DNA from: a virus
DNA: 50,977 nucleotides
IMG/VR virus record: IMGVR_UViG_3300024974_000003
Coordinates: 1-50,977 of that record
Reading direction: 5' to 3' (one strand)
A program made the translations under genes and the position numbers. The notes under the pieces were generated by a model that worked only from the letters and a program-made list of their open reading frames with translations, made no database searches and was not told the origin of the DNA. This document shows positions 1 to 50,977 of this stretch, one piece after another; positions within the stretch are counted from its first letter, which is position 1; the number at the start of each line of letters is the position of its first letter.

Positions 1-127
1 AAAAATTAAATCAAAAACATTTTGGGATTGGCTTTATTATGGACGTTACTATTTTGAGTCAGATTATCATATTCTTACAGATAGAGGTAATTTATTTAAA
101 CCATTTGTAGAAGCTCATCCAATAACA
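1..127. repeat. Terminal direct repeat, left copy (circular overlap)
   Basis: These 127 bases are identical to the last 127 bases of the window (50851-50977). The repeat lies inside a small gene that reads continuously across the join. The simplest reading is an assembly overlap of a circular or circularly permuted molecule; 127 is a common assembler k-mer length. A true short terminal redundancy is the alternative. Confidence 0.95.
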
Positions 128-196
128 GAAAAATTCAAATCCCTGAAAGAAGCAAAACAAGAATTAGAAACAGAAGTAAAGTATCATAATTATTAA
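2..196 (+). CDS. Hypothetical protein, C-terminal part (gene spans the circular junction)
   Basis: This open frame has no start in the left end of the window, but it is the exact continuation of the frame that begins with ATG at 50735. Joined across the 127-bp overlap (50735-50850 plus 1-196) it encodes 103 residues. The protein is rich in aromatic and charged residues (a WDWLYYGRYYF segment) and ends in a short lysine/glutamate-rich helix. It has no signal peptide or membrane segment, and I do not recognise a family. It is the last of a run of small genes between the terminase and the portal and is followed five bases later by the next ATG. Confidence 0.8.
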   Translation, partial: KIKSKTFWDWLYYGRYYFESDYHILTDRGNLFKPFVEAHPITEKFKSLKEAKQELETEVKYHNY

Positions 197-201
197 ATTA
201 A

Positions 202-462
202 ATGAAAATGAAACCGATTAATTTTAAACAAGCGACTGTTGAGCTTAAGAAACCAGAATCAATGACAGATGAAGAGTGTTCAAGTTTGCATATCTGCCAA
301 ACAGAAGAAGGAACTTGCATTTCCTGTTGGAAAGCTACTTTTTGGGAAAGAGTAAAATTTTTGTTTCACGGCAAAATATGGCTTGGAGTTTTGTCTGGAA
401 CAACACAACCTCCAGTTTGGTTAGATTGTAATAAAACTGTATTTACCAAATTCATAAAATAG
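202..462 (+). CDS. Conserved small phage protein, cysteine-containing
   Basis: An 86-residue protein whose middle carries three cysteines (CQTEEGTCISCW), followed by an aromatic segment (FWERVKFLFHGKIWLGVL) and a TTQPPVWL stretch. The block looks like a small phage protein I have seen in other tailed phages without an assigned function. The cysteines could bind a metal, but no full zinc finger is visible. The start at 202 follows the previous stop closely, and a second in-frame ATG at 208 is possible. The stop abuts the next gene's ATG at 463, so it is probably in the same transcript. Confidence 0.75.
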   Translation: MKMKPINFKQATVELKKPESMTDEECSSLHICQTEEGTCISCWKATFWERVKFLFHGKIWLGVLSGTTQPPVWLDCNKTVFTKFIK

Positions 463-759
463 ATGAATCAAACTAAAAAGCAATCAGTAATCGAAAGTAT
501 AATACAAACATTGATAGGATTAGTCACGTCAATATTAGTTCAAATCATCATTTACCCATTGATGGGTATTCCGGTGTCGTTTAATCAAAATCTTATTATC
601 ACAGCAGTATTTTTCATTGTGAGTATTATTCGTGGGTATTTAGTAAGAAGATATTTTAATAGAGAAAAAAGAAAGTGTGATCATTTTTTCGCTTATACAA
701 TTAATGGTGATTTATTACCGTGTGAATTTTGTGGAGAAACTAAACTAAATAAAAAGTAA
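463..759 (+). CDS. Small membrane protein with C-terminal CxxC motif (DUF7220-like)
   Basis: A 98-residue protein with two hydrophobic segments, about residues 16-36 and 44-62, joined by a short loop containing FNQNL. An arginine-rich turn follows (YLVRRYFNREKRK), then a cytoplasmic tail with CDH and CEFCG that could form a zinc knuckle. The arrangement of the two helices, the NQNL loop and the following RGYLVRRYF resembles the phage family named DUF7220, by memory only. Function is unknown. It lies tightly between neighbours and is probably cotranscribed with the exonuclease that follows. Confidence 0.7.
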   Translation: MNQTKKQSVIESIIQTLIGLVTSILVQIIIYPLMGIPVSFNQNLIITAVFFIVSIIRGYLVRRYFNREKRKCDHFFAYTINGDLLPCEFCGETKLNKK

Positions 760-760
760 A

Positions 761-1309
761 ATGAGAGCATTTTTAGACATTGAAACAGGTGGTTTCAGTA
801 TCACAAAAAACGGAATATGTGAAATCGCATTGATAGTTGTCGATGAACAATTTAAAGTAGTCGATAGCTTTCATACATTGATAAAACCATACACAAGATT
901 AGATAATGCAGGAAACCCATCCGATGAACTTGTGAGTTACAAAGACGATGCAATGGCGGTTAATGGATTGACCGTTGAAAGATTAATTGAAGAAGGAACT
1001 GAAGTAATCGATGCAATGTGTATGATGGCTCAATTTATTTTAATAAACAACATCAAAACTATCATAGGTCATAATTCAAACGCTTTTGATATTCCAAGAA
1101 TAAGTTATCTATTAAACCGATTTACTACTAATTTCAATTTTGAAGTTATGAGTGAAGATACTATGATAATAGCTAAAAATAAATTAAAGCTTCCATCATA
1201 TAAACTAGAATCTCTTTGTACTCATTTTGGAATTGAGATAGTAGACCAGCATACTGCACAAGGAGATGTATTAGCAACAATTGAATTATATAAAAACTTA
1301 ATAAAATAA
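761..1309 (+). CDS. DnaQ-like 3'-5' exonuclease (DEDDh family)
   Basis: The 182-residue protein has the three exonuclease motifs of the DnaQ/epsilon fold in order. Exo I is D6-x-E8 in FLDIETGG, Exo II is GHNSNAFD with D110, and Exo III is H164 with D169 in DQHTAQGDVLAT, which marks the DEDDh subclass. These acidic residues bind the two catalytic metals that remove nucleotides from 3' ends. The length fits a stand-alone exonuclease without a polymerase domain. No phage DNA polymerase is seen in the window, so it may proofread with or modify the host polymerase or process ends during recombination; that is inference. Confidence 0.9.
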   Translation: MRAFLDIETGGFSITKNGICEIALIVVDEQFKVVDSFHTLIKPYTRLDNAGNPSDELVSYKDDAMAVNGLTVERLIEEGTEVIDAMCMMAQFILINNIKTIIGHNSNAFDIPRISYLLNRFTTNFNFEVMSEDTMIIAKNKLKLPSYKLESLCTHFGIEIVDQHTAQGDVLATIELYKNLIK

Positions 1310-1311
1310 AA

Positions 1312-1590
1312 ATGGACAAATTAGAAATTATTGGAAAAGTGTATTTCAAAAGTGAAGTAGAATTAATTGGGGCAGTCGAAATGAGAAAACAAATTTTAGT
1401 AGTGCAAACGGATGCTCAATATCCTCAAAAACTACCAATCGAATTCATCAAAGATAAATGTGATTTATTGAATAACATTCAAATAGGCCAGCAAGTAAAA
1501 GTAAGCATCAATGTTCGAGGAAATGAATATCAAGACCGCAACGGTGTTACTCGTTTTGGATTGAGTTTTCAAGGATGGAAAGTAGAGTAA
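1312..1590 (+). CDS. DUF3127 domain protein (OB-fold-like)
   Basis: A 92-residue protein that begins with MDKLEIIGKV and contains a QILVVQTDAQYPQKLPIEF strand pair, then an IGQQVKVSINVRGNEYQDR stretch and a final WKVE. This order is the pattern of DUF3127, a small OB-fold-like family common in Bacteroidetes and their phages. An OB fold suggests nucleic-acid binding, but this is not proven. It starts three bases after the exonuclease stop and probably shares its transcript. Confidence 0.75.
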   Translation: MDKLEIIGKVYFKSEVELIGAVEMRKQILVVQTDAQYPQKLPIEFIKDKCDLLNNIQIGQQVKVSINVRGNEYQDRNGVTRFGLSFQGWKVE

Positions 1591-1642
1591 AAGCGGAACC
1601 CGAAAAGCTAACGAGTAGGGAAAAATATCAAAATTTATAATT

Positions 1643-1870
1643 ATGCCACAAGTAAGAGCAAAAATGCACTGTAGTCATACAGAACCAAACACAGGAGAAC
1701 AAACAACTGTTTATTTCCAAGCAGTGACTGCTGATTCAGAGGAGAATAAATCATTCTCAAGATGGACACCATCAGCAAATATTATGATGGTAATTAGCAA
1801 TGAAACACCAGCTGCGCAGGCATTCAAACAAGGTAAAGAATACTATGTAGATTTTACCGAAGTAGAATAA
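1643..1870 (+). CDS. Conserved hypothetical phage protein
   Basis: A compact 75-residue protein with predicted beta character throughout and a C-terminal KQGKEYYVDFTEVE. Similar short proteins with this ending occur in many tailed phages, without known function. There is no signal peptide, membrane segment or nucleic-acid motif. It is the last gene before an intrinsic terminator and the promoter of the head genes. Confidence 0.7.
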   Translation: MPQVRAKMHCSHTEPNTGEQTTVYFQAVTADSEENKSFSRWTPSANIMMVISNETPAAQAFKQGKEYYVDFTEVE

Positions 1871-1994
1871 ATAAACCTATAAGTTGATTTTACAAAACAG
1901 TCCCCGCAAGATATGACTCAAAACTGTACTTGGATTCGTCTATGAGGAAAATGGAACACTTGTAAGTTGCAACGACAAAACTTTCAAAACTTAA

Positions 1995-2026
1995 ACCATA
2001 TCGAGGTAATTCTCGATGGTTTTTTT
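1995..2026 (+). terminator. Intrinsic terminator upstream of the head genes
   Basis: ATCGAG (2000-2005) pairs with CTCGAT (2012-2017) around a GTAATT loop. ACC/GGT pairs extend the stem past a two-base bulge, and a run of seven T residues follows (2020-2026). It separates the small early-type genes from the portal gene. Confidence 0.75.
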
Positions 2027-2074
2027 ATGTTTAAAAATATTGTTTATAAACATTATAAATAAGAAATTATTTTA

Positions 2075-2082
2075 TACATTTG
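2075..2082 (+). promoter_or_regulatory. Bacteroidetes -7 box upstream of portal
   Basis: TACATTTG matches the -7 consensus TAnnTTTG. No TTG is found at the usual 17-23 bp upstream, so the -33 part is weak. The predicted start of transcription lies just before the ATG at 2109 and the ATG at 2122, consistent with the head operon starting here. The stretch 1871-2108 otherwise holds only the terminator. Confidence 0.5.
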
Positions 2083-2189
2083 TTTTTTATTACAACCCCT
2101 TAAATACGATGACGTAAAACTATGAAATAGGATATATCAATAGTTTATTAAACACATTAATACCTAGATCTTCTAATCAGGTAAACGGG

Positions 2190-3410
2190 TTGGCTCCAAT
2201 TGGAGATAATAATTCAATGCTTTTCAAAGCGATTTTCTCAACAGCTTGGGAAAATATAGATCAAAACTTTTATACAAGACTTGCACAAACTATTGACCCT
2301 ATCGATAGTGCAATAACTTTTTATGCTGAAATACTTTCGAGTGGCATTTTAAAATCACTTGACAAAGAGGGTAATGATGTTACCGATAAAGATGTACTTA
2401 TTGCCCTTTTAAAAAATCCAAATGCAAATCAAAACTTCCAACAATTCATTAAAGAATGGATTTATTACCATTTTTCTCACGGTTGGAATTATGTAGTTCC
2501 TCAATGTTCTAGCGTTGGATTCGAAAAGAAATTAGGAGGCACAACAAAAACAGAACTTTACAATTGTGACCCCGACCATTTTACTTGGGGAAGTGATTCT
2601 TATTTTTTTGGATTGATAAAAAACAAGAATGTAACTTTTTCATATAAACCCCTCGATTTCGTAAACATCGATTATAAAGATGTTATTTCATTTATAGACG
2701 TTCGCCAAAATTCAGAGAAACCGCACATCGGAGTTTCTCGTTGGCTTGCTTTGAAAAAACAAATCGAGAATTATTCCTTAGCACTTCAAGGAGACGAAAA
2801 TCTAATCAAAAGATCAGGATCTATTTTGGTTTCGCTAGACTCCAAAAATAATGAGGATATGGGATTAGATTCTATGGTAGGAACAGGCCAGTTTGATAAA
2901 GACGGCACGCCAATAACAACAACTCAAAAAGCACAGCTTGAAAAACAGTTGAAGGAAACGGGATTGGGTAATAATTCGATGGGAATTATGTATTCATCAC
3001 TTCCATTAAAATCACAGCCACTTTCTTCTGGCCTTGAAAATATAAAGTTTGATGATAAAATGATAGGCTATGCCCGCCAAATCTACAATAAACTTAACGT
3101 GCCGAAAGAGTTTCAAAACCTCGATAAGGAAACAGCAAAATTTGCGAATAGACAAATGGCAATGATGGAAGTAATTCAAAATACTATTGAACCTTTGGCA
3201 GACTCTTTTTGCGATAAAATGAAAACCTATTTCAAATGGGAAAACACAATCAAAATAGACTTTTCACATCTTCCAGTCTTTGCAGATAATGAAGAAACTA
3301 AAACAACTACTCAACAAGCAATAGTAACTCTATACACAGGATTGTTTGAAAAAGGAATTATAGATCAAACTCGATTAACTCAAATACTTGAAGAAAATGG
3401 AATTATCTAA
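2190..3410 (+). CDS. Phage portal protein
   Basis: A 406-residue protein resembling the HK97-type portal family. It has an N-terminal part with repeated helices (FYAEILSSGILKSL, LIALLKNPNANQNFQQFIKEWIYYHFSHGWNYVVP), a central region and a helical C-terminus, and lies before the protease and major capsid genes. Portals form the dodecameric ring through which DNA is packaged. The start is uncertain: TTG at 2190 is the first usable codon in this frame, but coding-like sequence continues upstream to a TAA at 2115, just after an in-frame ATG-ACG (2109). The upstream residues (IGYINSLLNTLIPRSS) look like a genuine portal N-terminus. Confidence 0.85.
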   Translation: MAPIGDNNSMLFKAIFSTAWENIDQNFYTRLAQTIDPIDSAITFYAEILSSGILKSLDKEGNDVTDKDVLIALLKNPNANQNFQQFIKEWIYYHFSHGWNYVVPQCSSVGFEKKLGGTTKTELYNCDPDHFTWGSDSYFFGLIKNKNVTFSYKPLDFVNIDYKDVISFIDVRQNSEKPHIGVSRWLALKKQIENYSLALQGDENLIKRSGSILVSLDSKNNEDMGLDSMVGTGQFDKDGTPITTTQKAQLEKQLKETGLGNNSMGIMYSSLPLKSQPLSSGLENIKFDDKMIGYARQIYNKLNVPKEFQNLDKETAKFANRQMAMMEVIQNTIEPLADSFCDKMKTYFKWENTIKIDFSHLPVFADNEETKTTTQQAIVTLYTGLFEKGIIDQTRLTQILEENGII

Positions 3411-3531
3411 AAGAGAAAAACAACTCAAAGAAGTTGAAAAAATAGCAAAAAAAACAGGTGACAAAGAATTGTTGTCTGATGTAAAAAAAAGAATGAACCC
3501 TAATAAACCAGTTGAAAAATGGGAAAGATAA
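3397..3531 (+). CDS. Small basic hypothetical protein
   Basis: A 44-residue lysine-rich open frame starts with ATG inside the end of the portal gene (14-base overlap) and ends 13 bases into the protease gene. It begins MELSKREKQLKEVEKIAKKT and would form one or two charged helices. The tight overlaps on both sides argue that it is a real coupled gene. Function is unknown; a head assembly accessory role would only be inference from position. Confidence 0.6.
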   Translation: MELSKREKQLKEVEKIAKKTGDKELLSDVKKRMNPNKPVEKWER

Positions 3532-4388
3532 AAATTAAAAGTTTCGCTACTAAAAGGGAAAGTGATCTTTGGTTAGTTGAAAATCAAGCTAGAATGAAAG
3601 CAGAAAGAAGATGTGAACCAAAATTCACATCCGGTCAAAGCTTTGGTTCATTAACGGCTCTTTCATTTGCTGTCAATAAAAAAGGCGAACGAATAAAAGC
3701 TGAAATGACAGGTGAAAACTGTGATGATTTAGATGCTGGAGTATTAAATGTAAAAGTGGTAATTAATGCTACAAACATTTTGGACAGTCACAGAGATTTA
3801 CACTTACCAGGCATTTGGAAAAAATCACTTTCTGAAAAGAAAATTATCTACTTGTGTCAAGAACACGACCTGTCATTCAAAGGAATCATTTCTGATGAAC
3901 TAAAAGCATATACAGAAGTTTTTACATTCAAAGAATTAGGCGTTGATCTACCAGGTACAGCTGAATGTTTGGTGTTTGATGCTACTATTCGAGAAAGCCG
4001 AAATGAATTTATGTTCAACCAATACAAAAAAGGGTATGTACGCAATCATTCGGTTCGTATGGAATATGTAAAAGAGTATTTCTGTATCAATTCAGAAGAG
4101 CCAGAAGCAACTCAATATAAAGAGAATTGGGATAAATATGCACCACAATGCGCCAACCAAGAAGATTTGGCAAAAGTAAATTGGTTTTATGCAGTTACAG
4201 AAGCAAAAGTAAGAGATGAAGGCAGCGCAGTTGTAAAGGGAAGTTGTTTCGCAACCCCAACAATTGATGTTGCTATTGAAAAAATAATTCAAGCCGAGGA
4301 ATCACTTGACAAAACCGAGCCGCCAACTGGCACTCAAAAAGAGGAGGAACCACCGGTTCAAAAACACAATTTATTTATTAAACTCTAA
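3519..4388 (+). CDS. Prohead maturation protease (S78/U35-like)
   Basis: A 289-residue protein between portal and capsid. It contains NATNILDSHRDLHLPGIWKK, the typical core of HK97-type prohead proteases, followed by a candidate catalytic histidine (H116 in CQEHD) and a candidate serine (S178 in YVRNHSVRMEY). Such proteases remove the scaffold segment of the capsid protein during assembly. The C-terminal 40 residues are rich in E, P and K and may act as a scaffold or targeting tail. It overlaps the preceding small gene by 13 bases. Confidence 0.8.
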   Translation: MGKIKIKSFATKRESDLWLVENQARMKAERRCEPKFTSGQSFGSLTALSFAVNKKGERIKAEMTGENCDDLDAGVLNVKVVINATNILDSHRDLHLPGIWKKSLSEKKIIYLCQEHDLSFKGIISDELKAYTEVFTFKELGVDLPGTAECLVFDATIRESRNEFMFNQYKKGYVRNHSVRMEYVKEYFCINSEEPEATQYKENWDKYAPQCANQEDLAKVNWFYAVTEAKVRDEGSAVVKGSCFATPTIDVAIEKIIQAEESLDKTEPPTGTQKEEEPPVQKHNLFIKL

Positions 4389-4399
4389 AAAGAAAACAG

Positions 4400-5710
4400 A
4401 TGAATCCATTTGAAAAATTTTTAATCTCAAAAGGCTACTCTATTGACTCATTTAAATCAATGAGTGTAGAAAAACAAGCCGACATTCAAAATGAATATTT
4501 AGGACATATCGAAAGTGAAGTTCCTAAATCAATCGCAGAAGCGGTAAAAACTTCAAGAGAAGAAATCGCAAAAGATTTCGACGAGAAATTGAAAACTGCT
4601 AACGAGTCAATCGAAGCAGCTAAAAAAGCAAATACTTCTTTAGAAGAAATTGTAAAAACTCAAGGTGAGGAATTGGCAAAAAGAACGGTTTCAGGTCCAG
4701 AAGGTAACGGTTTAGCAGTTGCGGAAAACTTGAAAACACAATTAGAAGGACTTCACAAAGCAACAAATGCTGGAGTTGTAAGCGAAAAAGTAACTATCAA
4801 AGTTGCTGATTCTGCTGATACTGCAATCGCAGTAAACACGCACAATTCAATTGCTGGTGCCATTGGAGCAGTAGGAAACTACTTTGCACAATTGATTCCT
4901 GGATTTGCAAGAAAACCAGTTCCAACATCAAACATTTTGGATTATGTGGATGTATTGCCATTAGATGCTGATAGAATTGTTTCTATCTCACAAACTGAAA
5001 CAGTATCAATCTTGGTAACTGATGAATGTTTGGTTAAACCAAAATCAACAGTAGTTTGGGCAGCTATCGATGCGGCAGCGGAAGCAGTTGCAACAACATT
5101 TAAAACGACTACCAAAATGCGTCGTTTCTTCCCAATGTTCGTGAAAGTGTGGATGGACACATTGAAGGATTATTTTGCTAAGAAAATCCCTCAAATCATC
5201 TTAACTGCCATTAGAGCAAACGGTACAGCTTTTACAGCGGTTCCGGCTCAACAAACTTTGGCAGCACCAAACAAATGGGATGCTTTAATTGCAGTTATCG
5301 CTTCATTAATCAAATTGGGTTATTCTCCAAACATTGCGAAGATGTCAGTCTTTGCGTGGGAAGATATGGTGACCAAAAAAGACACAACCGGAGCTTACTT
5401 ATTGCAAAATGGTGGATCTATTAATTTATTAAACAGAACAATCACTTTTGGAACTGTAGTCGTTACCATTGAGCCAGATGTTGAATTGGGAGACGATGAG
5501 TTAATTGTTGGTGATTTAATGATGTCCGTTAAAGTTGGTTTAGATACTAACTTGGAATATATGGAATATTTCGCTAATGATGATGGAGACAAAAATCTTA
5601 AATCTCACTTGTTAGAAAAATTCATTGCTGTAATTATGCCAGCTGCAACTCGCACAGGCGTAACCGTGGACACATTCACAAATGTTATCACAGCGATTAC
5701 AAAACCATAA
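4400..5710 (+). CDS. Major capsid protein (HK97 fold)
   Basis: A 436-residue protein directly after the protease. The first 95 or so residues are a charged coiled coil (EAVKTSREEIAKDFDEKL onward) of the delta-domain type that is removed or used as internal scaffold. The remainder is a mixed region rich in A, V, T and D, as expected for an HK97-fold capsid protein. The position portal-protease-capsid is canonical. A strong hairpin follows the gene immediately and may cap or attenuate this transcript. Confidence 0.85.
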   Translation: MNPFEKFLISKGYSIDSFKSMSVEKQADIQNEYLGHIESEVPKSIAEAVKTSREEIAKDFDEKLKTANESIEAAKKANTSLEEIVKTQGEELAKRTVSGPEGNGLAVAENLKTQLEGLHKATNAGVVSEKVTIKVADSADTAIAVNTHNSIAGAIGAVGNYFAQLIPGFARKPVPTSNILDYVDVLPLDADRIVSISQTETVSILVTDECLVKPKSTVVWAAIDAAAEAVATTFKTTTKMRRFFPMFVKVWMDTLKDYFAKKIPQIILTAIRANGTAFTAVPAQQTLAAPNKWDALIAVIASLIKLGYSPNIAKMSVFAWEDMVTKKDTTGAYLLQNGGSINLLNRTITFGTVVVTIEPDVELGDDELIVGDLMMSVKVGLDTNLEYMEYFANDDGDKNLKSHLLEKFIAVIMPAATRTGVTVDTFTNVITAITKP

Positions 5711-5715
5711 ATAAA

Positions 5716-5751
5716 TGAATTACCCTCTTTTTAATCAAAGAGGGTAATTCA
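5716..5751 (+). terminator. 15-bp perfect hairpin after the capsid gene
   Basis: Fifteen bases (5716-5730) are perfectly complementary to 5737-5751, with a six-base loop. The stem contains ACCCTCTTT/AAAGAGGGT. No uridine run follows the right arm, so it may be a partial terminator or an mRNA-stabilising hairpin that lets the capsid message exceed downstream ones. Confidence 0.65.
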
Positions 5752-5797
5752 ATATTTAAACGAAAATTTAAAACTTATTAATTTAAAACTAAATATC

Positions 5798-6034
5798 ATG
5801 GCAGAAGCTAAAGAAAAAAAAGTAGTTACGTTACAAGACATTTATGACGGTTATGCTGCAAAAGCAAAAGAATCTGGAAAAGAAACTGAAGTTGACATTG
5901 CAGGAAAACACAATGTTGAGTTTATTGAAGATTTTGGACAGTTCAAAAAAGGACACATTCAAGATGTTTCAAAAGTAATGTTCGATTACTACAAAGCAAA
6001 CGGTGTTGTTAAACTAACCAAAAAAGCAGAGTAA
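5798..6034 (+). CDS. Hypothetical small head-region protein
   Basis: A 78-residue charged protein beginning MAEAKEKKVVTLQDIYDGYA, with further helices and a basic end (VVKLTKKAE). It has no signal peptide or membrane segment. Position between the capsid and connector genes suggests a head-tail joining or decoration role, but no family is recognised. Confidence 0.6.
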   Translation: MAEAKEKKVVTLQDIYDGYAAKAKESGKETEVDIAGKHNVEFIEDFGQFKKGHIQDVSKVMFDYYKANGVVKLTKKAE

Positions 6035-6037
6035 ACT

Positions 6038-6691
6038 ATGTATTTCATAACTCCTTCATTTTTTGAATTTGAACCTTTAAAGATTGCCAACGTAACAGAA
6101 AACGGCGGCAGTCAATTAGAGGTTAGTCGATTTATTGGGCAGTATGAAAAACAATGTTTGCGTGAAGTTTTAGGCGATAGTTTAGCAAAAGAACTAAACG
6201 ATAGTTATGAGATTGTTAATGGAGAATTTGTTTTCAAAAGCAGTGCGACACAAGCAATCAAAGACTTGGTAAACGGAAAGGAATATACTCCGGTAGCAGG
6301 AATAGATGAAACAGTAGATTGGTTCTTAAATTGGGATGGTTACGGATGTGATTGTAATAATTCTTCAGATACAAATAGAATTTGGGCAGGAATTGTAGTA
6401 AGCGAAGAATTTTATAATGGAGTTGAATTATCAACCTTAAAAACATCATTTATAGCTGATTTCATTCATTATCATTATTTGTTGATTAACCGTTCCCAAA
6501 CAACTGGAGCTGGTCAACAAGTATTGGCGGGCGAAAATTCCCAGACTGTTTCCAATTTTTCAAAACGTATTGATAGCTGGAATTCATTTTGTTTTAAAGT
6601 AGCAAATCTTTACCGATTTCTACACGACAACAAAGCGAATTATCCAACTTGGAAACCAAATTGTAACCTTCGATTTAAAGAAAAATTCTAA
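6038..6691 (+). CDS. Putative head-tail connector protein
   Basis: A 217-residue protein with an N-terminal segment (FFEFEPLKIANVTENGG, then RFIGQYEKQCLREVLGDSL) resembling the start of head-completion or adaptor proteins of Bacteroidetes phages. The C-terminal half is helical and aromatic. It comes after the capsid and before a tail-terminator-like gene, the usual place for such adaptors. Its stop overlaps the next ATG by one base, so translation is probably coupled. Family assignment is by position and general pattern only. Confidence 0.5.
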   Translation: MYFITPSFFEFEPLKIANVTENGGSQLEVSRFIGQYEKQCLREVLGDSLAKELNDSYEIVNGEFVFKSSATQAIKDLVNGKEYTPVAGIDETVDWFLNWDGYGCDCNNSSDTNRIWAGIVVSEEFYNGVELSTLKTSFIADFIHYHYLLINRSQTTGAGQQVLAGENSQTVSNFSKRIDSWNSFCFKVANLYRFLHDNKANYPTWKPNCNLRFKEKF

Positions 6692-7257
6692 TGCAACCAC
6701 TCGAAAAAGCGTTAAAAAAAGTCTTTGATTTCATTGGTAACGATTACGTTTTGCCAACTGGGGAATTTATTGTTGATGATTTTGGAAACAATAGTCAGAT
6801 TCGAAATCCTTTTTATGGACAAACGCCATCAAAGTTGAAGTTTATGTTTGGAACCCAAAAGGAATTGAATATATGGCTTACAGAAACAAAGGACAAATAT
6901 CCATTAGTTTGGTTGGTTTATCCGGTTACGGAAAGTTACAATAACAATCCCCAAAGTTTCTACACGTACAAAGGAATACGTTTGATTTTCGCTATCAATA
7001 ACGATGCTGAAAAGCTAGTTCAAACAAGGTTACAAACTACACGTTTTATCCTGGATCAGTTAATAGCAAAATTCACAGAGTTGATGCGTAATTCACATTT
7101 TAAAAAGTTCATTCTAATAGATAAACAAGTAGATGTGAAAGAAAAGTTCTTCCCGAATTACTCTACAAATGAGCAAAAAACAGGTGGAACAGTTGATGTT
7201 TGGGATGCAATTACATTCGATTGTGATTTGCATTTAATCCCAAATTGTATAAAATAA
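6691..7257 (+). CDS. Putative tail completion / tail terminator protein
   Basis: A 188-residue protein starting with a helix (PLEKALKKVFDFIG), with a YPLVWLVYPVTES strand in the middle, a FAINNDAEKLVQTRLQTTRF helix and a final cysteine-containing strand. This alternation and the location between connector and tail tube fit a tail terminator or neck protein. No catalytic motif is visible. The assignment is positional inference. Confidence 0.45.
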   Translation: MQPLEKALKKVFDFIGNDYVLPTGEFIVDDFGNNSQIRNPFYGQTPSKLKFMFGTQKELNIWLTETKDKYPLVWLVYPVTESYNNNPQSFYTYKGIRLIFAINNDAEKLVQTRLQTTRFILDQLIAKFTELMRNSHFKKFILIDKQVDVKEKFFPNYSTNEQKTGGTVDVWDAITFDCDLHLIPNCIK

Positions 7258-7284
7258 ATTATTAATTAAAAAAAAATAGAAATT

Positions 7285-8196
7285 ATGCCAGTAATAATTG
7301 ACATTCTAAATTGCGGATCAGGACAAGCGGGTACTTGGTTCGATGGGTGTAAAGTCACTCCAAAGGATTTTACAAAAGCATTTTTGTTGAGTCCTTCTGC
7401 CAGTATTGATTTATTGACAGATACATTCGATAATGCAGCCATTGCATTGCTTATCAAAAAAGGGCAATTAGTGCCTTTGAATGATGTCTTACAAGTTGCA
7501 GAAGCAGGAGCAAAAAGCAACTTCCAAACGTTGCCAAACAAAAAGAAATTATTTATCTCACAAGGATTACTTGATTTTAATTTGGAATTTGAAGCCAATG
7601 TTTGTTTGATTAAATCATTGCACAAATTAGCTAAGAAAAGATGGGGATTAGCTCTTTTGGATTCAGAAGGGAAATTCTTCTTTGATAACAAAGGCGGTAA
7701 ATTAAACGGTTTTGAAATTCAGGATTTCAGCGTAGGTAACGAAACTGTAAATGATGGAGGTTCAAAATTAGCGATGGTTTCAGTTGATATTCAATTGACA
7801 CAAGATGGAACCAAAGGGTATAATGAAAGAAAATCATTTATCCTTTCAACTGATGCTTTAGATTTCTACGAAATTAACGGCGTTCAGGATGTTACAGTAA
7901 AAGCAGATACTTTGAGTATTGCAGCTTTGAAAGTTTCTGTTTTAAGTGGTTGCGACAATTCAACTCCAGTTTTAGGATTAACAACTCCTAATTTTAGAAT
8001 GTTGAATGCTGCCACTGGTGCAGATATTGCCATTACTGTTGCAGAACTTGGAGATGGACAATATGCTATCACGGGAGCTTCAGTAGGTGCAAGAACAATT
8101 CAATTGTTTGACATTCCAAATAACAGCAAAGTAGCTGATATTTTGGCAACACAATTCTATCAATCAAATGTTTTGGCAGCCGTTTTGGTAGCATAA
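7285..8196 (+). CDS. Putative major tail tube protein
   Basis: A 303-residue, largely beta-strand protein. Residues 1-200 contain the tail-tube-like strand-rich core with an ISQGLLDFNLEFEANVCL segment. The last 85 residues form a separate alanine/valine/threonine-rich module (GADIAITVAELGDGQYAITG) that could be an Ig-like surface domain. The location after the terminator-like gene and before completion proteins and the tape measure fits the tube subunit. A strong terminator follows directly, as is common after highly expressed tube genes. Confidence 0.6.
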   Translation: MPVIIDILNCGSGQAGTWFDGCKVTPKDFTKAFLLSPSASIDLLTDTFDNAAIALLIKKGQLVPLNDVLQVAEAGAKSNFQTLPNKKKLFISQGLLDFNLEFEANVCLIKSLHKLAKKRWGLALLDSEGKFFFDNKGGKLNGFEIQDFSVGNETVNDGGSKLAMVSVDIQLTQDGTKGYNERKSFILSTDALDFYEINGVQDVTVKADTLSIAALKVSVLSGCDNSTPVLGLTTPNFRMLNAATGADIAITVAELGDGQYAITGASVGARTIQLFDIPNNSKVADILATQFYQSNVLAAVLVA

Positions 8197-8219
8197 AACA
8201 ATCGATTCAATATCATAAA

Positions 8220-8248
8220 AAGGTGGTGCGATAAACGCCGCCTTTTTT
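8220..8248 (+). terminator. Intrinsic terminator after tail tube gene
   Basis: AAGGTGGTG (8220-8228) pairs with CGCCGCCTT (8236-8244), allowing two G-U pairs, and six T residues follow (8243-8248). Confidence 0.8.
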
Positions 8249-8265
8249 GTATAAAAATTATTTCT

Positions 8266-8706
8266 ATGAACTTTTTTGATTTTGCCGAAACATTAAAAAA
8301 CTATTCGACTTCTCGATTTGTTTATGATTTACAAACAGAACTCGAAAAGAACAATGATGCAATTCAACTTCAAAAAGACCAATGGGCGAAAGGTAAAGAT
8401 GCTCACGGAATTATTTTAGGGCTTTATTCAATGGGAACAGAAGCAATAAACCCAAACAAAAAAGCAGGAACTCCTTTCACATTGTTTGATACTGGAGATT
8501 TTTACGAGCAAACCCATTTATTTGGCAACATAAAAGATAATGATTTGCTTTTCAATTTTGATAGTTCCGGAACTAACACGGCGGCACTTATTGCAAGATT
8601 AGGAGAAAGAATATTTGGATTACAAGATCAAAGCATTGATAAATTCACAACGATAGCGCAAGACACCGCTATTGATTTACTAAACAAAAACTTAAAACTA
8701 AAATAA
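8266..8706 (+). CDS. Putative virion morphogenesis / neck protein
   Basis: A 146-residue protein beginning MNFFDFAETLKNYSTSRFVY, with a TPFTLFDTGDFYEQT segment and a later GERIFGLQDQSIDKFTTIA stretch. The DTGDFYEQ and IFGL patterns recall phage virion morphogenesis or HK97-gp10-type completion proteins. It lies between the tail tube and tape measure genes. No enzymatic motif is seen; assignment is tentative. Confidence 0.45.
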   Translation: MNFFDFAETLKNYSTSRFVYDLQTELEKNNDAIQLQKDQWAKGKDAHGIILGLYSMGTEAINPNKKAGTPFTLFDTGDFYEQTHLFGNIKDNDLLFNFDSSGTNTAALIARLGERIFGLQDQSIDKFTTIAQDTAIDLLNKNLKLK

Positions 8707-8708
8707 TT

Positions 8709-9020
8709 ATGGGATGCAATTGTAAAAAAACGCAAGGCTTCAATGATAAATTAAAGATTGCACAGTCAGAAACAAAACGCACCGGAGAAGTTCACGTAGT
8801 TTTCATTATGGAAGCCGTAAAACAAATTTTTGTATGCAAAGAAGATGATTTGACCGATGATATGGGTGTGTATTGCTATTTCCTTCCAGATGGCACGGAA
8901 GTAGCCTACACATCAGCAAAAACAGCCGAGATTATCGCCGTAATAAAAGATAAAAAAAGAGCTAAAACAATTGAAGTTATTGAGCCAATTATCGAAACTC
9001 CAACCGAAAAAACAGCCTAA
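8709..9020 (+). CDS. Hypothetical tail-region protein, cysteine-rich N-terminus
   Basis: A 103-residue protein starting MGCNCKK, with beta strands in the middle (EVHVVFIMEAVKQIFVC) and a basic, glutamate-rich tail. It lacks a signal peptide, so the cysteines are not a lipobox. Position just before another small gene and the tape measure is where tail assembly chaperones usually lie. Its stop TAA is followed at once by the next ATG in the same frame, so no frameshift is needed. Confidence 0.55.
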   Translation: MGCNCKKTQGFNDKLKIAQSETKRTGEVHVVFIMEAVKQIFVCKEDDLTDDMGVYCYFLPDGTEVAYTSAKTAEIIAVIKDKKRAKTIEVIEPIIETPTEKTA

Positions 9021-9590
9021 ATGTTTACATTTTTCAAGAAAAAACCAGTCCAAAAAGCGATTCTTTACACAAAGTGTAACGAATTGCCCTGCCATAACTT
9101 CAATGAAGTAGCCACAAACAACGATTTTAATTACCTGAAAGTAAACAAAAATGATGTTGCAACTGATATTGAATTAGAAACGGCTTGGTTGGGGATTCTT
9201 GACGAATATTTCAGAATATCAAAAAACGTTCAAGGATTAAATATTCTGAAAAAGAAAACAAGTTTGTTATTCCTTGAAAATAAATTGCAAGTTTTTGAAG
9301 CGATGCAAATTTGCCTTTCCAAAAATATCAATGTCGATATTGAAATGGCAATGTACAAAACCAATAAGGACATTCTGAAAGTTCATATCGGAATGATAAA
9401 AAACGACATCGCCCGAATTTTAAAAACATTGCCATCCGAAGAAAACACCAAAGACGAAAACGAATTCGACAGATCACTCGCTGTTTTATCTCAAGCAGGT
9501 TTTAAAATTGACCGCTTCAAAACCGTAGTTTCAGAATGGGTACAAATGTTAAGAATTTTTGAACAACAACAATCTAAAAAAGAAAACTAA
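9021..9590 (+). CDS. Putative tail assembly chaperone-like protein
   Basis: A 189-residue, mainly helical protein immediately upstream of the tape measure gene, overlapping it by one base. It begins with a lysine-rich MFTFFKKKPVQKAILYTKC and has long charged helices (ILKKKTSLLFLENKLQVFEAMQICL). Genes in this position often encode chaperones that keep the tape measure soluble, but I see no recognisable family, so the role is inference from position. Confidence 0.4.
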   Translation: MFTFFKKKPVQKAILYTKCNELPCHNFNEVATNNDFNYLKVNKNDVATDIELETAWLGILDEYFRISKNVQGLNILKKKTSLLFLENKLQVFEAMQICLSKNINVDIEMAMYKTNKDILKVHIGMIKNDIARILKTLPSEENTKDENEFDRSLAVLSQAGFKIDRFKTVVSEWVQMLRIFEQQQSKKEN

Positions 9591-12500
9591 TGGCACAAGA
9601 ATTCAATATACCAGGATTAAAAGATGCAATAGCTGAAATGACTAAACTAAATGAAACGGTTTTATTACTTTCTAAAAATGTTCTCGATGTCGCTATAGAT
9701 GCAGATAAAGCAATGAAACCTTTTAAAGATGTTTCTGGCATAAAAGGATTTACAGAAGCGCAGCAAAAATCTAACGAGACAAGAAAAACAACAAAAGAAG
9801 TAGTAGATAAATTGGCTCAAGCAGAAGAAAAATTGAAATATTCACAATCTGAAGTAGCTAAACAAATTGCCGCAGTTAACGTACAAACCCAACAGCAAAA
9901 TCAAAACAACAAAGCATCTGCTCAAATAATTGATTTGAATAGCGAAGCTTTGAAAAAAGAAGTGACTTCTATTGCCGAAGCGAGAGCTCAAAATACATTG
10001 CTTACGCAAGCTCGAAACAACGTTAATCTAACCACTGTTGAAGGACAATTACAGTTGACAACTTTCAATGCTAAATTAGATGAAAATAACGCATTCATTA
10101 AAGCAAATGGAGATGCTGCATTAAAGCAAAAAATGCAAATCGGGGATTATGCTGGAGGCGTAAAATCTGCTATGGAACAAACTGGATTGTTTTCTGGTAA
10201 AATAGGTCAATTAAGTAATACCGCTATAGGATTTGTGCAAAGCGGGGCTCAAGCAGTTACAAAAATAAAAGATGTTAGCGATGCAGTTGTTAATGGTGCT
10301 AAAAATGTAGGTACTTATGTTGCCGCTAAAGTAAAAATGATTACTACTGAAAAAGCTGGAGTTATTGCCATTGAAGAAAGCACTATCGCAACCGAAGCAA
10401 ACGCAATCGCTACAGCAGAATCGAGAGTTCAAGTAGCTGGATTTACAATGGCTGAAAAAGCGCAAACAATAGCGACAGAAGCAAGCGCAGTTGCAACACA
10501 AGGAATGTCGGTTGCTCAAGTTGGATTAGCAGCAACTACAGATGTAGCAGCTGGCGCAGAAGTAGCAGCTACAGCAACAACTTGGGGATTAAATACCGCT
10601 TTAGGAATTTTATTGTTTCCAATCACAGCAGTAGTATTAGCTTTCGGAGTATTAGTATATATTTTCAAGGATTTTGCACCGGTAATCAATCCAATAAAAG
10701 ATGCGTTTGCGGCATTAATGGCAGTTTTTGAAGTGTTGAAATCTTCTGTTTTTGCTTTGGTTACGGGAACTAAATCATTAGGAGAAGTATTTTCATCACT
10801 AGGAGCTGAAACAAGTAAGGCGGCGGATGAGGCTTATAAATTAGCGGCAGCAAATAGAGAAATCATAGTAAGTCAAAGAGCTTTAGAACTTTCAAGTGCA
10901 AAAGCACAAGCGGAAATCACAAAACTAATTACTCAATCAAAAAATAGAACTCTTTCAGAAGAAGAAAGAATGAAAATGTTAGCAAAAGCTATCGAAATGG
11001 AAAAAGAAAATGTAGCAGCAAAATTAACTTTAAATAATAAAGAAATAGCGGCAGCTAGAATGAAACTTGCCGATGGAAAAGAAATTTCAGAGGAGGATAT
11101 GAAACAATTAGCCAAAGGAAATGCAAATTATGCACAAGAAATAAAAAAGAAATACAATTTAGATCAAGATGAAATAGACCATTTGAGAAAAATACAAGTT
11201 GAAAGATATGGACTTATTGAGGCATCTTCCAGAGTTGTTGAAAAAGCAAATAACTTTAGTGATAAATTGGCAGAAAACAAACAAAATAAAGAAGATAAAG
11301 CAAGAGAGAAAAAAGAAAAAGACGATGAAAAAGCACAACAAACAGCAGAAAAAAACGCTGAAAGAGAATTAAACCGCCAAAAGAAAACAGCTGAAGAAGC
11401 GATCAAGACGATGAAAATCACGCTTGACAATGAGATTGCAGCCTATGACCAATCGGCAAAATTAGATTCAGAAAACATTGCACACGTTCAGGCTATTGAA
11501 AATCTAAAAAAAGGAATTGCGCAGGCTGAATTGAATACGAATTTAATAGGATTGAAAGTTGATGAGGATATTTTAAATAAAAAAATAGCTCAAAATAAAA
11601 AGTTGTCTTTAGACGAGCTTAGTTATGTTTCAATTAAGAATGCAACAGCTCAAGAACTCATAAAAATTGAAAATGAAAAAACAAAAGCACTTGAAAAAAT
11701 CCAAAAAGATGGTGTTAAATTTGAAATTGAACTGTATGATCTAAATAACAAAACCTTAATTAAGGAAGGAAAAACATTGACTGATTTATTGGTTAATGAA
11801 GAAAAAAAACGCATTCAACAATCATTAGACATTCATAAAAAAGGAATGCGTGATGAATTGAATATCGACAAATCCCTTTCGGACGAGAAGTTAAAACAAA
11901 TGTCAAAAACAAATGGAGCTTTAACGGCAAACCAGTTGAAATATTTACAAGGTATTCAAAAACTGGAAGAATCCAAAGATAAAGACATTAAGAAACTCGA
12001 TGCTGATTTGCTAAATACCAAAGTAAAAAACATCAATACTGAGGTAAAAAACGAGCAAAACAAAAATAAACTTCTCAACAAAAGTGCATTAGCACAAGCA
12101 AAAGATGCTTTCAAATTAGAAGATAAAAGGCTTAAGGATTTAAGAAAATTATATAAAGATGATGCTGAAAAAATAAAAGAAATCGATGATGAAATTGCAG
12201 CTAACAAACAGCTAATTGATAAAACAGTAAGCGACAATAAAAAGAAATTACTCGAAGATGGATTAAACAATGTTATTGCCGTTTTCGGACAAGAAAGCGC
12301 CGTTGGAAAAGCGGCTGCAATTGCTCAAGTAACAATGGATACTTACAAATCTGCAACTTCTGCTTTTGCCGGAATGGTAGAAGCTTTTCCTGGTCCTTGG
12401 GGAATTGCTGCTGGAGTTGCAGCAGCTGCTCTTTCAGTTGGAATGGGATTGTCTAATGTTGCAAAAATAGTAGGTATAAAAATGTTTGCTGAAGGTACTA

Positions 12501-12859
12501 ATGATGCACCCTACACAGGAAAAGCGATTGTTGATGAAGATGGAGCAGAAATTCACACGGATGCTTCCGGCAATATTAAAAGTTTCGGTTCAGATTCTGG
12601 CGCACATTTGACAGATATTGTCAAAGGTGATAAGATTATTCCTGCTGATATTTCGGCAATTATTCGTCAAACAATGTTTTCCAGTTATGGAATGAGTGCG
12701 CAACAACAAACAATTGATTACGGTAAAATAGGCGAACAGTTCGGAAAACACGCTTCTAAAATTGTGAATGCAGTAAATAACAACGGAAAAAATCAACTGT
12801 CAGTTATGATTCAAAAAGGAATATCTGATCGTGTAATATTCAAAGGCAAAAGCGTATAA
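9590..12859 (+). CDS. Tail tape measure protein
   Basis: The 1089-residue protein is the longest gene in the window. The N-terminal 300 residues are coiled coil rich in A, Q, K and E. A hydrophobic segment is near 330-357 (WGLNTALGILLFPITAVVLA). Long charged coiled coils run to about 900, followed by a glycine/alanine-rich hydrophobic patch at 935-960. The C-terminal region ends with a GAHLTDIVKGDKIIPAD-type segment usual in tape measures. Its length sets tail length; about 1.5 angstrom per residue would give roughly 160 nm, implying a long non-contractile tail. No sheath gene is seen. Confidence 0.92.
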   Translation: MAQEFNIPGLKDAIAEMTKLNETVLLLSKNVLDVAIDADKAMKPFKDVSGIKGFTEAQQKSNETRKTTKEVVDKLAQAEEKLKYSQSEVAKQIAAVNVQTQQQNQNNKASAQIIDLNSEALKKEVTSIAEARAQNTLLTQARNNVNLTTVEGQLQLTTFNAKLDENNAFIKANGDAALKQKMQIGDYAGGVKSAMEQTGLFSGKIGQLSNTAIGFVQSGAQAVTKIKDVSDAVVNGAKNVGTYVAAKVKMITTEKAGVIAIEESTIATEANAIATAESRVQVAGFTMAEKAQTIATEASAVATQGMSVAQVGLAATTDVAAGAEVAATATTWGLNTALGILLFPITAVVLAFGVLVYIFKDFAPVINPIKDAFAALMAVFEVLKSSVFALVTGTKSLGEVFSSLGAETSKAADEAYKLAAANREIIVSQRALELSSAKAQAEITKLITQSKNRTLSEEERMKMLAKAIEMEKENVAAKLTLNNKEIAAARMKLADGKEISEEDMKQLAKGNANYAQEIKKKYNLDQDEIDHLRKIQVERYGLIEASSRVVEKANNFSDKLAENKQNKEDKAREKKEKDDEKAQQTAEKNAERELNRQKKTAEEAIKTMKITLDNEIAAYDQSAKLDSENIAHVQAIENLKKGIAQAELNTNLIGLKVDEDILNKKIAQNKKLSLDELSYVSIKNATAQELIKIENEKTKALEKIQKDGVKFEIELYDLNNKTLIKEGKTLTDLLVNEEKKRIQQSLDIHKKGMRDELNIDKSLSDEKLKQMSKTNGALTANQLKYLQGIQKLEESKDKDIKKLDADLLNTKVKNINTEVKNEQNKNKLLNKSALAQAKDAFKLEDKRLKDLRKLYKDDAEKIKEIDDEIAANKQLIDKTVSDNKKKLLEDGLNNVIAVFGQESAVGKAAAIAQVTMDTYKSATSAFAGMVEAFPGPWGIAAGVAAAALSVGMGLSNVAKIVGIKMFAEGTNDAPYTGKAIVDEDGAEIHTDASGNIKSFGSDSGAHLTDIVKGDKIIPADISAIIRQTMFSSYGMSAQQQTIDYGKIGEQFGKHASKIVNAVNNNGKNQLSVMIQKGISDRVIFKGKSV

Positions 12860-12861
12860 TT

Positions 12862-15552
12862 ATGAACAACTTCCTAGACACCAATTCCTTTGAACATTTT
12901 CTAAATTTTATCAGTTTAGGAAATACGGAACTTTATCAAATCACAGAGCCGTCAGGTTTTGATGCTGCAAATTTTGTAGTAAAACAAAACGACTCCAGAT
13001 ACAGCCGTGATATAATTTATGGTAATGACACAATCAATTTATCTTTTTACGATGCCAATGTAGAACTATCGAGCATCGAACAAATGCAAGACACGGATGG
13101 ACGCACTTCTTTTTATTTAGATTACGGTTTAAAATGGATTTTAGAAACTTACAACCGTTTTGGTTTCGAGGGAAAAATCGAATACATTCTGAAAAAAGAA
13201 GGTGTTTTGTTTACAACAGGTTTGCTCGATATGGCAAACCCAGATACTGATGGGAATACTTTTTTTGCGTGCTCCGTAATTCAAAGCAATCAGGTTGCAA
13301 ATTACAAGAAACACGAAGAAACGATTATTGATTTATTCAGTACCAAAAATGCAAAAAATGAAACCATAACACCCGCTGAAACTTTCAAATTCTTAAGAAA
13401 GTCAGTACCAATTTTAAAAACAAGTACATTAAATTGTCCTAATGTTTTTGATGCAGCTTTAAGTTCCACTGGTTCCGGTAGCAACAGCCATAATTATTTT
13501 TACTGTAATAATGCAGCAACAAAAACAGTCGAGGAAATAAACAATACTTTGGCTTTTCCAAATCAAGTAGTGCAAAATGGTGACGGTAACGATTCTATTG
13601 CTGAAAACTTCGCAATTATCCAGGCGCGATCTATTTTAACGGATATTAAAATAGACATTAAGGATTTAATTGTCAATCAAAGAACGCACGTTGCCGATGG
13701 TGGGAATGGTTATGCCGATAATAAATTTATTGTTCGATGGGGAACCGACATTAACGTACCAATGGGTGAGCAAATCCTTTTCGCTTTTTACCAAGAAGAA
13801 GGTCATACGTATCAAAACCCGATTCACGATTATACAGTAAATATTCCATACTTGCCAATTGATGCAAAAATATGGGTTTATTTATGGGTTAAAACTCGCC
13901 AAAGCGCAGTAATCGGAATATTTAGAGCATATACTCAAATTTCACAATACAATCTAAACGTGACCGCCAATACCTTTGCTTTAAATACAGTTGTAAAAGG
14001 GGTTCGATACATTGATATGATGAAACAGTGTTCGAAATTCATTAACAATTTACCAATTGTGGCTCCACGTTTTGATGTTGGCGGTGAGTTTTACGACCAA
14101 GTTTGCTATAATCGAGCGTTGATAAGCCAAGATTTGACACGGCCATTCACTACGACATTCAATAATGTTATGGGAAGCACTCAAGAAGTAAATGGAGATT
14201 TTGAAATAATGCACGATAAAATATTTCAAGGTCAATATCCTGATTTTTATGAGAACACCGAAATTGGTGTTTTCCAAATAAAACCAAGCGAAGGATTTAA
14301 AGAAAACTGGAACGACAAATATAAAATCAACGTTTTTAGTTTTGGATATAAAACGTATGAGCAAAACAGATTAACCGCAAATACAACGGGAGACGTTCAT
14401 ACAGAAAGTGAATGGATAGTGCCTAATTTGATGGTTGAAAATAAAAAAGAGGTTGGAATCGATTTGATACGTTCTGCATTTTCCCAACAAGTCGCCGTCG
14501 ATTTAGAAATTAAAACCCCGCAAACCTCCGATGAGAATGATGACAAAGTTTATATTGTCGATATTGTTCCACTTCCAGAAGGTACTTTCAATGAGTTTTC
14601 TTCCGAATTACAAATGCAACTATCGGATGGAAAACTAACTATTTTAAACAAGAAATCGAGTGCGACAATCGAAGAATCTGTTATCAATTGGAATGTTTTA
14701 GGTTTTAATGTTGGTGATAATTTTCAAATAGTATCAGGTTCAAACGCTGGAAATTATACCGTTATTTCAATTACTCAAACAATGCTTGTTTTATCGCCGG
14801 TGGGTTTTGTTCCCACATTTACGGGTGATGCTTACATAACAATGAAATTCTATTACACGGATGTACTTTGGCAAACCCGAGCTGATGAAGATTTTATAGT
14901 TTCAGGAAATACAAATTCTAAAAACTATCCTAATTTGAAATATACCATTCGTAGAAATATGAAACATTGGGAATCGTATTTGCGCACAGCTTGCAGTTTC
15001 AATTTACTCAAATCTATTCGAAATTCTTATTTCAAAAATGATCCTGCTTTAGAAACTATATTTCAAAGCGGAATAAATTACATTGAAAAAGCAGATATTC
15101 CCGTTTCAAGTTTGCAAACTCCATTAGTAACACCGAAAACATTTGATATTGTCGTAGTGGCAAGTTTCAATCAGGTTATAACACTATTAGAAACTCTAAA
15201 AATAATCCGAGGATTTATAAGAAGTTACAATATCGAAGGAAATATTATAAAAGGATTCATCAAAGATTTAGATTACACCTGGTCAACTGCTGAATTGAAA
15301 TTGACTTTGGAAGAAAAATACGAAAGTGAAACCATAATTTTAACTTATTCGGGTGGGATTTTAACTGTAAATGATGCAATCTATACTCTTTCTGGAGCTT
15401 CTGAATGGTGGAAAATCACAGGCGAATACTTCACGGCTTTTGATATAAATAACGTTCCACTTTGCAACCGACACCGATTTGACAAAGTAAGTTTGAACGG
15501 AATGATTTATGGTTCAGAATACGAATTATTGGAAGCATTGGAAAATTTATAA
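12862..15552 (+). CDS. Large tail tip / baseplate protein
   Basis: An 896-residue protein directly after the tape measure, three bases downstream. The N-terminal part resembles distal tail or tail-hub proteins in order (FLDTNSFEHFLNFISLG, then a beta-rich segment with TETYNRFGFEGKIEYIL-like strands). The middle has a long beta region; near residues 620-660 is a GFNVGDNFQIVSGSNAGNY stretch typical of beta-barrel carbohydrate or hub modules. No peptidase motif is evident. The position tape measure-tail tip is standard for siphoviruses. Confidence 0.65.
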   Translation: MNNFLDTNSFEHFLNFISLGNTELYQITEPSGFDAANFVVKQNDSRYSRDIIYGNDTINLSFYDANVELSSIEQMQDTDGRTSFYLDYGLKWILETYNRFGFEGKIEYILKKEGVLFTTGLLDMANPDTDGNTFFACSVIQSNQVANYKKHEETIIDLFSTKNAKNETITPAETFKFLRKSVPILKTSTLNCPNVFDAALSSTGSGSNSHNYFYCNNAATKTVEEINNTLAFPNQVVQNGDGNDSIAENFAIIQARSILTDIKIDIKDLIVNQRTHVADGGNGYADNKFIVRWGTDINVPMGEQILFAFYQEEGHTYQNPIHDYTVNIPYLPIDAKIWVYLWVKTRQSAVIGIFRAYTQISQYNLNVTANTFALNTVVKGVRYIDMMKQCSKFINNLPIVAPRFDVGGEFYDQVCYNRALISQDLTRPFTTTFNNVMGSTQEVNGDFEIMHDKIFQGQYPDFYENTEIGVFQIKPSEGFKENWNDKYKINVFSFGYKTYEQNRLTANTTGDVHTESEWIVPNLMVENKKEVGIDLIRSAFSQQVAVDLEIKTPQTSDENDDKVYIVDIVPLPEGTFNEFSSELQMQLSDGKLTILNKKSSATIEESVINWNVLGFNVGDNFQIVSGSNAGNYTVISITQTMLVLSPVGFVPTFTGDAYITMKFYYTDVLWQTRADEDFIVSGNTNSKNYPNLKYTIRRNMKHWESYLRTACSFNLLKSIRNSYFKNDPALETIFQSGINYIEKADIPVSSLQTPLVTPKTFDIVVVASFNQVITLLETLKIIRGFIRSYNIEGNIIKGFIKDLDYTWSTAELKLTLEEKYESETIILTYSGGILTVNDAIYTLSGASEWWKITGEYFTAFDINNVPLCNRHRFDKVSLNGMIYGSEYELLEALENL

Positions 15553-15593
15553 AAAACATTATTCTTATTCAATCTAAATAAAAAAGAATTTTC

Positions 15594-15601
15594 TATTTTT
15601 G
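15594..15601 (+). promoter_or_regulatory. Bacteroidetes -7 box before second tail protein
   Basis: TATTTTTG fits TAnnTTTG exactly. No convincing -33 TTG was found at normal distance. It is 36 bases upstream of the ATG-AAA-TAG motif at 15637 that precedes the next tail gene, the same arrangement as before the portal gene. Confidence 0.4.
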
Positions 15602-15722
15602 TAAGGATAAAACTTTAAAACTCGATTACGGCAATTATGAAATAGACAACTCCTTTCTTCAGTTATTCAAAAACGACTTTGCCAAAGCATCGCTAAACGA
15701 AAACATACTTGTTTCAAGAAGT

Positions 15723-17231
15723 ATGTATAGTGGTTATGTGCAAATGCTTCCAAGCGAGTTGTTTCTTCAGATAACGAATTTAGATAGTGACATTTCATTT
15801 GCCGGAAACATCAAAGTTGAGTTAATCAATTCCTGTCAGGAAGTACTTCAAGATATTACCGATTCCTTTTTCTACGATGAATTCACAGACATCAAAGGAA
15901 TTAAACAAATTGCCTTTGAGTTTGGTAATATCGGAATTGATTATCACTTAGAACTTTTACACTTAAAAATTTCCCATACCGTTTCGGATGCCGTTTGGTT
16001 TTCGACTGCCTTTTTAATTACAGACAATCTACAGGAAGAAACAACCCGATTTGATTATAAAAAAGAAAGTTATTTCAAAGGGATTTCGTATGACCGTGCC
16101 AATTATTTTCAGTCTATTCGTTTGCAATGTTTCAAATCTGATATTGATACATCCAGCGAAAGCAACGAATACACTCAATTATCGGGTAATATCATTTCAC
16201 TTCGAAAAATAACCACTTACATAGACAAATTCAAGTTTTATGTGTGCGATTTCTTCACGTTTAACCGTTTGGTAGTGCTATTAAATCACGACCTAATTTA
16301 TATCAATGGCAAAAGAATAAGCAACAAACCACAGCCAACCAAAGGCGATAGAGTTGTAGATTCTAACTTTTTCGAACTTGATTTTGAAGCCAATCCAACG
16401 GAAGAAACTCGAACTTTTGCCACTCAATTAAATATTATCATTCCAGTTTGCACGGCTACAGTTTCAGGAATTTCGGCAAATCTTGTATTTTCTACAATGA
16501 CGGCAAGCTGGACAAATTCAGGAACTCCATTTGGAATGATTGTCGAAATAAGTACCGATAGTGAATCAACTTGGCAAGTTCCAACGGGATTAGTTTTGGC
16601 AACGCTTAAAAATTCGGCTACTTATAACGATCCAATGACTTCACACCACATTCGGATTACTCCAAAATGTGCAGTAGATAGTTTCGGAACTCCTGCTATT
16701 TATTTCTATGAAAACACAACCTCAAGCACTTGTGTAATTCCAACATTAGTTTCAGTAACCAAAGATCCAACGAGTGACAACGTTACTTATGTTTGGGATA
16801 ACAATGGATTCAATTATACAACAGGAACAGCACAATTGCAATATTCGCTAGATGGTGGCACTACTTGGACCACATTAGCAGTCGCAAGTTCAAACTCATT
16901 GACTGCAACGGTAAGTGTTACGGGAATTTCTTTAGGAGCAGCAATAAAATACAGAATTATATGTAACGGAAATAGTTGCGATAATCAAATTTCAAATGTG
17001 ATTACAACCACTTTTGGCGACGACCTGACAACATTGCCTTTATATGTATTTCACTATACAGGAATTGACACATTTCCTGATGCAATTCACGTAACGGGGG
17101 GTACTGTAATTTATTTGGATGAATTTGGAGCAACTCAATACGCATCTTTATTATATGACGATGAATGCAGAATGATAATAGCAAGTTCAATAGTTCACGC
17201 AGTAAGAGCTATTGTTTGCACACCTATTTAA
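15723..17231 (+). CDS. Minor tail protein, start uncertain
   Basis: A 502-residue protein with an N-terminal beta-rich segment (YVQMLPSELFLQITNLDS), a long central beta region, and two fibronectin- or Ig-like modules near residues 235-330 and 340-440. The first ATG is at 15723, but the same frame is open back to 15582 and its translation looks coding (LDYGNYEIDNSFLQLFKNDF just upstream). No ATG, GTG or TTG occurs in that extension. The true start may therefore be upstream. It probably forms part of the tail tip, near the receptor-binding end. Confidence 0.7.
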   Translation: MYSGYVQMLPSELFLQITNLDSDISFAGNIKVELINSCQEVLQDITDSFFYDEFTDIKGIKQIAFEFGNIGIDYHLELLHLKISHTVSDAVWFSTAFLITDNLQEETTRFDYKKESYFKGISYDRANYFQSIRLQCFKSDIDTSSESNEYTQLSGNIISLRKITTYIDKFKFYVCDFFTFNRLVVLLNHDLIYINGKRISNKPQPTKGDRVVDSNFFELDFEANPTEETRTFATQLNIIIPVCTATVSGISANLVFSTMTASWTNSGTPFGMIVEISTDSESTWQVPTGLVLATLKNSATYNDPMTSHHIRITPKCAVDSFGTPAIYFYENTTSSTCVIPTLVSVTKDPTSDNVTYVWDNNGFNYTTGTAQLQYSLDGGTTWTTLAVASSNSLTATVSVTGISLGAAIKYRIICNGNSCDNQISNVITTTFGDDLTTLPLYVFHYTGIDTFPDAIHVTGGTVIYLDEFGATQYASLLYDDECRMIIASSIVHAVRAIVCTPI

Positions 17232-17240
17232 TTTTAAAAA

Positions 17241-18383
17241 ATGGCAAATACTCTAAAAATAATCAAAAAAAGCACCAAAGTATTTTGGCACGTTCATAAT
17301 GATTTGAACACTCAAAAATTTGCTATTTCTGATTTTGAGATTTCATTGGATGGAAATAATTTTAAAATTGTTGAAGTTGACGGTGCAAAAAGATACAATT
17401 ATTTAGTTCAGGATATTACAATTGTCGATGAAACTGGTACAAGTGCAGTTGAAACTTTCACAAATGCAGAAGATTTCTACAATAGATTAATTTCACTTCA
17501 GTACACGCCGTTTTATAATCCTTTGGCAGATAGTCCAACTAATAATAAATTTATTTCACAGGCTGGATTTACATTGACTGGAACTAACTTAACAGTAAAT
17601 GCTAATTGGATATGGAAATTATTAGGTATTACTTATTCAAATCCTGCAAATGTCATTATACCAATTCCATATTGTGCTGCTGGAAAAAGTCGTATTGAAT
17701 ATGTAGTTCCAAATCCTGCAAATGGTTTTACTAGATATCCAGGACCTGAAAGTGCTACTATTTTAGTCGCGCCTGAAATTCCAAATGATAATATGTATGT
17801 GACTTATTACATTGTCACAGATTCAACGATTGGGGATTTGTCATCTCCAATCGTTGGGGATGCTTACATTCCAAAAGCAGAAAACGAATCTATTTCATCC
17901 TTACAATCTGGAGTTATCAATTTCATTATTTTAGAAACCATTCAAAACAAAATTTTGTTGAGTGGAGGAGCCACTGAACTACGTTCAATTAACCATTGGA
18001 CAAATCCTTTTTTATTTTCAGGACGGGATTTGTATATAAAAAATGATGGTACGGAAAATTGCCTAATCAAACATTTATATTCTGGAGCTGGAAACTACAC
18101 ATTTTCATTTCCAAATGAAGTTGATTTTGTTCATAAACCAAAGGAACTACTCCATTTTAAATTAAGATTTACCACTACAGGACACGGAATTTATGAATAC
18201 GTAGGCACAATCACAATCAAAATCTACCCAATCGGAGAGCTTCAAATATTCAAAGTGCCAGGAAACACGAACAACGAAATTTTAGAAGCAGGTGATTACT
18301 GCATTGGGTTTGTCGAAGGGCAATTTATCAATGCAAATTACATAAGTGGTGACAGAACCTTACTGGCATCATTTGACATTTAA
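17241..18383 (+). CDS. Hypothetical tail / adhesin protein
   Basis: A 380-residue beta-rich protein with YNYLVQDITIVDETGT and PYCAAGKSRIEYVVPNPANG segments and no signal peptide. The middle contains a TLTGTNLTVNANWIWKLLG stretch resembling part of the following fibre-like gene (NDFTLNAGWSWKINNV), so the two may share a domain. It ends with a compact barrel-like repeat. The place before the fibre genes suggests a baseplate or fibre-attachment subunit. Confidence 0.6.
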   Translation: MANTLKIIKKSTKVFWHVHNDLNTQKFAISDFEISLDGNNFKIVEVDGAKRYNYLVQDITIVDETGTSAVETFTNAEDFYNRLISLQYTPFYNPLADSPTNNKFISQAGFTLTGTNLTVNANWIWKLLGITYSNPANVIIPIPYCAAGKSRIEYVVPNPANGFTRYPGPESATILVAPEIPNDNMYVTYYIVTDSTIGDLSSPIVGDAYIPKAENESISSLQSGVINFIILETIQNKILLSGGATELRSINHWTNPFLFSGRDLYIKNDGTENCLIKHLYSGAGNYTFSFPNEVDFVHKPKELLHFKLRFTTTGHGIYEYVGTITIKIYPIGELQIFKVPGNTNNEILEAGDYCIGFVEGQFINANYISGDRTLLASFDI

Positions 18384-18404
18384 TAACCAAAAAACAAAAA
18401 TAAA

Positions 18405-20624
18405 ATGAAAAGAGTACTTATTTTCTTGCTGCTAACGATGAGTTTAGCAATGACGGCACAAACGACACCGTCGTATTCTAATGTTAAATTGACAAAGTTA
18501 CCCGTAGGTAATTTACACGACAGCGTGGTTCTGACCAATGGCAGCACCAAGTTGTTGAAGTTTTTGCCTGTTTCTCAAATAAAAGGCACAACGAATTTAG
18601 ATTATACGGCAAGTCCTACAGGTGGAACGGTATTTTCTAGCACCGGAAATGATGCGGTTTTACCATTGGCAACCACAACGAATGCTGGTTTATTATCGCC
18701 AACTGATAAAGGTCAAATAAACGAAATCGACGCCATAAAAAGCCAAATAAACCCAAACACTTATGTAGTTACGGATGCTGGAAGCTCACTTGTAATCAAT
18801 GATTTTACTTTAAATGCTGGTTGGTCTTGGAAAATAAATAACGTTACTAATACCAATGCTTCGCCAGTTGTTATTACTATACCGTTGGCAAATTCTGGGT
18901 ATCAAAGAATAGATTTAATTGTTTTGAACGCCTCAAATACAGCTGTAAGAGTTGTGGGAACTGAAAGCGCTGGAACGGCTGCATCGCCAACAATACCTGT
19001 CAATACCATTGCGATAGCTTCTATATTTAGTGATTCTACGGTTCACACGCCTGTTATTCCTAAACCTCGTTATCCGGTTACGCAATTTTTGAGGAATGGA
19101 GTTACGGATTATTCTCCGAGTGAGGATGTGGTGTATGATGCTTTGGCTTTGAAGAAAAATATTTCAACCGGAAACAACTACAAATGGGAAACTACAAATG
19201 CAACAGGAAATTTACAAGAAACTACGGTAACACCGAGTAGAGCAGTTGCAACAGATGCAAATGGATTGCCAACAGCAAGCTCAACCACAGCGACTGAATT
19301 AGGATATGTTAATGGAGTTACAAGTGCAATTCAAACTCAATTAAATACCAAACTATCTTCTTTCGGTTCAGTTACTACAAACTATCTCCCAAAAGTAACA
19401 GGTACGAATGTTTTTGGAAATAGTAGAATTTTCGATACAGGAACGTTCTTAGGAATTGGAACGGTCAATGCGCCTACAAAAGATTTGACGCTTGGGAATC
19501 AGTCAAATAAAGAAATAGGGGTAGAGCGAAGTGAAAGTACTATAAACGGAAGAGATTTGATTTTATCATCAGGAACTACGGTTAATTATGCACTTTCTAC
19601 TGATTATGTTAATACGTCTCCAGATGCTTTTTGGCATAAATCTTTGTCTTTTAACGTTAATGGTAATCTATATTCTACAGTAGCGAACGGGGGTAACGGA
19701 GGGGTTTATGTGCAAACGGGTGCGACAGGTACTAGTTCACGTATTTATGGCGGAATTGCGCAGGTCGGAACTATTGCTTCTTCAAGCGTGAGCGGAGATA
19801 TATATATATCTGGATTATCCGTTCCAGATATATATATATCTACGAACGGAGGTACAGCATTTAATTCTTTGAACACTGGAATGGTAATGAGTTATTTATA
19901 CGCAGATTTTAATAATAATATATACGGAACAAGAGGAAATAGTTTAATATACAAAAGAACCAACAATAGTGGTTCGTTTAATTCCTTATCTGGAATTACA
20001 GCAAGAAACTATGAAATTGTATTAGTACACCCAAATGGAAATATATACTCTACTGTATCGGGTATTGGAGATGTTTATATGCAAACCAATGGAGCCGGAG
20101 ATTTCAACCCATTAGGACTACCTTCTAGAGCATATACATCTGGAACAATAACTCCAAATGGAAATGTTTATTTAGTTTCAAGCGGAGTTACATATTTACA
20201 AACTGACGGAACTGGAGCCTTTATAGCGCAGGGTAGTCTTAGTAATCACCCTTTTACTTCTTTAGTTACCGATACCGTAGGTAACATTTACGGGACTGAT
20301 GGAGCCAATTGTCAATGTGGAGGTTTATGGAAGTTAAATTTATTCGCAAGCGGAACAGCTAATCTTAACGGAGGAACTTTAACACTTAAAGCCGGAACAG
20401 GGAAAGGAACTGGTTCTTCGAAAATACAATTTATTACAGGGCAAAAAACCACTTCTGGAACAAATATGCAGATTGAAACTGTTAGAGGTAGTTTTAATGA
20501 AAAAGGTAATTTTAATATAACTACTTGTCCTGTTTATTCTGACAATACCGATGCTATAAGTAACGGACTTATTGTAGGGGATTTTTATAGAACTTCCACA
20601 GGGGTGTTAATGATAGTATATTAA
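18405..20624 (+). CDS. Tail-fibre-like protein with signal peptide and propeller-like repeats
   Basis: A 739-residue protein with a clear N-terminal Sec signal (MKRVLIFLLLTMSLAMTAQ), unusual for a virion protein. Residues 30-360 carry fibre-like repeats with threonine/alanine-rich segments. About residues 415-640 hold six imperfect repeats of about 35-40 residues, each with a GNIY or DIYIS strand followed by a QTNGAGDF-like turn, as in a beta-propeller or adhesin. The last 90 residues (ending FYRTSTGVLMIVY) recur at the end of the next gene. It may be a fibre delivered to the envelope or a secreted surface adhesin. Confidence 0.7.
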   Translation: MKRVLIFLLLTMSLAMTAQTTPSYSNVKLTKLPVGNLHDSVVLTNGSTKLLKFLPVSQIKGTTNLDYTASPTGGTVFSSTGNDAVLPLATTTNAGLLSPTDKGQINEIDAIKSQINPNTYVVTDAGSSLVINDFTLNAGWSWKINNVTNTNASPVVITIPLANSGYQRIDLIVLNASNTAVRVVGTESAGTAASPTIPVNTIAIASIFSDSTVHTPVIPKPRYPVTQFLRNGVTDYSPSEDVVYDALALKKNISTGNNYKWETTNATGNLQETTVTPSRAVATDANGLPTASSTTATELGYVNGVTSAIQTQLNTKLSSFGSVTTNYLPKVTGTNVFGNSRIFDTGTFLGIGTVNAPTKDLTLGNQSNKEIGVERSESTINGRDLILSSGTTVNYALSTDYVNTSPDAFWHKSLSFNVNGNLYSTVANGGNGGVYVQTGATGTSSRIYGGIAQVGTIASSSVSGDIYISGLSVPDIYISTNGGTAFNSLNTGMVMSYLYADFNNNIYGTRGNSLIYKRTNNSGSFNSLSGITARNYEIVLVHPNGNIYSTVSGIGDVYMQTNGAGDFNPLGLPSRAYTSGTITPNGNVYLVSSGVTYLQTDGTGAFIAQGSLSNHPFTSLVTDTVGNIYGTDGANCQCGGLWKLNLFASGTANLNGGTLTLKAGTGKGTGSSKIQFITGQKTTSGTNMQIETVRGSFNEKGNFNITTCPVYSDNTDAISNGLIVGDFYRTSTGVLMIVY
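19796..19841 (+). repeat. Two identical 16-bp AT palindromes in the fibre gene
   Basis: The palindrome AGATATATATATATCT occurs twice, at 19796-19811 and 19826-19841, exactly 30 bases apart. Both encode DIYIS. The alternating AT tract could slip by two bases, which would break the frame. Confidence 0.8.
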
Positions 20625-20625
20625 A

Positions 20626-21330
20626 ATGAAAAAGTTATTTATATTATTAATATTTCCAGCCATTCTTTTTTCTCAATCTAATTTTAGGTTAAACGATAAA
20701 GAATATTTCACTACTGCAATAGTATTAGACCCCAACGCTTCTATCAAGGAGCGTGGGGTTAATGTAGGGGCAGAGATTGAATATGTAGGTGTTTTCTACG
20801 TTAAAGCCTCCGTGACTAATTTCGAGGTCTTAAAAGACGGATATACGGATGTTACTGGTTCTGCTGGTTTGTCTTTTACTTCTGGATATTTTAATAAAAT
20901 CAGATATTACGCTGGTGGTACTGGTAGTTTTGTCACTGTAGCTAATACTGGTTCTATGGGATTATCTTGGTACGGTTCTGCTATGGGGTTTTTGCTTGAT
21001 GGTAGTATGTATATAAGTAATGGCGCTAATGTTTACTTACAGTCATCGCCGGGAGTTGGTACTGCAAATCTTAATGGTGGAGCTTATAAGATTTATTCAG
21101 GCACAGGAAAGGGCGTTGGTTCATCTAACATTGAATTTTGGACAGGACAAAAACTTGCAAGTGGTACAGATATGCAAGCAGAAACCCTTCGATTAAAAAT
21201 CGATAACGAAGGATATATAACAGCTACAACGATGCCAGTATATGCAGATAATACAGCGGCTTTAGCAGGAGGTTTGACAACAGGTAAATTCTATCGAACA
21301 CCAACAGGAACTTTAATGATAGTTTACTAA
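20626..21330 (+). CDS. Chimeric secreted protein: OMP-like N-terminus and fibre C-terminus
   Basis: A 234-residue protein with a signal peptide (MKKLFILLIFPAILFSQ). Residues 18-85 (NFRLNDKEYFTTAIVLDP on) match the mature start of the next gene product. Residues 140-234 match the C-terminal 90 residues of the fibre-like gene before it, with the shared words TANLNGG, GTGKG, SGTDMQ and a final LMIVY. It therefore joins parts of both neighbours, probably by recombination. The mosaic could be a surface protein carrying a fibre tip or a decaying duplicate. It starts one base after the preceding stop. Confidence 0.7.
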   Translation: MKKLFILLIFPAILFSQSNFRLNDKEYFTTAIVLDPNASIKERGVNVGAEIEYVGVFYVKASVTNFEVLKDGYTDVTGSAGLSFTSGYFNKIRYYAGGTGSFVTVANTGSMGLSWYGSAMGFLLDGSMYISNGANVYLQSSPGVGTANLNGGAYKIYSGTGKGVGSSNIEFWTGQKLASGTDMQAETLRLKIDNEGYITATTMPVYADNTAALAGGLTTGKFYRTPTGTLMIVY

Positions 21331-21815
21331 TGAAAAACCTAATCCTATTATTACTAATCACTTCATTTGCTTTTGCTCAAAGTCAATTTCGTTTGAATAC
21401 GACAGAGTTTCAGCAATTTTCAGTAGCGGTTGACCCTTGCGCTTCAATTAGGGAAAACGGCTTGCATATAGGAATTGAAGTCGAGAATATCAGGAGTTTA
21501 TACGAGCGGTTTTCAATTACCAATTTTGCTGCCTTGAAAAACGGCTATACTGATTTTGTGGGAAGTTTTGGTTTGAGTTTTACACGTGGTATGTGGGAGA
21601 AAACAAGATTCTATTCTGGAATAAGATTAGGAGTTATTGCCCGAAATGGTGGACATCCATTGTTTGGTTATGAATGTGGGATTGACACTAATTTATGCAA
21701 GAATGTCAGCATTGGATTAAGAGCATACAGGGATTACCGCTCCGATATGGAATTTAATGATGGTGTGAACCAGTGGCGAAATAATGGATTGGTACGATTG
21801 AGTTTTAAGTTTTAG
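21330..21815 (+). CDS. Secreted, probably outer-membrane-type beta protein
   Basis: A 161-residue protein with signal peptide MKNLILLLLITSFAFAQ. The mature part alternates hydrophobic and polar residues in beta strands (NGLHIGIEVENI, GYTDFVGSFGLSFT, SIGLRAYRDYR) and ends LVRLSFKF with a terminal aromatic, as outer membrane barrels do. The N-terminal half is also present in the preceding gene product. It may alter the host surface to block superinfection, but this is inference; no phage family is recognised. The start overlaps the previous stop by one base. Confidence 0.65.
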   Translation: MKNLILLLLITSFAFAQSQFRLNTTEFQQFSVAVDPCASIRENGLHIGIEVENIRSLYERFSITNFAALKNGYTDFVGSFGLSFTRGMWEKTRFYSGIRLGVIARNGGHPLFGYECGIDTNLCKNVSIGLRAYRDYRSDMEFNDGVNQWRNNGLVRLSFKF

Positions 21816-21820
21816 AAACG

Positions 21821-22066
21821 ATGAAAAAATATTTTCTAATACTATTCACAACGGTATGCTTCGGGCAAAGTAGCATAGTAGCATCAGGAAACTCAACCTA
21901 CACAATTGGAGAAACATTTCCGATTATGCAAACGGATATGAAAGATGTAGAAGTTAGTTTGAGTGTGCCTAAATGGGAAGTGCCAATTGAAAAGCCGAAA
22001 GCAATTATTAAGAAAAAATCAGGTTGGCAAAAATTCTTTGAAGCAATTAAAAACTTGTTCAAATGA
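21821..22066 (+). CDS. Small secreted protein with amphipathic basic C-terminus
   Basis: An 81-residue protein with a signal peptide (MKKYFLILFTTVCFGQ). It ends in a lysine-rich stretch and a cationic amphipathic helix (SGWQKFFEAIKNLFK). It lies just before the lysis genes. A periplasmic role in lysis or membrane interaction is possible, but no family is recognised. The cysteine before the predicted cleavage site is not in a clear lipobox. Confidence 0.6.
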   Translation: MKKYFLILFTTVCFGQSSIVASGNSTYTIGETFPIMQTDMKDVEVSLSVPKWEVPIEKPKAIIKKKSGWQKFFEAIKNLFK

Positions 22067-22218
22067 CACAAGAAGATGTTTACATAGAAGCACGGCCATA
22101 CACATTGAAAGATTTCGCCAAAAAACTAAATAAACGAGATAGAGAATTTCTTTTTGAATTGCTCAAACAATATTACAAAGACGGTTTTAAAAACTGTTTC
22201 AAGATGCTTACAAAATAA
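22063..22218 (+). CDS. Small hypothetical protein
   Basis: A 51-residue open frame whose ATG overlaps the stop of the preceding gene (ATGA). It starts MTQEDVYIEARPYTLKDFAK and consists of two charged helices with a basic end. There is no membrane segment. It sits between the secreted genes and a small hydrophobic gene and may be cotranscribed. Function is unknown. Confidence 0.6.
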   Translation: MTQEDVYIEARPYTLKDFAKKLNKRDREFLFELLKQYYKDGFKNCFKMLTK

Positions 22219-22241
22219 TATAAACTTTAAACACAATAATT

Positions 22242-22415
22242 ATGAAAAATTGGAAAACAACGTCAGCAGGAATAGCAATGATAGCTGGTGGAATTGTAGG
22301 ATTGTATTTTGCAATCACAACAGGCAATGTTACCGAGGTGACATTAACATCAACCATCGCCACTATTCTTGGTGGAATAGGTTTGATTTTTGGTGCCGAT
22401 GCGCCAGCAGCTTAA
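22242..22415 (+). CDS. Small two-helix membrane protein, holin candidate
   Basis: A 57-residue protein with two hydrophobic segments (GIAMIAGGIVGLYFAI and TIATILGGIGLIFGA) separated by a short polar loop. This size and hairpin topology fit a class II-type holin, and it precedes another membrane protein and the endolysin. Holins set lysis timing by permeabilising the inner membrane. An overlapping longer frame at 22154-22462 has poor composition and is rejected. Confidence 0.6.
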   Translation: MKNWKTTSAGIAMIAGGIVGLYFAITTGNVTEVTLTSTIATILGGIGLIFGADAPAA

Positions 22416-22423
22416 AACTAATA

Positions 22424-22447
22424 GGGCGTGAGAAATTGCGCCTTTAT
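22424..22447 (+). terminator. Weak hairpin after the small membrane gene
   Basis: GGCG and CGCC arms separated by about ten bases are followed by TTTATTTA. It is weak and may only attenuate transcription into the next holin-like gene. Confidence 0.35.
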
Positions 22448-22473
22448 TTAAAAATTTTATAAGCCCCAATAAA

Positions 22474-22773
22474 ATGGATATAATCTACTTTTTGAAATAC
22501 ATAGGAATAGAATCACAAACTTTTATAGCTGGAATGAGCGGGGCGGTGGTTTTTTTAACAAAATCAAAGAATATGACAAGGACACAGCAATTTTTGACGG
22601 TATTGTCGGGAGGACTTTCCGCAAATTATCTAACACCGGTGGTGGCAAACTGGTTTAATCTTAACCCTTCTGTTTTGTATGGAATAGCTTTTTTGTTAGG
22701 ATACTCCGGAATGAAATCAGTCGAGTTATTGATAAATACTTTTTATAGAAAAATCAGAAAAGATGATCAATAG
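22474..22773 (+). CDS. Putative holin
   Basis: A 99-residue protein with hydrophobic segments around residues 15-28 (FIAGMSGAVVFLT), 40-60 (FLTVLSGGLSANYLTPVV) and 66-85, ending in a basic, charged tail (YRKIRKDDQ). The GGLSANYLTPVV stretch is usual in a phage holin family with three helices. It overlaps the endolysin start by 11 bases, the classical holin-endolysin arrangement. Together with the smaller two-helix protein upstream it may form a holin/antiholin pair. Confidence 0.7.
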   Translation: MDIIYFLKYIGIESQTFIAGMSGAVVFLTKSKNMTRTQQFLTVLSGGLSANYLTPVVANWFNLNPSVLYGIAFLLGYSGMKSVELLINTFYRKIRKDDQ

Positions 22774-23359
22774 AAAATCAACTTTCGATAATATTCGAAA
22801 ATCATTTGGCAAACTGAATACAAATCAGGTTGAAGGCTTCACGGCTATTTTTGATGAATGGGAAGCTTCTGAACACGATGATTTGCGATGGTTGGCTTAT
22901 ATGCTGGCGACTGCTTGGCACGAAACAGCAAAAACGATGCAACCTATCGAAGAATACGGCAAAGGTCGCAAAAGAAAGTATGGTCAGAAAGTAAAAATGT
23001 CGGGTGTTGGATATTCAACTCCTAATCAAATATTTTACGGACGTGGATTTGTGCAATTGACTTGGTACGAGAATTATCAATTAATGGGAAGATTAATTGG
23101 AGTTGATTTATTGAACCATCCAGAGCTTGCACTTATACTGCAAAATGCAATCAAAATAATGTTTGAAGGAATGACAAAAGGAGCATCTTCTTTTGGAGAT
23201 TTCACAGGAAAATGTCTTGAAATCTATTTCAATGAAACTACCGATAATCCTGTAGGTGCAAGGAAAATAATTAATGGAATCGATAAAGCGGGTACAATTG
23301 CCGGTTATCATAATTTGTTTTTAACGTCAATAATTAAAACAACAAATGAATTATCTTAA
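22763..23359 (+). CDS. Endolysin, glycoside hydrolase family 19-like
   Basis: A 198-residue protein with the GH19/chitinase-like lysozyme pattern: AYMLATAWHET with a candidate catalytic E54, PIEEYGKG shortly after, the YGRGFVQLTWYENY signature at about 92-105, and a NPVGARKIINGID region. Such enzymes cut the glycan strands of peptidoglycan. No signal peptide is present, so export depends on the holin. It lies between the holin and spanin-like gene. Confidence 0.85.
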   Translation: MINRKSTFDNIRKSFGKLNTNQVEGFTAIFDEWEASEHDDLRWLAYMLATAWHETAKTMQPIEEYGKGRKRKYGQKVKMSGVGYSTPNQIFYGRGFVQLTWYENYQLMGRLIGVDLLNHPELALILQNAIKIMFEGMTKGASSFGDFTGKCLEIYFNETTDNPVGARKIINGIDKAGTIAGYHNLFLTSIIKTTNELS

Positions 23360-23951
23360 TTACATAAAATACGGAATAATACTGATCCTGGTGTGTGCCG
23401 GAATTTGGTTTGTAAAAGATTATCTCGACAAATCAGAATTCAAAAAAGATACTGAAGCTAATGATTTATCAAACGCTAGATTTGATTCTTTACGAGTGAA
23501 AACATTGATTTTTACCGACAAACAAATGATGGCCGCTTTGAAGCAGAATGACGATTACAAAGCTTTGCTGAAAGAAAATAATATCAAGCTTAACCGTGTC
23601 ACTTCGGTAATGAATCATTTATTGAAGTATCGAGATACAACAATTGTAAATACTGATTTATCAAGTGTTTTGGCTGCCATAAATTCAAAAGAAAATATTG
23701 TGATTCCAATAAAAGACAGTACGGCTTGTTTAGTCATAAAAGGAAATATCAATTATCAAAATGGTATTTTAGGTTTGAATATTACAGATCGGATATTTTC
23801 AGGAAACACAACCGCTATTGGTTATTGGGAAAGAAGGCCTTGGAGTTTTCTTGGCATCAAGACCAGATTTTTAGGCAAAAAACAAGGAACCGTTAAACTG
23901 ATTGATAAATGTGGCGAAAGTAGAATTATAAATATTGAAGAAAATAAATAG
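23346..23951 (+). CDS. Spanin-like membrane-anchored protein
   Basis: A 201-residue protein with one N-terminal membrane segment (YGIILILVCAGIWFVKDYL) and a following helical region with charged repeats, then a beta domain ending with WERRPWSFLGIKTRF and an RKYG-like basic end. This is an inner-membrane spanin-like layout, though the C-terminal domain is larger than usual. The start overlaps the endolysin stop by 14 bases, which supports a lysis role. Confidence 0.6.
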   Translation: MNYLNYIKYGIILILVCAGIWFVKDYLDKSEFKKDTEANDLSNARFDSLRVKTLIFTDKQMMAALKQNDDYKALLKENNIKLNRVTSVMNHLLKYRDTTIVNTDLSSVLAAINSKENIVIPIKDSTACLVIKGNINYQNGILGLNITDRIFSGNTTAIGYWERRPWSFLGIKTRFLGKKQGTVKLIDKCGESRIINIEENK

Positions 23952-23972
23952 CTTAATCTAAAATCAAACAAA

Positions 23973-24311
23973 ATGTCAATACCAAAAGCGTTTGCAGATC
24001 ACAAAAAAGGCACAACTTGGGATGGTGCTGAATTTATAATTACTGAAACCGACGATAATGGAACTATTATTCCTAAGAATTTAACTGGAGTTGGCATTTT
24101 GGCACAGTTCAAAGTAAACAATAGTACTATTTTCGAATTCAAAAATAGTGACAATACTATTTTAGTGCCAACACCAACAAATGGAAGATTACTTTTCAAT
24201 TCAAGAGTAATGAATGTGCCTGCTAATACGTATTATTTTGATGTGATTTTAACATTAACTAATGGCGAAATTGAAGCAATTCCAACACATAGCTGGACTA
24301 TTTTTAAATAA
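23973..24311 (+). CDS. Tail appendage protein, BppU-N-like domain
   Basis: A 112-residue beta-sandwich-like protein: TTWDGAEFIITETDDNG, then FKVNNSTIFEFKNSDN, and a terminal ANTYYFDVILTLTNGEI-SWTIFK pattern. This order resembles small baseplate N-terminal domains such as BppU-N that anchor receptor-binding proteins. No signal peptide. It starts the second adhesin cluster, after the lysis genes. Confidence 0.5.
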   Translation: MSIPKAFADHKKGTTWDGAEFIITETDDNGTIIPKNLTGVGILAQFKVNNSTIFEFKNSDNTILVPTPTNGRLLFNSRVMNVPANTYYFDVILTLTNGEIEAIPTHSWTIFK

Positions 24312-24313
24312 TT

Positions 24314-24685
24314 ATGGAAGTAACGATAAACCAAACGGTAAAAAGGTATGATGTTGTCGTAAATGAAACGACAAAGCAAATTAATGTCAATATCATAAAC
24401 CAGAAAAAACAAACTTCTGTTATTATTTCGCCTTTAGGCAAAAGAGGATTCAAGGGAGAACCGAGTGTTTATACAGATATTGAATTAGCAGTTACACAAG
24501 ACGATCAAACACAATTCAATATATTTTCAGAGCCAACAATACAATCTAATCTTTTTATAAATGACAGCATTTATTTTAAAGATAAAAGTTACCAAATTCA
24601 AAATATATCCGGAAACTGGAAACTGATTTGGTTAGACGAATTTCAATTAAAAACAACTGATTTATTAATATTTAGAAAAATATAG
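24314..24685 (+). CDS. Tail fibre-associated protein
   Basis: A 123-residue protein with beta-rich N-terminal repeats (MEVTINQTVKRYDVVVNE), a short collagen-like GKRGFKGEPS and a beta C-terminus. It has no signal peptide and is three bases after the preceding gene. It probably belongs to the fibre set. Confidence 0.5.
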   Translation: MEVTINQTVKRYDVVVNETTKQINVNIINQKKQTSVIISPLGKRGFKGEPSVYTDIELAVTQDDQTQFNIFSEPTIQSNLFINDSIYFKDKSYQIQNISGNWKLIWLDEFQLKTTDLLIFRKI

Positions 24686-24690
24686 AAACT

Positions 24691-25476
24691 ATGCAAGACG
24701 GAAAACAAATCAAAGACGGAACAATTACCGAAGCTAAAATGGCAGCCTTGCCAACAACTCCTTCAGGTGCAAACTCGCCAGCAAGTAAAACCTATGTTGA
24801 TACTCAACTAGCGCAATCCATCAACAACCAAGATTGGAAAGCATCAGTTAGAGCAGCATCAGCAACGAATATAGTTGTAGCTTCTCCAGGCGCAACAATT
24901 GGAGGTGTATCTATGAATACAAGTGACCGTGTGTTATTATATGGACAATCTACAGGATCACAAAACTGGATTTACATTTGGAACGGAGCAGCTACTCCAA
25001 TGACAAGAGCAACGGATTCTGATGGAAATTCAGAAGTAACTCCACAAGCGGCTGTTTCTGTCGAAGAAGGAACTGATGCCAATAAATCGTTTAGAATTAC
25101 AAATACGGGCGCCATAATTGTTGGAACAACTGCTATTGTAGTATCAAACTTTGTAACGCTTACAAGTGCAAATCCAAGTACAAGCAATAAGTTTATGACA
25201 GCAAGTGTCACCACAGCTGATGGTGATGTGGCTTGTGCAACCGGAATGGTTTCTACTCCAAACGGTGGAAGTTTTGTTGAAGTAATTGTAAATGGGGATA
25301 AGCCAGAAATAGGCAACGGTGTTAAAACTAAAGACTGTTATTTCAGTGGAGATTCAGGAGCAACGGCTAGAGCTTTCAATGCAATTATTACAGCAGATAA
25401 ATTGTATTGGAATGGTAGTATTGCAGGCTATCAATTAGCCATAACCGATAAAGTTTCATTTGAATACAACGTATAA
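24691..25476 (+). CDS. Tail fibre protein
   Basis: A 261-residue protein that begins with MQDGKQIKDGTITEAKMAAL and a short SPASKTYVDTQL helix used in trimeric fibres. A DWKASVRAASATNIVVA region and SDRVLLYGQ motif follow, usual in phage fibre receptor modules. The C-terminus is beta-rich. It shares the start motif (DGKQ[I/V]K) with the small gene after it, so a fibre N-terminal cassette has been duplicated. Confidence 0.7.
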   Translation: MQDGKQIKDGTITEAKMAALPTTPSGANSPASKTYVDTQLAQSINNQDWKASVRAASATNIVVASPGATIGGVSMNTSDRVLLYGQSTGSQNWIYIWNGAATPMTRATDSDGNSEVTPQAAVSVEEGTDANKSFRITNTGAIIVGTTAIVVSNFVTLTSANPSTSNKFMTASVTTADGDVACATGMVSTPNGGSFVEVIVNGDKPEIGNGVKTKDCYFSGDSGATARAFNAIITADKLYWNGSIAGYQLAITDKVSFEYNV

Positions 25477-25628
25477 TGACGGACGGAAAACAAGTTAAAA
25501 ATAAAGCCAACCCAACAGGAACTGGAAAGTTCCTGAATGAGTCAGGACAATATGAAACGCCTCCAAGTGCTGGAGGTGGTTTGTCTTATTTAAAAGTAAG
25601 ACGTTTGCGAACCATTTTAAATAATTAA
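25476..25628 (+). CDS. Short protein with fibre-like N-terminus
   Basis: A 50-residue open frame starting in the stop of the fibre gene (TAATG). It begins MTDGKQVKNK, like the preceding fibre, then becomes glycine-rich and ends with a basic SYLKVRRLRTILNN. Either a small adaptor or the remnant of a longer fibre gene. Confidence 0.55.
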   Translation: MTDGKQVKNKANPTGTGKFLNESGQYETPPSAGGGLSYLKVRRLRTILNN

Positions 25629-25632
25629 CCCT

Positions 25633-26802
25633 ATGCAATTAGTATTATCGTCCACAACCAAAACTTTAGAAATTGAAACATCAATTGCAGGAAGTATTCA
25701 CGTTGAAGTTTGCTATTCTGATATTACAGATGCTGACGCTTCTAATCCAGCAGATGCGGAATATGCAATTTCAACTGCTACTACTACTACAATAGTAGCA
25801 GCTCCAGCAGCTTCAACTTCTCGAAAAATTCAATATTTAAATGTTTTTAATAATGGAGTTACTCAAGCTATAAAATTAAAAAAAGACATTTCCGGAACAG
25901 AATATATTTTGCTTAAATGTACTTTGCAAAATGGAGAAGCTTTGCGAATTGTCAATGATAAAATAACTGTTATTGATGCTTCAGGACGTGAAAAACAGCA
26001 AAACTCAGAACAAAATAATGAGATAGGTGAATCTCGAAGTATTTTCAAAGTAGGAACAGTCCCAGAAGCTGCTGGTGTTATTTATTGTTTTTCTAAAGAT
26101 ACTGGTTTTCCTGGTGCGTGGGCTCCTGGAACTCCCGGAGTAAATGGTCGTAATACAGACGGAACTCAAGCTGCTGATGTAGGTTGTATGAATGTAGGAA
26201 ATCCAGCAAGTGGAGCTTGGTATTTACGAGATGGTAATATTGTAGGCACACAAACAGGCCAGTTTATAATAGCTGATATTTTATGGATAAACACAGGGTT
26301 AGTCGTCACAACATTAACAGCACAAACATTTACGCAGCCAACACTTCCTGCAAGAGATAACAATGGAGCGACAAATGGCGATGGAATTCAAGCAGGTGTT
26401 TTGGTAACTACAGTTACTACAAATGCAAGTGCAATTACTAATATGACTATGTCTTATACGAATAGCGATGGAGTATCAGGAAGAACAGCAACAATAGCTT
26501 CATTTCCTGCTACAGCCGTTGTGGGATCATTTGTAAAATTCCAACTTCAAGCAGGAGATAAAGGAGTTCGAAGTATTCAATCGGTTGCTCTTGGAACATC
26601 ATTAGTTACCGGTGCAATTAGTATTGTTTGTTTTGAAGAACTATATTCTTGCAGTAGCACAATTGCAAATGTTGGACAAGTGGCATTTGCAAAAAAATTA
26701 GATTTAAGATTGTACGATGGACATTGTTTAATTCCTTTTTGGTTTGCGTCAGGAACCGGAGCAGTTACCATAAGTGGAAATATGTATTTTGTAAATAAAT
26801 AG
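25633..26802 (+). CDS. Structural/adhesin protein
   Basis: A 389-residue protein with a beta-rich N-terminus (MQLVLSSTTKTLEIETS, then ATTTTIVAAPAASTSRKIQYL) of a type seen in many phage structural proteins, and a long glycine/alanine/threonine-rich C-terminal domain. No signal peptide, and no enzymatic motif. It closes the structural cluster and is followed by a strong terminator. Confidence 0.6.
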   Translation: MQLVLSSTTKTLEIETSIAGSIHVEVCYSDITDADASNPADAEYAISTATTTTIVAAPAASTSRKIQYLNVFNNGVTQAIKLKKDISGTEYILLKCTLQNGEALRIVNDKITVIDASGREKQQNSEQNNEIGESRSIFKVGTVPEAAGVIYCFSKDTGFPGAWAPGTPGVNGRNTDGTQAADVGCMNVGNPASGAWYLRDGNIVGTQTGQFIIADILWINTGLVVTTLTAQTFTQPTLPARDNNGATNGDGIQAGVLVTTVTTNASAITNMTMSYTNSDGVSGRTATIASFPATAVVGSFVKFQLQAGDKGVRSIQSVALGTSLVTGAISIVCFEELYSCSSTIANVGQVAFAKKLDLRLYDGHCLIPFWFASGTGAVTISGNMYFVNK

Positions 26803-26832
26803 TTTTGGTTAATTAGTTTGAATTGGGGAAGG

Positions 26833-26860
26833 AGCGCATCATAAATGATGCGCTTTTTTA
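26833..26860 (+). terminator. Strong terminator closing the late structural region
   Basis: AGCGCATCAT and ATGATGCGCT form a near-perfect stem (26833-26854), then six T residues (26854-26859). Confidence 0.85.
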
Positions 26861-26962
26861 TTTGAGTTAGTTCTAAAATGGAAACAACTGAAAACCTCGC
26901 TAACCCTTAGTGGCCAGATTTAAAAAAACTTTCGAATTTCATTAAAAATAAATGCTTTTTTG

Positions 26963-26993
26963 TTTGCAAATGATAGTAATTTGACTATCTTTG
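26963..26993 (+). promoter_or_regulatory. Promoter of the HicAB unit
   Basis: TTTG (26963-26966), a 19-base spacer and TATCTTTG (26986-26993) match the Bacteroidetes promoter exactly. Transcription would start about 20-25 bases before the ATG at 27021. Confidence 0.75.
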
Positions 26994-27020
26994 TATAGTC
27001 AATTAATAACAACAAGTTCT

Positions 27021-27200
27021 ATGAAATCATCAGAATTCCACCGAAAGGTAAAAAAGAATGGTTGGATACACATTCGAACCGATGGAAGCCATTACATCTA
27101 TGAAAAAAATGGCAGAACTTATCCAGTTCCATATCACGGAGCTAAAGAAATGGGTAAGGGATTAGAATTAAAAATAACTAAAGAGTTGGGGTTGAAATAA
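27021..27200 (+). CDS. hicA: HicA-type mRNA interferase toxin
   Basis: A 59-residue protein beginning MKSSEFHRKVKKNGW, with the double-stranded-RNA-binding-like fold signature and the catalytic histidine in GSHYIYEKNGRTYPVPYHG. The start is placed at 27021 because an ATG at 26991 lies inside the promoter -7 box. HicA cleaves mRNA, and the antitoxin is encoded next. Together they likely form an autonomous stabilising or defence module. Confidence 0.85.
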   Translation: MKSSEFHRKVKKNGWIHIRTDGSHYIYEKNGRTYPVPYHGAKEMGKGLELKITKELGLK

Positions 27201-27231
27201 ACCCCGCTCTTTAATACCAAGTTTTGAAAAT

Positions 27232-27630
27232 ATGAAAACAATAAAAATTATTATTGAGAAAACAGATGATATGTTTTCGGCTTATGCTGAAAATGTAGAA
27301 GGAATTTACGCTGGAGGTGACACAGTTGAGGAAGTTAAGCAATCAGTTTTAGATTCGATTAGACTTTTGAAAGAATACAACACCGATGAGAATATTCCAG
27401 CTATGCTAAAAGGAGAGTATCAAATAGCTTATAAATTTGATACTGTGAGTTTATTGAACTACTACAAAGGAATATTCACTAATTCAGCACTGGAGAGAAT
27501 TACGGGAATTAATCAAAAACAAATTCAGCACTATGCAACTGGACACCGTAATCCAAGAATTGACCAACGAAAAAAAATAGAAACTGCATTGCATAGTTTA
27601 GGCAAGGAACTTTTAGCTGTAGAACTATAG
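27232..27630 (+). CDS. hicB: HicB-type antitoxin with HTH domain
   Basis: A 132-residue protein with the partial RNase-H-like HicB fold in the first 60 residues (IIIEKTDDMFSAYAENVEG IYAGGDT) and a C-terminal helix-turn-helix (ITGINQKQIQHYATGHRNP) that probably represses the unit's own promoter. It follows HicA by 31 bases. Neutralisation of HicA is the known role of the family. Confidence 0.85.
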   Translation: MKTIKIIIEKTDDMFSAYAENVEGIYAGGDTVEEVKQSVLDSIRLLKEYNTDENIPAMLKGEYQIAYKFDTVSLLNYYKGIFTNSALERITGINQKQIQHYATGHRNPRIDQRKKIETALHSLGKELLAVEL

Positions 27631-27669
27631 AGTTATTGATTGACATTTTTAATTTTATTCTACAGGAAG

Positions 27670-27689
27670 CCCCTCAATTGAGGGGTTTT
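27670..27689. terminator. Bidirectional terminator between HicB and leftward genes
   Basis: CCCCTC (27670-27675), an AATT loop and GAGGGG (27680-27685), followed by TTTT on the right. It separates the HicAB unit from the converging leftward genes. Confidence 0.75.
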
Positions 27690-27816
27690 ACTTTTTTCTG
27701 TTTTTCCAACTGTCATTATGATACTTGTCACTTGGATGACTTTTGAAATAAAACCACAAAAAGCGAGCAAGAAAAATAAAAGCGGCTGCCGAAATTAAAA
27801 AGTCTGTAATTGTCAT
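27688..27816 (-). CDS. Small membrane protein
   Basis: A 42-residue frame on the minus strand that starts with CAT at 27814-27816 and ends in TTA at 27688. It has one hydrophobic segment (FLISAAAFIFLARFLWFYF) and a polar, basic tail. Its position just downstream of the integrase suggests it is read through from it. Function unknown. Confidence 0.5.
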   Translation of the reverse strand: MTITDFLISAAAFIFLARFLWFYFKSHPSDKYHNDSWKNRKK

Positions 27817-27826
27817 ATATGCAAAT

Positions 27827-29032
27827 TTATTGGTTTATAACTTGAATGTTAATCTTCTTTAAAGCTTCATTTTTTCGCTTCTCCCTACCAACTAAATAAA
27901 CAGTTTCAGTAACATTTGTGGTATGAGATGCCATTCCTTTGGAAAAATTAAAAGCAGCATCTGAAGCTTTGTCTAGTTCGTCTAAGAACAAGTGTTTCAA
28001 AGCATAGAAATCAGCAGTCACATTGTATTTTTTCTTCACCCACCGTCTCCATCTTATGCTAATCTGACACGGTTGTATTGGAACTAATGAAGGTTTCAAC
28101 CCTCTTGTAAACAAGAAGTCATCATCATCGGTACACTCTTGGACAATTTCTGTCCAAAAAGATAAAACGTTTGGCAAAATTACTTTAATTACTTCCTTGC
28201 TAACGCTACCTTTCAATATCGTGACTTTATATTCCTGCTTGGACAGATTAACGTCTTTTTTCTGAACACGGAATAATTCAGCGGTTCTAGCTCCGGAGTG
28301 AAAAAAAATCATACCATACCTATAAAAAGTATAATTATCATTTTTCAAAATTTTAAATATTTTATTTAGTTCATCCAGTTCTAAAGTTTCACGGATTTTT
28401 TTAACTGTTTTTTTCTTTTTGATATCGCGAATTGGATTGTGAAAAACTATTCTTTTTTCCACTAAGTCAGAAAGAACAATCGACAAATGAGTGAGGAACT
28501 TATTATACTCATTATTAGTCAAACCTAAAGGATCAAGTAAATCACGGATGTGGCCACTATGAATTTCACAAATAGGAAATTCTAATTTCAAGTTTATTGC
28601 AGATTCCTCAACCTTGGCCACAATTCGCCTAAGTTCCTTTATCACACCTTCAGAAACCGATAACAAAGGATAAGCAATTTTTAGAGCTTCAGTAAAATTG
28701 AGTTTTGGGTGTAAAGTTCCTGGAACTGGTTTAAGTTCAGGAATCATGTACTTTTTAGTGATTGGGTTGTAACCCTTGTCTTCAAAAAGTTTGGGGATTT
28801 CCTTTAGCCAAGTTTCGATAACGGCTTTTCTGTCCTCCAGTGATCGGAACCGGTTTAGTTTTTTTCTGAATAGAAAGCCTTTAGGATACTTCTCTTTAAA
28901 TTTTGGGTCATAAAACTTGCATTCCACACGCCAGTCAAGTTTCAAAGATTTTTGAGAAGTCAATGTTTTCCAGTTCTCCGGATGTACCCATAGATCAGAG
29001 TACGCACAATCAAATAATAAATTTTTTGCCAT
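27827..29032 (-). CDS. int: Tyrosine recombinase / phage integrase
   Basis: A 401-residue protein with an N-terminal SAM-like core-binding domain and a C-terminal catalytic domain. Visible residues are R249 (FHSGARTAEL), K274 (ILKGS), H370 and Y379 (ASHTTNVTETVYLV). The canonical H-x-x-R box appears as Y343-A-L-K346, so two usual residues are replaced; I believe this occurs in other Bacteroidetes integrases. It catalyses attP-attB recombination. The attP lies just upstream of its start. The gene is transcribed leftwards with the repressor group. Confidence 0.9.
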   Translation of the reverse strand: MAKNLLFDCAYSDLWVHPENWKTLTSQKSLKLDWRVECKFYDPKFKEKYPKGFLFRKKLNRFRSLEDRKAVIETWLKEIPKLFEDKGYNPITKKYMIPELKPVPGTLHPKLNFTEALKIAYPLLSVSEGVIKELRRIVAKVEESAINLKLEFPICEIHSGHIRDLLDPLGLTNNEYNKFLTHLSIVLSDLVEKRIVFHNPIRDIKKKKTVKKIRETLELDELNKIFKILKNDNYTFYRYGMIFFHSGARTAELFRVQKKDVNLSKQEYKVTILKGSVSKEVIKVILPNVLSFWTEIVQECTDDDDFLFTRGLKPSLVPIQPCQISIRWRRWVKKKYNVTADFYALKHLFLDELDKASDAAFNFSKGMASHTTNVTETVYLVGREKRKNEALKKINIQVINQ

Positions 29033-29035
29033 AAT

Positions 29036-29315
29036 GTAATTACTTTAGGGTTGTCGGTAGGGTTGCCGATTTAAGTAATTACAAGCCGTAAGATTTTTTA
29101 TTAAAATCGTTAAACCCTTGTTGGGAGTGGGCTTAACGATTGTTTTAATTTGTAGCGAGACCGAGATTTGAACTCGGGACCTCAGGGTTATGAAAACGAA
29201 AACTACCCTTTTATCCTATTGTAATTACTGTAAAATCAGGCTATTGATTATTTGTTTTTAGTCATATTCATTACTTTTTTATGTTTTTTGAATTTATTGG
29301 GGTTGCCGGTAAACC
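29036..29315. other. attP region with arm-type repeats
   Basis: About 280 bases without a gene. GTAATTAC occurs at 29036-29043, 29075-29082 and 29221-29228. GGTTGTCGGTA (29049-29059) and GGTTGCCGGTA (29301-29311) flank the tRNA-like core. AATCGTTAA at about 29105 and TTAACGATT at about 29133 form an inverted repeat. These flanking repeats are as expected of integrase arm-binding sites, but this is inference. Confidence 0.6.
29153..29194 (-). other. attP: attP core: 3' part of a CAU-anticodon tRNA
   Basis: Read on the minus strand the sequence contains an anticodon CAT, AACCCTGAGGTC, a perfect T-arm (CCGAG, TTCAAAT loop, CTCGG) and the 3' acceptor strand TCTCGCT with an A discriminator. The 5' half of a tRNA is missing: the bases before the anticodon loop do not pair with the anticodon stem. 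The phage therefore carries the 3' end of a tRNA (probably tRNA-Met or tRNA-Ile with CAU) and would restore the host gene on integration. Confidence 0.85.
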
Positions 29316-29344
29316 TTTTATGGTAACTCCTTTATTTATTTGGG

Positions 29345-29581
29345 TTAAGGAATATTAAAGATGTTTTTTTGAACGCCAAAAACCCAGTTGGCATTGACTT
29401 TATACTTTTTACAAATAGTTTCAATTTGCGATACTGTAAAATGATTAGTGCCTTTTTTAATTTTTGAAATTGTTTGCTCTTGCATTCCTATCTCTTTGCA
29501 AAAATCTTTTACATACGAAATTTGCTTTTGAAATATCAAAAGATCAATTAAGTGCATAATATTTTTGTCCGGAACGTTCAT
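29345..29581 (-). CDS. Cro/CI-type HTH regulator
   Basis: A 78-residue protein whose helices match an XRE-type helix-turn-helix: DFCKEIGMQEQTISKIKKG is the core, followed by a FTVSQIETICKKYKVNANW helix. No dimerisation domain. It lies between attP and the superinfection immunity gene on the leftward transcript. Confidence 0.75.
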   Translation of the reverse strand: MNVPDKNIMHLIDLLIFQKQISYVKDFCKEIGMQEQTISKIKKGTNHFTVSQIETICKKYKVNANWVFGVQKNIFNIP

Positions 29582-29582
29582 T

Positions 29583-29909
29583 TTACTTTAACAATCGTTT
29601 CTTTTGAGTATTAAATTCTTCTTGAGTTATAGCTCCACTATCCATTAGTGTTTTCAATTCCATTAATTCACTTGAAGCGGTTGTTTTTTGTGGTGTTGTA
29701 TAAAGAATTACAGCTTGAGTATCCGATAAGGCTCTCATTAAAGCAATTAGCCAACCCACTAAAGTCCATCCTAAAAATAGATTTATAATGAATACCGTGT
29801 TTTGATTTTGATTTTTTCTTTTTTTTGCGATTATTGTTGGTAAAAAATAGATTAAACCACAAATAATTACTCCAAATAATCCTAATAATAATATTCCTGT
29901 TCCACTCAT
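29583..29909 (-). CDS. Superinfection immunity protein with SHOCT domain
   Basis: A 108-residue protein. The N-terminal hydrophobic segments (ILLLGLFGVIICGLIYFLPTIIA, then FIINLFLGWTLVGWLIALMRAL) carry the LGWTLVGW pattern of the superinfection immunity family (Imm). The end (ELMELKTLMDSGAITQEEF) is a SHOCT domain. Phage Imm proteins block DNA entry of related phages. Expression with the repressor genes implies action in lysogens. Confidence 0.8.
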   Translation of the reverse strand: MSGTGILLLGLFGVIICGLIYFLPTIIAKKRKNQNQNTVFIINLFLGWTLVGWLIALMRALSDTQAVILYTTPQKTTASSELMELKTLMDSGAITQEEFNTQKKRLLK

Positions 29910-29975
29910 AATATATTTGTTTAATTGATTACTTAATTTACAACGATAATTTTAATTGATTAATCCACACCACAT

Positions 29976-30401
29976 TTAACTTGTGCCGTTTTGTTTTTTT
30001 TGATGCCCTAATTCAAGGTCATATATTTTATTTTCCAGAAATTCTATTTTGTCTTTGTAAAATACAATTTGCTCATCTTTAAATTGTATTTCTTTCTTCA
30101 ACTCTAAATTTTCCTTTTTCAATCCGTAATCTTCTGTAGGCTCTGAAATTATAGATAAGACATTTGGTTGCTTATAATTTAAATCTTCAAAACCGTCTAA
30201 ATTGACATCAAACTTATCTATAATAGTTTGTAAAAACTTAGATGAAGGTTTGATTTTTCCATTTACATAAGGACTTATCGTCCCTTCTGAATAACCTGTT
30301 TTTCTTGATAAATCAGCAATAGGAAATTCCAAATTCAACTTTTCAAGTAAAAAGGTGAGTTTTTTAAAATTCATATCTTTTTGATTATCAGAAGCATTCA
30401 T
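29976..30401 (-). CDS. CI-like repressor, XRE HTH with coiled coil
   Basis: A 141-residue protein. Residues about 26-55 form a helix-turn-helix (DLSRKTGYSEGTISPYVNG), followed by a linker and a strong coiled coil (LKKENLELKKEIQFKDEQIV) that likely dimerises it. It lacks the usual peptidase domain, so it is not cleaved by RecA. It is divergent to the rightward early operon and probably represses it by binding the direct repeats in between. Confidence 0.75.
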   Translation of the reverse strand: MNASDNQKDMNFKKLTFLLEKLNLEFPIADLSRKTGYSEGTISPYVNGKIKPSSKFLQTIIDKFDVNLDGFEDLNYKQPNVLSIISEPTEDYGLKKENLELKKEIQFKDEQIVFYKDKIEFLENKIYDLELGHQKKQNGTS

Positions 30402-30436
30402 TGTTGCAAAAATTATTTTATAAAAAATTAGAAAAA

Positions 30437-30480
30437 ACTTAGTATATAATTTGGTACTTAGTAAATACTTTGTATATTTG
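30437..30480 (+). promoter_or_regulatory. Early promoter with operator repeats
   Basis: TTTG (30450-30453), a 19-base spacer and TATATTTG (30473-30480) match the Bacteroidetes promoter. ACTTAGTA at 30437-30444 and 30456-30463, with the near copy ACTTTGTA at 30467-30474, overlap it. They are candidate repressor-binding sites between the divergent repressor and early genes. Confidence 0.65.
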
Positions 30481-30512
30481 TAAATAATTACGAACGAAAT
30501 TAGGTAAATAAA

Positions 30513-30740
30513 ATGAAAGTATCACAATTAATCTTAGAAAAAATCAAAAATGACAGAGAGTTCCGTCAATATACGGCTCTTGCATTAGGAGTTACTGAAA
30601 GGAATGTAGAAATTTTAGGCACAAATAATTCAGACAACTTGACAAAATATGCTGCCGTAAAATTCTACAAAAGCACGGGGTTAAAAGAAAAGGACATTTT
30701 CGAAGAGGAGCTAATTCATAAATCACTTTCTAATAATTAG
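30513..30740 (+). CDS. Small early regulator-like protein (Cro position)
   Basis: A 75-residue protein beginning MKVSQLILEKIKNDREFRQY, with a possible HTH-like section (ALALGVTERNVEILG) and a charged tail. It is the first gene of the rightward early operon opposite the CI-like gene, the place where phages carry Cro. The HTH is not strong enough to call with certainty. Confidence 0.5.
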   Translation: MKVSQLILEKIKNDREFRQYTALALGVTERNVEILGTNNSDNLTKYAAVKFYKSTGLKEKDIFEEELIHKSLSNN

Positions 30741-30744
30741 AAAA

Positions 30745-30969
30745 ATGAATAGACTTCAAAAAATAGCATTCATAAAAAGAGAGGCAAGAGAGTTAGAAAC
30801 TCAGGAGCAGCTTTTTATACAAGGATTAAGTTCGATTACAAGCCGTAAGAGATACTTAGAATTGGAGTTAGCGGAATTGGGAGCCGTTAACTCCGCCCCT
30901 CGGGGTAAATTATCAAATGTTCTCACAGAAAAACAAAAACTTGACATTATTGGTAGTTTGACAAAATAG
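30745..30969 (+). CDS. Small helical hypothetical protein
   Basis: A 74-residue protein starting MNRLQKIAFIKREARELETQ with two charged helices and a final conserved-looking EKQKLDIIGSLTK. No motif is recognised. A hairpin follows directly. Confidence 0.55.
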   Translation: MNRLQKIAFIKREARELETQEQLFIQGLSSITSRKRYLELELAELGAVNSAPRGKLSNVLTEKQKLDIIGSLTK

Positions 30970-30972
30970 AAA

Positions 30973-30994
30973 AAGGCACTGGTTAGAGTGCCTT
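30973..30994 (+). terminator. Hairpin after second early gene
   Basis: AAGGCACT (30973-30980) and AGTGCCTT (30987-30994) pair perfectly around a six-base loop. No T run follows, so it is an attenuator or leaky terminator. Confidence 0.55.
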
Positions 30995-31054
30995 AATACA
31001 ATCAAATTTCAGTTACCGAGTAAATAACTAAAAACTTTTAGAGACAACAAAAGT

Positions 31055-31564
31055 ATGGAAAATTCAATACAAAAAGTAGAAAATTGGAAAATAATTGATG
31101 GTTATCAAACCTATGAAGTAAGCATCACTGGATTAGTAAGAAGTTCAAACTACAAAACACAAAGAATTTTAAAGGCTTCAATATCAAATGAAGGCTATTT
31201 AATGATAAAGTTGAGTAAAAATGGAATTTTAAAAAATCTAACAATACACAGAATTGTTGCATCCCATTTCGTTTCAAATCCTGATAACAAATCTTATGTA
31301 AATCACATAAACGGAATCAAAACCGACAATCGAGCAGAAAATTTAGAATGGAATTCTCCAAAAGAAAATATCCATCATTCTTGGAAAAATGGACTAAGCC
31401 AATCTTTAAAAGGTGAAAAGCACCATCAATCTAAACTTACTAAAAGTCAAGTTTTAGAAATCAGAAATAGCAGTTTAAAACAAAAAGATTTAGCTGTTAT
31501 TTATGGAATTAGTAAAACAGTAATTAGTGACATAAAAAACAACAAGTTATGGAAACACTTATGA
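31055..31564 (+). CDS. HNH homing-type endonuclease (NUMOD4-HNH)
   Basis: A 169-residue protein with an N-terminal NUMOD4 motif (GYQTYEVSITGLVRS), then an HNH motif (LTIHRIVASHF, then NHINGIKTDNRAENLEW), and a C-terminal helix-turn-helix (QKDLAVIYGISKTVISDIK). This is the usual layout of free-standing homing endonucleases. It overlaps the next gene by four bases at the preferred start and may be a mobile addition to the operon. Confidence 0.85.
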   Translation: MENSIQKVENWKIIDGYQTYEVSITGLVRSSNYKTQRILKASISNEGYLMIKLSKNGILKNLTIHRIVASHFVSNPDNKSYVNHINGIKTDNRAENLEWNSPKENIHHSWKNGLSQSLKGEKHHQSKLTKSQVLEIRNSSLKQKDLAVIYGISKTVISDIKNNKLWKHL

Positions 31565-31839
31565 AAACTACAAGATTAAAAACTTTAGAAAGCAGATATG
31601 ATTTACTGCTTGAAGCGAATAACACTTTTCACTATACACAAAGTGGAAATCCAAAAACAGCAAAGTATTTCAAAGTTTTGCTAAGAATCAAAGAACTAAT
31701 TGCTATCGAAAGAATGGTTGGAAGAGCAATCAATTTGAAAGCAAAATCAAGAGTTCGTCAAGGATTTTTGAATCCACAAAACGGACTAACAATGACCGAC
31801 TTGTTTAACCTAACATCCCCGGACTATGCTACTAAATAG
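31561..31839 (+). CDS. Hypothetical early protein
   Basis: Start placed at 31561, where ATGA overlaps the stop of the homing endonuclease; an ATG at 31549 is possible. It encodes 92 residues, basic and helical, beginning MKTTRLKTLESRYDLLLEAN. No family is recognised. Confidence 0.55.
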   Translation: MKTTRLKTLESRYDLLLEANNTFHYTQSGNPKTAKYFKVLLRIKELIAIERMVGRAINLKAKSRVRQGFLNPQNGLTMTDLFNLTSPDYATK

Positions 31840-31969
31840 AAAATTCAGAGAACGAGTAAAAGAAATCATTTCGGATCCAGCATTTGAAAAACCAATTTCA
31901 AATTTAACTCAAGATTATTCTAAAAAAGGAAACATCATTTTAGTAACAAGAATCAAAATATATAATTAA
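31826..31969 (+). CDS. Small hypothetical protein
   Basis: A 47-residue frame overlapping the previous gene by 14 bases and the next by one (TAATG). It begins MLLNRKFRERVKEIISD and ends with a strand (GNIILVTRIKIYN). The overlaps suggest real coupled expression. Confidence 0.5.
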   Translation: MLLNRKFRERVKEIISDPAFEKPISNLTQDYSKKGNIILVTRIKIYN

Positions 31970-32193
31970 TGTCCATCGAAATTAAAGACGTTTATAAAAC
32001 TCCTTCAGGAAAATTTTTGCAGGTAGTTCAAATCAAAGAAAGTGGTTTTCATCACTTTATTGAAATCCAAGACAATCTAAATAGACTTCCAATGCCAGAG
32101 ATAAGAAACAAATTTGGACACGTAACCCGAAGAGTAAAGCTAGTCTATTCAGAAGAAACAATATCAACTTTCAAAAAATTGAAATCATTATGA
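31969..32193 (+). CDS. Hypothetical early protein
   Basis: A 74-residue protein beginning MSIEIKDVYKTPSGKFLQVV, with a KFGHVTRRVKLVYSEE stretch. Basic, no motif. It follows the small gene by overlap. Confidence 0.5.
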   Translation: MSIEIKDVYKTPSGKFLQVVQIKESGFHHFIEIQDNLNRLPMPEIRNKFGHVTRRVKLVYSEETISTFKKLKSL

Positions 32194-32354
32194 AAATAGT
32201 AATAAATAGAAAAGATGGTAAATGGCTAGTAAACGGCAAACAATATGTCGATTTAGCAGGAGAAGAAAAACAATTCTTTGACGAGTTTATCCTCGCAATG
32301 AGGTGGCAATACGAGTGTGAGCAATTCGATAAACGATTAAAAAAAGCATCATGA
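32190..32354 (+). CDS. Small hypothetical protein
   Basis: A 54-residue frame starting with ATGA overlap of the preceding stop and ending with TGA overlapped by the next ATG. It begins MKIVINRKDGKWLVNGKQYV and continues as one charged helix containing a tryptophan and cysteine. Function unknown. Confidence 0.5.
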   Translation: MKIVINRKDGKWLVNGKQYVDLAGEEKQFFDEFILAMRWQYECEQFDKRLKKAS

Positions 32355-32476
32355 ATTACGACAACGAAAGAACCAATAGAGTGTTTTCACTTTTTTTAAT
32401 CGGTGTAATGATTGCCTTTTTAATCGGTGGAATTTTTGGAGTAATAGTAACAATTTTAATAGAGAAAATACAATAA
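32351..32476 (+). CDS. Small membrane protein
   Basis: A 41-residue frame with one clear membrane segment (FSLFLIGVMIAFLIGGIFG). It starts by four-base overlap with the previous gene. Function unknown. Confidence 0.5.
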   Translation: MNYDNERTNRVFSLFLIGVMIAFLIGGIFGVIVTILIEKIQ

Positions 32477-32494
32477 CAATCAAATTTTAGAAAA

Positions 32495-33595
32495 ATGAGT
32501 AAAGCAAAACCTTTCAATTTAGAAACCATAGAGGTTTCAATGCTTCCAGAATTACAAGGCTGGAAAGAAAAACAAGAAGCTATCGTAAAAGAAAATCCTT
32601 TTGTTGCAATTACAGATAATAAAACTTACGAAGAGGCAAAGAAAGCAAGAACTACACTGGTTAGTGCAAGAACTACAATTGAAAAGCAAGAAAGACTAAT
32701 TGCTTCAAAACTAAAAGATTTTCGAACAAAAGTAGGTGACTTTAGTAGTCAACTTATTACTATCACTCTTGAGCACGAAAATAAACAACAAGAAGAGGTT
32801 CGTAGATATGAAGCTCAAAAAGAAGCTGAACGCCTTGAAAAGGAAAGAAAGGACCAGGAGAGAAAGGATTTGATAGCTTCAAAAATTGATGCTTTCTATT
32901 TGACTTCAAAATCAGTTATTGAAAGTATGACTTTTCAAGGAATCGAAACTTTTAAAATTAGTTTTGAGGAAAATTTAGAGAAAACTGATGTTACTCAATT
33001 TGAAGAATTTGAATTACAATTTGCTTCAAAAGTACAGCTTCTTAAACAACAGTTAGAAGACAAAATCCAAGTCCTTACCGAAAAGGAAAACCAACGAATT
33101 GAAGCTGAAAGACTAGCCAAAGAAAAAGCAGAATTTGAAGCCGAAAAAAAGGCGAAAGAAGAAGCTGATAGAAAAGAGCGTGAGGAACGTGAGGCAAAAC
33201 AAAAAGCTATCGATGATGCTAATGCAAAAAGACAGGAAGAGTTGGATGCAAAGCAAAAAGCGATTGACGATGCCGAAGCTAAACGCAAAGCTGAAATCGA
33301 AGCAGAAGAGAAAGCTAAAGAAGTTGTTACTCCTATAGTAGAAGAGGTGGCTTCTGAAACTAAAGAAGAGCCGGAAGTTGACATAACAACATCAGAGGAA
33401 GTTCAGAAAGTATTTAAAAATCTTGCTTCAAAAAACCTATCTATTTCAGATTACATAAACGGTAGAGCTTGTTTGAAAAACTCTAACGATGAGATTGTTT
33501 TCTCATTCAAATTACATCAAGGCATTGAAACACATATCTGTTTAAAAATGGCTTTAAACGAATTCTCAACACTAAAAAATCAAATATTTAATTAA
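32495..33595 (+). CDS. Coiled-coil recombination-accessory-like protein (DUF1351-like)
   Basis: A 366-residue protein, nearly all helical: an N-terminal region of about 70 residues, then a long lysine/glutamate coiled coil (about 95-300) with repeated QKAIDDA units, and a 70-residue C-terminal domain. The order before a single-strand-binding-like gene and a YqaJ exonuclease is that of DUF1351 genes in recombination modules. Role unknown; DUF1351 proteins are associated with recombination by context only. Confidence 0.5.
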   Translation: MSKAKPFNLETIEVSMLPELQGWKEKQEAIVKENPFVAITDNKTYEEAKKARTTLVSARTTIEKQERLIASKLKDFRTKVGDFSSQLITITLEHENKQQEEVRRYEAQKEAERLEKERKDQERKDLIASKIDAFYLTSKSVIESMTFQGIETFKISFEENLEKTDVTQFEEFELQFASKVQLLKQQLEDKIQVLTEKENQRIEAERLAKEKAEFEAEKKAKEEADRKEREEREAKQKAIDDANAKRQEELDAKQKAIDDAEAKRKAEIEAEEKAKEVVTPIVEEVASETKEEPEVDITTSEEVQKVFKNLASKNLSISDYINGRACLKNSNDEIVFSFKLHQGIETHICLKMALNEFSTLKNQIFN

Positions 33596-33624
33596 TCACG
33601 AGTAATCAATAAACATTAGAAATT

Positions 33625-34014
33625 ATGGCAACAGAAGTAGAAAAAGCAGCAGGAGCTGAAGTAACATTTTTTATTCCAGACACAGAGAGTTTAGGAACGT
33701 TACAAACTTTAGAACCAAAGTTCAGTTTGAACTTAAAATACAAGTCATCAGATGACTGGGCGGCACTTAAAGACAAACCTCTAAAAGTATTCTTTATGGG
33801 AATGAAAGATATTCCAAATGAAGCTGGAGAAGCTGTTAAGTGTGGAGTGTTCATTTCAGAAAAGGAATGTTTCATTTCAGGTCAGATGACTTTGGTTGAA
33901 TCAGTAAAAAACTTACCGATTAAAACACCAGTTCAAATCACATACAGAGGTAAGAAAAACAACAAATCAACTGACGGAATTACAATGTTGTTTGATGTTG
34001 AAAAATTAGGATAA
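33625..34014 (+). CDS. Putative single-strand-DNA-binding-like protein
   Basis: A 129-residue beta-rich protein with KFSLNLKYKSSDDW, a glycine-containing middle and a KTPVQITYRGKKNNKSTDG segment before a final strand. Lies immediately before the YqaJ exonuclease, where phages often carry an SSB or annealing protein. Family is not certain. Its last base is shared with the next start. Confidence 0.4.
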   Translation: MATEVEKAAGAEVTFFIPDTESLGTLQTLEPKFSLNLKYKSSDDWAALKDKPLKVFFMGMKDIPNEAGEAVKCGVFISEKECFISGQMTLVESVKNLPIKTPVQITYRGKKNNKSTDGITMLFDVEKLG

Positions 34015-34718
34015 TGGTAACACTTCCTGAATTTTCAGAAAATGAAGTAAAAGAATTTGAGAGCCTCGATTTTGAGGTTCTCAAATCTCTAAAAGGCAAA
34101 GAGGATGAGTGGCTGGAACAACGCAAAGGAAAGTTTACAGCATCTGAATTTGTGAGGTTGATGGGTTATGAGGATAAGGATGTTTTTCCTGATGGTGCGA
34201 TAACCTATGTGACCGAGAAGGTACTTGAAGTTGTTACAACAAACGAAAACAGACAACTCTCAACTCATTCTGTTGAATGGGGAAAAGACACAGAGATTGA
34301 AGCTGTAGAAAAGTTCGTTGAAAAGTATGGTTTTGAAGTTCATAATTATGGAGATGACCAACAATATGTTGAACTGACAAAAGATGTAGGATGTACGCCT
34401 GATGGTTTAATAGATAAGGATTTCGGAATTGAAACCAAATGTCCAGACAGTAAAACGCATTTACATTATTTGGAAAACTTAACACTTGATAATTTCAAAA
34501 AAGAATGTACAAAGTATTACTGGCAAATTCAAGGCTCAATGTATATCACAGGTCGTAAGGCTTGGTTTTTTATCAGTTATGATCCTCGATTTAAAAATGT
34601 AGCTAAACGCCTTTTTGTTTTGGAAATTGAAAGAAATGACATTGATATTTCAAAGCTTGAAAAGAGATTAACCGAAGCAATCAAAAGAAAAAAACAAAGA
34701 CTAAAAGCATTTGAATAG
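34014..34718 (+). CDS. YqaJ-family viral recombinase exonuclease
   Basis: A 234-residue protein with the lambda-exonuclease/YqaJ motifs: WLEQRKGKFTASEF near the start, VEWGKDTEIEAVEKF at 88-101, CTPDGLIDKDFGIETKCPD with D130 and E140-x-K142, and the QIQGSMYITG region. It degrades one strand of duplex DNA 5'-3' to make recombination substrates. It stands with the single-strand-binding and NinB-like neighbours. Confidence 0.85.
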   Translation: MVTLPEFSENEVKEFESLDFEVLKSLKGKEDEWLEQRKGKFTASEFVRLMGYEDKDVFPDGAITYVTEKVLEVVTTNENRQLSTHSVEWGKDTEIEAVEKFVEKYGFEVHNYGDDQQYVELTKDVGCTPDGLIDKDFGIETKCPDSKTHLHYLENLTLDNFKKECTKYYWQIQGSMYITGRKAWFFISYDPRFKNVAKRLFVLEIERNDIDISKLEKRLTEAIKRKKQRLKAFE

Positions 34719-35203
34719 TGGCAATTACTCCCAGAAAAATATCAGTTCAGACAGAAGTCGAAAACGGAAAGTTTATTGAAAACAGAGACTTGATTGTAAA
34801 TGCTATTGGCGTTTACGAAGGAAAAAAAGTAACTGTTACCGTCGAAAGATATTACAAGAAAAGAAGCAATAAGCAAAACAACTATTACTGGGGAGTTATT
34901 GTTGAACATTGGAAAAATATAATTCGCCAGGAGTGGGGAGAAATTTGGACCATAGATGAGGTACACGATTTTTTGAAAGGAAATCTGAATTTCGATGTAG
35001 TTGTTGATACCGAAACTGGAGAATTGGCAATTAATCCAATTACAAAAAATGTTATTAGAAAGCCAAAGTCAACATCAAAGAATACCACATTTAGTCAGGA
35101 AGAGTATCACGAAGCAGCAAGGCAGTTAGCTTGGGAAATGTTTCAGTACACAATTCCATTACCAAACGAAGATTTAGAACAACCAATTGATGTAAAATTT
35201 TAA
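34718..35203 (+). CDS. NinB-like recombination protein
   Basis: A 161-residue protein (GTG start at 34718, overlapping the preceding stop by one base). It contains the YYKKRSNKQNNYYWGVIV motif typical of NinB/Orf, which modulates loading of recombinase on DNA. The C-terminal half has a polar segment and a final EQPIDVKF. Confidence 0.7.
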   Translation: MAITPRKISVQTEVENGKFIENRDLIVNAIGVYEGKKVTVTVERYYKKRSNKQNNYYWGVIVEHWKNIIRQEWGEIWTIDEVHDFLKGNLNFDVVVDTETGELAINPITKNVIRKPKSTSKNTTFSQEEYHEAARQLAWEMFQYTIPLPNEDLEQPIDVKF

Positions 35204-35496
35204 TGAATAGTTACAGAACATCAACTGGAGAAAAGTTCACACAAAGTCAGATTGAAAAGAAAATTACAGAAGCTAAAGCAAAAGTTTTGCAAAATCAAAT
35301 TGATGAGTATGACTATAATTTTTGCGAACAATGTGGACGAAATGCTTCAGGAACTAGATTAGATTGTTCTCACGATATATCGGTCAAAAGAGCAAAGGAA
35401 GAGGGTAAAACAGAACAATGTTGGGATGTTAAAAATATCATCATTCGTTGTAGAAGTTGCCATCAAAAACACGATAAACTGAATTTACAATTTTAA
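35203..35496 (+). CDS. Zinc-finger HNH-like protein (NinG/Rap-like)
   Basis: A 97-residue protein with CEQCGRNASGTRLDCSHD, then CRSCHQKHDK; two CxxC pairs and histidines that fit an HNH/zinc nuclease of the NinG/Rap type, which acts on branched DNA. It shares one base with the NinB-like gene upstream, and both probably belong to the recombination set. Confidence 0.65.
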   Translation: MNSYRTSTGEKFTQSQIEKKITEAKAKVLQNQIDEYDYNFCEQCGRNASGTRLDCSHDISVKRAKEEGKTEQCWDVKNIIIRCRSCHQKHDKLNLQF

Positions 35497-35506
35497 AATA
35501 AAATTT

Positions 35507-35797
35507 ATGAAGCAGCTAGATATTTTCGATGATTTGCCATTACCAAAAAGTAATACTCAAGAAGTCTTATTTACTTTAATTCAGCAAGGGGAGGTTTCAA
35601 TAATGGACTTTCCTTATTTATCAGGATTTAGAACTAGGGTTTCAGAATTGCAAAATTCACATAATCTAAAATTATCAAAAAAGATGATTTTAAAGAAAAA
35701 CAAGTTTGGAAATGTCTTTCAATATGCTAAGCATATTTTGAATGATAACAACAAACAAAGAGCCGTTGAACTTTATAAAAAATTAATCAATAACTAA
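35507..35797 (+). CDS. Putative winged-helix protein
   Basis: A 96-residue protein with helices and a basic end. The order LFTLIQQGEVSIMDFPYLSG-FRTRVSELQ resembles a winged-helix DNA-binding domain. No other motif is seen. Confidence 0.45.
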   Translation: MKQLDIFDDLPLPKSNTQEVLFTLIQQGEVSIMDFPYLSGFRTRVSELQNSHNLKLSKKMILKKNKFGNVFQYAKHILNDNNKQRAVELYKKLINN

Positions 35798-35799
35798 AA

Positions 35800-36330
35800 A
35801 TGGAAATCGTAAAAAATTATTTACCAGCAACAATCGAATTTACAGCAAAAACAAGTGAGGTTCCGGAAAGTCTTGGAACGTTTGAAAATGCAGAAGATGT
35901 ACAAAAATTTATGAGTGAAAACTTCATAGCAATGCCAAAGCAAATAGAGACTTATCGTTTGCTGGATGAGTATGAAAAAGAACATATCAGAAATGAGTAC
36001 ATCACAGAGTTAGAAGAAAATTATCCACAGTACCACAATCAACTTATTGAAAGAGCATCAGAAACTGTGAGCGCATCTTTTAATAAAATCGAAGCTTTAT
36101 CCAAAGAAGTTAAAAAAGGAATTGCAGAAATTAATCTTGATCCTGCAACAACTTACGAAGTTGCTCTAAATGGAAATTACTATTACTACACCTGGATTAA
36201 TGCTGAATTGAAATTAGCAAAAGTAAGAAAAATTCCAGACCACGAGGTGAGTGATTTGTTCAATTCAAGTGAGAGAAATAAAACGTATTTCGAAGAGTTG
36301 AAAAATCCAAAAAAGGCGGCTAAAAAATAA
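35800..36330 (+). CDS. Hypothetical protein
   Basis: A 176-residue, mostly helical acidic protein with a beta segment (YEVALNGNYYYYTWINAELK) in the middle and a basic end (EELKNPKKAAKK). No family is recognised. Shares one base with the HNH gene after it. Confidence 0.55.
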   Translation: MEIVKNYLPATIEFTAKTSEVPESLGTFENAEDVQKFMSENFIAMPKQIETYRLLDEYEKEHIRNEYITELEENYPQYHNQLIERASETVSASFNKIEALSKEVKKGIAEINLDPATTYEVALNGNYYYYTWINAELKLAKVRKIPDHEVSDLFNSSERNKTYFEELKNPKKAAKK

Positions 36331-36641
36331 TGTCGAGACTTCAACATAAAAAAGGCAGACCAACCAACTACAGAAAATCTTTGAAATCCAATCCCTATTG
36401 GGAGGAAGTTAAAGCAAAAGTAAGATTAAGAGATAATTTCAAATGTGTGGACTGTAGTTCAATCATTCGATTAGAAACTCATCACATAACTTACTATGTA
36501 AATGGAAAATCAATTGTAGGGCTTGAATTAGAGCATCTGTGTTGGTTGGTCACTCTTTGTGAAGATTGTCACGAAAAGGCGCACAAAACTCCAAATAATC
36601 GGTTTAATCCGAGTAATAGAAACAAAGTAAAAATTAACTAA
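36330..36641 (+). CDS. HNH endonuclease
   Basis: A 103-residue protein with VRLRDNFKCVDCSSI, THHITY and a final LCEDCHEKAH, the HNH zinc-binding and catalytic pattern. The N-terminus is basic. It stands directly before the initiator gene and overlaps the previous gene by one base. Confidence 0.85.
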   Translation: MSRLQHKKGRPTNYRKSLKSNPYWEEVKAKVRLRDNFKCVDCSSIIRLETHHITYYVNGKSIVGLELEHLCWLVTLCEDCHEKAHKTPNNRFNPSNRNKVKIN

Positions 36642-37481
36642 ATGGCTTTAACAAATCAACCTTATCTACCTCTTTATGTTGATGACTGGATGAACAACAA
36701 TAAGCTTAAAATGTGTACTCCAGCAGCGCACGGAGTTATGATTTCAATAATGTGCATTTTACATAAAGAAGCTACTTACGGAAAGATTTTGCTTAAGCAA
36801 AAGTTTAAGCAAAGTGATAAGCAAATTAAAAATTTTGCTTTACAAATTGCTAAACTAACTGCTTTCGATTTGCTTGAAATTGAAAATCCATTGTTCGAAT
36901 TGATATCTGAATGTGTGTTAATCATTGAAGGTGATTTTTTGATTTGCAAGCGAATGGTTAGAGATGCCGAAATTTCGGAAAAGCGTTCAAGCGCTGGTGT
37001 TAAAGGCGGTGCGTCAAACAAAAATAAAAATTTTGCTTATACAAAAAGTGAAGCAAACCAAGAAGCAAAACCACAAGCAAACACCAAAGCAAATAGCGAA
37101 GCAAACACTGTAATTGAAAATGGAGTTGTAATTGTAAATGAAATTGTAAGTAAAAATGAAATTGTAGTTGCAGTTGAAAAACAAAAAAAAGCGAAATCTG
37201 AAATTCAAAAACAAGAAGTTGAATATCCGTTTTTCACCGAAAATTTCAAAGTGCAATGGCAGGCTTGGAAAGTTTACAAATCAAAAGAACATAATTTCAA
37301 ATATAAATCAATTCAAAGCGAACAAGCTTCATTGATTGAGCTTTCAAATCTTTCAAGTGGTAAAGAGACAACGGCAATTGCAATTATGAATCAATCTATG
37401 GCAAAAGGCTGGAAGGGATTTTTTGAATTAAAAGAAGTTCGTCAGAATGTTGAAAAGCCTAAATTTTCAATAAATCAGTAA
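36642..37481 (+). CDS. Replication initiator (lambda O-like role)
   Basis: A 279-residue protein with an N-terminal winged-helix-like part (YLPLYVDDWMNNNKLKMCTPAAHGVMISIMC) as in phage replisome organizer proteins, a RSSAGVKGG linker, a low-complexity middle (EANQEAKPQANTKANSEANT) and a short C-terminal domain ending in PKFSINQ. The next gene encodes a DnaC-like ATPase, giving an initiator-loader pair. The gene itself carries two clusters of AGCAAA iterons 12 bp apart, as does the lambda origin inside gene O. Confidence 0.75.
   Translation: MALTNQPYLPLYVDDWMNNNKLKMCTPAAHGVMISIMCILHKEATYGKILLKQKFKQSDKQIKNFALQIAKLTAFDLLEIENPLFELISECVLIIEGDFLICKRMVRDAEISEKRSSAGVKGGASNKNKNFAYTKSEANQEAKPQANTKANSEANTVIENGVVIVNEIVSKNEIVVAVEKQKKAKSEIQKQEVEYPFFTENFKVQWQAWKVYKSKEHNFKYKSIQSEQASLIELSNLSSGKETTAIAIMNQSMAKGWKGFFELKEVRQNVEKPKFSINQ
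36786..37105 (+). repeat. ori: Iterons: likely origin of replication
   Basis: AGCAAA occurs at 36796, 36808 and 36820, and again at 37052, 37064, 37076, 37088 and 37100: always exactly 12 bp apart. Cluster 1 falls in codon phase 1 and cluster 2 in phase 2, so amino acid repetition alone does not explain the shared word. The opposite-strand word TTTTGCTT occurs near 36787, 36833 and 37031. The arrangement suggests initiator-binding iterons. Confidence 0.6.
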
Positions 37482-37482
37482 A

Positions 37483-38373
37483 ATGGATGAAATCGGAAAA
37501 ATAATAGAATCGATGCCAATAAAAAAAGGCATTATTACCAGACGAGAATATGAATGGCTTAAATCATTTGAAAAATTAGAGCCTCACGAATTGGAAAAAA
37601 TAAAGGAATTCGAAGGAAATTTAAAAGTTTCTGAATCCAGAAAAGAGATAAAAAAAGAAGTAATTGAACGTACAAAAGGATTAGTTCCTGATAAAAAAAT
37701 TATTTGGACAGGATTTTTACAAGCTTTTTTACAATCTCAAAAAAAGGAATTCGTACAAAACCCTGATACATTATCAAATTTAGAACCTGTGTTGAAATAT
37801 TTTGCAAAAGATGAAACTTTCTTCAATTGTAAAAATTTAGTTAAAAATTTCAACGGTAAAGAACTAGAAAATTCTTTTGATAAAGGACTTTTAATCATTG
37901 GAGACTATGGAAATGGAAAAACAACAATAATGCATTGTTTTGAAATTCTATTTAAAAAGAACTTCGAAATAGCAATGACCGAAAATTGGGATACAATGAA
38001 ACAATGGAATGAATTACGTTTCAAAAGCTCAAAATCACATGATGTTGTTACGGAATTCGAAACCATTACCAATCCAGATGCCAAGGATAATTTCTATAAA
38101 AAGTACAATAGTTTTAGATATTATTTTGATGATGTTAAAAAAGAAAAGACAGCATCAAATTATGGAAAAACAGAAATAATCAGGGAGATAATTGAGAAGC
38201 GTTACGATAAAAAATCCAAAACATACATCACTTGCAATTACAAAGAGGGGTATTCCAATAATCTTCAAGAAGCTTTAGTAGAATTCGGAGACAGGTACGG
38301 AGGTCACATTTACGACAGGCTATTCGAGATGTTCAATATCATTGAATTCAAAGGTAAAAGCTTTAGAAAGTGA
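37483..38373 (+). CDS. DnaC-like helicase loader ATPase
   Basis: A 296-residue AAA+ protein. Walker A GDYGNGKTT is at 140-148, Walker B YYFDDV at 213-218, with a later R-rich region. The N-terminal 130 residues are charged and helical and would contact the helicase or initiator. It probably loads the host DnaB helicase at the phage origin. Follows the initiator by two bases. Confidence 0.85.
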   Translation: MDEIGKIIESMPIKKGIITRREYEWLKSFEKLEPHELEKIKEFEGNLKVSESRKEIKKEVIERTKGLVPDKKIIWTGFLQAFLQSQKKEFVQNPDTLSNLEPVLKYFAKDETFFNCKNLVKNFNGKELENSFDKGLLIIGDYGNGKTTIMHCFEILFKKNFEIAMTENWDTMKQWNELRFKSSKSHDVVTEFETITNPDAKDNFYKKYNSFRYYFDDVKKEKTASNYGKTEIIREIIEKRYDKKSKTYITCNYKEGYSNNLQEALVEFGDRYGGHIYDRLFEMFNIIEFKGKSFRK

Positions 38374-38609
38374 AAGCAAAAATCCTTGAGTTAGTAGAAA
38401 AAAAGCATCATTCAAGTGGTGGGAAGTGTGGAACTTACTTTGTTGAGTTTTTAATCCACTTGAAAGTATCAGTTGATGAATTTGAAAAGGTCGCATCAGA
38501 AATGTACAACAATGAGCAAATTGACATCAGGATGGGAATAAATGGATTTATGATAATGCAATTTGTTCCAATTAAAAAAAGCAAGAATAATAATTTAAAA
38601 ACTAAATAA
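38370..38609 (+). CDS. Small hypothetical protein, GTG start
   Basis: A 79-residue protein beginning with GTG at 38370 (overlapping the previous stop). It starts MKAKILELVEKKHHSSGGKC and looks like a small winged-helix domain with basic end. It lies between the helicase loader and the DGR targets. Confidence 0.5.
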   Translation: MKAKILELVEKKHHSSGGKCGTYFVEFLIHLKVSVDEFEKVASEMYNNEQIDIRMGINGFMIMQFVPIKKSKNNNLKTK

Positions 38610-38611
38610 AA

Positions 38612-39088
38612 ATGAGTGAAACATTAACCGCTGAAAAAAGCAAAGTAATTACAGCCTATAACAAGGCAAAAGGAGGCAGAAAAGTAATGTTAGAAAACCT
38701 TTTCGGAATTAAAACCTTTCAGCCTGAAATCAAAGAGAGAATCAAATCTTTCGATGATGTTTTGAGAGAAAACGGAATCGTCAAACTTGATTTTGAAAAA
38801 TCTTGTCAAGGCTTAACCACGGATGAAGTGGCTTACAAACAAGTCAAAGAAATAGTAAAAGCCTTTAATGAAGGTTGGACTCCAGACTGGACAAATTCAA
38901 ATGAGGGTAAATATTATCCTTGGTTCAAAATGGGTTCTCCTTCGGGTGGCGGTTTTTCGTACGACGACTGCGGTCTCTGGAGCACGGTTTCGTATGTCGG
39001 CTCTCGCCTTTGCTTCAAAAATTCAGATTTAGCGAAACACGCTGCTAATCTATTCCTTGACATTTACAAAGATTTACAAACCGCTTAA
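38612..39088 (+). CDS. DGR target protein 1 (C-terminal variable C-type-lectin-like domain)
   Basis: A 158-residue protein without signal peptide or membrane segment. The first 85 residues are helical; the rest contains YYPWFKMGSPSGGGFSY, then a variable stretch, a GSRLCF motif and the final helix LAKHAANLFLDIYKDLQ. This is the fold pattern of DGR target proteins in Bacteroidetes. The variable repeat is at 38934-39013. Templated changes replace Asn/Asp/Tyr/Ser codons around the SY...STV region. Its binding partner is unknown. Confidence 0.85.
   Translation: MSETLTAEKSKVITAYNKAKGGRKVMLENLFGIKTFQPEIKERIKSFDDVLRENGIVKLDFEKSCQGLTTDEVAYKQVKEIVKAFNEGWTPDWTNSNEGKYYPWFKMGSPSGGGFSYDDCGLWSTVSYVGSRLCFKNSDLAKHAANLFLDIYKDLQTA
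38934..39013 (+). repeat. DGR variable repeat VR1
   Basis: Aligned without gaps to the template at 39501-39580. By my count, 14 of the 20 template adenines differ here, and only one non-adenine base differs (near the right end). It covers the C-terminal part of target 1 and ends at the GSRLCF-encoding block, the likely initiation of homing side. Confidence 0.9.
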
Positions 39089-39098
39089 AAACCATATT

Positions 39099-39470
39099 AT
39101 GTACACAGAAATTAAAACATTTGAAGACGCTTGCAAGGCTATTAATGTAGAGCCTACTATTATTCCAGATTTTTCATTGTTTCCTGAATCAGACCAACAG
39201 GCAATGATAGCACACGCCAAATTAGTAATTATCGCCAAAGCCATAAACGGTGACTGGGTTCCAGACTGGACAAATGGCGAATGGGATAAGTACTATCCTT
39301 GGTTCAAAATGGGTTCTCCTTCGGGTGGCGGTTTTTCGTACTGCGGCTGCGATTACCGGGGCACGGTTTCGGCTGTCGGCTCTCGCCTTTGCTTCGAAAC
39401 TAGAGAAAAGGCTATATATGCAGGTAATCAATTTGAAGACCTGTACAAAGTCTATTTTGTAAAAGCATAA
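39099..39470 (+). CDS. DGR target protein 2
   Basis: Start placed at ATG 39099 because an earlier frame start at 39057 would overlap target 1. It encodes 123 residues, with an N-terminal helical region (TFEDACKAINVEPTIIPDF) and a C-terminal YYPWFKMGSPSGGGFSY block, a variable segment, GSRLCF and a final helix (KAIYAGNQFEDLYKVYF). It matches target 1 in the C-terminal half, indicating duplication or a shared cassette. No signal peptide is present, so it acts inside the cell or in the virion. Confidence 0.85.
   Translation: MYTEIKTFEDACKAINVEPTIIPDFSLFPESDQQAMIAHAKLVIIAKAINGDWVPDWTNGEWDKYYPWFKMGSPSGGGFSYCGCDYRGTVSAVGSRLCFETREKAIYAGNQFEDLYKVYFVKA
39313..39392 (+). repeat. DGR variable repeat VR2
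   Basis: Aligned without gaps to the template. By my count, 16 of 20 template adenines are changed; two non-adenine differences occur, one shared with VR1 near the right end and a T-to-C earlier. Independent changes relative to VR1 show that each target is diversified separately. Confidence 0.9.
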
Positions 39471-39500
39471 TAAATGAGGTTGTGTGGTGTCGTTGCTGTA

Positions 39501-39580
39501 GTTCTCCTTCAGGTGGCAGTTTTTCGTACAACGACTACGATAACTGGAACACGAATTCGAATGTCAGCTCTCACCTGAGC
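39501..39580 (+). repeat. DGR template repeat (TR)
   Basis: An 80-bp copy of the variable region in the noncoding gap between target 2 and the reverse transcriptase. Adenines dominate the first and second codon positions (AAC and AAT codons), the usual template design. Right of it, CTTGCC and GGCAA arms near 39606-39620 form a small hairpin that may be part of the template RNA. The stretch 39471-39683 holds no other gene. Confidence 0.9.
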
Positions 39581-39683
39581 TAAAAAATTTTAAGCACCAC
39601 AGACCTTGCCAACACGGCAAAAAATTACAAAATTAATAGGTTCGCTAGTAGAGCAATCGAAAGCGAACCAATCAAAGCAAAGT

Positions 39684-40646
39684 ATGAAACGATTCAAAAA
39701 TATATACCAACAAATTATTTCACCAGCAAACCTAATTATTGCGGAAGCAAAAGCACGCAAAGGCAAAGCCAAACAATATGGTGTGAAGGTATTTGATAAA
39801 AATCCACAGGGAAACCTTGTGGAGCTTCATAAGATGTTGCTTGAAAAAAATTACCAAACATCAGAATACACCACTTTCAAAATCTTTGAACCAAAAGAAA
39901 GGCTAGTTTTTAGATTGCCATACTTTCCTGATCGCATTACCCATCACGCTGTTATGAATGTTCTGGAGCCAATATTTACCAAATTATTCACAGCTGATAC
40001 ATACAGCTGCATCAAAGGAAGAGGAATTCACGGAGCTGCCAATAATTTAAAAAAAGCATTGAAGGACCAGGAGAACACAAAGTACTGTTTGAAATTAGAT
40101 ATTGTCAAGTTCTATCCAAATGTAGATCATGAGGTTCTAAAGCAACTATTGAGAAAAAAGTTTAAAGACCAGGATTTACTTTGGTTGTTGGATGAAATCA
40201 TTGATAGCGCTGATGGATTGCCAATAGGAAATTATTTAAGCCAATATTTTGCAAACTATTACCTGACCTATTTTGACCACTGGATAAAAGAAAACAAAGA
40301 AGTAAAATATTACTTCAGGTATGCTGATGATATTATTATTCTATCGAGCAACAAACCACATCTTCACGAGCTGTTGGCAGAAATAAAAACCTATTTGAAT
40401 GATAATCTAAAGCTTCAGGTAAAAGGGAATTATCAAGTATTCCCAGTTGAAGCACGTGGAATTGATTTCGTTGGATATGTATTCTACCATACGCACACGC
40501 TTATGCGAAAATCAATTAAAAAAAGATTTGCAAGGGCAATGTCAAAAACAAAAAACAAAGCCACGATAGCCGCTTATTTCGGATGGGCAAAACATTGCAA
40601 TTCAAAACACCTATTAAAAAAATTAATACCAAATGAACGCATTTAA
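39684..40646 (+). CDS. DGR reverse transcriptase
   Basis: A 320-residue protein with reverse transcriptase motifs: LKLDIVKFYPN (D139), the GLPIGNYLSQYFANYYL block at about 178-194 that carries the DGR signature IGxxxSQ, and RYADD at 212-216. The start is at ATG 39684; a TTG at 39606 gives a longer frame that runs into the template side and looks non-coding. It synthesises adenine-mutagenised cDNA from the template RNA. It lies 103 bases right of the template and overlaps the following gene. Confidence 0.95.
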   Translation: MKRFKNIYQQIISPANLIIAEAKARKGKAKQYGVKVFDKNPQGNLVELHKMLLEKNYQTSEYTTFKIFEPKERLVFRLPYFPDRITHHAVMNVLEPIFTKLFTADTYSCIKGRGIHGAANNLKKALKDQENTKYCLKLDIVKFYPNVDHEVLKQLLRKKFKDQDLLWLLDEIIDSADGLPIGNYLSQYFANYYLTYFDHWIKENKEVKYYFRYADDIIILSSNKPHLHELLAEIKTYLNDNLKLQVKGNYQVFPVEARGIDFVGYVFYHTHTLMRKSIKKRFARAMSKTKNKATIAAYFGWAKHCNSKHLLKKLIPNERI

Positions 40647-40929
40647 AGATTTGGGAATAAAAGCCCAACCCAACTCATTTGTTGGTGACAAATTGAAATT
40701 AGATAAAATTTTAAACCAAGAAATAAAAGTACTTGAATTCAAAATTGACAAATCAATTAAAAAAGAAAACTCAGATTATTTGACATTACAAATTGAAAAG
40801 AATGAAACAAAATATGTTGTTTTTACTGGCTCAAAAATACTGATGCAAATGATAAGTGAGGTGCCTAAAGATAAATTTCCCTTTACAACAACAATAGTAA
40901 AAAGCAATGATTATCCTGAATTTACATAA
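40633..40929 (+). CDS. Hypothetical protein coupled to the DGR RT
   Basis: A 98-residue protein beginning MNAFKDLGIKAQPNSFVGDK, then strands with FKIDKSIKKEN and a KYVVFTGSKILMQMISEVP segment and a FPFTTTIVKSNDY end; it resembles an OB-fold-like small domain. It overlaps the reverse transcriptase gene by 14 bases, so it is coupled. No Avd-type accessory protein is found elsewhere, so it is a candidate accessory factor; this is inference. It might instead be a replication protein. Confidence 0.6.
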   Translation: MNAFKDLGIKAQPNSFVGDKLKLDKILNQEIKVLEFKIDKSIKKENSDYLTLQIEKNETKYVVFTGSKILMQMISEVPKDKFPFTTTIVKSNDYPEFT

Positions 40930-40959
40930 CATACAATAAACAATCAAATTTTAGAAACA

Positions 40960-42609
40960 ATGAGTAAAACAACAGAAACAAAAATTGAAAATTTGAAGTT
41001 GGAAAATATCTTCCCTTCAAAAACGAATCCCAGAAAATCCTTTGACGAAAAAGGATTGCAGGAACTAGCCGAAAGCATTAAAGAGTATGGATTGCTTCAG
41101 CCAATACTCGTGAGACCAATCTTGGACGATTTCGATAAGGACTTGAAACCAAATTATGAAATCATTTACGGTGAAAGAAGGTACCGAGCTTCAGTACTTG
41201 CCAAGATGACAACCATCAAGGCTCAAATTGAGTATATGGATGATGACAAAGCTTTTGAAATTCAAGTATTAGAAAACCTCCAGCGTGAGGATGTATCTCC
41301 ACTCGATGAAGCCAGAGCGTTTCATTCTTTGATGAAAAAAGAATCTTTAGACTGGTTAGCTTCCAAAATTAATAAATCTAAAAAGTACGTCCTGGATCGT
41401 GTGAAGCTTTTAGACTTATGTGATTTCGCAATGGAAACTTTAGAGGCTGGAGTACTACCTATTGGTCACGCTATGTTGCTTTCGAAAATCGATAAAGTGG
41501 TTCAGAGAAATATTATGAATTCATTGTCTTTGATTACAAATATCAATATGTCGAAAGATAAAAACGACTACACGCACAGCTATTGCACTAAAACTATGAG
41601 TTCACTTAAAGACTCAATAGCGGGGTTAATGCTTTCGTTTGACAAGGCAAACTTTGACCTCAACGATGAAAATCTTTTACCTAAAGCGGGAAGTTGTCAA
41701 GTTTGCCCAAAGAGAACCATTAACGAAAACTTGCTTTTTGGAGACATCACGCACAAAGATATGTGTACCGATACCCTTTGCTTTAATTCTAAAATCAAAA
41801 CACAACTCGAGGTTAATCTTGCAGGAGCAAAAGAAAAATACGGGAAGATTTTAATGGCTGAAAAAAATCCGTACAGCGGAAGTGAGCAGGTTAGAGTAGG
41901 CGGAAAAGATGTGTATTTCACTGATAAAAAAACAGAAAGCAATTCTGTTCCTGCAATCATTAACAAAGCCGATAACTGGAGTCAAAAGTACATTGGTAAA
42001 GTAGTTTGGATTGAACCCAAAAAAGAGGTTGAAGATATAGAACAAAAGCCAAAAGGTTTAGATTCGTGGGAAATCAGACAGAACAAAATTACGGATGAGG
42101 TTGTAATTCCAAGATACAAAGAAGTGTTTGATAAATTACTTTCTGATATTCCTATCACAATTATCGAAAGCGAAAACTGCTTGAACATTGTAGATGATTT
42201 TTTGATTGAAAATCTAGTGGCGGGTTCATTCAATAAAATAATCATCGTTTGCAATCTACTTGGAATCAAAACCGATGTGGAGTTAGATGCTCAAATACTT
42301 CGAGAATACAAAGACTCATTATCTCGAAATGAACAATACAATTTACAATTTGAGCTTTCAAAGAAATTGGTTAATAGTCACAGCATAGAAATGATTTGCA
42401 ACATTCTTTTGCTGGATGACATCGTAGAAAAAGACATTGAAATGGACGAAGAGATTGAAGCTTGGGAGATTTCAATCAAAAGATACTATGAGACAATCGG
42501 ATTGCTTGAAAAACCTATCGAAGAAATCGAAACGGATGTAGAAGAAATTCCAGTCGAACAACCTTCAATTACTGAAAGGGTAAAAGAAAGAGCCAAAAAG
42601 CTAAAATAG
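40960..42609 (+). CDS. ParB-like protein
   Basis: A 549-residue protein. The ParB/Sulfiredoxin N-terminal domain has NPRKSF at 23-28, GERRYRA at 71-77 and ENLQREDVSPLDEA at 105-118, followed by a KorB-type helix-turn-helix region around 125-150 (WLASKINKSKKYVLDRVKLL). A CxxC pair (CQVCP) and acidic C-terminal helices follow. No ParA is seen, so a regulatory or host-adaptive role is as likely as partition. Confidence 0.75.
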   Translation: MSKTTETKIENLKLENIFPSKTNPRKSFDEKGLQELAESIKEYGLLQPILVRPILDDFDKDLKPNYEIIYGERRYRASVLAKMTTIKAQIEYMDDDKAFEIQVLENLQREDVSPLDEARAFHSLMKKESLDWLASKINKSKKYVLDRVKLLDLCDFAMETLEAGVLPIGHAMLLSKIDKVVQRNIMNSLSLITNINMSKDKNDYTHSYCTKTMSSLKDSIAGLMLSFDKANFDLNDENLLPKAGSCQVCPKRTINENLLFGDITHKDMCTDTLCFNSKIKTQLEVNLAGAKEKYGKILMAEKNPYSGSEQVRVGGKDVYFTDKKTESNSVPAIINKADNWSQKYIGKVVWIEPKKEVEDIEQKPKGLDSWEIRQNKITDEVVIPRYKEVFDKLLSDIPITIIESENCLNIVDDFLIENLVAGSFNKIIIVCNLLGIKTDVELDAQILREYKDSLSRNEQYNLQFELSKKLVNSHSIEMICNILLLDDIVEKDIEMDEEIEAWEISIKRYYETIGLLEKPIEEIETDVEEIPVEQPSITERVKERAKKLK

Positions 42610-42614
42610 TAATC

Positions 42615-42649
42615 AAAACTGCGAGGTTCTAACAAAATCTCGCAGTTTT
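42615..42649 (+). terminator. Terminator after ParB
   Basis: AAAACTGCGAG (42615-42625) and CTCGCAGTTTT (42639-42649) form an 11-bp perfect stem ending in four T residues. Confidence 0.8.
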
Positions 42650-42669
42650 AAAAACCTAGTAAAATCAGC

Positions 42670-42701
42670 ACTTGAATATTAATTCAAGTATTAAAATACT
42701 T
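42670..42701. promoter_or_regulatory. Overlapping inverted repeats, operator or parS-like
   Basis: ACTTGAAT-ATTA-ATTCAAGT (42670-42689) is an 8-bp inverted repeat. AAGTATT-AA-AATACTT (42686-42701) overlaps its right end. They lie in the AT-rich gap between ParB and the next gene and could bind the ParB product or another regulator. Confidence 0.5.
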
Positions 42702-42753
42702 TCAAATAAGGCTTAATTTTTGTAAATTTATATAGTAAAAAATCGATGAAAAT

Positions 42754-43203
42754 ATGAGAATTTGTGCAGAATGTAAAAAAGAATACGATGGATTTCTAAT
42801 CAGTCATAGCGCAAAATATTGCAGTGAAGAATGTAGAAAAATCGTAAGAGGCAGAGTTAATTCTGTTCAGAAAAGCAGAAGAAAAGCTAAAATTAATTTA
42901 GGAGATGTGGATTTTATCGCCAAAGATGTTCACAGAAAATACAAACAAAGAGCACCTCATAGAGGATTGGAGTTTACTTTAACAATAGACTTTTTCAAGA
43001 AAAATGTAAAGGCAAATTGTCATTATTGCAATGAAATAATTCCAACAGTAGGTTTTGATAGAGTAGATAACTCGATAGGATATATTGAAAGTAATTCAGT
43101 TCCTTGCTGTGCAGACTGTAATCTTATGAAAAGAAGTTTGCCTTTAGACTTATTTTTAAAAAAGTGTAAGCAAATTTCAGAAAACCAAAATAATAAAAAA
43201 TAG
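42754..43203 (+). CDS. HNH-like zinc protein
   Basis: A 149-residue protein with an N-terminal CAEC-CSEEC zinc knuckle, basic middle and a C-terminal CHYCNE, FDRVDNSIGY, CCADCNLMK arrangement. The FDRVDNS and C-x-x-C order matches an HNH-type phage nuclease family. Final residues are basic. Confidence 0.6.
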   Translation: MRICAECKKEYDGFLISHSAKYCSEECRKIVRGRVNSVQKSRRKAKINLGDVDFIAKDVHRKYKQRAPHRGLEFTLTIDFFKKNVKANCHYCNEIIPTVGFDRVDNSIGYIESNSVPCCADCNLMKRSLPLDLFLKKCKQISENQNNKK

Positions 43204-43204
43204 T

Positions 43205-43366
43205 ATGGCAACATTAAACGAAATTGAAGCAAGGATTCAAGACCACGAAAAACGATTAATTGAGTTAAAAAACGACATACCGAATAATAAAGATAGGATT
43301 CGGGTAACCAATAATCTTATCGCATTTTGGAAAGGTCAAAAAAAGAAAGTGATTAAATCTAAATAA
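43205..43366 (+). CDS. Small coiled hypothetical protein
   Basis: A 53-residue frame beginning MATLNEIEARIQDHEKRLIE, helical and basic. It starts just after the HNH stop and ends just before the next gene. Function unknown. Confidence 0.5.
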   Translation: MATLNEIEARIQDHEKRLIELKNDIPNNKDRIRVTNNLIAFWKGQKKKVIKSK

Positions 43367-43369
43367 GCT

Positions 43370-43600
43370 ATGAGCGAAGACATCAAAAAAACACAAAAAG
43401 TAATCCTGTTCCCGGAAGACCCGGAAATCAATTTGGAAACAAAACAGGAAGTAATAATATCAGAAGATGCTCAGTATATCAGTATTGAACACGACGGAGA
43501 ATGTCTATGGATGAGTATTGACAACTTTGTCAAGTTATCGGAGCTAATTAACTCTGCTTTGAGCGAATTATCCATTGAAAATCATAAACGACTTTTATAA
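43370..43600 (+). CDS. Hypothetical acidic protein
   Basis: A 76-residue protein with KQEVIISEDAQYISIEHDGE and a SELINSALSELSIEN helix. No motif is recognised. Confidence 0.5.
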   Translation: MSEDIKKTQKVILFPEDPEINLETKQEVIISEDAQYISIEHDGECLWMSIDNFVKLSELINSALSELSIENHKRLL

Positions 43601-43601
43601 T

Positions 43602-43976
43602 ATGGAAATAAATTCACGCCCTATTTCAAATAGAAACGCAATAACAGGATGTTTTTTAAAAGGATCAATTCCACATAATAAAGGGAAAAAGTGGAAAGAT
43701 TTTATAGATGGTCGAAAAAAAAGAAAAATGCTTCGAGGTCTTGAACTTGGTAGAAAACAGATTAATCCAATAATTGCTGGATTTAATAAAAAAGCTATTG
43801 TGGGTATTAAAAACGGAAAAATGTATCCGTTTGAAAGTTCTGAAGATGCTTTTAGGAAAGTCGGAATTTGCGCCAGAAACATCCGAAGTTGTTGTGCTGG
43901 AAAAAGAAATTCAGCTGGTGGTATAAAATGGTTTTATGATTCTGATGTTGAAGTCTGGAAAAAATTATTGATATGA
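43602..43976 (+). CDS. NUMOD-type DNA-binding protein
   Basis: Start placed at ATG 43602. The 124-residue product is basic, with a KGSIPHNKGKKWKDF motif and a C-terminal YPFESSEDAFRKVGI, IRSCCAGKRNSAGGIKW pattern, as in NUMOD1/IENR repeats of homing endonucleases. No nuclease core is present, so it may be a stand-alone DNA-binding remnant. Confidence 0.6.
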   Translation: MEINSRPISNRNAITGCFLKGSIPHNKGKKWKDFIDGRKKRKMLRGLELGRKQINPIIAGFNKKAIVGIKNGKMYPFESSEDAFRKVGICARNIRSCCAGKRNSAGGIKWFYDSDVEVWKKLLI

Positions 43977-44218
43977 AATACAATATATCAGAATTACAAC
44001 AAGCAAATATTGATTTCAGAGAAGTTTTTGGCACTGGTTTAGGACCATATTTAGAAAGTCAAATTACAGCAATGACAGGACAATTAGTATTGAATATTAT
44101 TGATTTTCATAAATATTTAGAAAAAAAACATTCCGAAAATCATCAATCTTTTAACAAATTATTATCCGATAACTACGGAGAAAAAGGAATACAATTAATT
44201 AAAAAATTAACATTATGA
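43973..44218 (+). CDS. Hypothetical protein
   Basis: An 81-residue protein starting MKYNISELQQANIDFREVFG, helical. Its ATGA start overlaps the previous stop and its stop overlaps the next start. Function unknown. Confidence 0.5.
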   Translation: MKYNISELQQANIDFREVFGTGLGPYLESQITAMTGQLVLNIIDFHKYLEKKHSENHQSFNKLLSDNYGEKGIQLIKKLTL

Positions 44219-45102
44219 CATACGGATATTTAAGGGTTTCCTCTGATAGGCAAGATGTTGAAAATCAAAAAACAGGAGTTGTAGAAAAATGCACATCTTT
44301 AGGTTTGGTAATTGACAAGTGGATAAGCGATGAGGGTATTTCAGGTACAAAAGAGCCAGAAAAAAGAGCTTTAGGAGGGCTTTTAAAAAAAATGAAAAAA
44401 GGAGATGTTATAATTTCTTCTGAATTATCGAGGTTGGGGCGTAATTTGTTTATGATTATGCGAATTTTAGAACACTGTATGAAGTCTGAAGTGAAAGTTT
44501 ATACAGTAAAAGATGGTTATGAACTTGGCGATAATATTACGTCTAAAGTTTTGGCTTTTGCTTTTGGTTTAGCAGCCGAAATTGAGCGTGATATGATTTC
44601 AAAAAGAACTAGGGAAGCATTGCAGAAGAGAAAAGCAGATGGAGTTATTCTAGGACGTCCGGTTGGTCAACGAAACAATATAAAAAAATGTGATAAGCTT
44701 AAAGATGACATCATAAAATACAATCAAATGGGTTTGTCGATGTCAAGAATTGGAAAATTGTTAAAATGTCATCGACTAACAATTTCAAACTTTATGAAAG
44801 AAAATAATATTAAACCTTTTCACAAAGGAGCAAATTTAGACAAGGTAGATGCATTGATGGAAAATTACAAGCCATCGATCAGGCTGTTTTTACAACAAGG
44901 ATTAAGACATACCGAAATTGCTATTAGATTAAGCGATGATTATCAAACTAAAATTTCTTCATCAAGGCTTGAAAAATACATCTCAAACAATGAAGATTTA
45001 CACAAAGAATTGAGAATTGCACAGGATGAAAAAAGAATGAAAGCTAATGGTTCGTTGAATAGAAGTAAAGATAAAGCTCTTCTTATGGCAGGTGCTGTTT
45101 AA
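44215..45102 (+). CDS. Serine recombinase / invertase (resolvase family)
   Basis: A 295-residue protein with YLRVSSDRQD carrying the catalytic serine (S9), then SELSRLGRNLF and the AAEIERDMISKRTREAL helix of the catalytic domain, and a C-terminal helix-turn-helix region and further helices. It could invert or resolve DNA. It is the second recombinase in this genome, besides the tyrosine integrase. No inverted target sites are evident near it. Confidence 0.85.
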   Translation: MTYGYLRVSSDRQDVENQKTGVVEKCTSLGLVIDKWISDEGISGTKEPEKRALGGLLKKMKKGDVIISSELSRLGRNLFMIMRILEHCMKSEVKVYTVKDGYELGDNITSKVLAFAFGLAAEIERDMISKRTREALQKRKADGVILGRPVGQRNNIKKCDKLKDDIIKYNQMGLSMSRIGKLLKCHRLTISNFMKENNIKPFHKGANLDKVDALMENYKPSIRLFLQQGLRHTEIAIRLSDDYQTKISSSRLEKYISNNEDLHKELRIAQDEKRMKANGSLNRSKDKALLMAGAV

Positions 45103-45399
45103 AATCTCCTGTAACGCAAACTGCTAGGCGTCAGTACGACTGCAATGAGTATTACGATTAGCCAGCGTTATTTTTTACAATAAAATCCGAATTCCCTTGA
45201 TACTTCCAAAATGTCAACCCAATATTGCTCTATAATTAACACTAAAAAAGCAATACTATGGCACTATTATTATTTACTCCGAGAACCACAATCGATGCAA
45301 ATTTATTTCAACACCGTTTAGACAATTCTTGCTATCACGCTGAATGAAGTATTGGGATTGAATTCTAAACGAATTTATAAATAATCTAAACTAAAATAT
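45103..45399 (+). other. Intergenic region with possible structured RNA
   Basis: About 300 bases without a confident gene. AACGC (45113-45117) pairs with GCGTT (45165-45169), GCTA (45123-45126) with TAGC (45159-45162), and an internal CAGT-ACG-ACTG hairpin lies at 45132-45142; a T run follows (45171-45176). This could be a terminator with an extended stem or a small RNA. A 29-codon frame at 45258-45347 (MALLLFTPRTTIDANLFQ...) is too weak to call. Confidence 0.45.
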
Positions 45400-46047
45400 A
45401 TGAACACTTACTCAAAATTTGCACCCAATGTATTTGTGGCCAAATGTCCAGAAATGCACGAAAAAGGAGAAGAAATCCTTTTAGAAACCAAATATGGAAA
45501 CCTTCACGAATGTATTGTTTTCAACCTCGTTCATCGAGATAAAGAAGGAAACTTCTACTATTCGATAGTTAGAGCTGATGGCTTCAACGTTCAAGAATTC
45601 GCAAAAGCCAAAGCAGAACGGTATCATAACTGGGCAAATTCACGAGAAAGCAAATCAACTGAATACTATGAAGCATCCCAAGAGGGAAAAGATTTTCTAG
45701 CATTGGCAGAACCAATTAAAATTGGACACCATTCAGAAAAACGTCATCGTGCTCTGATCGAACGCAATTACAATAGAATGGCAAAATCTGTAGAGAACAC
45801 CAAAATTGCTGAACAACACGAAAGTAAAGCGGAATACTGGGAAAGCAAAGCAAATGTCATAAATCTTTCAATGCCGGAATCAATTGAGTTTTATGAGTAC
45901 AAACTTGAAGAGGCAAAGATGATTCATGAAGGATTGAAGTCCGGAACAATCGAAAAAAGACATTCTTATTCACTTACTTACGCAAAGAAAGATGTCAACA
46001 AATTTGAGAGTCTTTTGAAAGATGCACAAAAACTTTGGGGAGAATGA
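45400..46047 (+). CDS. DUF3560 domain protein
   Basis: A 215-residue protein. After an N-terminal beta part (VFNLVHRDKEGNFYYSIVRAD) it has the long DUF3560 pattern: AKAERYHNWANSRESKSTEYYEAS, then IKIGHHSEKRHRALIERNYN and the YWESKANVINL segment. Family function is unknown; it is common on plasmids and phages. Confidence 0.8.
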   Translation: MNTYSKFAPNVFVAKCPEMHEKGEEILLETKYGNLHECIVFNLVHRDKEGNFYYSIVRADGFNVQEFAKAKAERYHNWANSRESKSTEYYEASQEGKDFLALAEPIKIGHHSEKRHRALIERNYNRMAKSVENTKIAEQHESKAEYWESKANVINLSMPESIEFYEYKLEEAKMIHEGLKSGTIEKRHSYSLTYAKKDVNKFESLLKDAQKLWGE

Positions 46048-46259
46048 TTATAGATTTTAAAACATCAAATTTAGAAGTAACAATCAACAATGTGAACGAT
46101 ATTGAAGGCTTAAATCGATATAAAAATACTGCTGAAGGTGCAATAATCCATTGGAAAAAGCAAAAAGAAAGCAATTATCCGACAGCCGATGAAAATATTC
46201 AATTCTTTACCGAAGCTTTAAATCTTTGTAACTCAAAAATTAAAAAAGCAAGTAAGTAA
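46044..46259 (+). CDS. Hypothetical protein
   Basis: Start at ATG 46044, which overlaps the previous stop (ATGA); the TTG at 46035 is less likely. It encodes 71 residues with a helical, charged middle. No family is recognised. Confidence 0.5.
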   Translation: MIIDFKTSNLEVTINNVNDIEGLNRYKNTAEGAIIHWKKQKESNYPTADENIQFFTEALNLCNSKIKKASK

Positions 46260-46322
46260 TATAAAATACTAACATTCAATTATTTATAACTAAGCTACTT
46301 ATTACAAGTGATTTTGTTATTA

Positions 46323-46363
46323 TAACATATTTTGCAACATAATAACATATTTTGTTACATTTG
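46323..46363 (+). promoter_or_regulatory. Promoter with two operator repeats before the methyltransferase
   Basis: TAACATATTTTG at 46323-46334 and again at 46343-46354, 20 bp apart. The TTTG at 46331-46334, a 21-base spacer and TACATTTG at 46356-46363 form a promoter. The same words occur in the palindrome before the large terminase. Confidence 0.65.
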
Positions 46364-46399
46364 TAGTATAATGTAACCAAAGAAAAATATTTCAAAAAA

Positions 46400-47881
46400 A
46401 TGACTTCACAAACTATCGCTTCCAGAATCATCAAAACAGAGTTAATAAATTGGCGAGAGCTTCAATTCATCCAACAGGAAAACTTCAAAGAATGGGTAAA
46501 CAATGGCGCTGAAAAGTTAGTTGAGTCAATATTAAAATACCAATTCATTGCTCCGTTTATGGTTTGGCATTCTGAAGGCGTGAACTATTGCCTTGATGGT
46601 CGCCATAGGTTTTTAGATTTGGAAAAAGTATCATTGTCCGGTAGTTCAGTTCCGGAGTTTCTTCCAGCCACTTTTGTTGATTGTGCCAATATGAAAGAAG
46701 CAGCCGAATTGGTTTTGGTTTATTCAAGTAACTATGCAAAAATTACCCAGCAAGGACTTCTTGAATTTGTCAATAATTTTGATTTGGACTTTCCGGATAT
46801 GCAAGCGATGTTAAATATTGCAGATTTTGACGAAATCGCTTTCCAGGGATTGATGAATAAAAACGATTCAGAAAACAATCTGATCATTCCATCATCATTG
46901 AAAGATAGTTTTATATTTCCTCCGTTTTCAATTTTAGACACACGCTCTGGAGTATGGCAGGAACGAAAACGTAAATGGCTATCTCTTGGTTTCAACTCAC
47001 AAGAAACCCGAGAAGATGTTGAGCTTATTGCAAAAAGTGGCCAATCAACAGCAATCTATGAACTTCGAAATAAAATGCGTGAAAACTTAGGACGTGACCC
47101 CGAGTGGGATGAAATCCTTGATTATGCAAAGAAAAAAGGAATGCACGTTTACGAAGGTGCCAGTATTTTTGATCCGGTGTTATGTGAGCTTCTGTACAAG
47201 TGGTTCTGTACTAACGGAGGTTCTGTACTTGACCCATTTGCCGGTGGTTCTGTTCGTGGTATCGTTGCCGGAGTTCTTGGTTATCCTTATTCCGGAATTG
47301 ATTTGCGCCTGGACCAAGTAGAAGCCAACAGAAAACAATCCGCTTTGTTGAGCCTTGAAAATGTAGAATGGTTTGATGGCGATAGCAATGAGGTTCTGGA
47401 CACTTATAAACCTCACGATGGATTTGATTTTCTTATGAGCTGCCCTCCTTATGCCGACTTAGAAAAATATAGCGATGATCCTAAAGACTTATCAAATATG
47501 GATTATGAGGATTTCAAAACTGTTTATTTCAGCATCATTAAAAAGTCTGTTGAGCAATTGAAAGAAGATCGTTTCGCTTGCTTTGTCGTTGGTGATGTTC
47601 GTGACAAAAAAGGATTTTATTACAACTTTGTGGGCGATACTGTGCGAGCTTTTGAAGAAGCTGGAGCAAAGTACTATAATGAAATTATATTGGTAAACGT
47701 GGTAGGTTCTTTGGCCATTCGTGTTCGTCGCCAGTTTAACGGTGGAAGAAAAGTTGGCAAGATGCACCAAAATGTGTTGGTGTTTTACAAAGGTGACCCA
47801 AAGAAAATCAAAGAAAACTATCCTGAATTAAACTTGGGAGATGACTTGGAAGCAATCAGTAATGAATTAACCGAAATTTAA
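46400..47881 (+). CDS. ParB-domain DNA methyltransferase
   Basis: A 493-residue fusion. The N-terminal part has a ParB-like nuclease fold (CLDGRHRFL at 64-72, then helices). The C-terminal part is a DNA methyltransferase: VLDPFAGGSVRG at 276-287 binds S-adenosylmethionine and SCPPY at 347-351 is the catalytic motif. The SCPPY form fits amino-methylation of cytosine or adenine. It probably protects phage DNA from host restriction. Confidence 0.8.
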   Translation: MTSQTIASRIIKTELINWRELQFIQQENFKEWVNNGAEKLVESILKYQFIAPFMVWHSEGVNYCLDGRHRFLDLEKVSLSGSSVPEFLPATFVDCANMKEAAELVLVYSSNYAKITQQGLLEFVNNFDLDFPDMQAMLNIADFDEIAFQGLMNKNDSENNLIIPSSLKDSFIFPPFSILDTRSGVWQERKRKWLSLGFNSQETREDVELIAKSGQSTAIYELRNKMRENLGRDPEWDEILDYAKKKGMHVYEGASIFDPVLCELLYKWFCTNGGSVLDPFAGGSVRGIVAGVLGYPYSGIDLRLDQVEANRKQSALLSLENVEWFDGDSNEVLDTYKPHDGFDFLMSCPPYADLEKYSDDPKDLSNMDYEDFKTVYFSIIKKSVEQLKEDRFACFVVGDVRDKKGFYYNFVGDTVRAFEEAGAKYYNEIILVNVVGSLAIRVRRQFNGGRKVGKMHQNVLVFYKGDPKKIKENYPELNLGDDLEAISNELTEI

Positions 47882-47893
47882 TAGATAATTTGA

Positions 47894-47923
47894 AGTAATT
47901 TTGAGCAAAATCTTAAAATTACT
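47894..47923 (+). promoter_or_regulatory. Inverted repeat before a small gene
   Basis: AGTAATTTT (47894-47902) and AAAATTACT (47915-47923) pair around a 12-base loop, ending three bases before the ATG at 47927. It could be an operator or a hairpin limiting translation. Confidence 0.4.
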
Positions 47924-47926
47924 CTC

Positions 47927-48166
47927 ATGGACGATAAAAAACAAGTTGAAATTATGAGTGCTACAGTCAATTCAATCAAAGAACTTTTAGAAAAAAGACT
48001 TTCAAATAGATTAGATGCTTTAGAAGCAATTGCTACATCTACACTTGATAATGTTCCAGAATCAATTCAAAAGATGCGTGAAGAAGAAGCGTCTAAAACA
48101 AGGGCAGTAATTCAAGAGCAAATGGATATTCTCGATATAATAAAATCATTATTCCCAAATACATAA
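47927..48166 (+). CDS. Small coiled-coil protein
   Basis: A 79-residue acidic helical protein beginning MDDKKQVEIMSATVNSIKEL. It is directly before the small terminase gene. Function unknown. Confidence 0.5.
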   Translation: MDDKKQVEIMSATVNSIKELLEKRLSNRLDALEAIATSTLDNVPESIQKMREEEASKTRAVIQEQMDILDIIKSLFPNT

Positions 48167-48171
48167 GTTTT

Positions 48172-48633
48172 ATGGCAGGCATTAGGTCAAGTAATTTAGA
48201 AACAGAAAAGCGAGTATTCACCATTCAAGGCTGGATAATCAATGGTGTGCCTGATTATTTGATTTTAAAGAATATTGAGCAGCAGTTTAAAAATAAAAAT
48301 GGTATATTTTTAAGTAGAAGTCAATCAAAAAAACTACTCCAAAAGGCTTACAAGATTTGGCACGAAGAACAGGAGGCTACTGTCGAACAAAAGAGGTCGT
48401 TAAAAATTGCAGAACTAAAGCAGGATGTTAGATCAATGGGGTCTGAATTTAAAAATACACCGCAAGGAATGGCCGTTTTGTTGAATTACAAAAAGGAAAT
48501 AAATAAGCTCGAAGCAATTTATCCTGTTACTAAAATAATGATTCAAGGAGATAAAGAAAATCCTTTGGTGATAACTGATTCTAAAGAAAGAGAAGCACGT
48601 ATCGCTGAACTGATAGCAAAATCAAAAAAATAA
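48172..48633 (+). CDS. Putative small terminase subunit
   Basis: A 153-residue helical protein with an N-terminal part resembling the DNA-binding region of small terminase subunits (FTIQGWIINGVPDYLILKNI) and a coiled C-terminal part. It precedes the large terminase. Recognises phage DNA ends by analogy with the family. Confidence 0.6.
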   Translation: MAGIRSSNLETEKRVFTIQGWIINGVPDYLILKNIEQQFKNKNGIFLSRSQSKKLLQKAYKIWHEEQEATVEQKRSLKIAELKQDVRSMGSEFKNTPQGMAVLLNYKKEINKLEAIYPVTKIMIQGDKENPLVITDSKEREARIAELIAKSKK

Positions 48634-48645
48634 ATTTGATTTTTT

Positions 48646-48688
48646 AATAACATATTTTGCAATTAAATTGTAAAATATGTTATTTTTG
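48646..48688 (+). promoter_or_regulatory. 39-bp palindrome and promoter before large terminase
   Basis: Arms 48646-48664 and 48666-48684 are complementary at 18 of 19 positions. The TTTG at 48656-48659, a 21-base spacer and TATTTTTG (48681-48688) form a promoter inside the palindrome. The arm contains TAACATATTTTG, as before the methyltransferase gene. Confidence 0.75.
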
Positions 48689-48729
48689 ATGAATACAAGT
48701 AAATAGATTTGGATTTAAAAAAATAAATA

Positions 48730-50196
48730 ATGCTAAACCTTACAGAAGAAGAAGCAATAGAATTAGAATCCCTATTAATACAGCGTAGATCAGATATTTT
48801 AAGAAAAAGTTTTTTTAAATTCTTTTGTGAATTCTGGAGCGAAATAATACCCGATGAACTTTATCTCAACTGGCACATTAAATTTTTATGTGATGAACTT
48901 CAAAAAATAGCTGAAGGTGTAATTCGTGGTGACAAACTTAACGATGATTTAGTTTGTAATATTTGTCCAGGAACTACAAAATCAACTATTATTTCAATCA
49001 TACTTCCTGCTTGGATGTGGACACGAAAACCAGATTGCGTTTCGCTTTGCAATACCATTTCAGATAGGAATGCAAATGAATTTTCTCAAAAGTTCAGGGA
49101 CATTGTAATGAGCGAAAAATACAAACTTTACTTTCCTGAAATAATCATTCGCAACGATAGTACCGCCGTAATGCGTGTTAAAAATACTCACGGAGGCGCA
49201 CGCCGCCAATATACAACCAAATCAAAAATAACTGGAGACCACGGACATATAAGAATTGATGATGATCCTATGGCGTTTCAAGATGCCCGAAGCGATGCCG
49301 AAAGCGAAAGATGTATTGATGGATATAAAGCATATTCAACACGTGAAAAGAAAAACGCTTACGTTCCGTACATTTTATTTATGCAGCGATTATCAGCGCA
49401 AGATACCTGCACGTATGTTTTTAAAACAAAGCCAACAATTAAAAAAATAATTCTGCCGGCTTGGGATAATGGAAAAATATATCCTGTTGAATTAAAAGAA
49501 AAATATGTAGATGGTCTTTTGAATCCAAAACATATTAATCAGGATTTTTTAGATAAAAAGAAATTAACACTTGGAGATTTACAGTATTTGGCTGAATATG
49601 GCCAAGATTGCGAAACAAGCGAAGGTTATCTATATACCGTTCAAAAAATCAATGAAATCGAACAAAAAGGAATCAGCATAGCTGTTTGTGACCCTGCCGA
49701 AGATGGCGATTGCTATACCGCGACTGTTTTTGCTTATATCCATTCAAATAAATGCTTTATCCACGATATTATTTATACACAAGTTTCGCCAGAAGATAAG
49801 ATGAACGGCGATGAGGTTGCGGTTATTGGAACGCATAATTTAAACATAAACAAAGCAAAACAGCACAAACCATACGCTTTTTATATTGAAAAAGACGGGA
49901 TTGGCAATAGTTACGGAAAAGCAATAAAATCAAAATATCCACTTGTAGTTCCATTCGCTGCCAAAGGAGGGCGCACAGATGGACCAAAAGAAGATCGTAT
50001 TTATGCTAAAGGAAATATCATTTCAAAATACTTTTATTTTCTTGAACAATCTCCAAGTTTACAATATGAAAATGCAGTAAATCATCTAACAACTTATAAA
50101 AGAGTTGGTAAAAATAAATTCAAAGACATTGAGGATGCTTTGACTTCGCTCGCAACAATTATAGAAAAAAACCAATTAATTAATTTTTATGGATAA
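48730..50196 (+). CDS. Large terminase subunit (TerL)
   Basis: A 488-residue protein. Walker A is CPGTTKST (about 79-86), Walker B is IRIDDD (174-179), and the nuclease domain starts near VCDPAEDGDCY (about 319-329). It drives DNA packaging into proheads and cuts the concatemer. It has its own promoter with the palindrome and overlaps the next gene by eight bases. Confidence 0.9.
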   Translation: MLNLTEEEAIELESLLIQRRSDILRKSFFKFFCEFWSEIIPDELYLNWHIKFLCDELQKIAEGVIRGDKLNDDLVCNICPGTTKSTIISIILPAWMWTRKPDCVSLCNTISDRNANEFSQKFRDIVMSEKYKLYFPEIIIRNDSTAVMRVKNTHGGARRQYTTKSKITGDHGHIRIDDDPMAFQDARSDAESERCIDGYKAYSTREKKNAYVPYILFMQRLSAQDTCTYVFKTKPTIKKIILPAWDNGKIYPVELKEKYVDGLLNPKHINQDFLDKKKLTLGDLQYLAEYGQDCETSEGYLYTVQKINEIEQKGISIAVCDPAEDGDCYTATVFAYIHSNKCFIHDIIYTQVSPEDKMNGDEVAVIGTHNLNINKAKQHKPYAFYIEKDGIGNSYGKAIKSKYPLVVPFAAKGGRTDGPKEDRIYAKGNIISKYFYFLEQSPSLQYENAVNHLTTYKRVGKNKFKDIEDALTSLATIIEKNQLINFYG

Positions 50197-50476
50197 AAAT
50201 AACCAACCAAAAAAAATCCTTTGCAAATGTTGCGGTGCTGAAATTGCCAAACTATCAGGTGGTAAAGTAATTTTCGACAATATGAAAGCTCTTTCAATTA
50301 TTGAAGTATCGGTAATTGATAATTCAAAGGATGTGAAATGTAGGGGATGTGGAAAATGGAATAGTTTTGATCCTGAAAACAACCAAATATTAAACCATAC
50401 TCGAAAATCACAAGATATTCTTTTTGGATATGAAAGAAACATCGTGAAATTTAGAGGAAGCTTCAAAGATAAATAG
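50189..50476 (+). CDS. Zinc-ribbon protein
   Basis: A 95-residue protein with CKCCGAE and CRGCGKW, a four-cysteine zinc ribbon. Similar to small phage Com-like zinc proteins. Overlaps the terminase gene. Function unknown. Confidence 0.65.
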   Translation: MDKNNQPKKILCKCCGAEIAKLSGGKVIFDNMKALSIIEVSVIDNSKDVKCRGCGKWNSFDPENNQILNHTRKSQDILFGYERNIVKFRGSFKDK

Positions 50477-50477
50477 T

Positions 50478-50738
50478 ATGAAAATAGATGTAATCACATA
50501 CTTTGAGCAGAAAGATAGATTGTGTGGTGTTGGTTTTGATATGATAGAAAATATGGATTTATTTGATATTAATCCTCCATTCATAGAGGTTGCAAATGAA
50601 ATATATGATGATGAAATTTTTATTATCAATTCGCACGAATTTGGTGATTATGTATATCCAGTAGAAGGTGTTAATAGTTGGAGTGCTGATAATTTTATTC
50701 ATGTTGGAGTTTGGAAAATAAAATATAAAAATCAATGA
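50478..50738 (+). CDS. Hypothetical acidic protein
   Basis: An 86-residue acidic protein beginning MKIDVITYFEQKDRLCGVGF. No motif is recognised. It stops inside the start of the gene that crosses the junction (ATGA). Confidence 0.5.
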   Translation: MKIDVITYFEQKDRLCGVGFDMIENMDLFDINPPFIEVANEIYDDEIFIINSHEFGDYVYPVEGVNSWSADNFIHVGVWKIKYKNQ

Positions 50739-50977
50739 TACATTACCCACATAACCCAGAAGAAGATATGAGACCAATACCACCAGCACGACCAAGCTAC
50801 AGAATCAAAGAATTTAGAGGAGTATTTACTATTGAAAAATTAGTAAAAGTAAAAATTAAATCAAAAACATTTTGGGATTGGCTTTATTATGGACGTTACT
50901 ATTTTGAGTCAGATTATCATATTCTTACAGATAGAGGTAATTTATTTAAACCATTTGTAGAAGCTCATCCAATAACA
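50735..50977 (+). CDS. Hypothetical protein, N-terminal part (crosses circular junction)
   Basis: Begins with ATGA overlap at 50735 (MIHYPHNPEEDMRPIPPARP) and continues through the 127-bp repeat into the frame at 2-196, giving 103 residues. The proline-rich start is followed by an aromatic segment. No family is recognised. Confidence 0.8.
   Translation, partial: MIHYPHNPEEDMRPIPPARPSYRIKEFRGVFTIEKLVKVKIKSKTFWDWLYYGRYYFESDYHILTDRGNLFKPFVEAHPIT
50851..50977. repeat. Terminal direct repeat, right copy
   Basis: Identical to positions 1-127. Together they show that the assembled sequence closes as a circle, with a unit length of about 50,850 bp. Confidence 0.95.

Follow-up and report, generated by a model that had tools for sequence, protein, structure and literature searches.

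A two-target diversity-generating retroelement in a temperate Bacteroidota phage, set in an apparently mobile cassette with a linked accessory gene

The sequence analysed was IMG/VR virus record IMGVR_UViG_3300024974_000003, positions 1 to 50,977, and the window below means this whole stretch of 50,977 nt. Since a 127-bp repeat stands at both ends, the record was taken as a complete genome. Two target genes (T1 and T2), each with a variable repeat (VR), are followed by a template repeat (TR), a covarying RNA, a reverse transcriptase (RT) gene and the gene of a 98-aa accessory protein. The features of the locus and its setting are as follows.

1 to 127, plus strand: direct repeat of 127 bp, with the same sequence at 50851 to 50977
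27827 to 29032, minus strand: integrase, temperate lifestyle (phrog_1, E = 2e-18)
29976 to 30401: repressor, temperate lifestyle
37483 to 38373, plus strand: DnaC-like helicase loader, just upstream of the cassette (phrog_50, E = 6.2e-13)
38612 to 39088, plus strand: target gene T1, an ORF of 158 aa (phrog_11581, function unknown) with its VR near the 3' end
38934 to 39013, plus strand: VR1, residues ~108-134 of T1
39099 to 39470, plus strand: target gene T2, an ORF of 123 aa (phrog_11581), like T1 minus the N-terminal ~45 aa
39313 to 39392, plus strand: VR2, within T2
39501 to 39580, plus strand: TR, placed by alignment with the VRs; its target frame reads SPSGGSFSYNDYDNWNTNSNVSSHLS, with adenines mostly in AAY, TAC and GAY codons
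39602 to 39684, plus strand: structured RNA of the TR-RT spacer, with hairpins at about 39607-39619 and 39639-39669
39684 to 40646, plus strand: RT of the diversity-generating retroelement (DGR), 320 aa, with an ATG start
40633 to 40929, plus strand: accessory protein, 98 aa, overlapping the RT stop; predicted OB-like fold
40960 to 42609, plus strand: ParB-like protein, just downstream of the cassette (ParB_N, E = 8.4e-25)

The integrase and repressor genes, together with relatives that sit in Bacteroidota genomes, agree with the original prediction of a temperate Bacteroidetes phage. Further along the window, 44215-45102 holds a gene resembling serine recombinases and DNA invertases (phrog_125, E = 1.1e-43), and 46400-47881 encodes a protein of DNA methyltransferase type (phrog_498) that also weakly matches a ParB-like nuclease.

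The original prediction had placed one 80-bp template and two variable repeats at the positions listed, and these were borne out by a gap-free alignment of TR, VR1 and VR2. Its adenine counts proved exact when substitutions were counted formally by template base. VR1 was changed at 14 of the 20 template adenines and at 1 of the 60 other positions (Fisher p = 3.5e-10), and VR2 at 16 of 20 and 2 of 60 (p = 2.4e-11). The differences thus carry the adenine-specific mutagenesis signature that had been proposed, and a uniform spread over the template bases was not seen. Between the two VRs 10 sites differ, 9 of them template adenines, and the non-adenine sites of the VRs are preserved at 97-98%. A search of both strands of the whole window found no further VR; the best other 70-nt match retains 27 of 52 non-adenine positions, against 51-52 in the VRs. 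The 3' ends, compared as IMH/IMH* candidates, read CTCTCACCTGAGC in TR and CTCTCGCCTTTGC in the VRs. Each VR lies toward the 3' end of an open gene, and ~24-26 codons remain before the stop. Since the TR adenines fall, in the target frame, in AAY, TAC, GAY, AGY, CAC, ACG and TCA codons, A-to-N changes in TR-derived codons cannot create a stop; by our own count from these codons, 15^5 x 4^8, or about 5e10, protein variants are possible per target.

The RT was expected to carry IGNYLSQ and YADD motifs, and both were found in 39684-40646 as LPIGNYLSQ and YFRYADD. The protein matched Pfam RVT_1 (E = 1.4e-19) and the PHROG reverse transcriptase family phrog_1423 (E = 1.6e-130). The closest solved structure was 8ub7_A (328 aa; E = 5.6e-44), which we take to be the BPP-1 DGR enzyme, and retron and group II RTs matched at about 1e-13 to 1e-14. 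Identity to the DGR RTs of crAss phages was 50-58%. The most probable start codon is the ATG at position 39684, also conserved in relatives, and not the in-frame upstream TTG at 39606. With both VRs, a DGR-type RT and the same order in relatives, the element is, by sequence and for practical purposes with certainty, a DGR with two targets, as had been predicted. Two targets are not unusual, since several VRs were found in 28.6% of DGRs in one survey (PMC6642488).

The spacer between TR and RT was matched by the Rfam RNAs RT-17 (RF03020; E = 6.4e-5) and RT-14 (RF02921; E = 8.9e-4), both of which span it but score slightly under their curated gathering thresholds. In an alignment of 50 sequences, compensatory changes were present in 10 of the 13 consensus pairs. 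Since the BPP-1 DGR also has a spacer RNA between TR and RT (PMC12875486), this RNA is likely, by analogy, to be an RT-binding and priming element.

Related RTs were found at 80 viral loci, mostly in the order T1, T2, TR and RT, and further relatives lie in genomes of Flavobacterium, Chryseobacterium, Pedobacter and other Bacteroidota. In these loci the VR of T1 lies about 560-660 nt and that of T2 about 188 nt upstream of TR, and a few loci have three VRs. When the related loci were pooled, 3,168 of 4,780 template adenines and 99 of 13,273 other positions were changed, in counts for which pair detection itself favours adenine-specific pairs. Over 109 distinct VRs of these loci the outcome at a template adenine was uneven (G 36%, A 33%, T 21%, C 10%). 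The VRs differ between close relatives, so that the identical VRs which would speak against a working DGR were not seen. One target (L061:401-481) has its VR 5.4 kb from its template. In Dyadobacter sp. CY261 (L115), four VRs of one template were observed; they include one at about 7.3 kb downstream and another some 4.8 kb upstream, with target-family ORFs at those places.

Among the 63 loci aligning with the phage over at least 1.5 kb at the nucleotide level, 58 match it inside 38588-40969 only, with the reservation that some loci are short and their flanks limited. Among the relatives are Mu-like phages that have a Mu-type portal, and loci adjoining terminase genes. Because most loci align only over the cassette, Mu-like relatives included, a cassette of ~2.3 kb appears to have moved as one unit between unrelated phages, with its targets and its accessory gene. 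The interval first proposed, 38612-40646, was therefore right in content and too short at its 3' limit; it should reach 40929, because the linked accessory gene is part of the unit. Four things were absent from the original prediction: the RNA between TR and RT, the dedicated protein encoded downstream, the placement of T1 and T2 among early genes, and the apparent transfer of the cassette as a whole.

T1 and T2 are homologous to each other by alignment, and homologues of T1 lie upstream of RT in most relatives. Neither has a family in Pfam, NCBIfam or PADLOC or a virion domain, and no signal-like N terminus was found in the target family. The T1 model (pLDDT 89.5) is of low confidence within the VR (60-82). 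In Foldseek searches it gave no significant match in the PDB, and its matches in BFVD were uncharacterised phage proteins alone. Their homologue in the Bacteroides phage Versailles has its VR, and part of the sequence before it, in common with a tail protein; we would argue from this that the VR segment may be lectin-like, and no new fold is claimed for the targets.

Annotation assigns the majority of phage DGR targets to tail proteins (PMC8144416), and the locus could accordingly be an ordinary tropism-switching DGR; T1 and T2 would then be virion-associated proteins for receptor binding, encoded by chance outside the structural module. The Versailles homologue, besides sharing its VR module with a tail protein, was itself annotated as a tail protein. 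A protein may be packaged even if its gene lies outside the structural module, and in some relatives a terminase gene follows soon after RT; both points count against a non-virion, early role. Against receptor binding stand the small size of the targets (123-158 aa), which carry no other virion-like domain, and their position between the DnaC-like and ParB-like genes, that is, in the replication module and not in the structural one. The complete genome holds no tail VR, and the same cassette occurs both in Mu-like and in integrase-type phages, whose structural genes are unrelated. Furthermore, in Versailles and in LoVEphage, also a Bacteroides phage, the tail target is a separate gene. In both, the template lies beside tail genes. 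One of its VRs is in the adjacent tail gene; the other is distant, in a homologue of T1 and T2 surrounded by genes of recombination and replication, and differs from the template at 14 of 22 adenines in Versailles and 19 of 26 in LoVEphage, and at no other position in either. We thus consider tropism switching by T1 and T2 rather unlikely. The early location favoured here is taken from the order of the genes; on our reading T1 and T2 would be expressed early, act inside the cell and bind a ligand.

The accessory gene was present in 72 of 81 loci by gene clustering, with its start inside the end of the RT gene, and it lay downstream of 134 of 166 RT ORFs from viral and genomic loci. Its linkage was tested by whole-genome scans; a single-sequence scan of viral contigs had given just two loci, and a pattern scan of these contigs was not feasible from so diverse an accessory alignment. 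About 1,200 Bacteroidota genomes gave 24 accessory matches, all 24 of them beside a DGR RT; a few of the genomes behind these matches had been reached through the RT search, and about 19 of the matches were independent of it. At the level of sequence the linkage thus appears exclusive. In one case, a prophage in a Bacteroidia MAG (L110:9773-11242), RT and accessory are fused in one ORF. Divergent homologues lie upstream of RT in gut Bacteroidales and Clostridia loci and in one alphaproteobacterial locus, and a homologue lies downstream of RT in the archaeal virus ANMV-1. Loci without the accessory were considered as a disproof of the linkage and set aside: several have a divergent copy upstream of RT, others are contig ends or distant RTs, and some remain without it.

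No family for the accessory was found in Pfam, NCBIfam or PADLOC, and no sequence match among solved chains, Avd included. Its AlphaFold model (pLDDT 91.7) has the strand and helix order b-b-b-a-b-b, as in an OB fold. Among its weak Foldseek matches are OB domains (RuvBL2, RPA, HIN-200), none of them significant (best E = 0.013), and from topology and these matches the protein is predicted to be OB-like. No Avd was found at the locus, where the gene of this beta-rich protein is the sole conserved linked one; we infer that it may bind RNA or ssDNA as a partner of the RT, replacing Avd.

Since OB-like folds are common among phage replication genes, and Avd, the classical accessory, is an unrelated helical protein, the 98-aa protein might be a hitch-hiking phage gene, such as an SSB-like replication protein, with no role in retrohoming. 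This is improbable, given that every one of the genome matches adjoins a DGR RT, that the gene accompanies the cassette between phages and overlaps the RT stop, that it has once been fused to RT, and that its homologues stay near RT in archaeal viruses and upstream of RT in gut lineages. The names reportedly given to DGR accessories by Wu et al. 2018 are Avd, HRDC, MSL and one 'conserved hypothetical'. PMC10053308 credits one DGR-associated protein without a Pfam entry to the same study. That protein may be the 98-aa accessory, and we therefore make no claim to its first discovery.

Comparison of two related prophages (L074 and L075) bears on activity. Over ~10.9 kb (base 2067 to 12981) they show 11 differences, all in VR1 at template-adenine sites, and their VR2, TR, RT and accessory sequences are identical, which is most simply explained if a single target was rewritten. 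This comparative evidence from relatives indicates transfer from TR to VR (retrohoming). Other close pairs differ at roughly 30-70% of adenine sites and at few if any other VR positions, with flanks differing by 6-30%. The DGR of this phage is apparently active; a decayed element whose repeats are relics of a rewriting that has ceased is highly improbable in view of the intact YADD of the RT, the two open target frames, the preserved non-adenine sites of the VRs and the recent VR1-only rewriting in relatives.

The reading we favour, and think probable, is that of a self-contained, horizontally exchanged DGR cassette, T1(VR1)-T2(VR2)-TR-structured RNA-RT-accessory, whose targets would be early non-virion binding proteins; its anatomy, adenine specificity, past single-target diversification (in a relative), exclusive RT-accessory linkage, transfer and early location are each documented by sequence. 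The TR RNA and the structured spacer RNA would be bound by the RT and, presumably, by the OB-like 98-aa protein in the place of Avd. Errors at adenines would arise as the RT copies TR, and VR1 or VR2, one target at a time, would be replaced by the resulting mutated cDNA. T1 and T2 would be made early, as non-virion binding proteins for conflict with the host or with other phages, and not as tail adhesins. We hold more tentatively, and with somewhat more doubt than trust, the full form of this proposal, a mobile phage hypermutation cassette that diversifies two intracellular early proteins (anti-defence or host-takeover binders) and whose RT uses an OB-fold accessory instead of Avd.

Parts of this arrangement are known from other DGRs. 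The Bordetella phage BPP-1 DGR shares adenine mutagenesis, TR and VR, a TR-RT spacer RNA and a related RT, but has helical Avd and a single tail-fibre target (mtd). One TR likewise serves two target genes in the tentaclin DGRs (PMC10743442) and the Bacuni phages (PMC8143477), where, however, proteins with C-type lectin folds are targeted, putatively for receptor binding or adhesion, and Bacuni has avd. Quimbyvirus has a non-structural second target, outside the structural module and near defence-related genes (PMC8008677), and LoVEphage, which looks related to Quimbyvirus, has an early-module VR gene homologous to T1 and T2; in both a tail-module gene is rewritten too, whereas here both targets are of early type and adjoin RT. 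In LoVEphage MW660583 (L203/L207) the RT matches come in three pieces, resembling the frame-shifted RT of Quimbyvirus (PMC8008677).

More unusual is that three features come together here: mobility of the cassette, confinement of its targets to the early module, and an accessory that is exclusive to the RT and unrelated to Avd. The usual account of phage DGRs is that they serve to switch surface receptors. Where a cassette is widespread and has only small replication-module targets, another use becomes testable, namely the rapid evolution of phage proteins acting inside the cell. Avd is not universal among DGRs, and lineage 3 is without it (PMC7290462); the 98-aa protein, with its exclusive tie to the RT, may be the cofactor that has been missing for such Avd-less DGRs, and it might serve in building smaller engineered systems for hypermutation.

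The crAssphage LMMB DGR (Wu lineage 3; PMC7290462) resembles the present one in its target-TR-RT order, the lack of avd and a related RT (about 50% identity), but it has one 486-aa tail-collar fibre target instead of two small early-module targets and a linked accessory. The crAss-like phage cr52_1 also has a target homologue; a TR/VR pair was not found in the stretches of it that were examined. Its tail protein (L206:5118-6356) reads through two in-frame stops under table 11, which suggests stop recoding.
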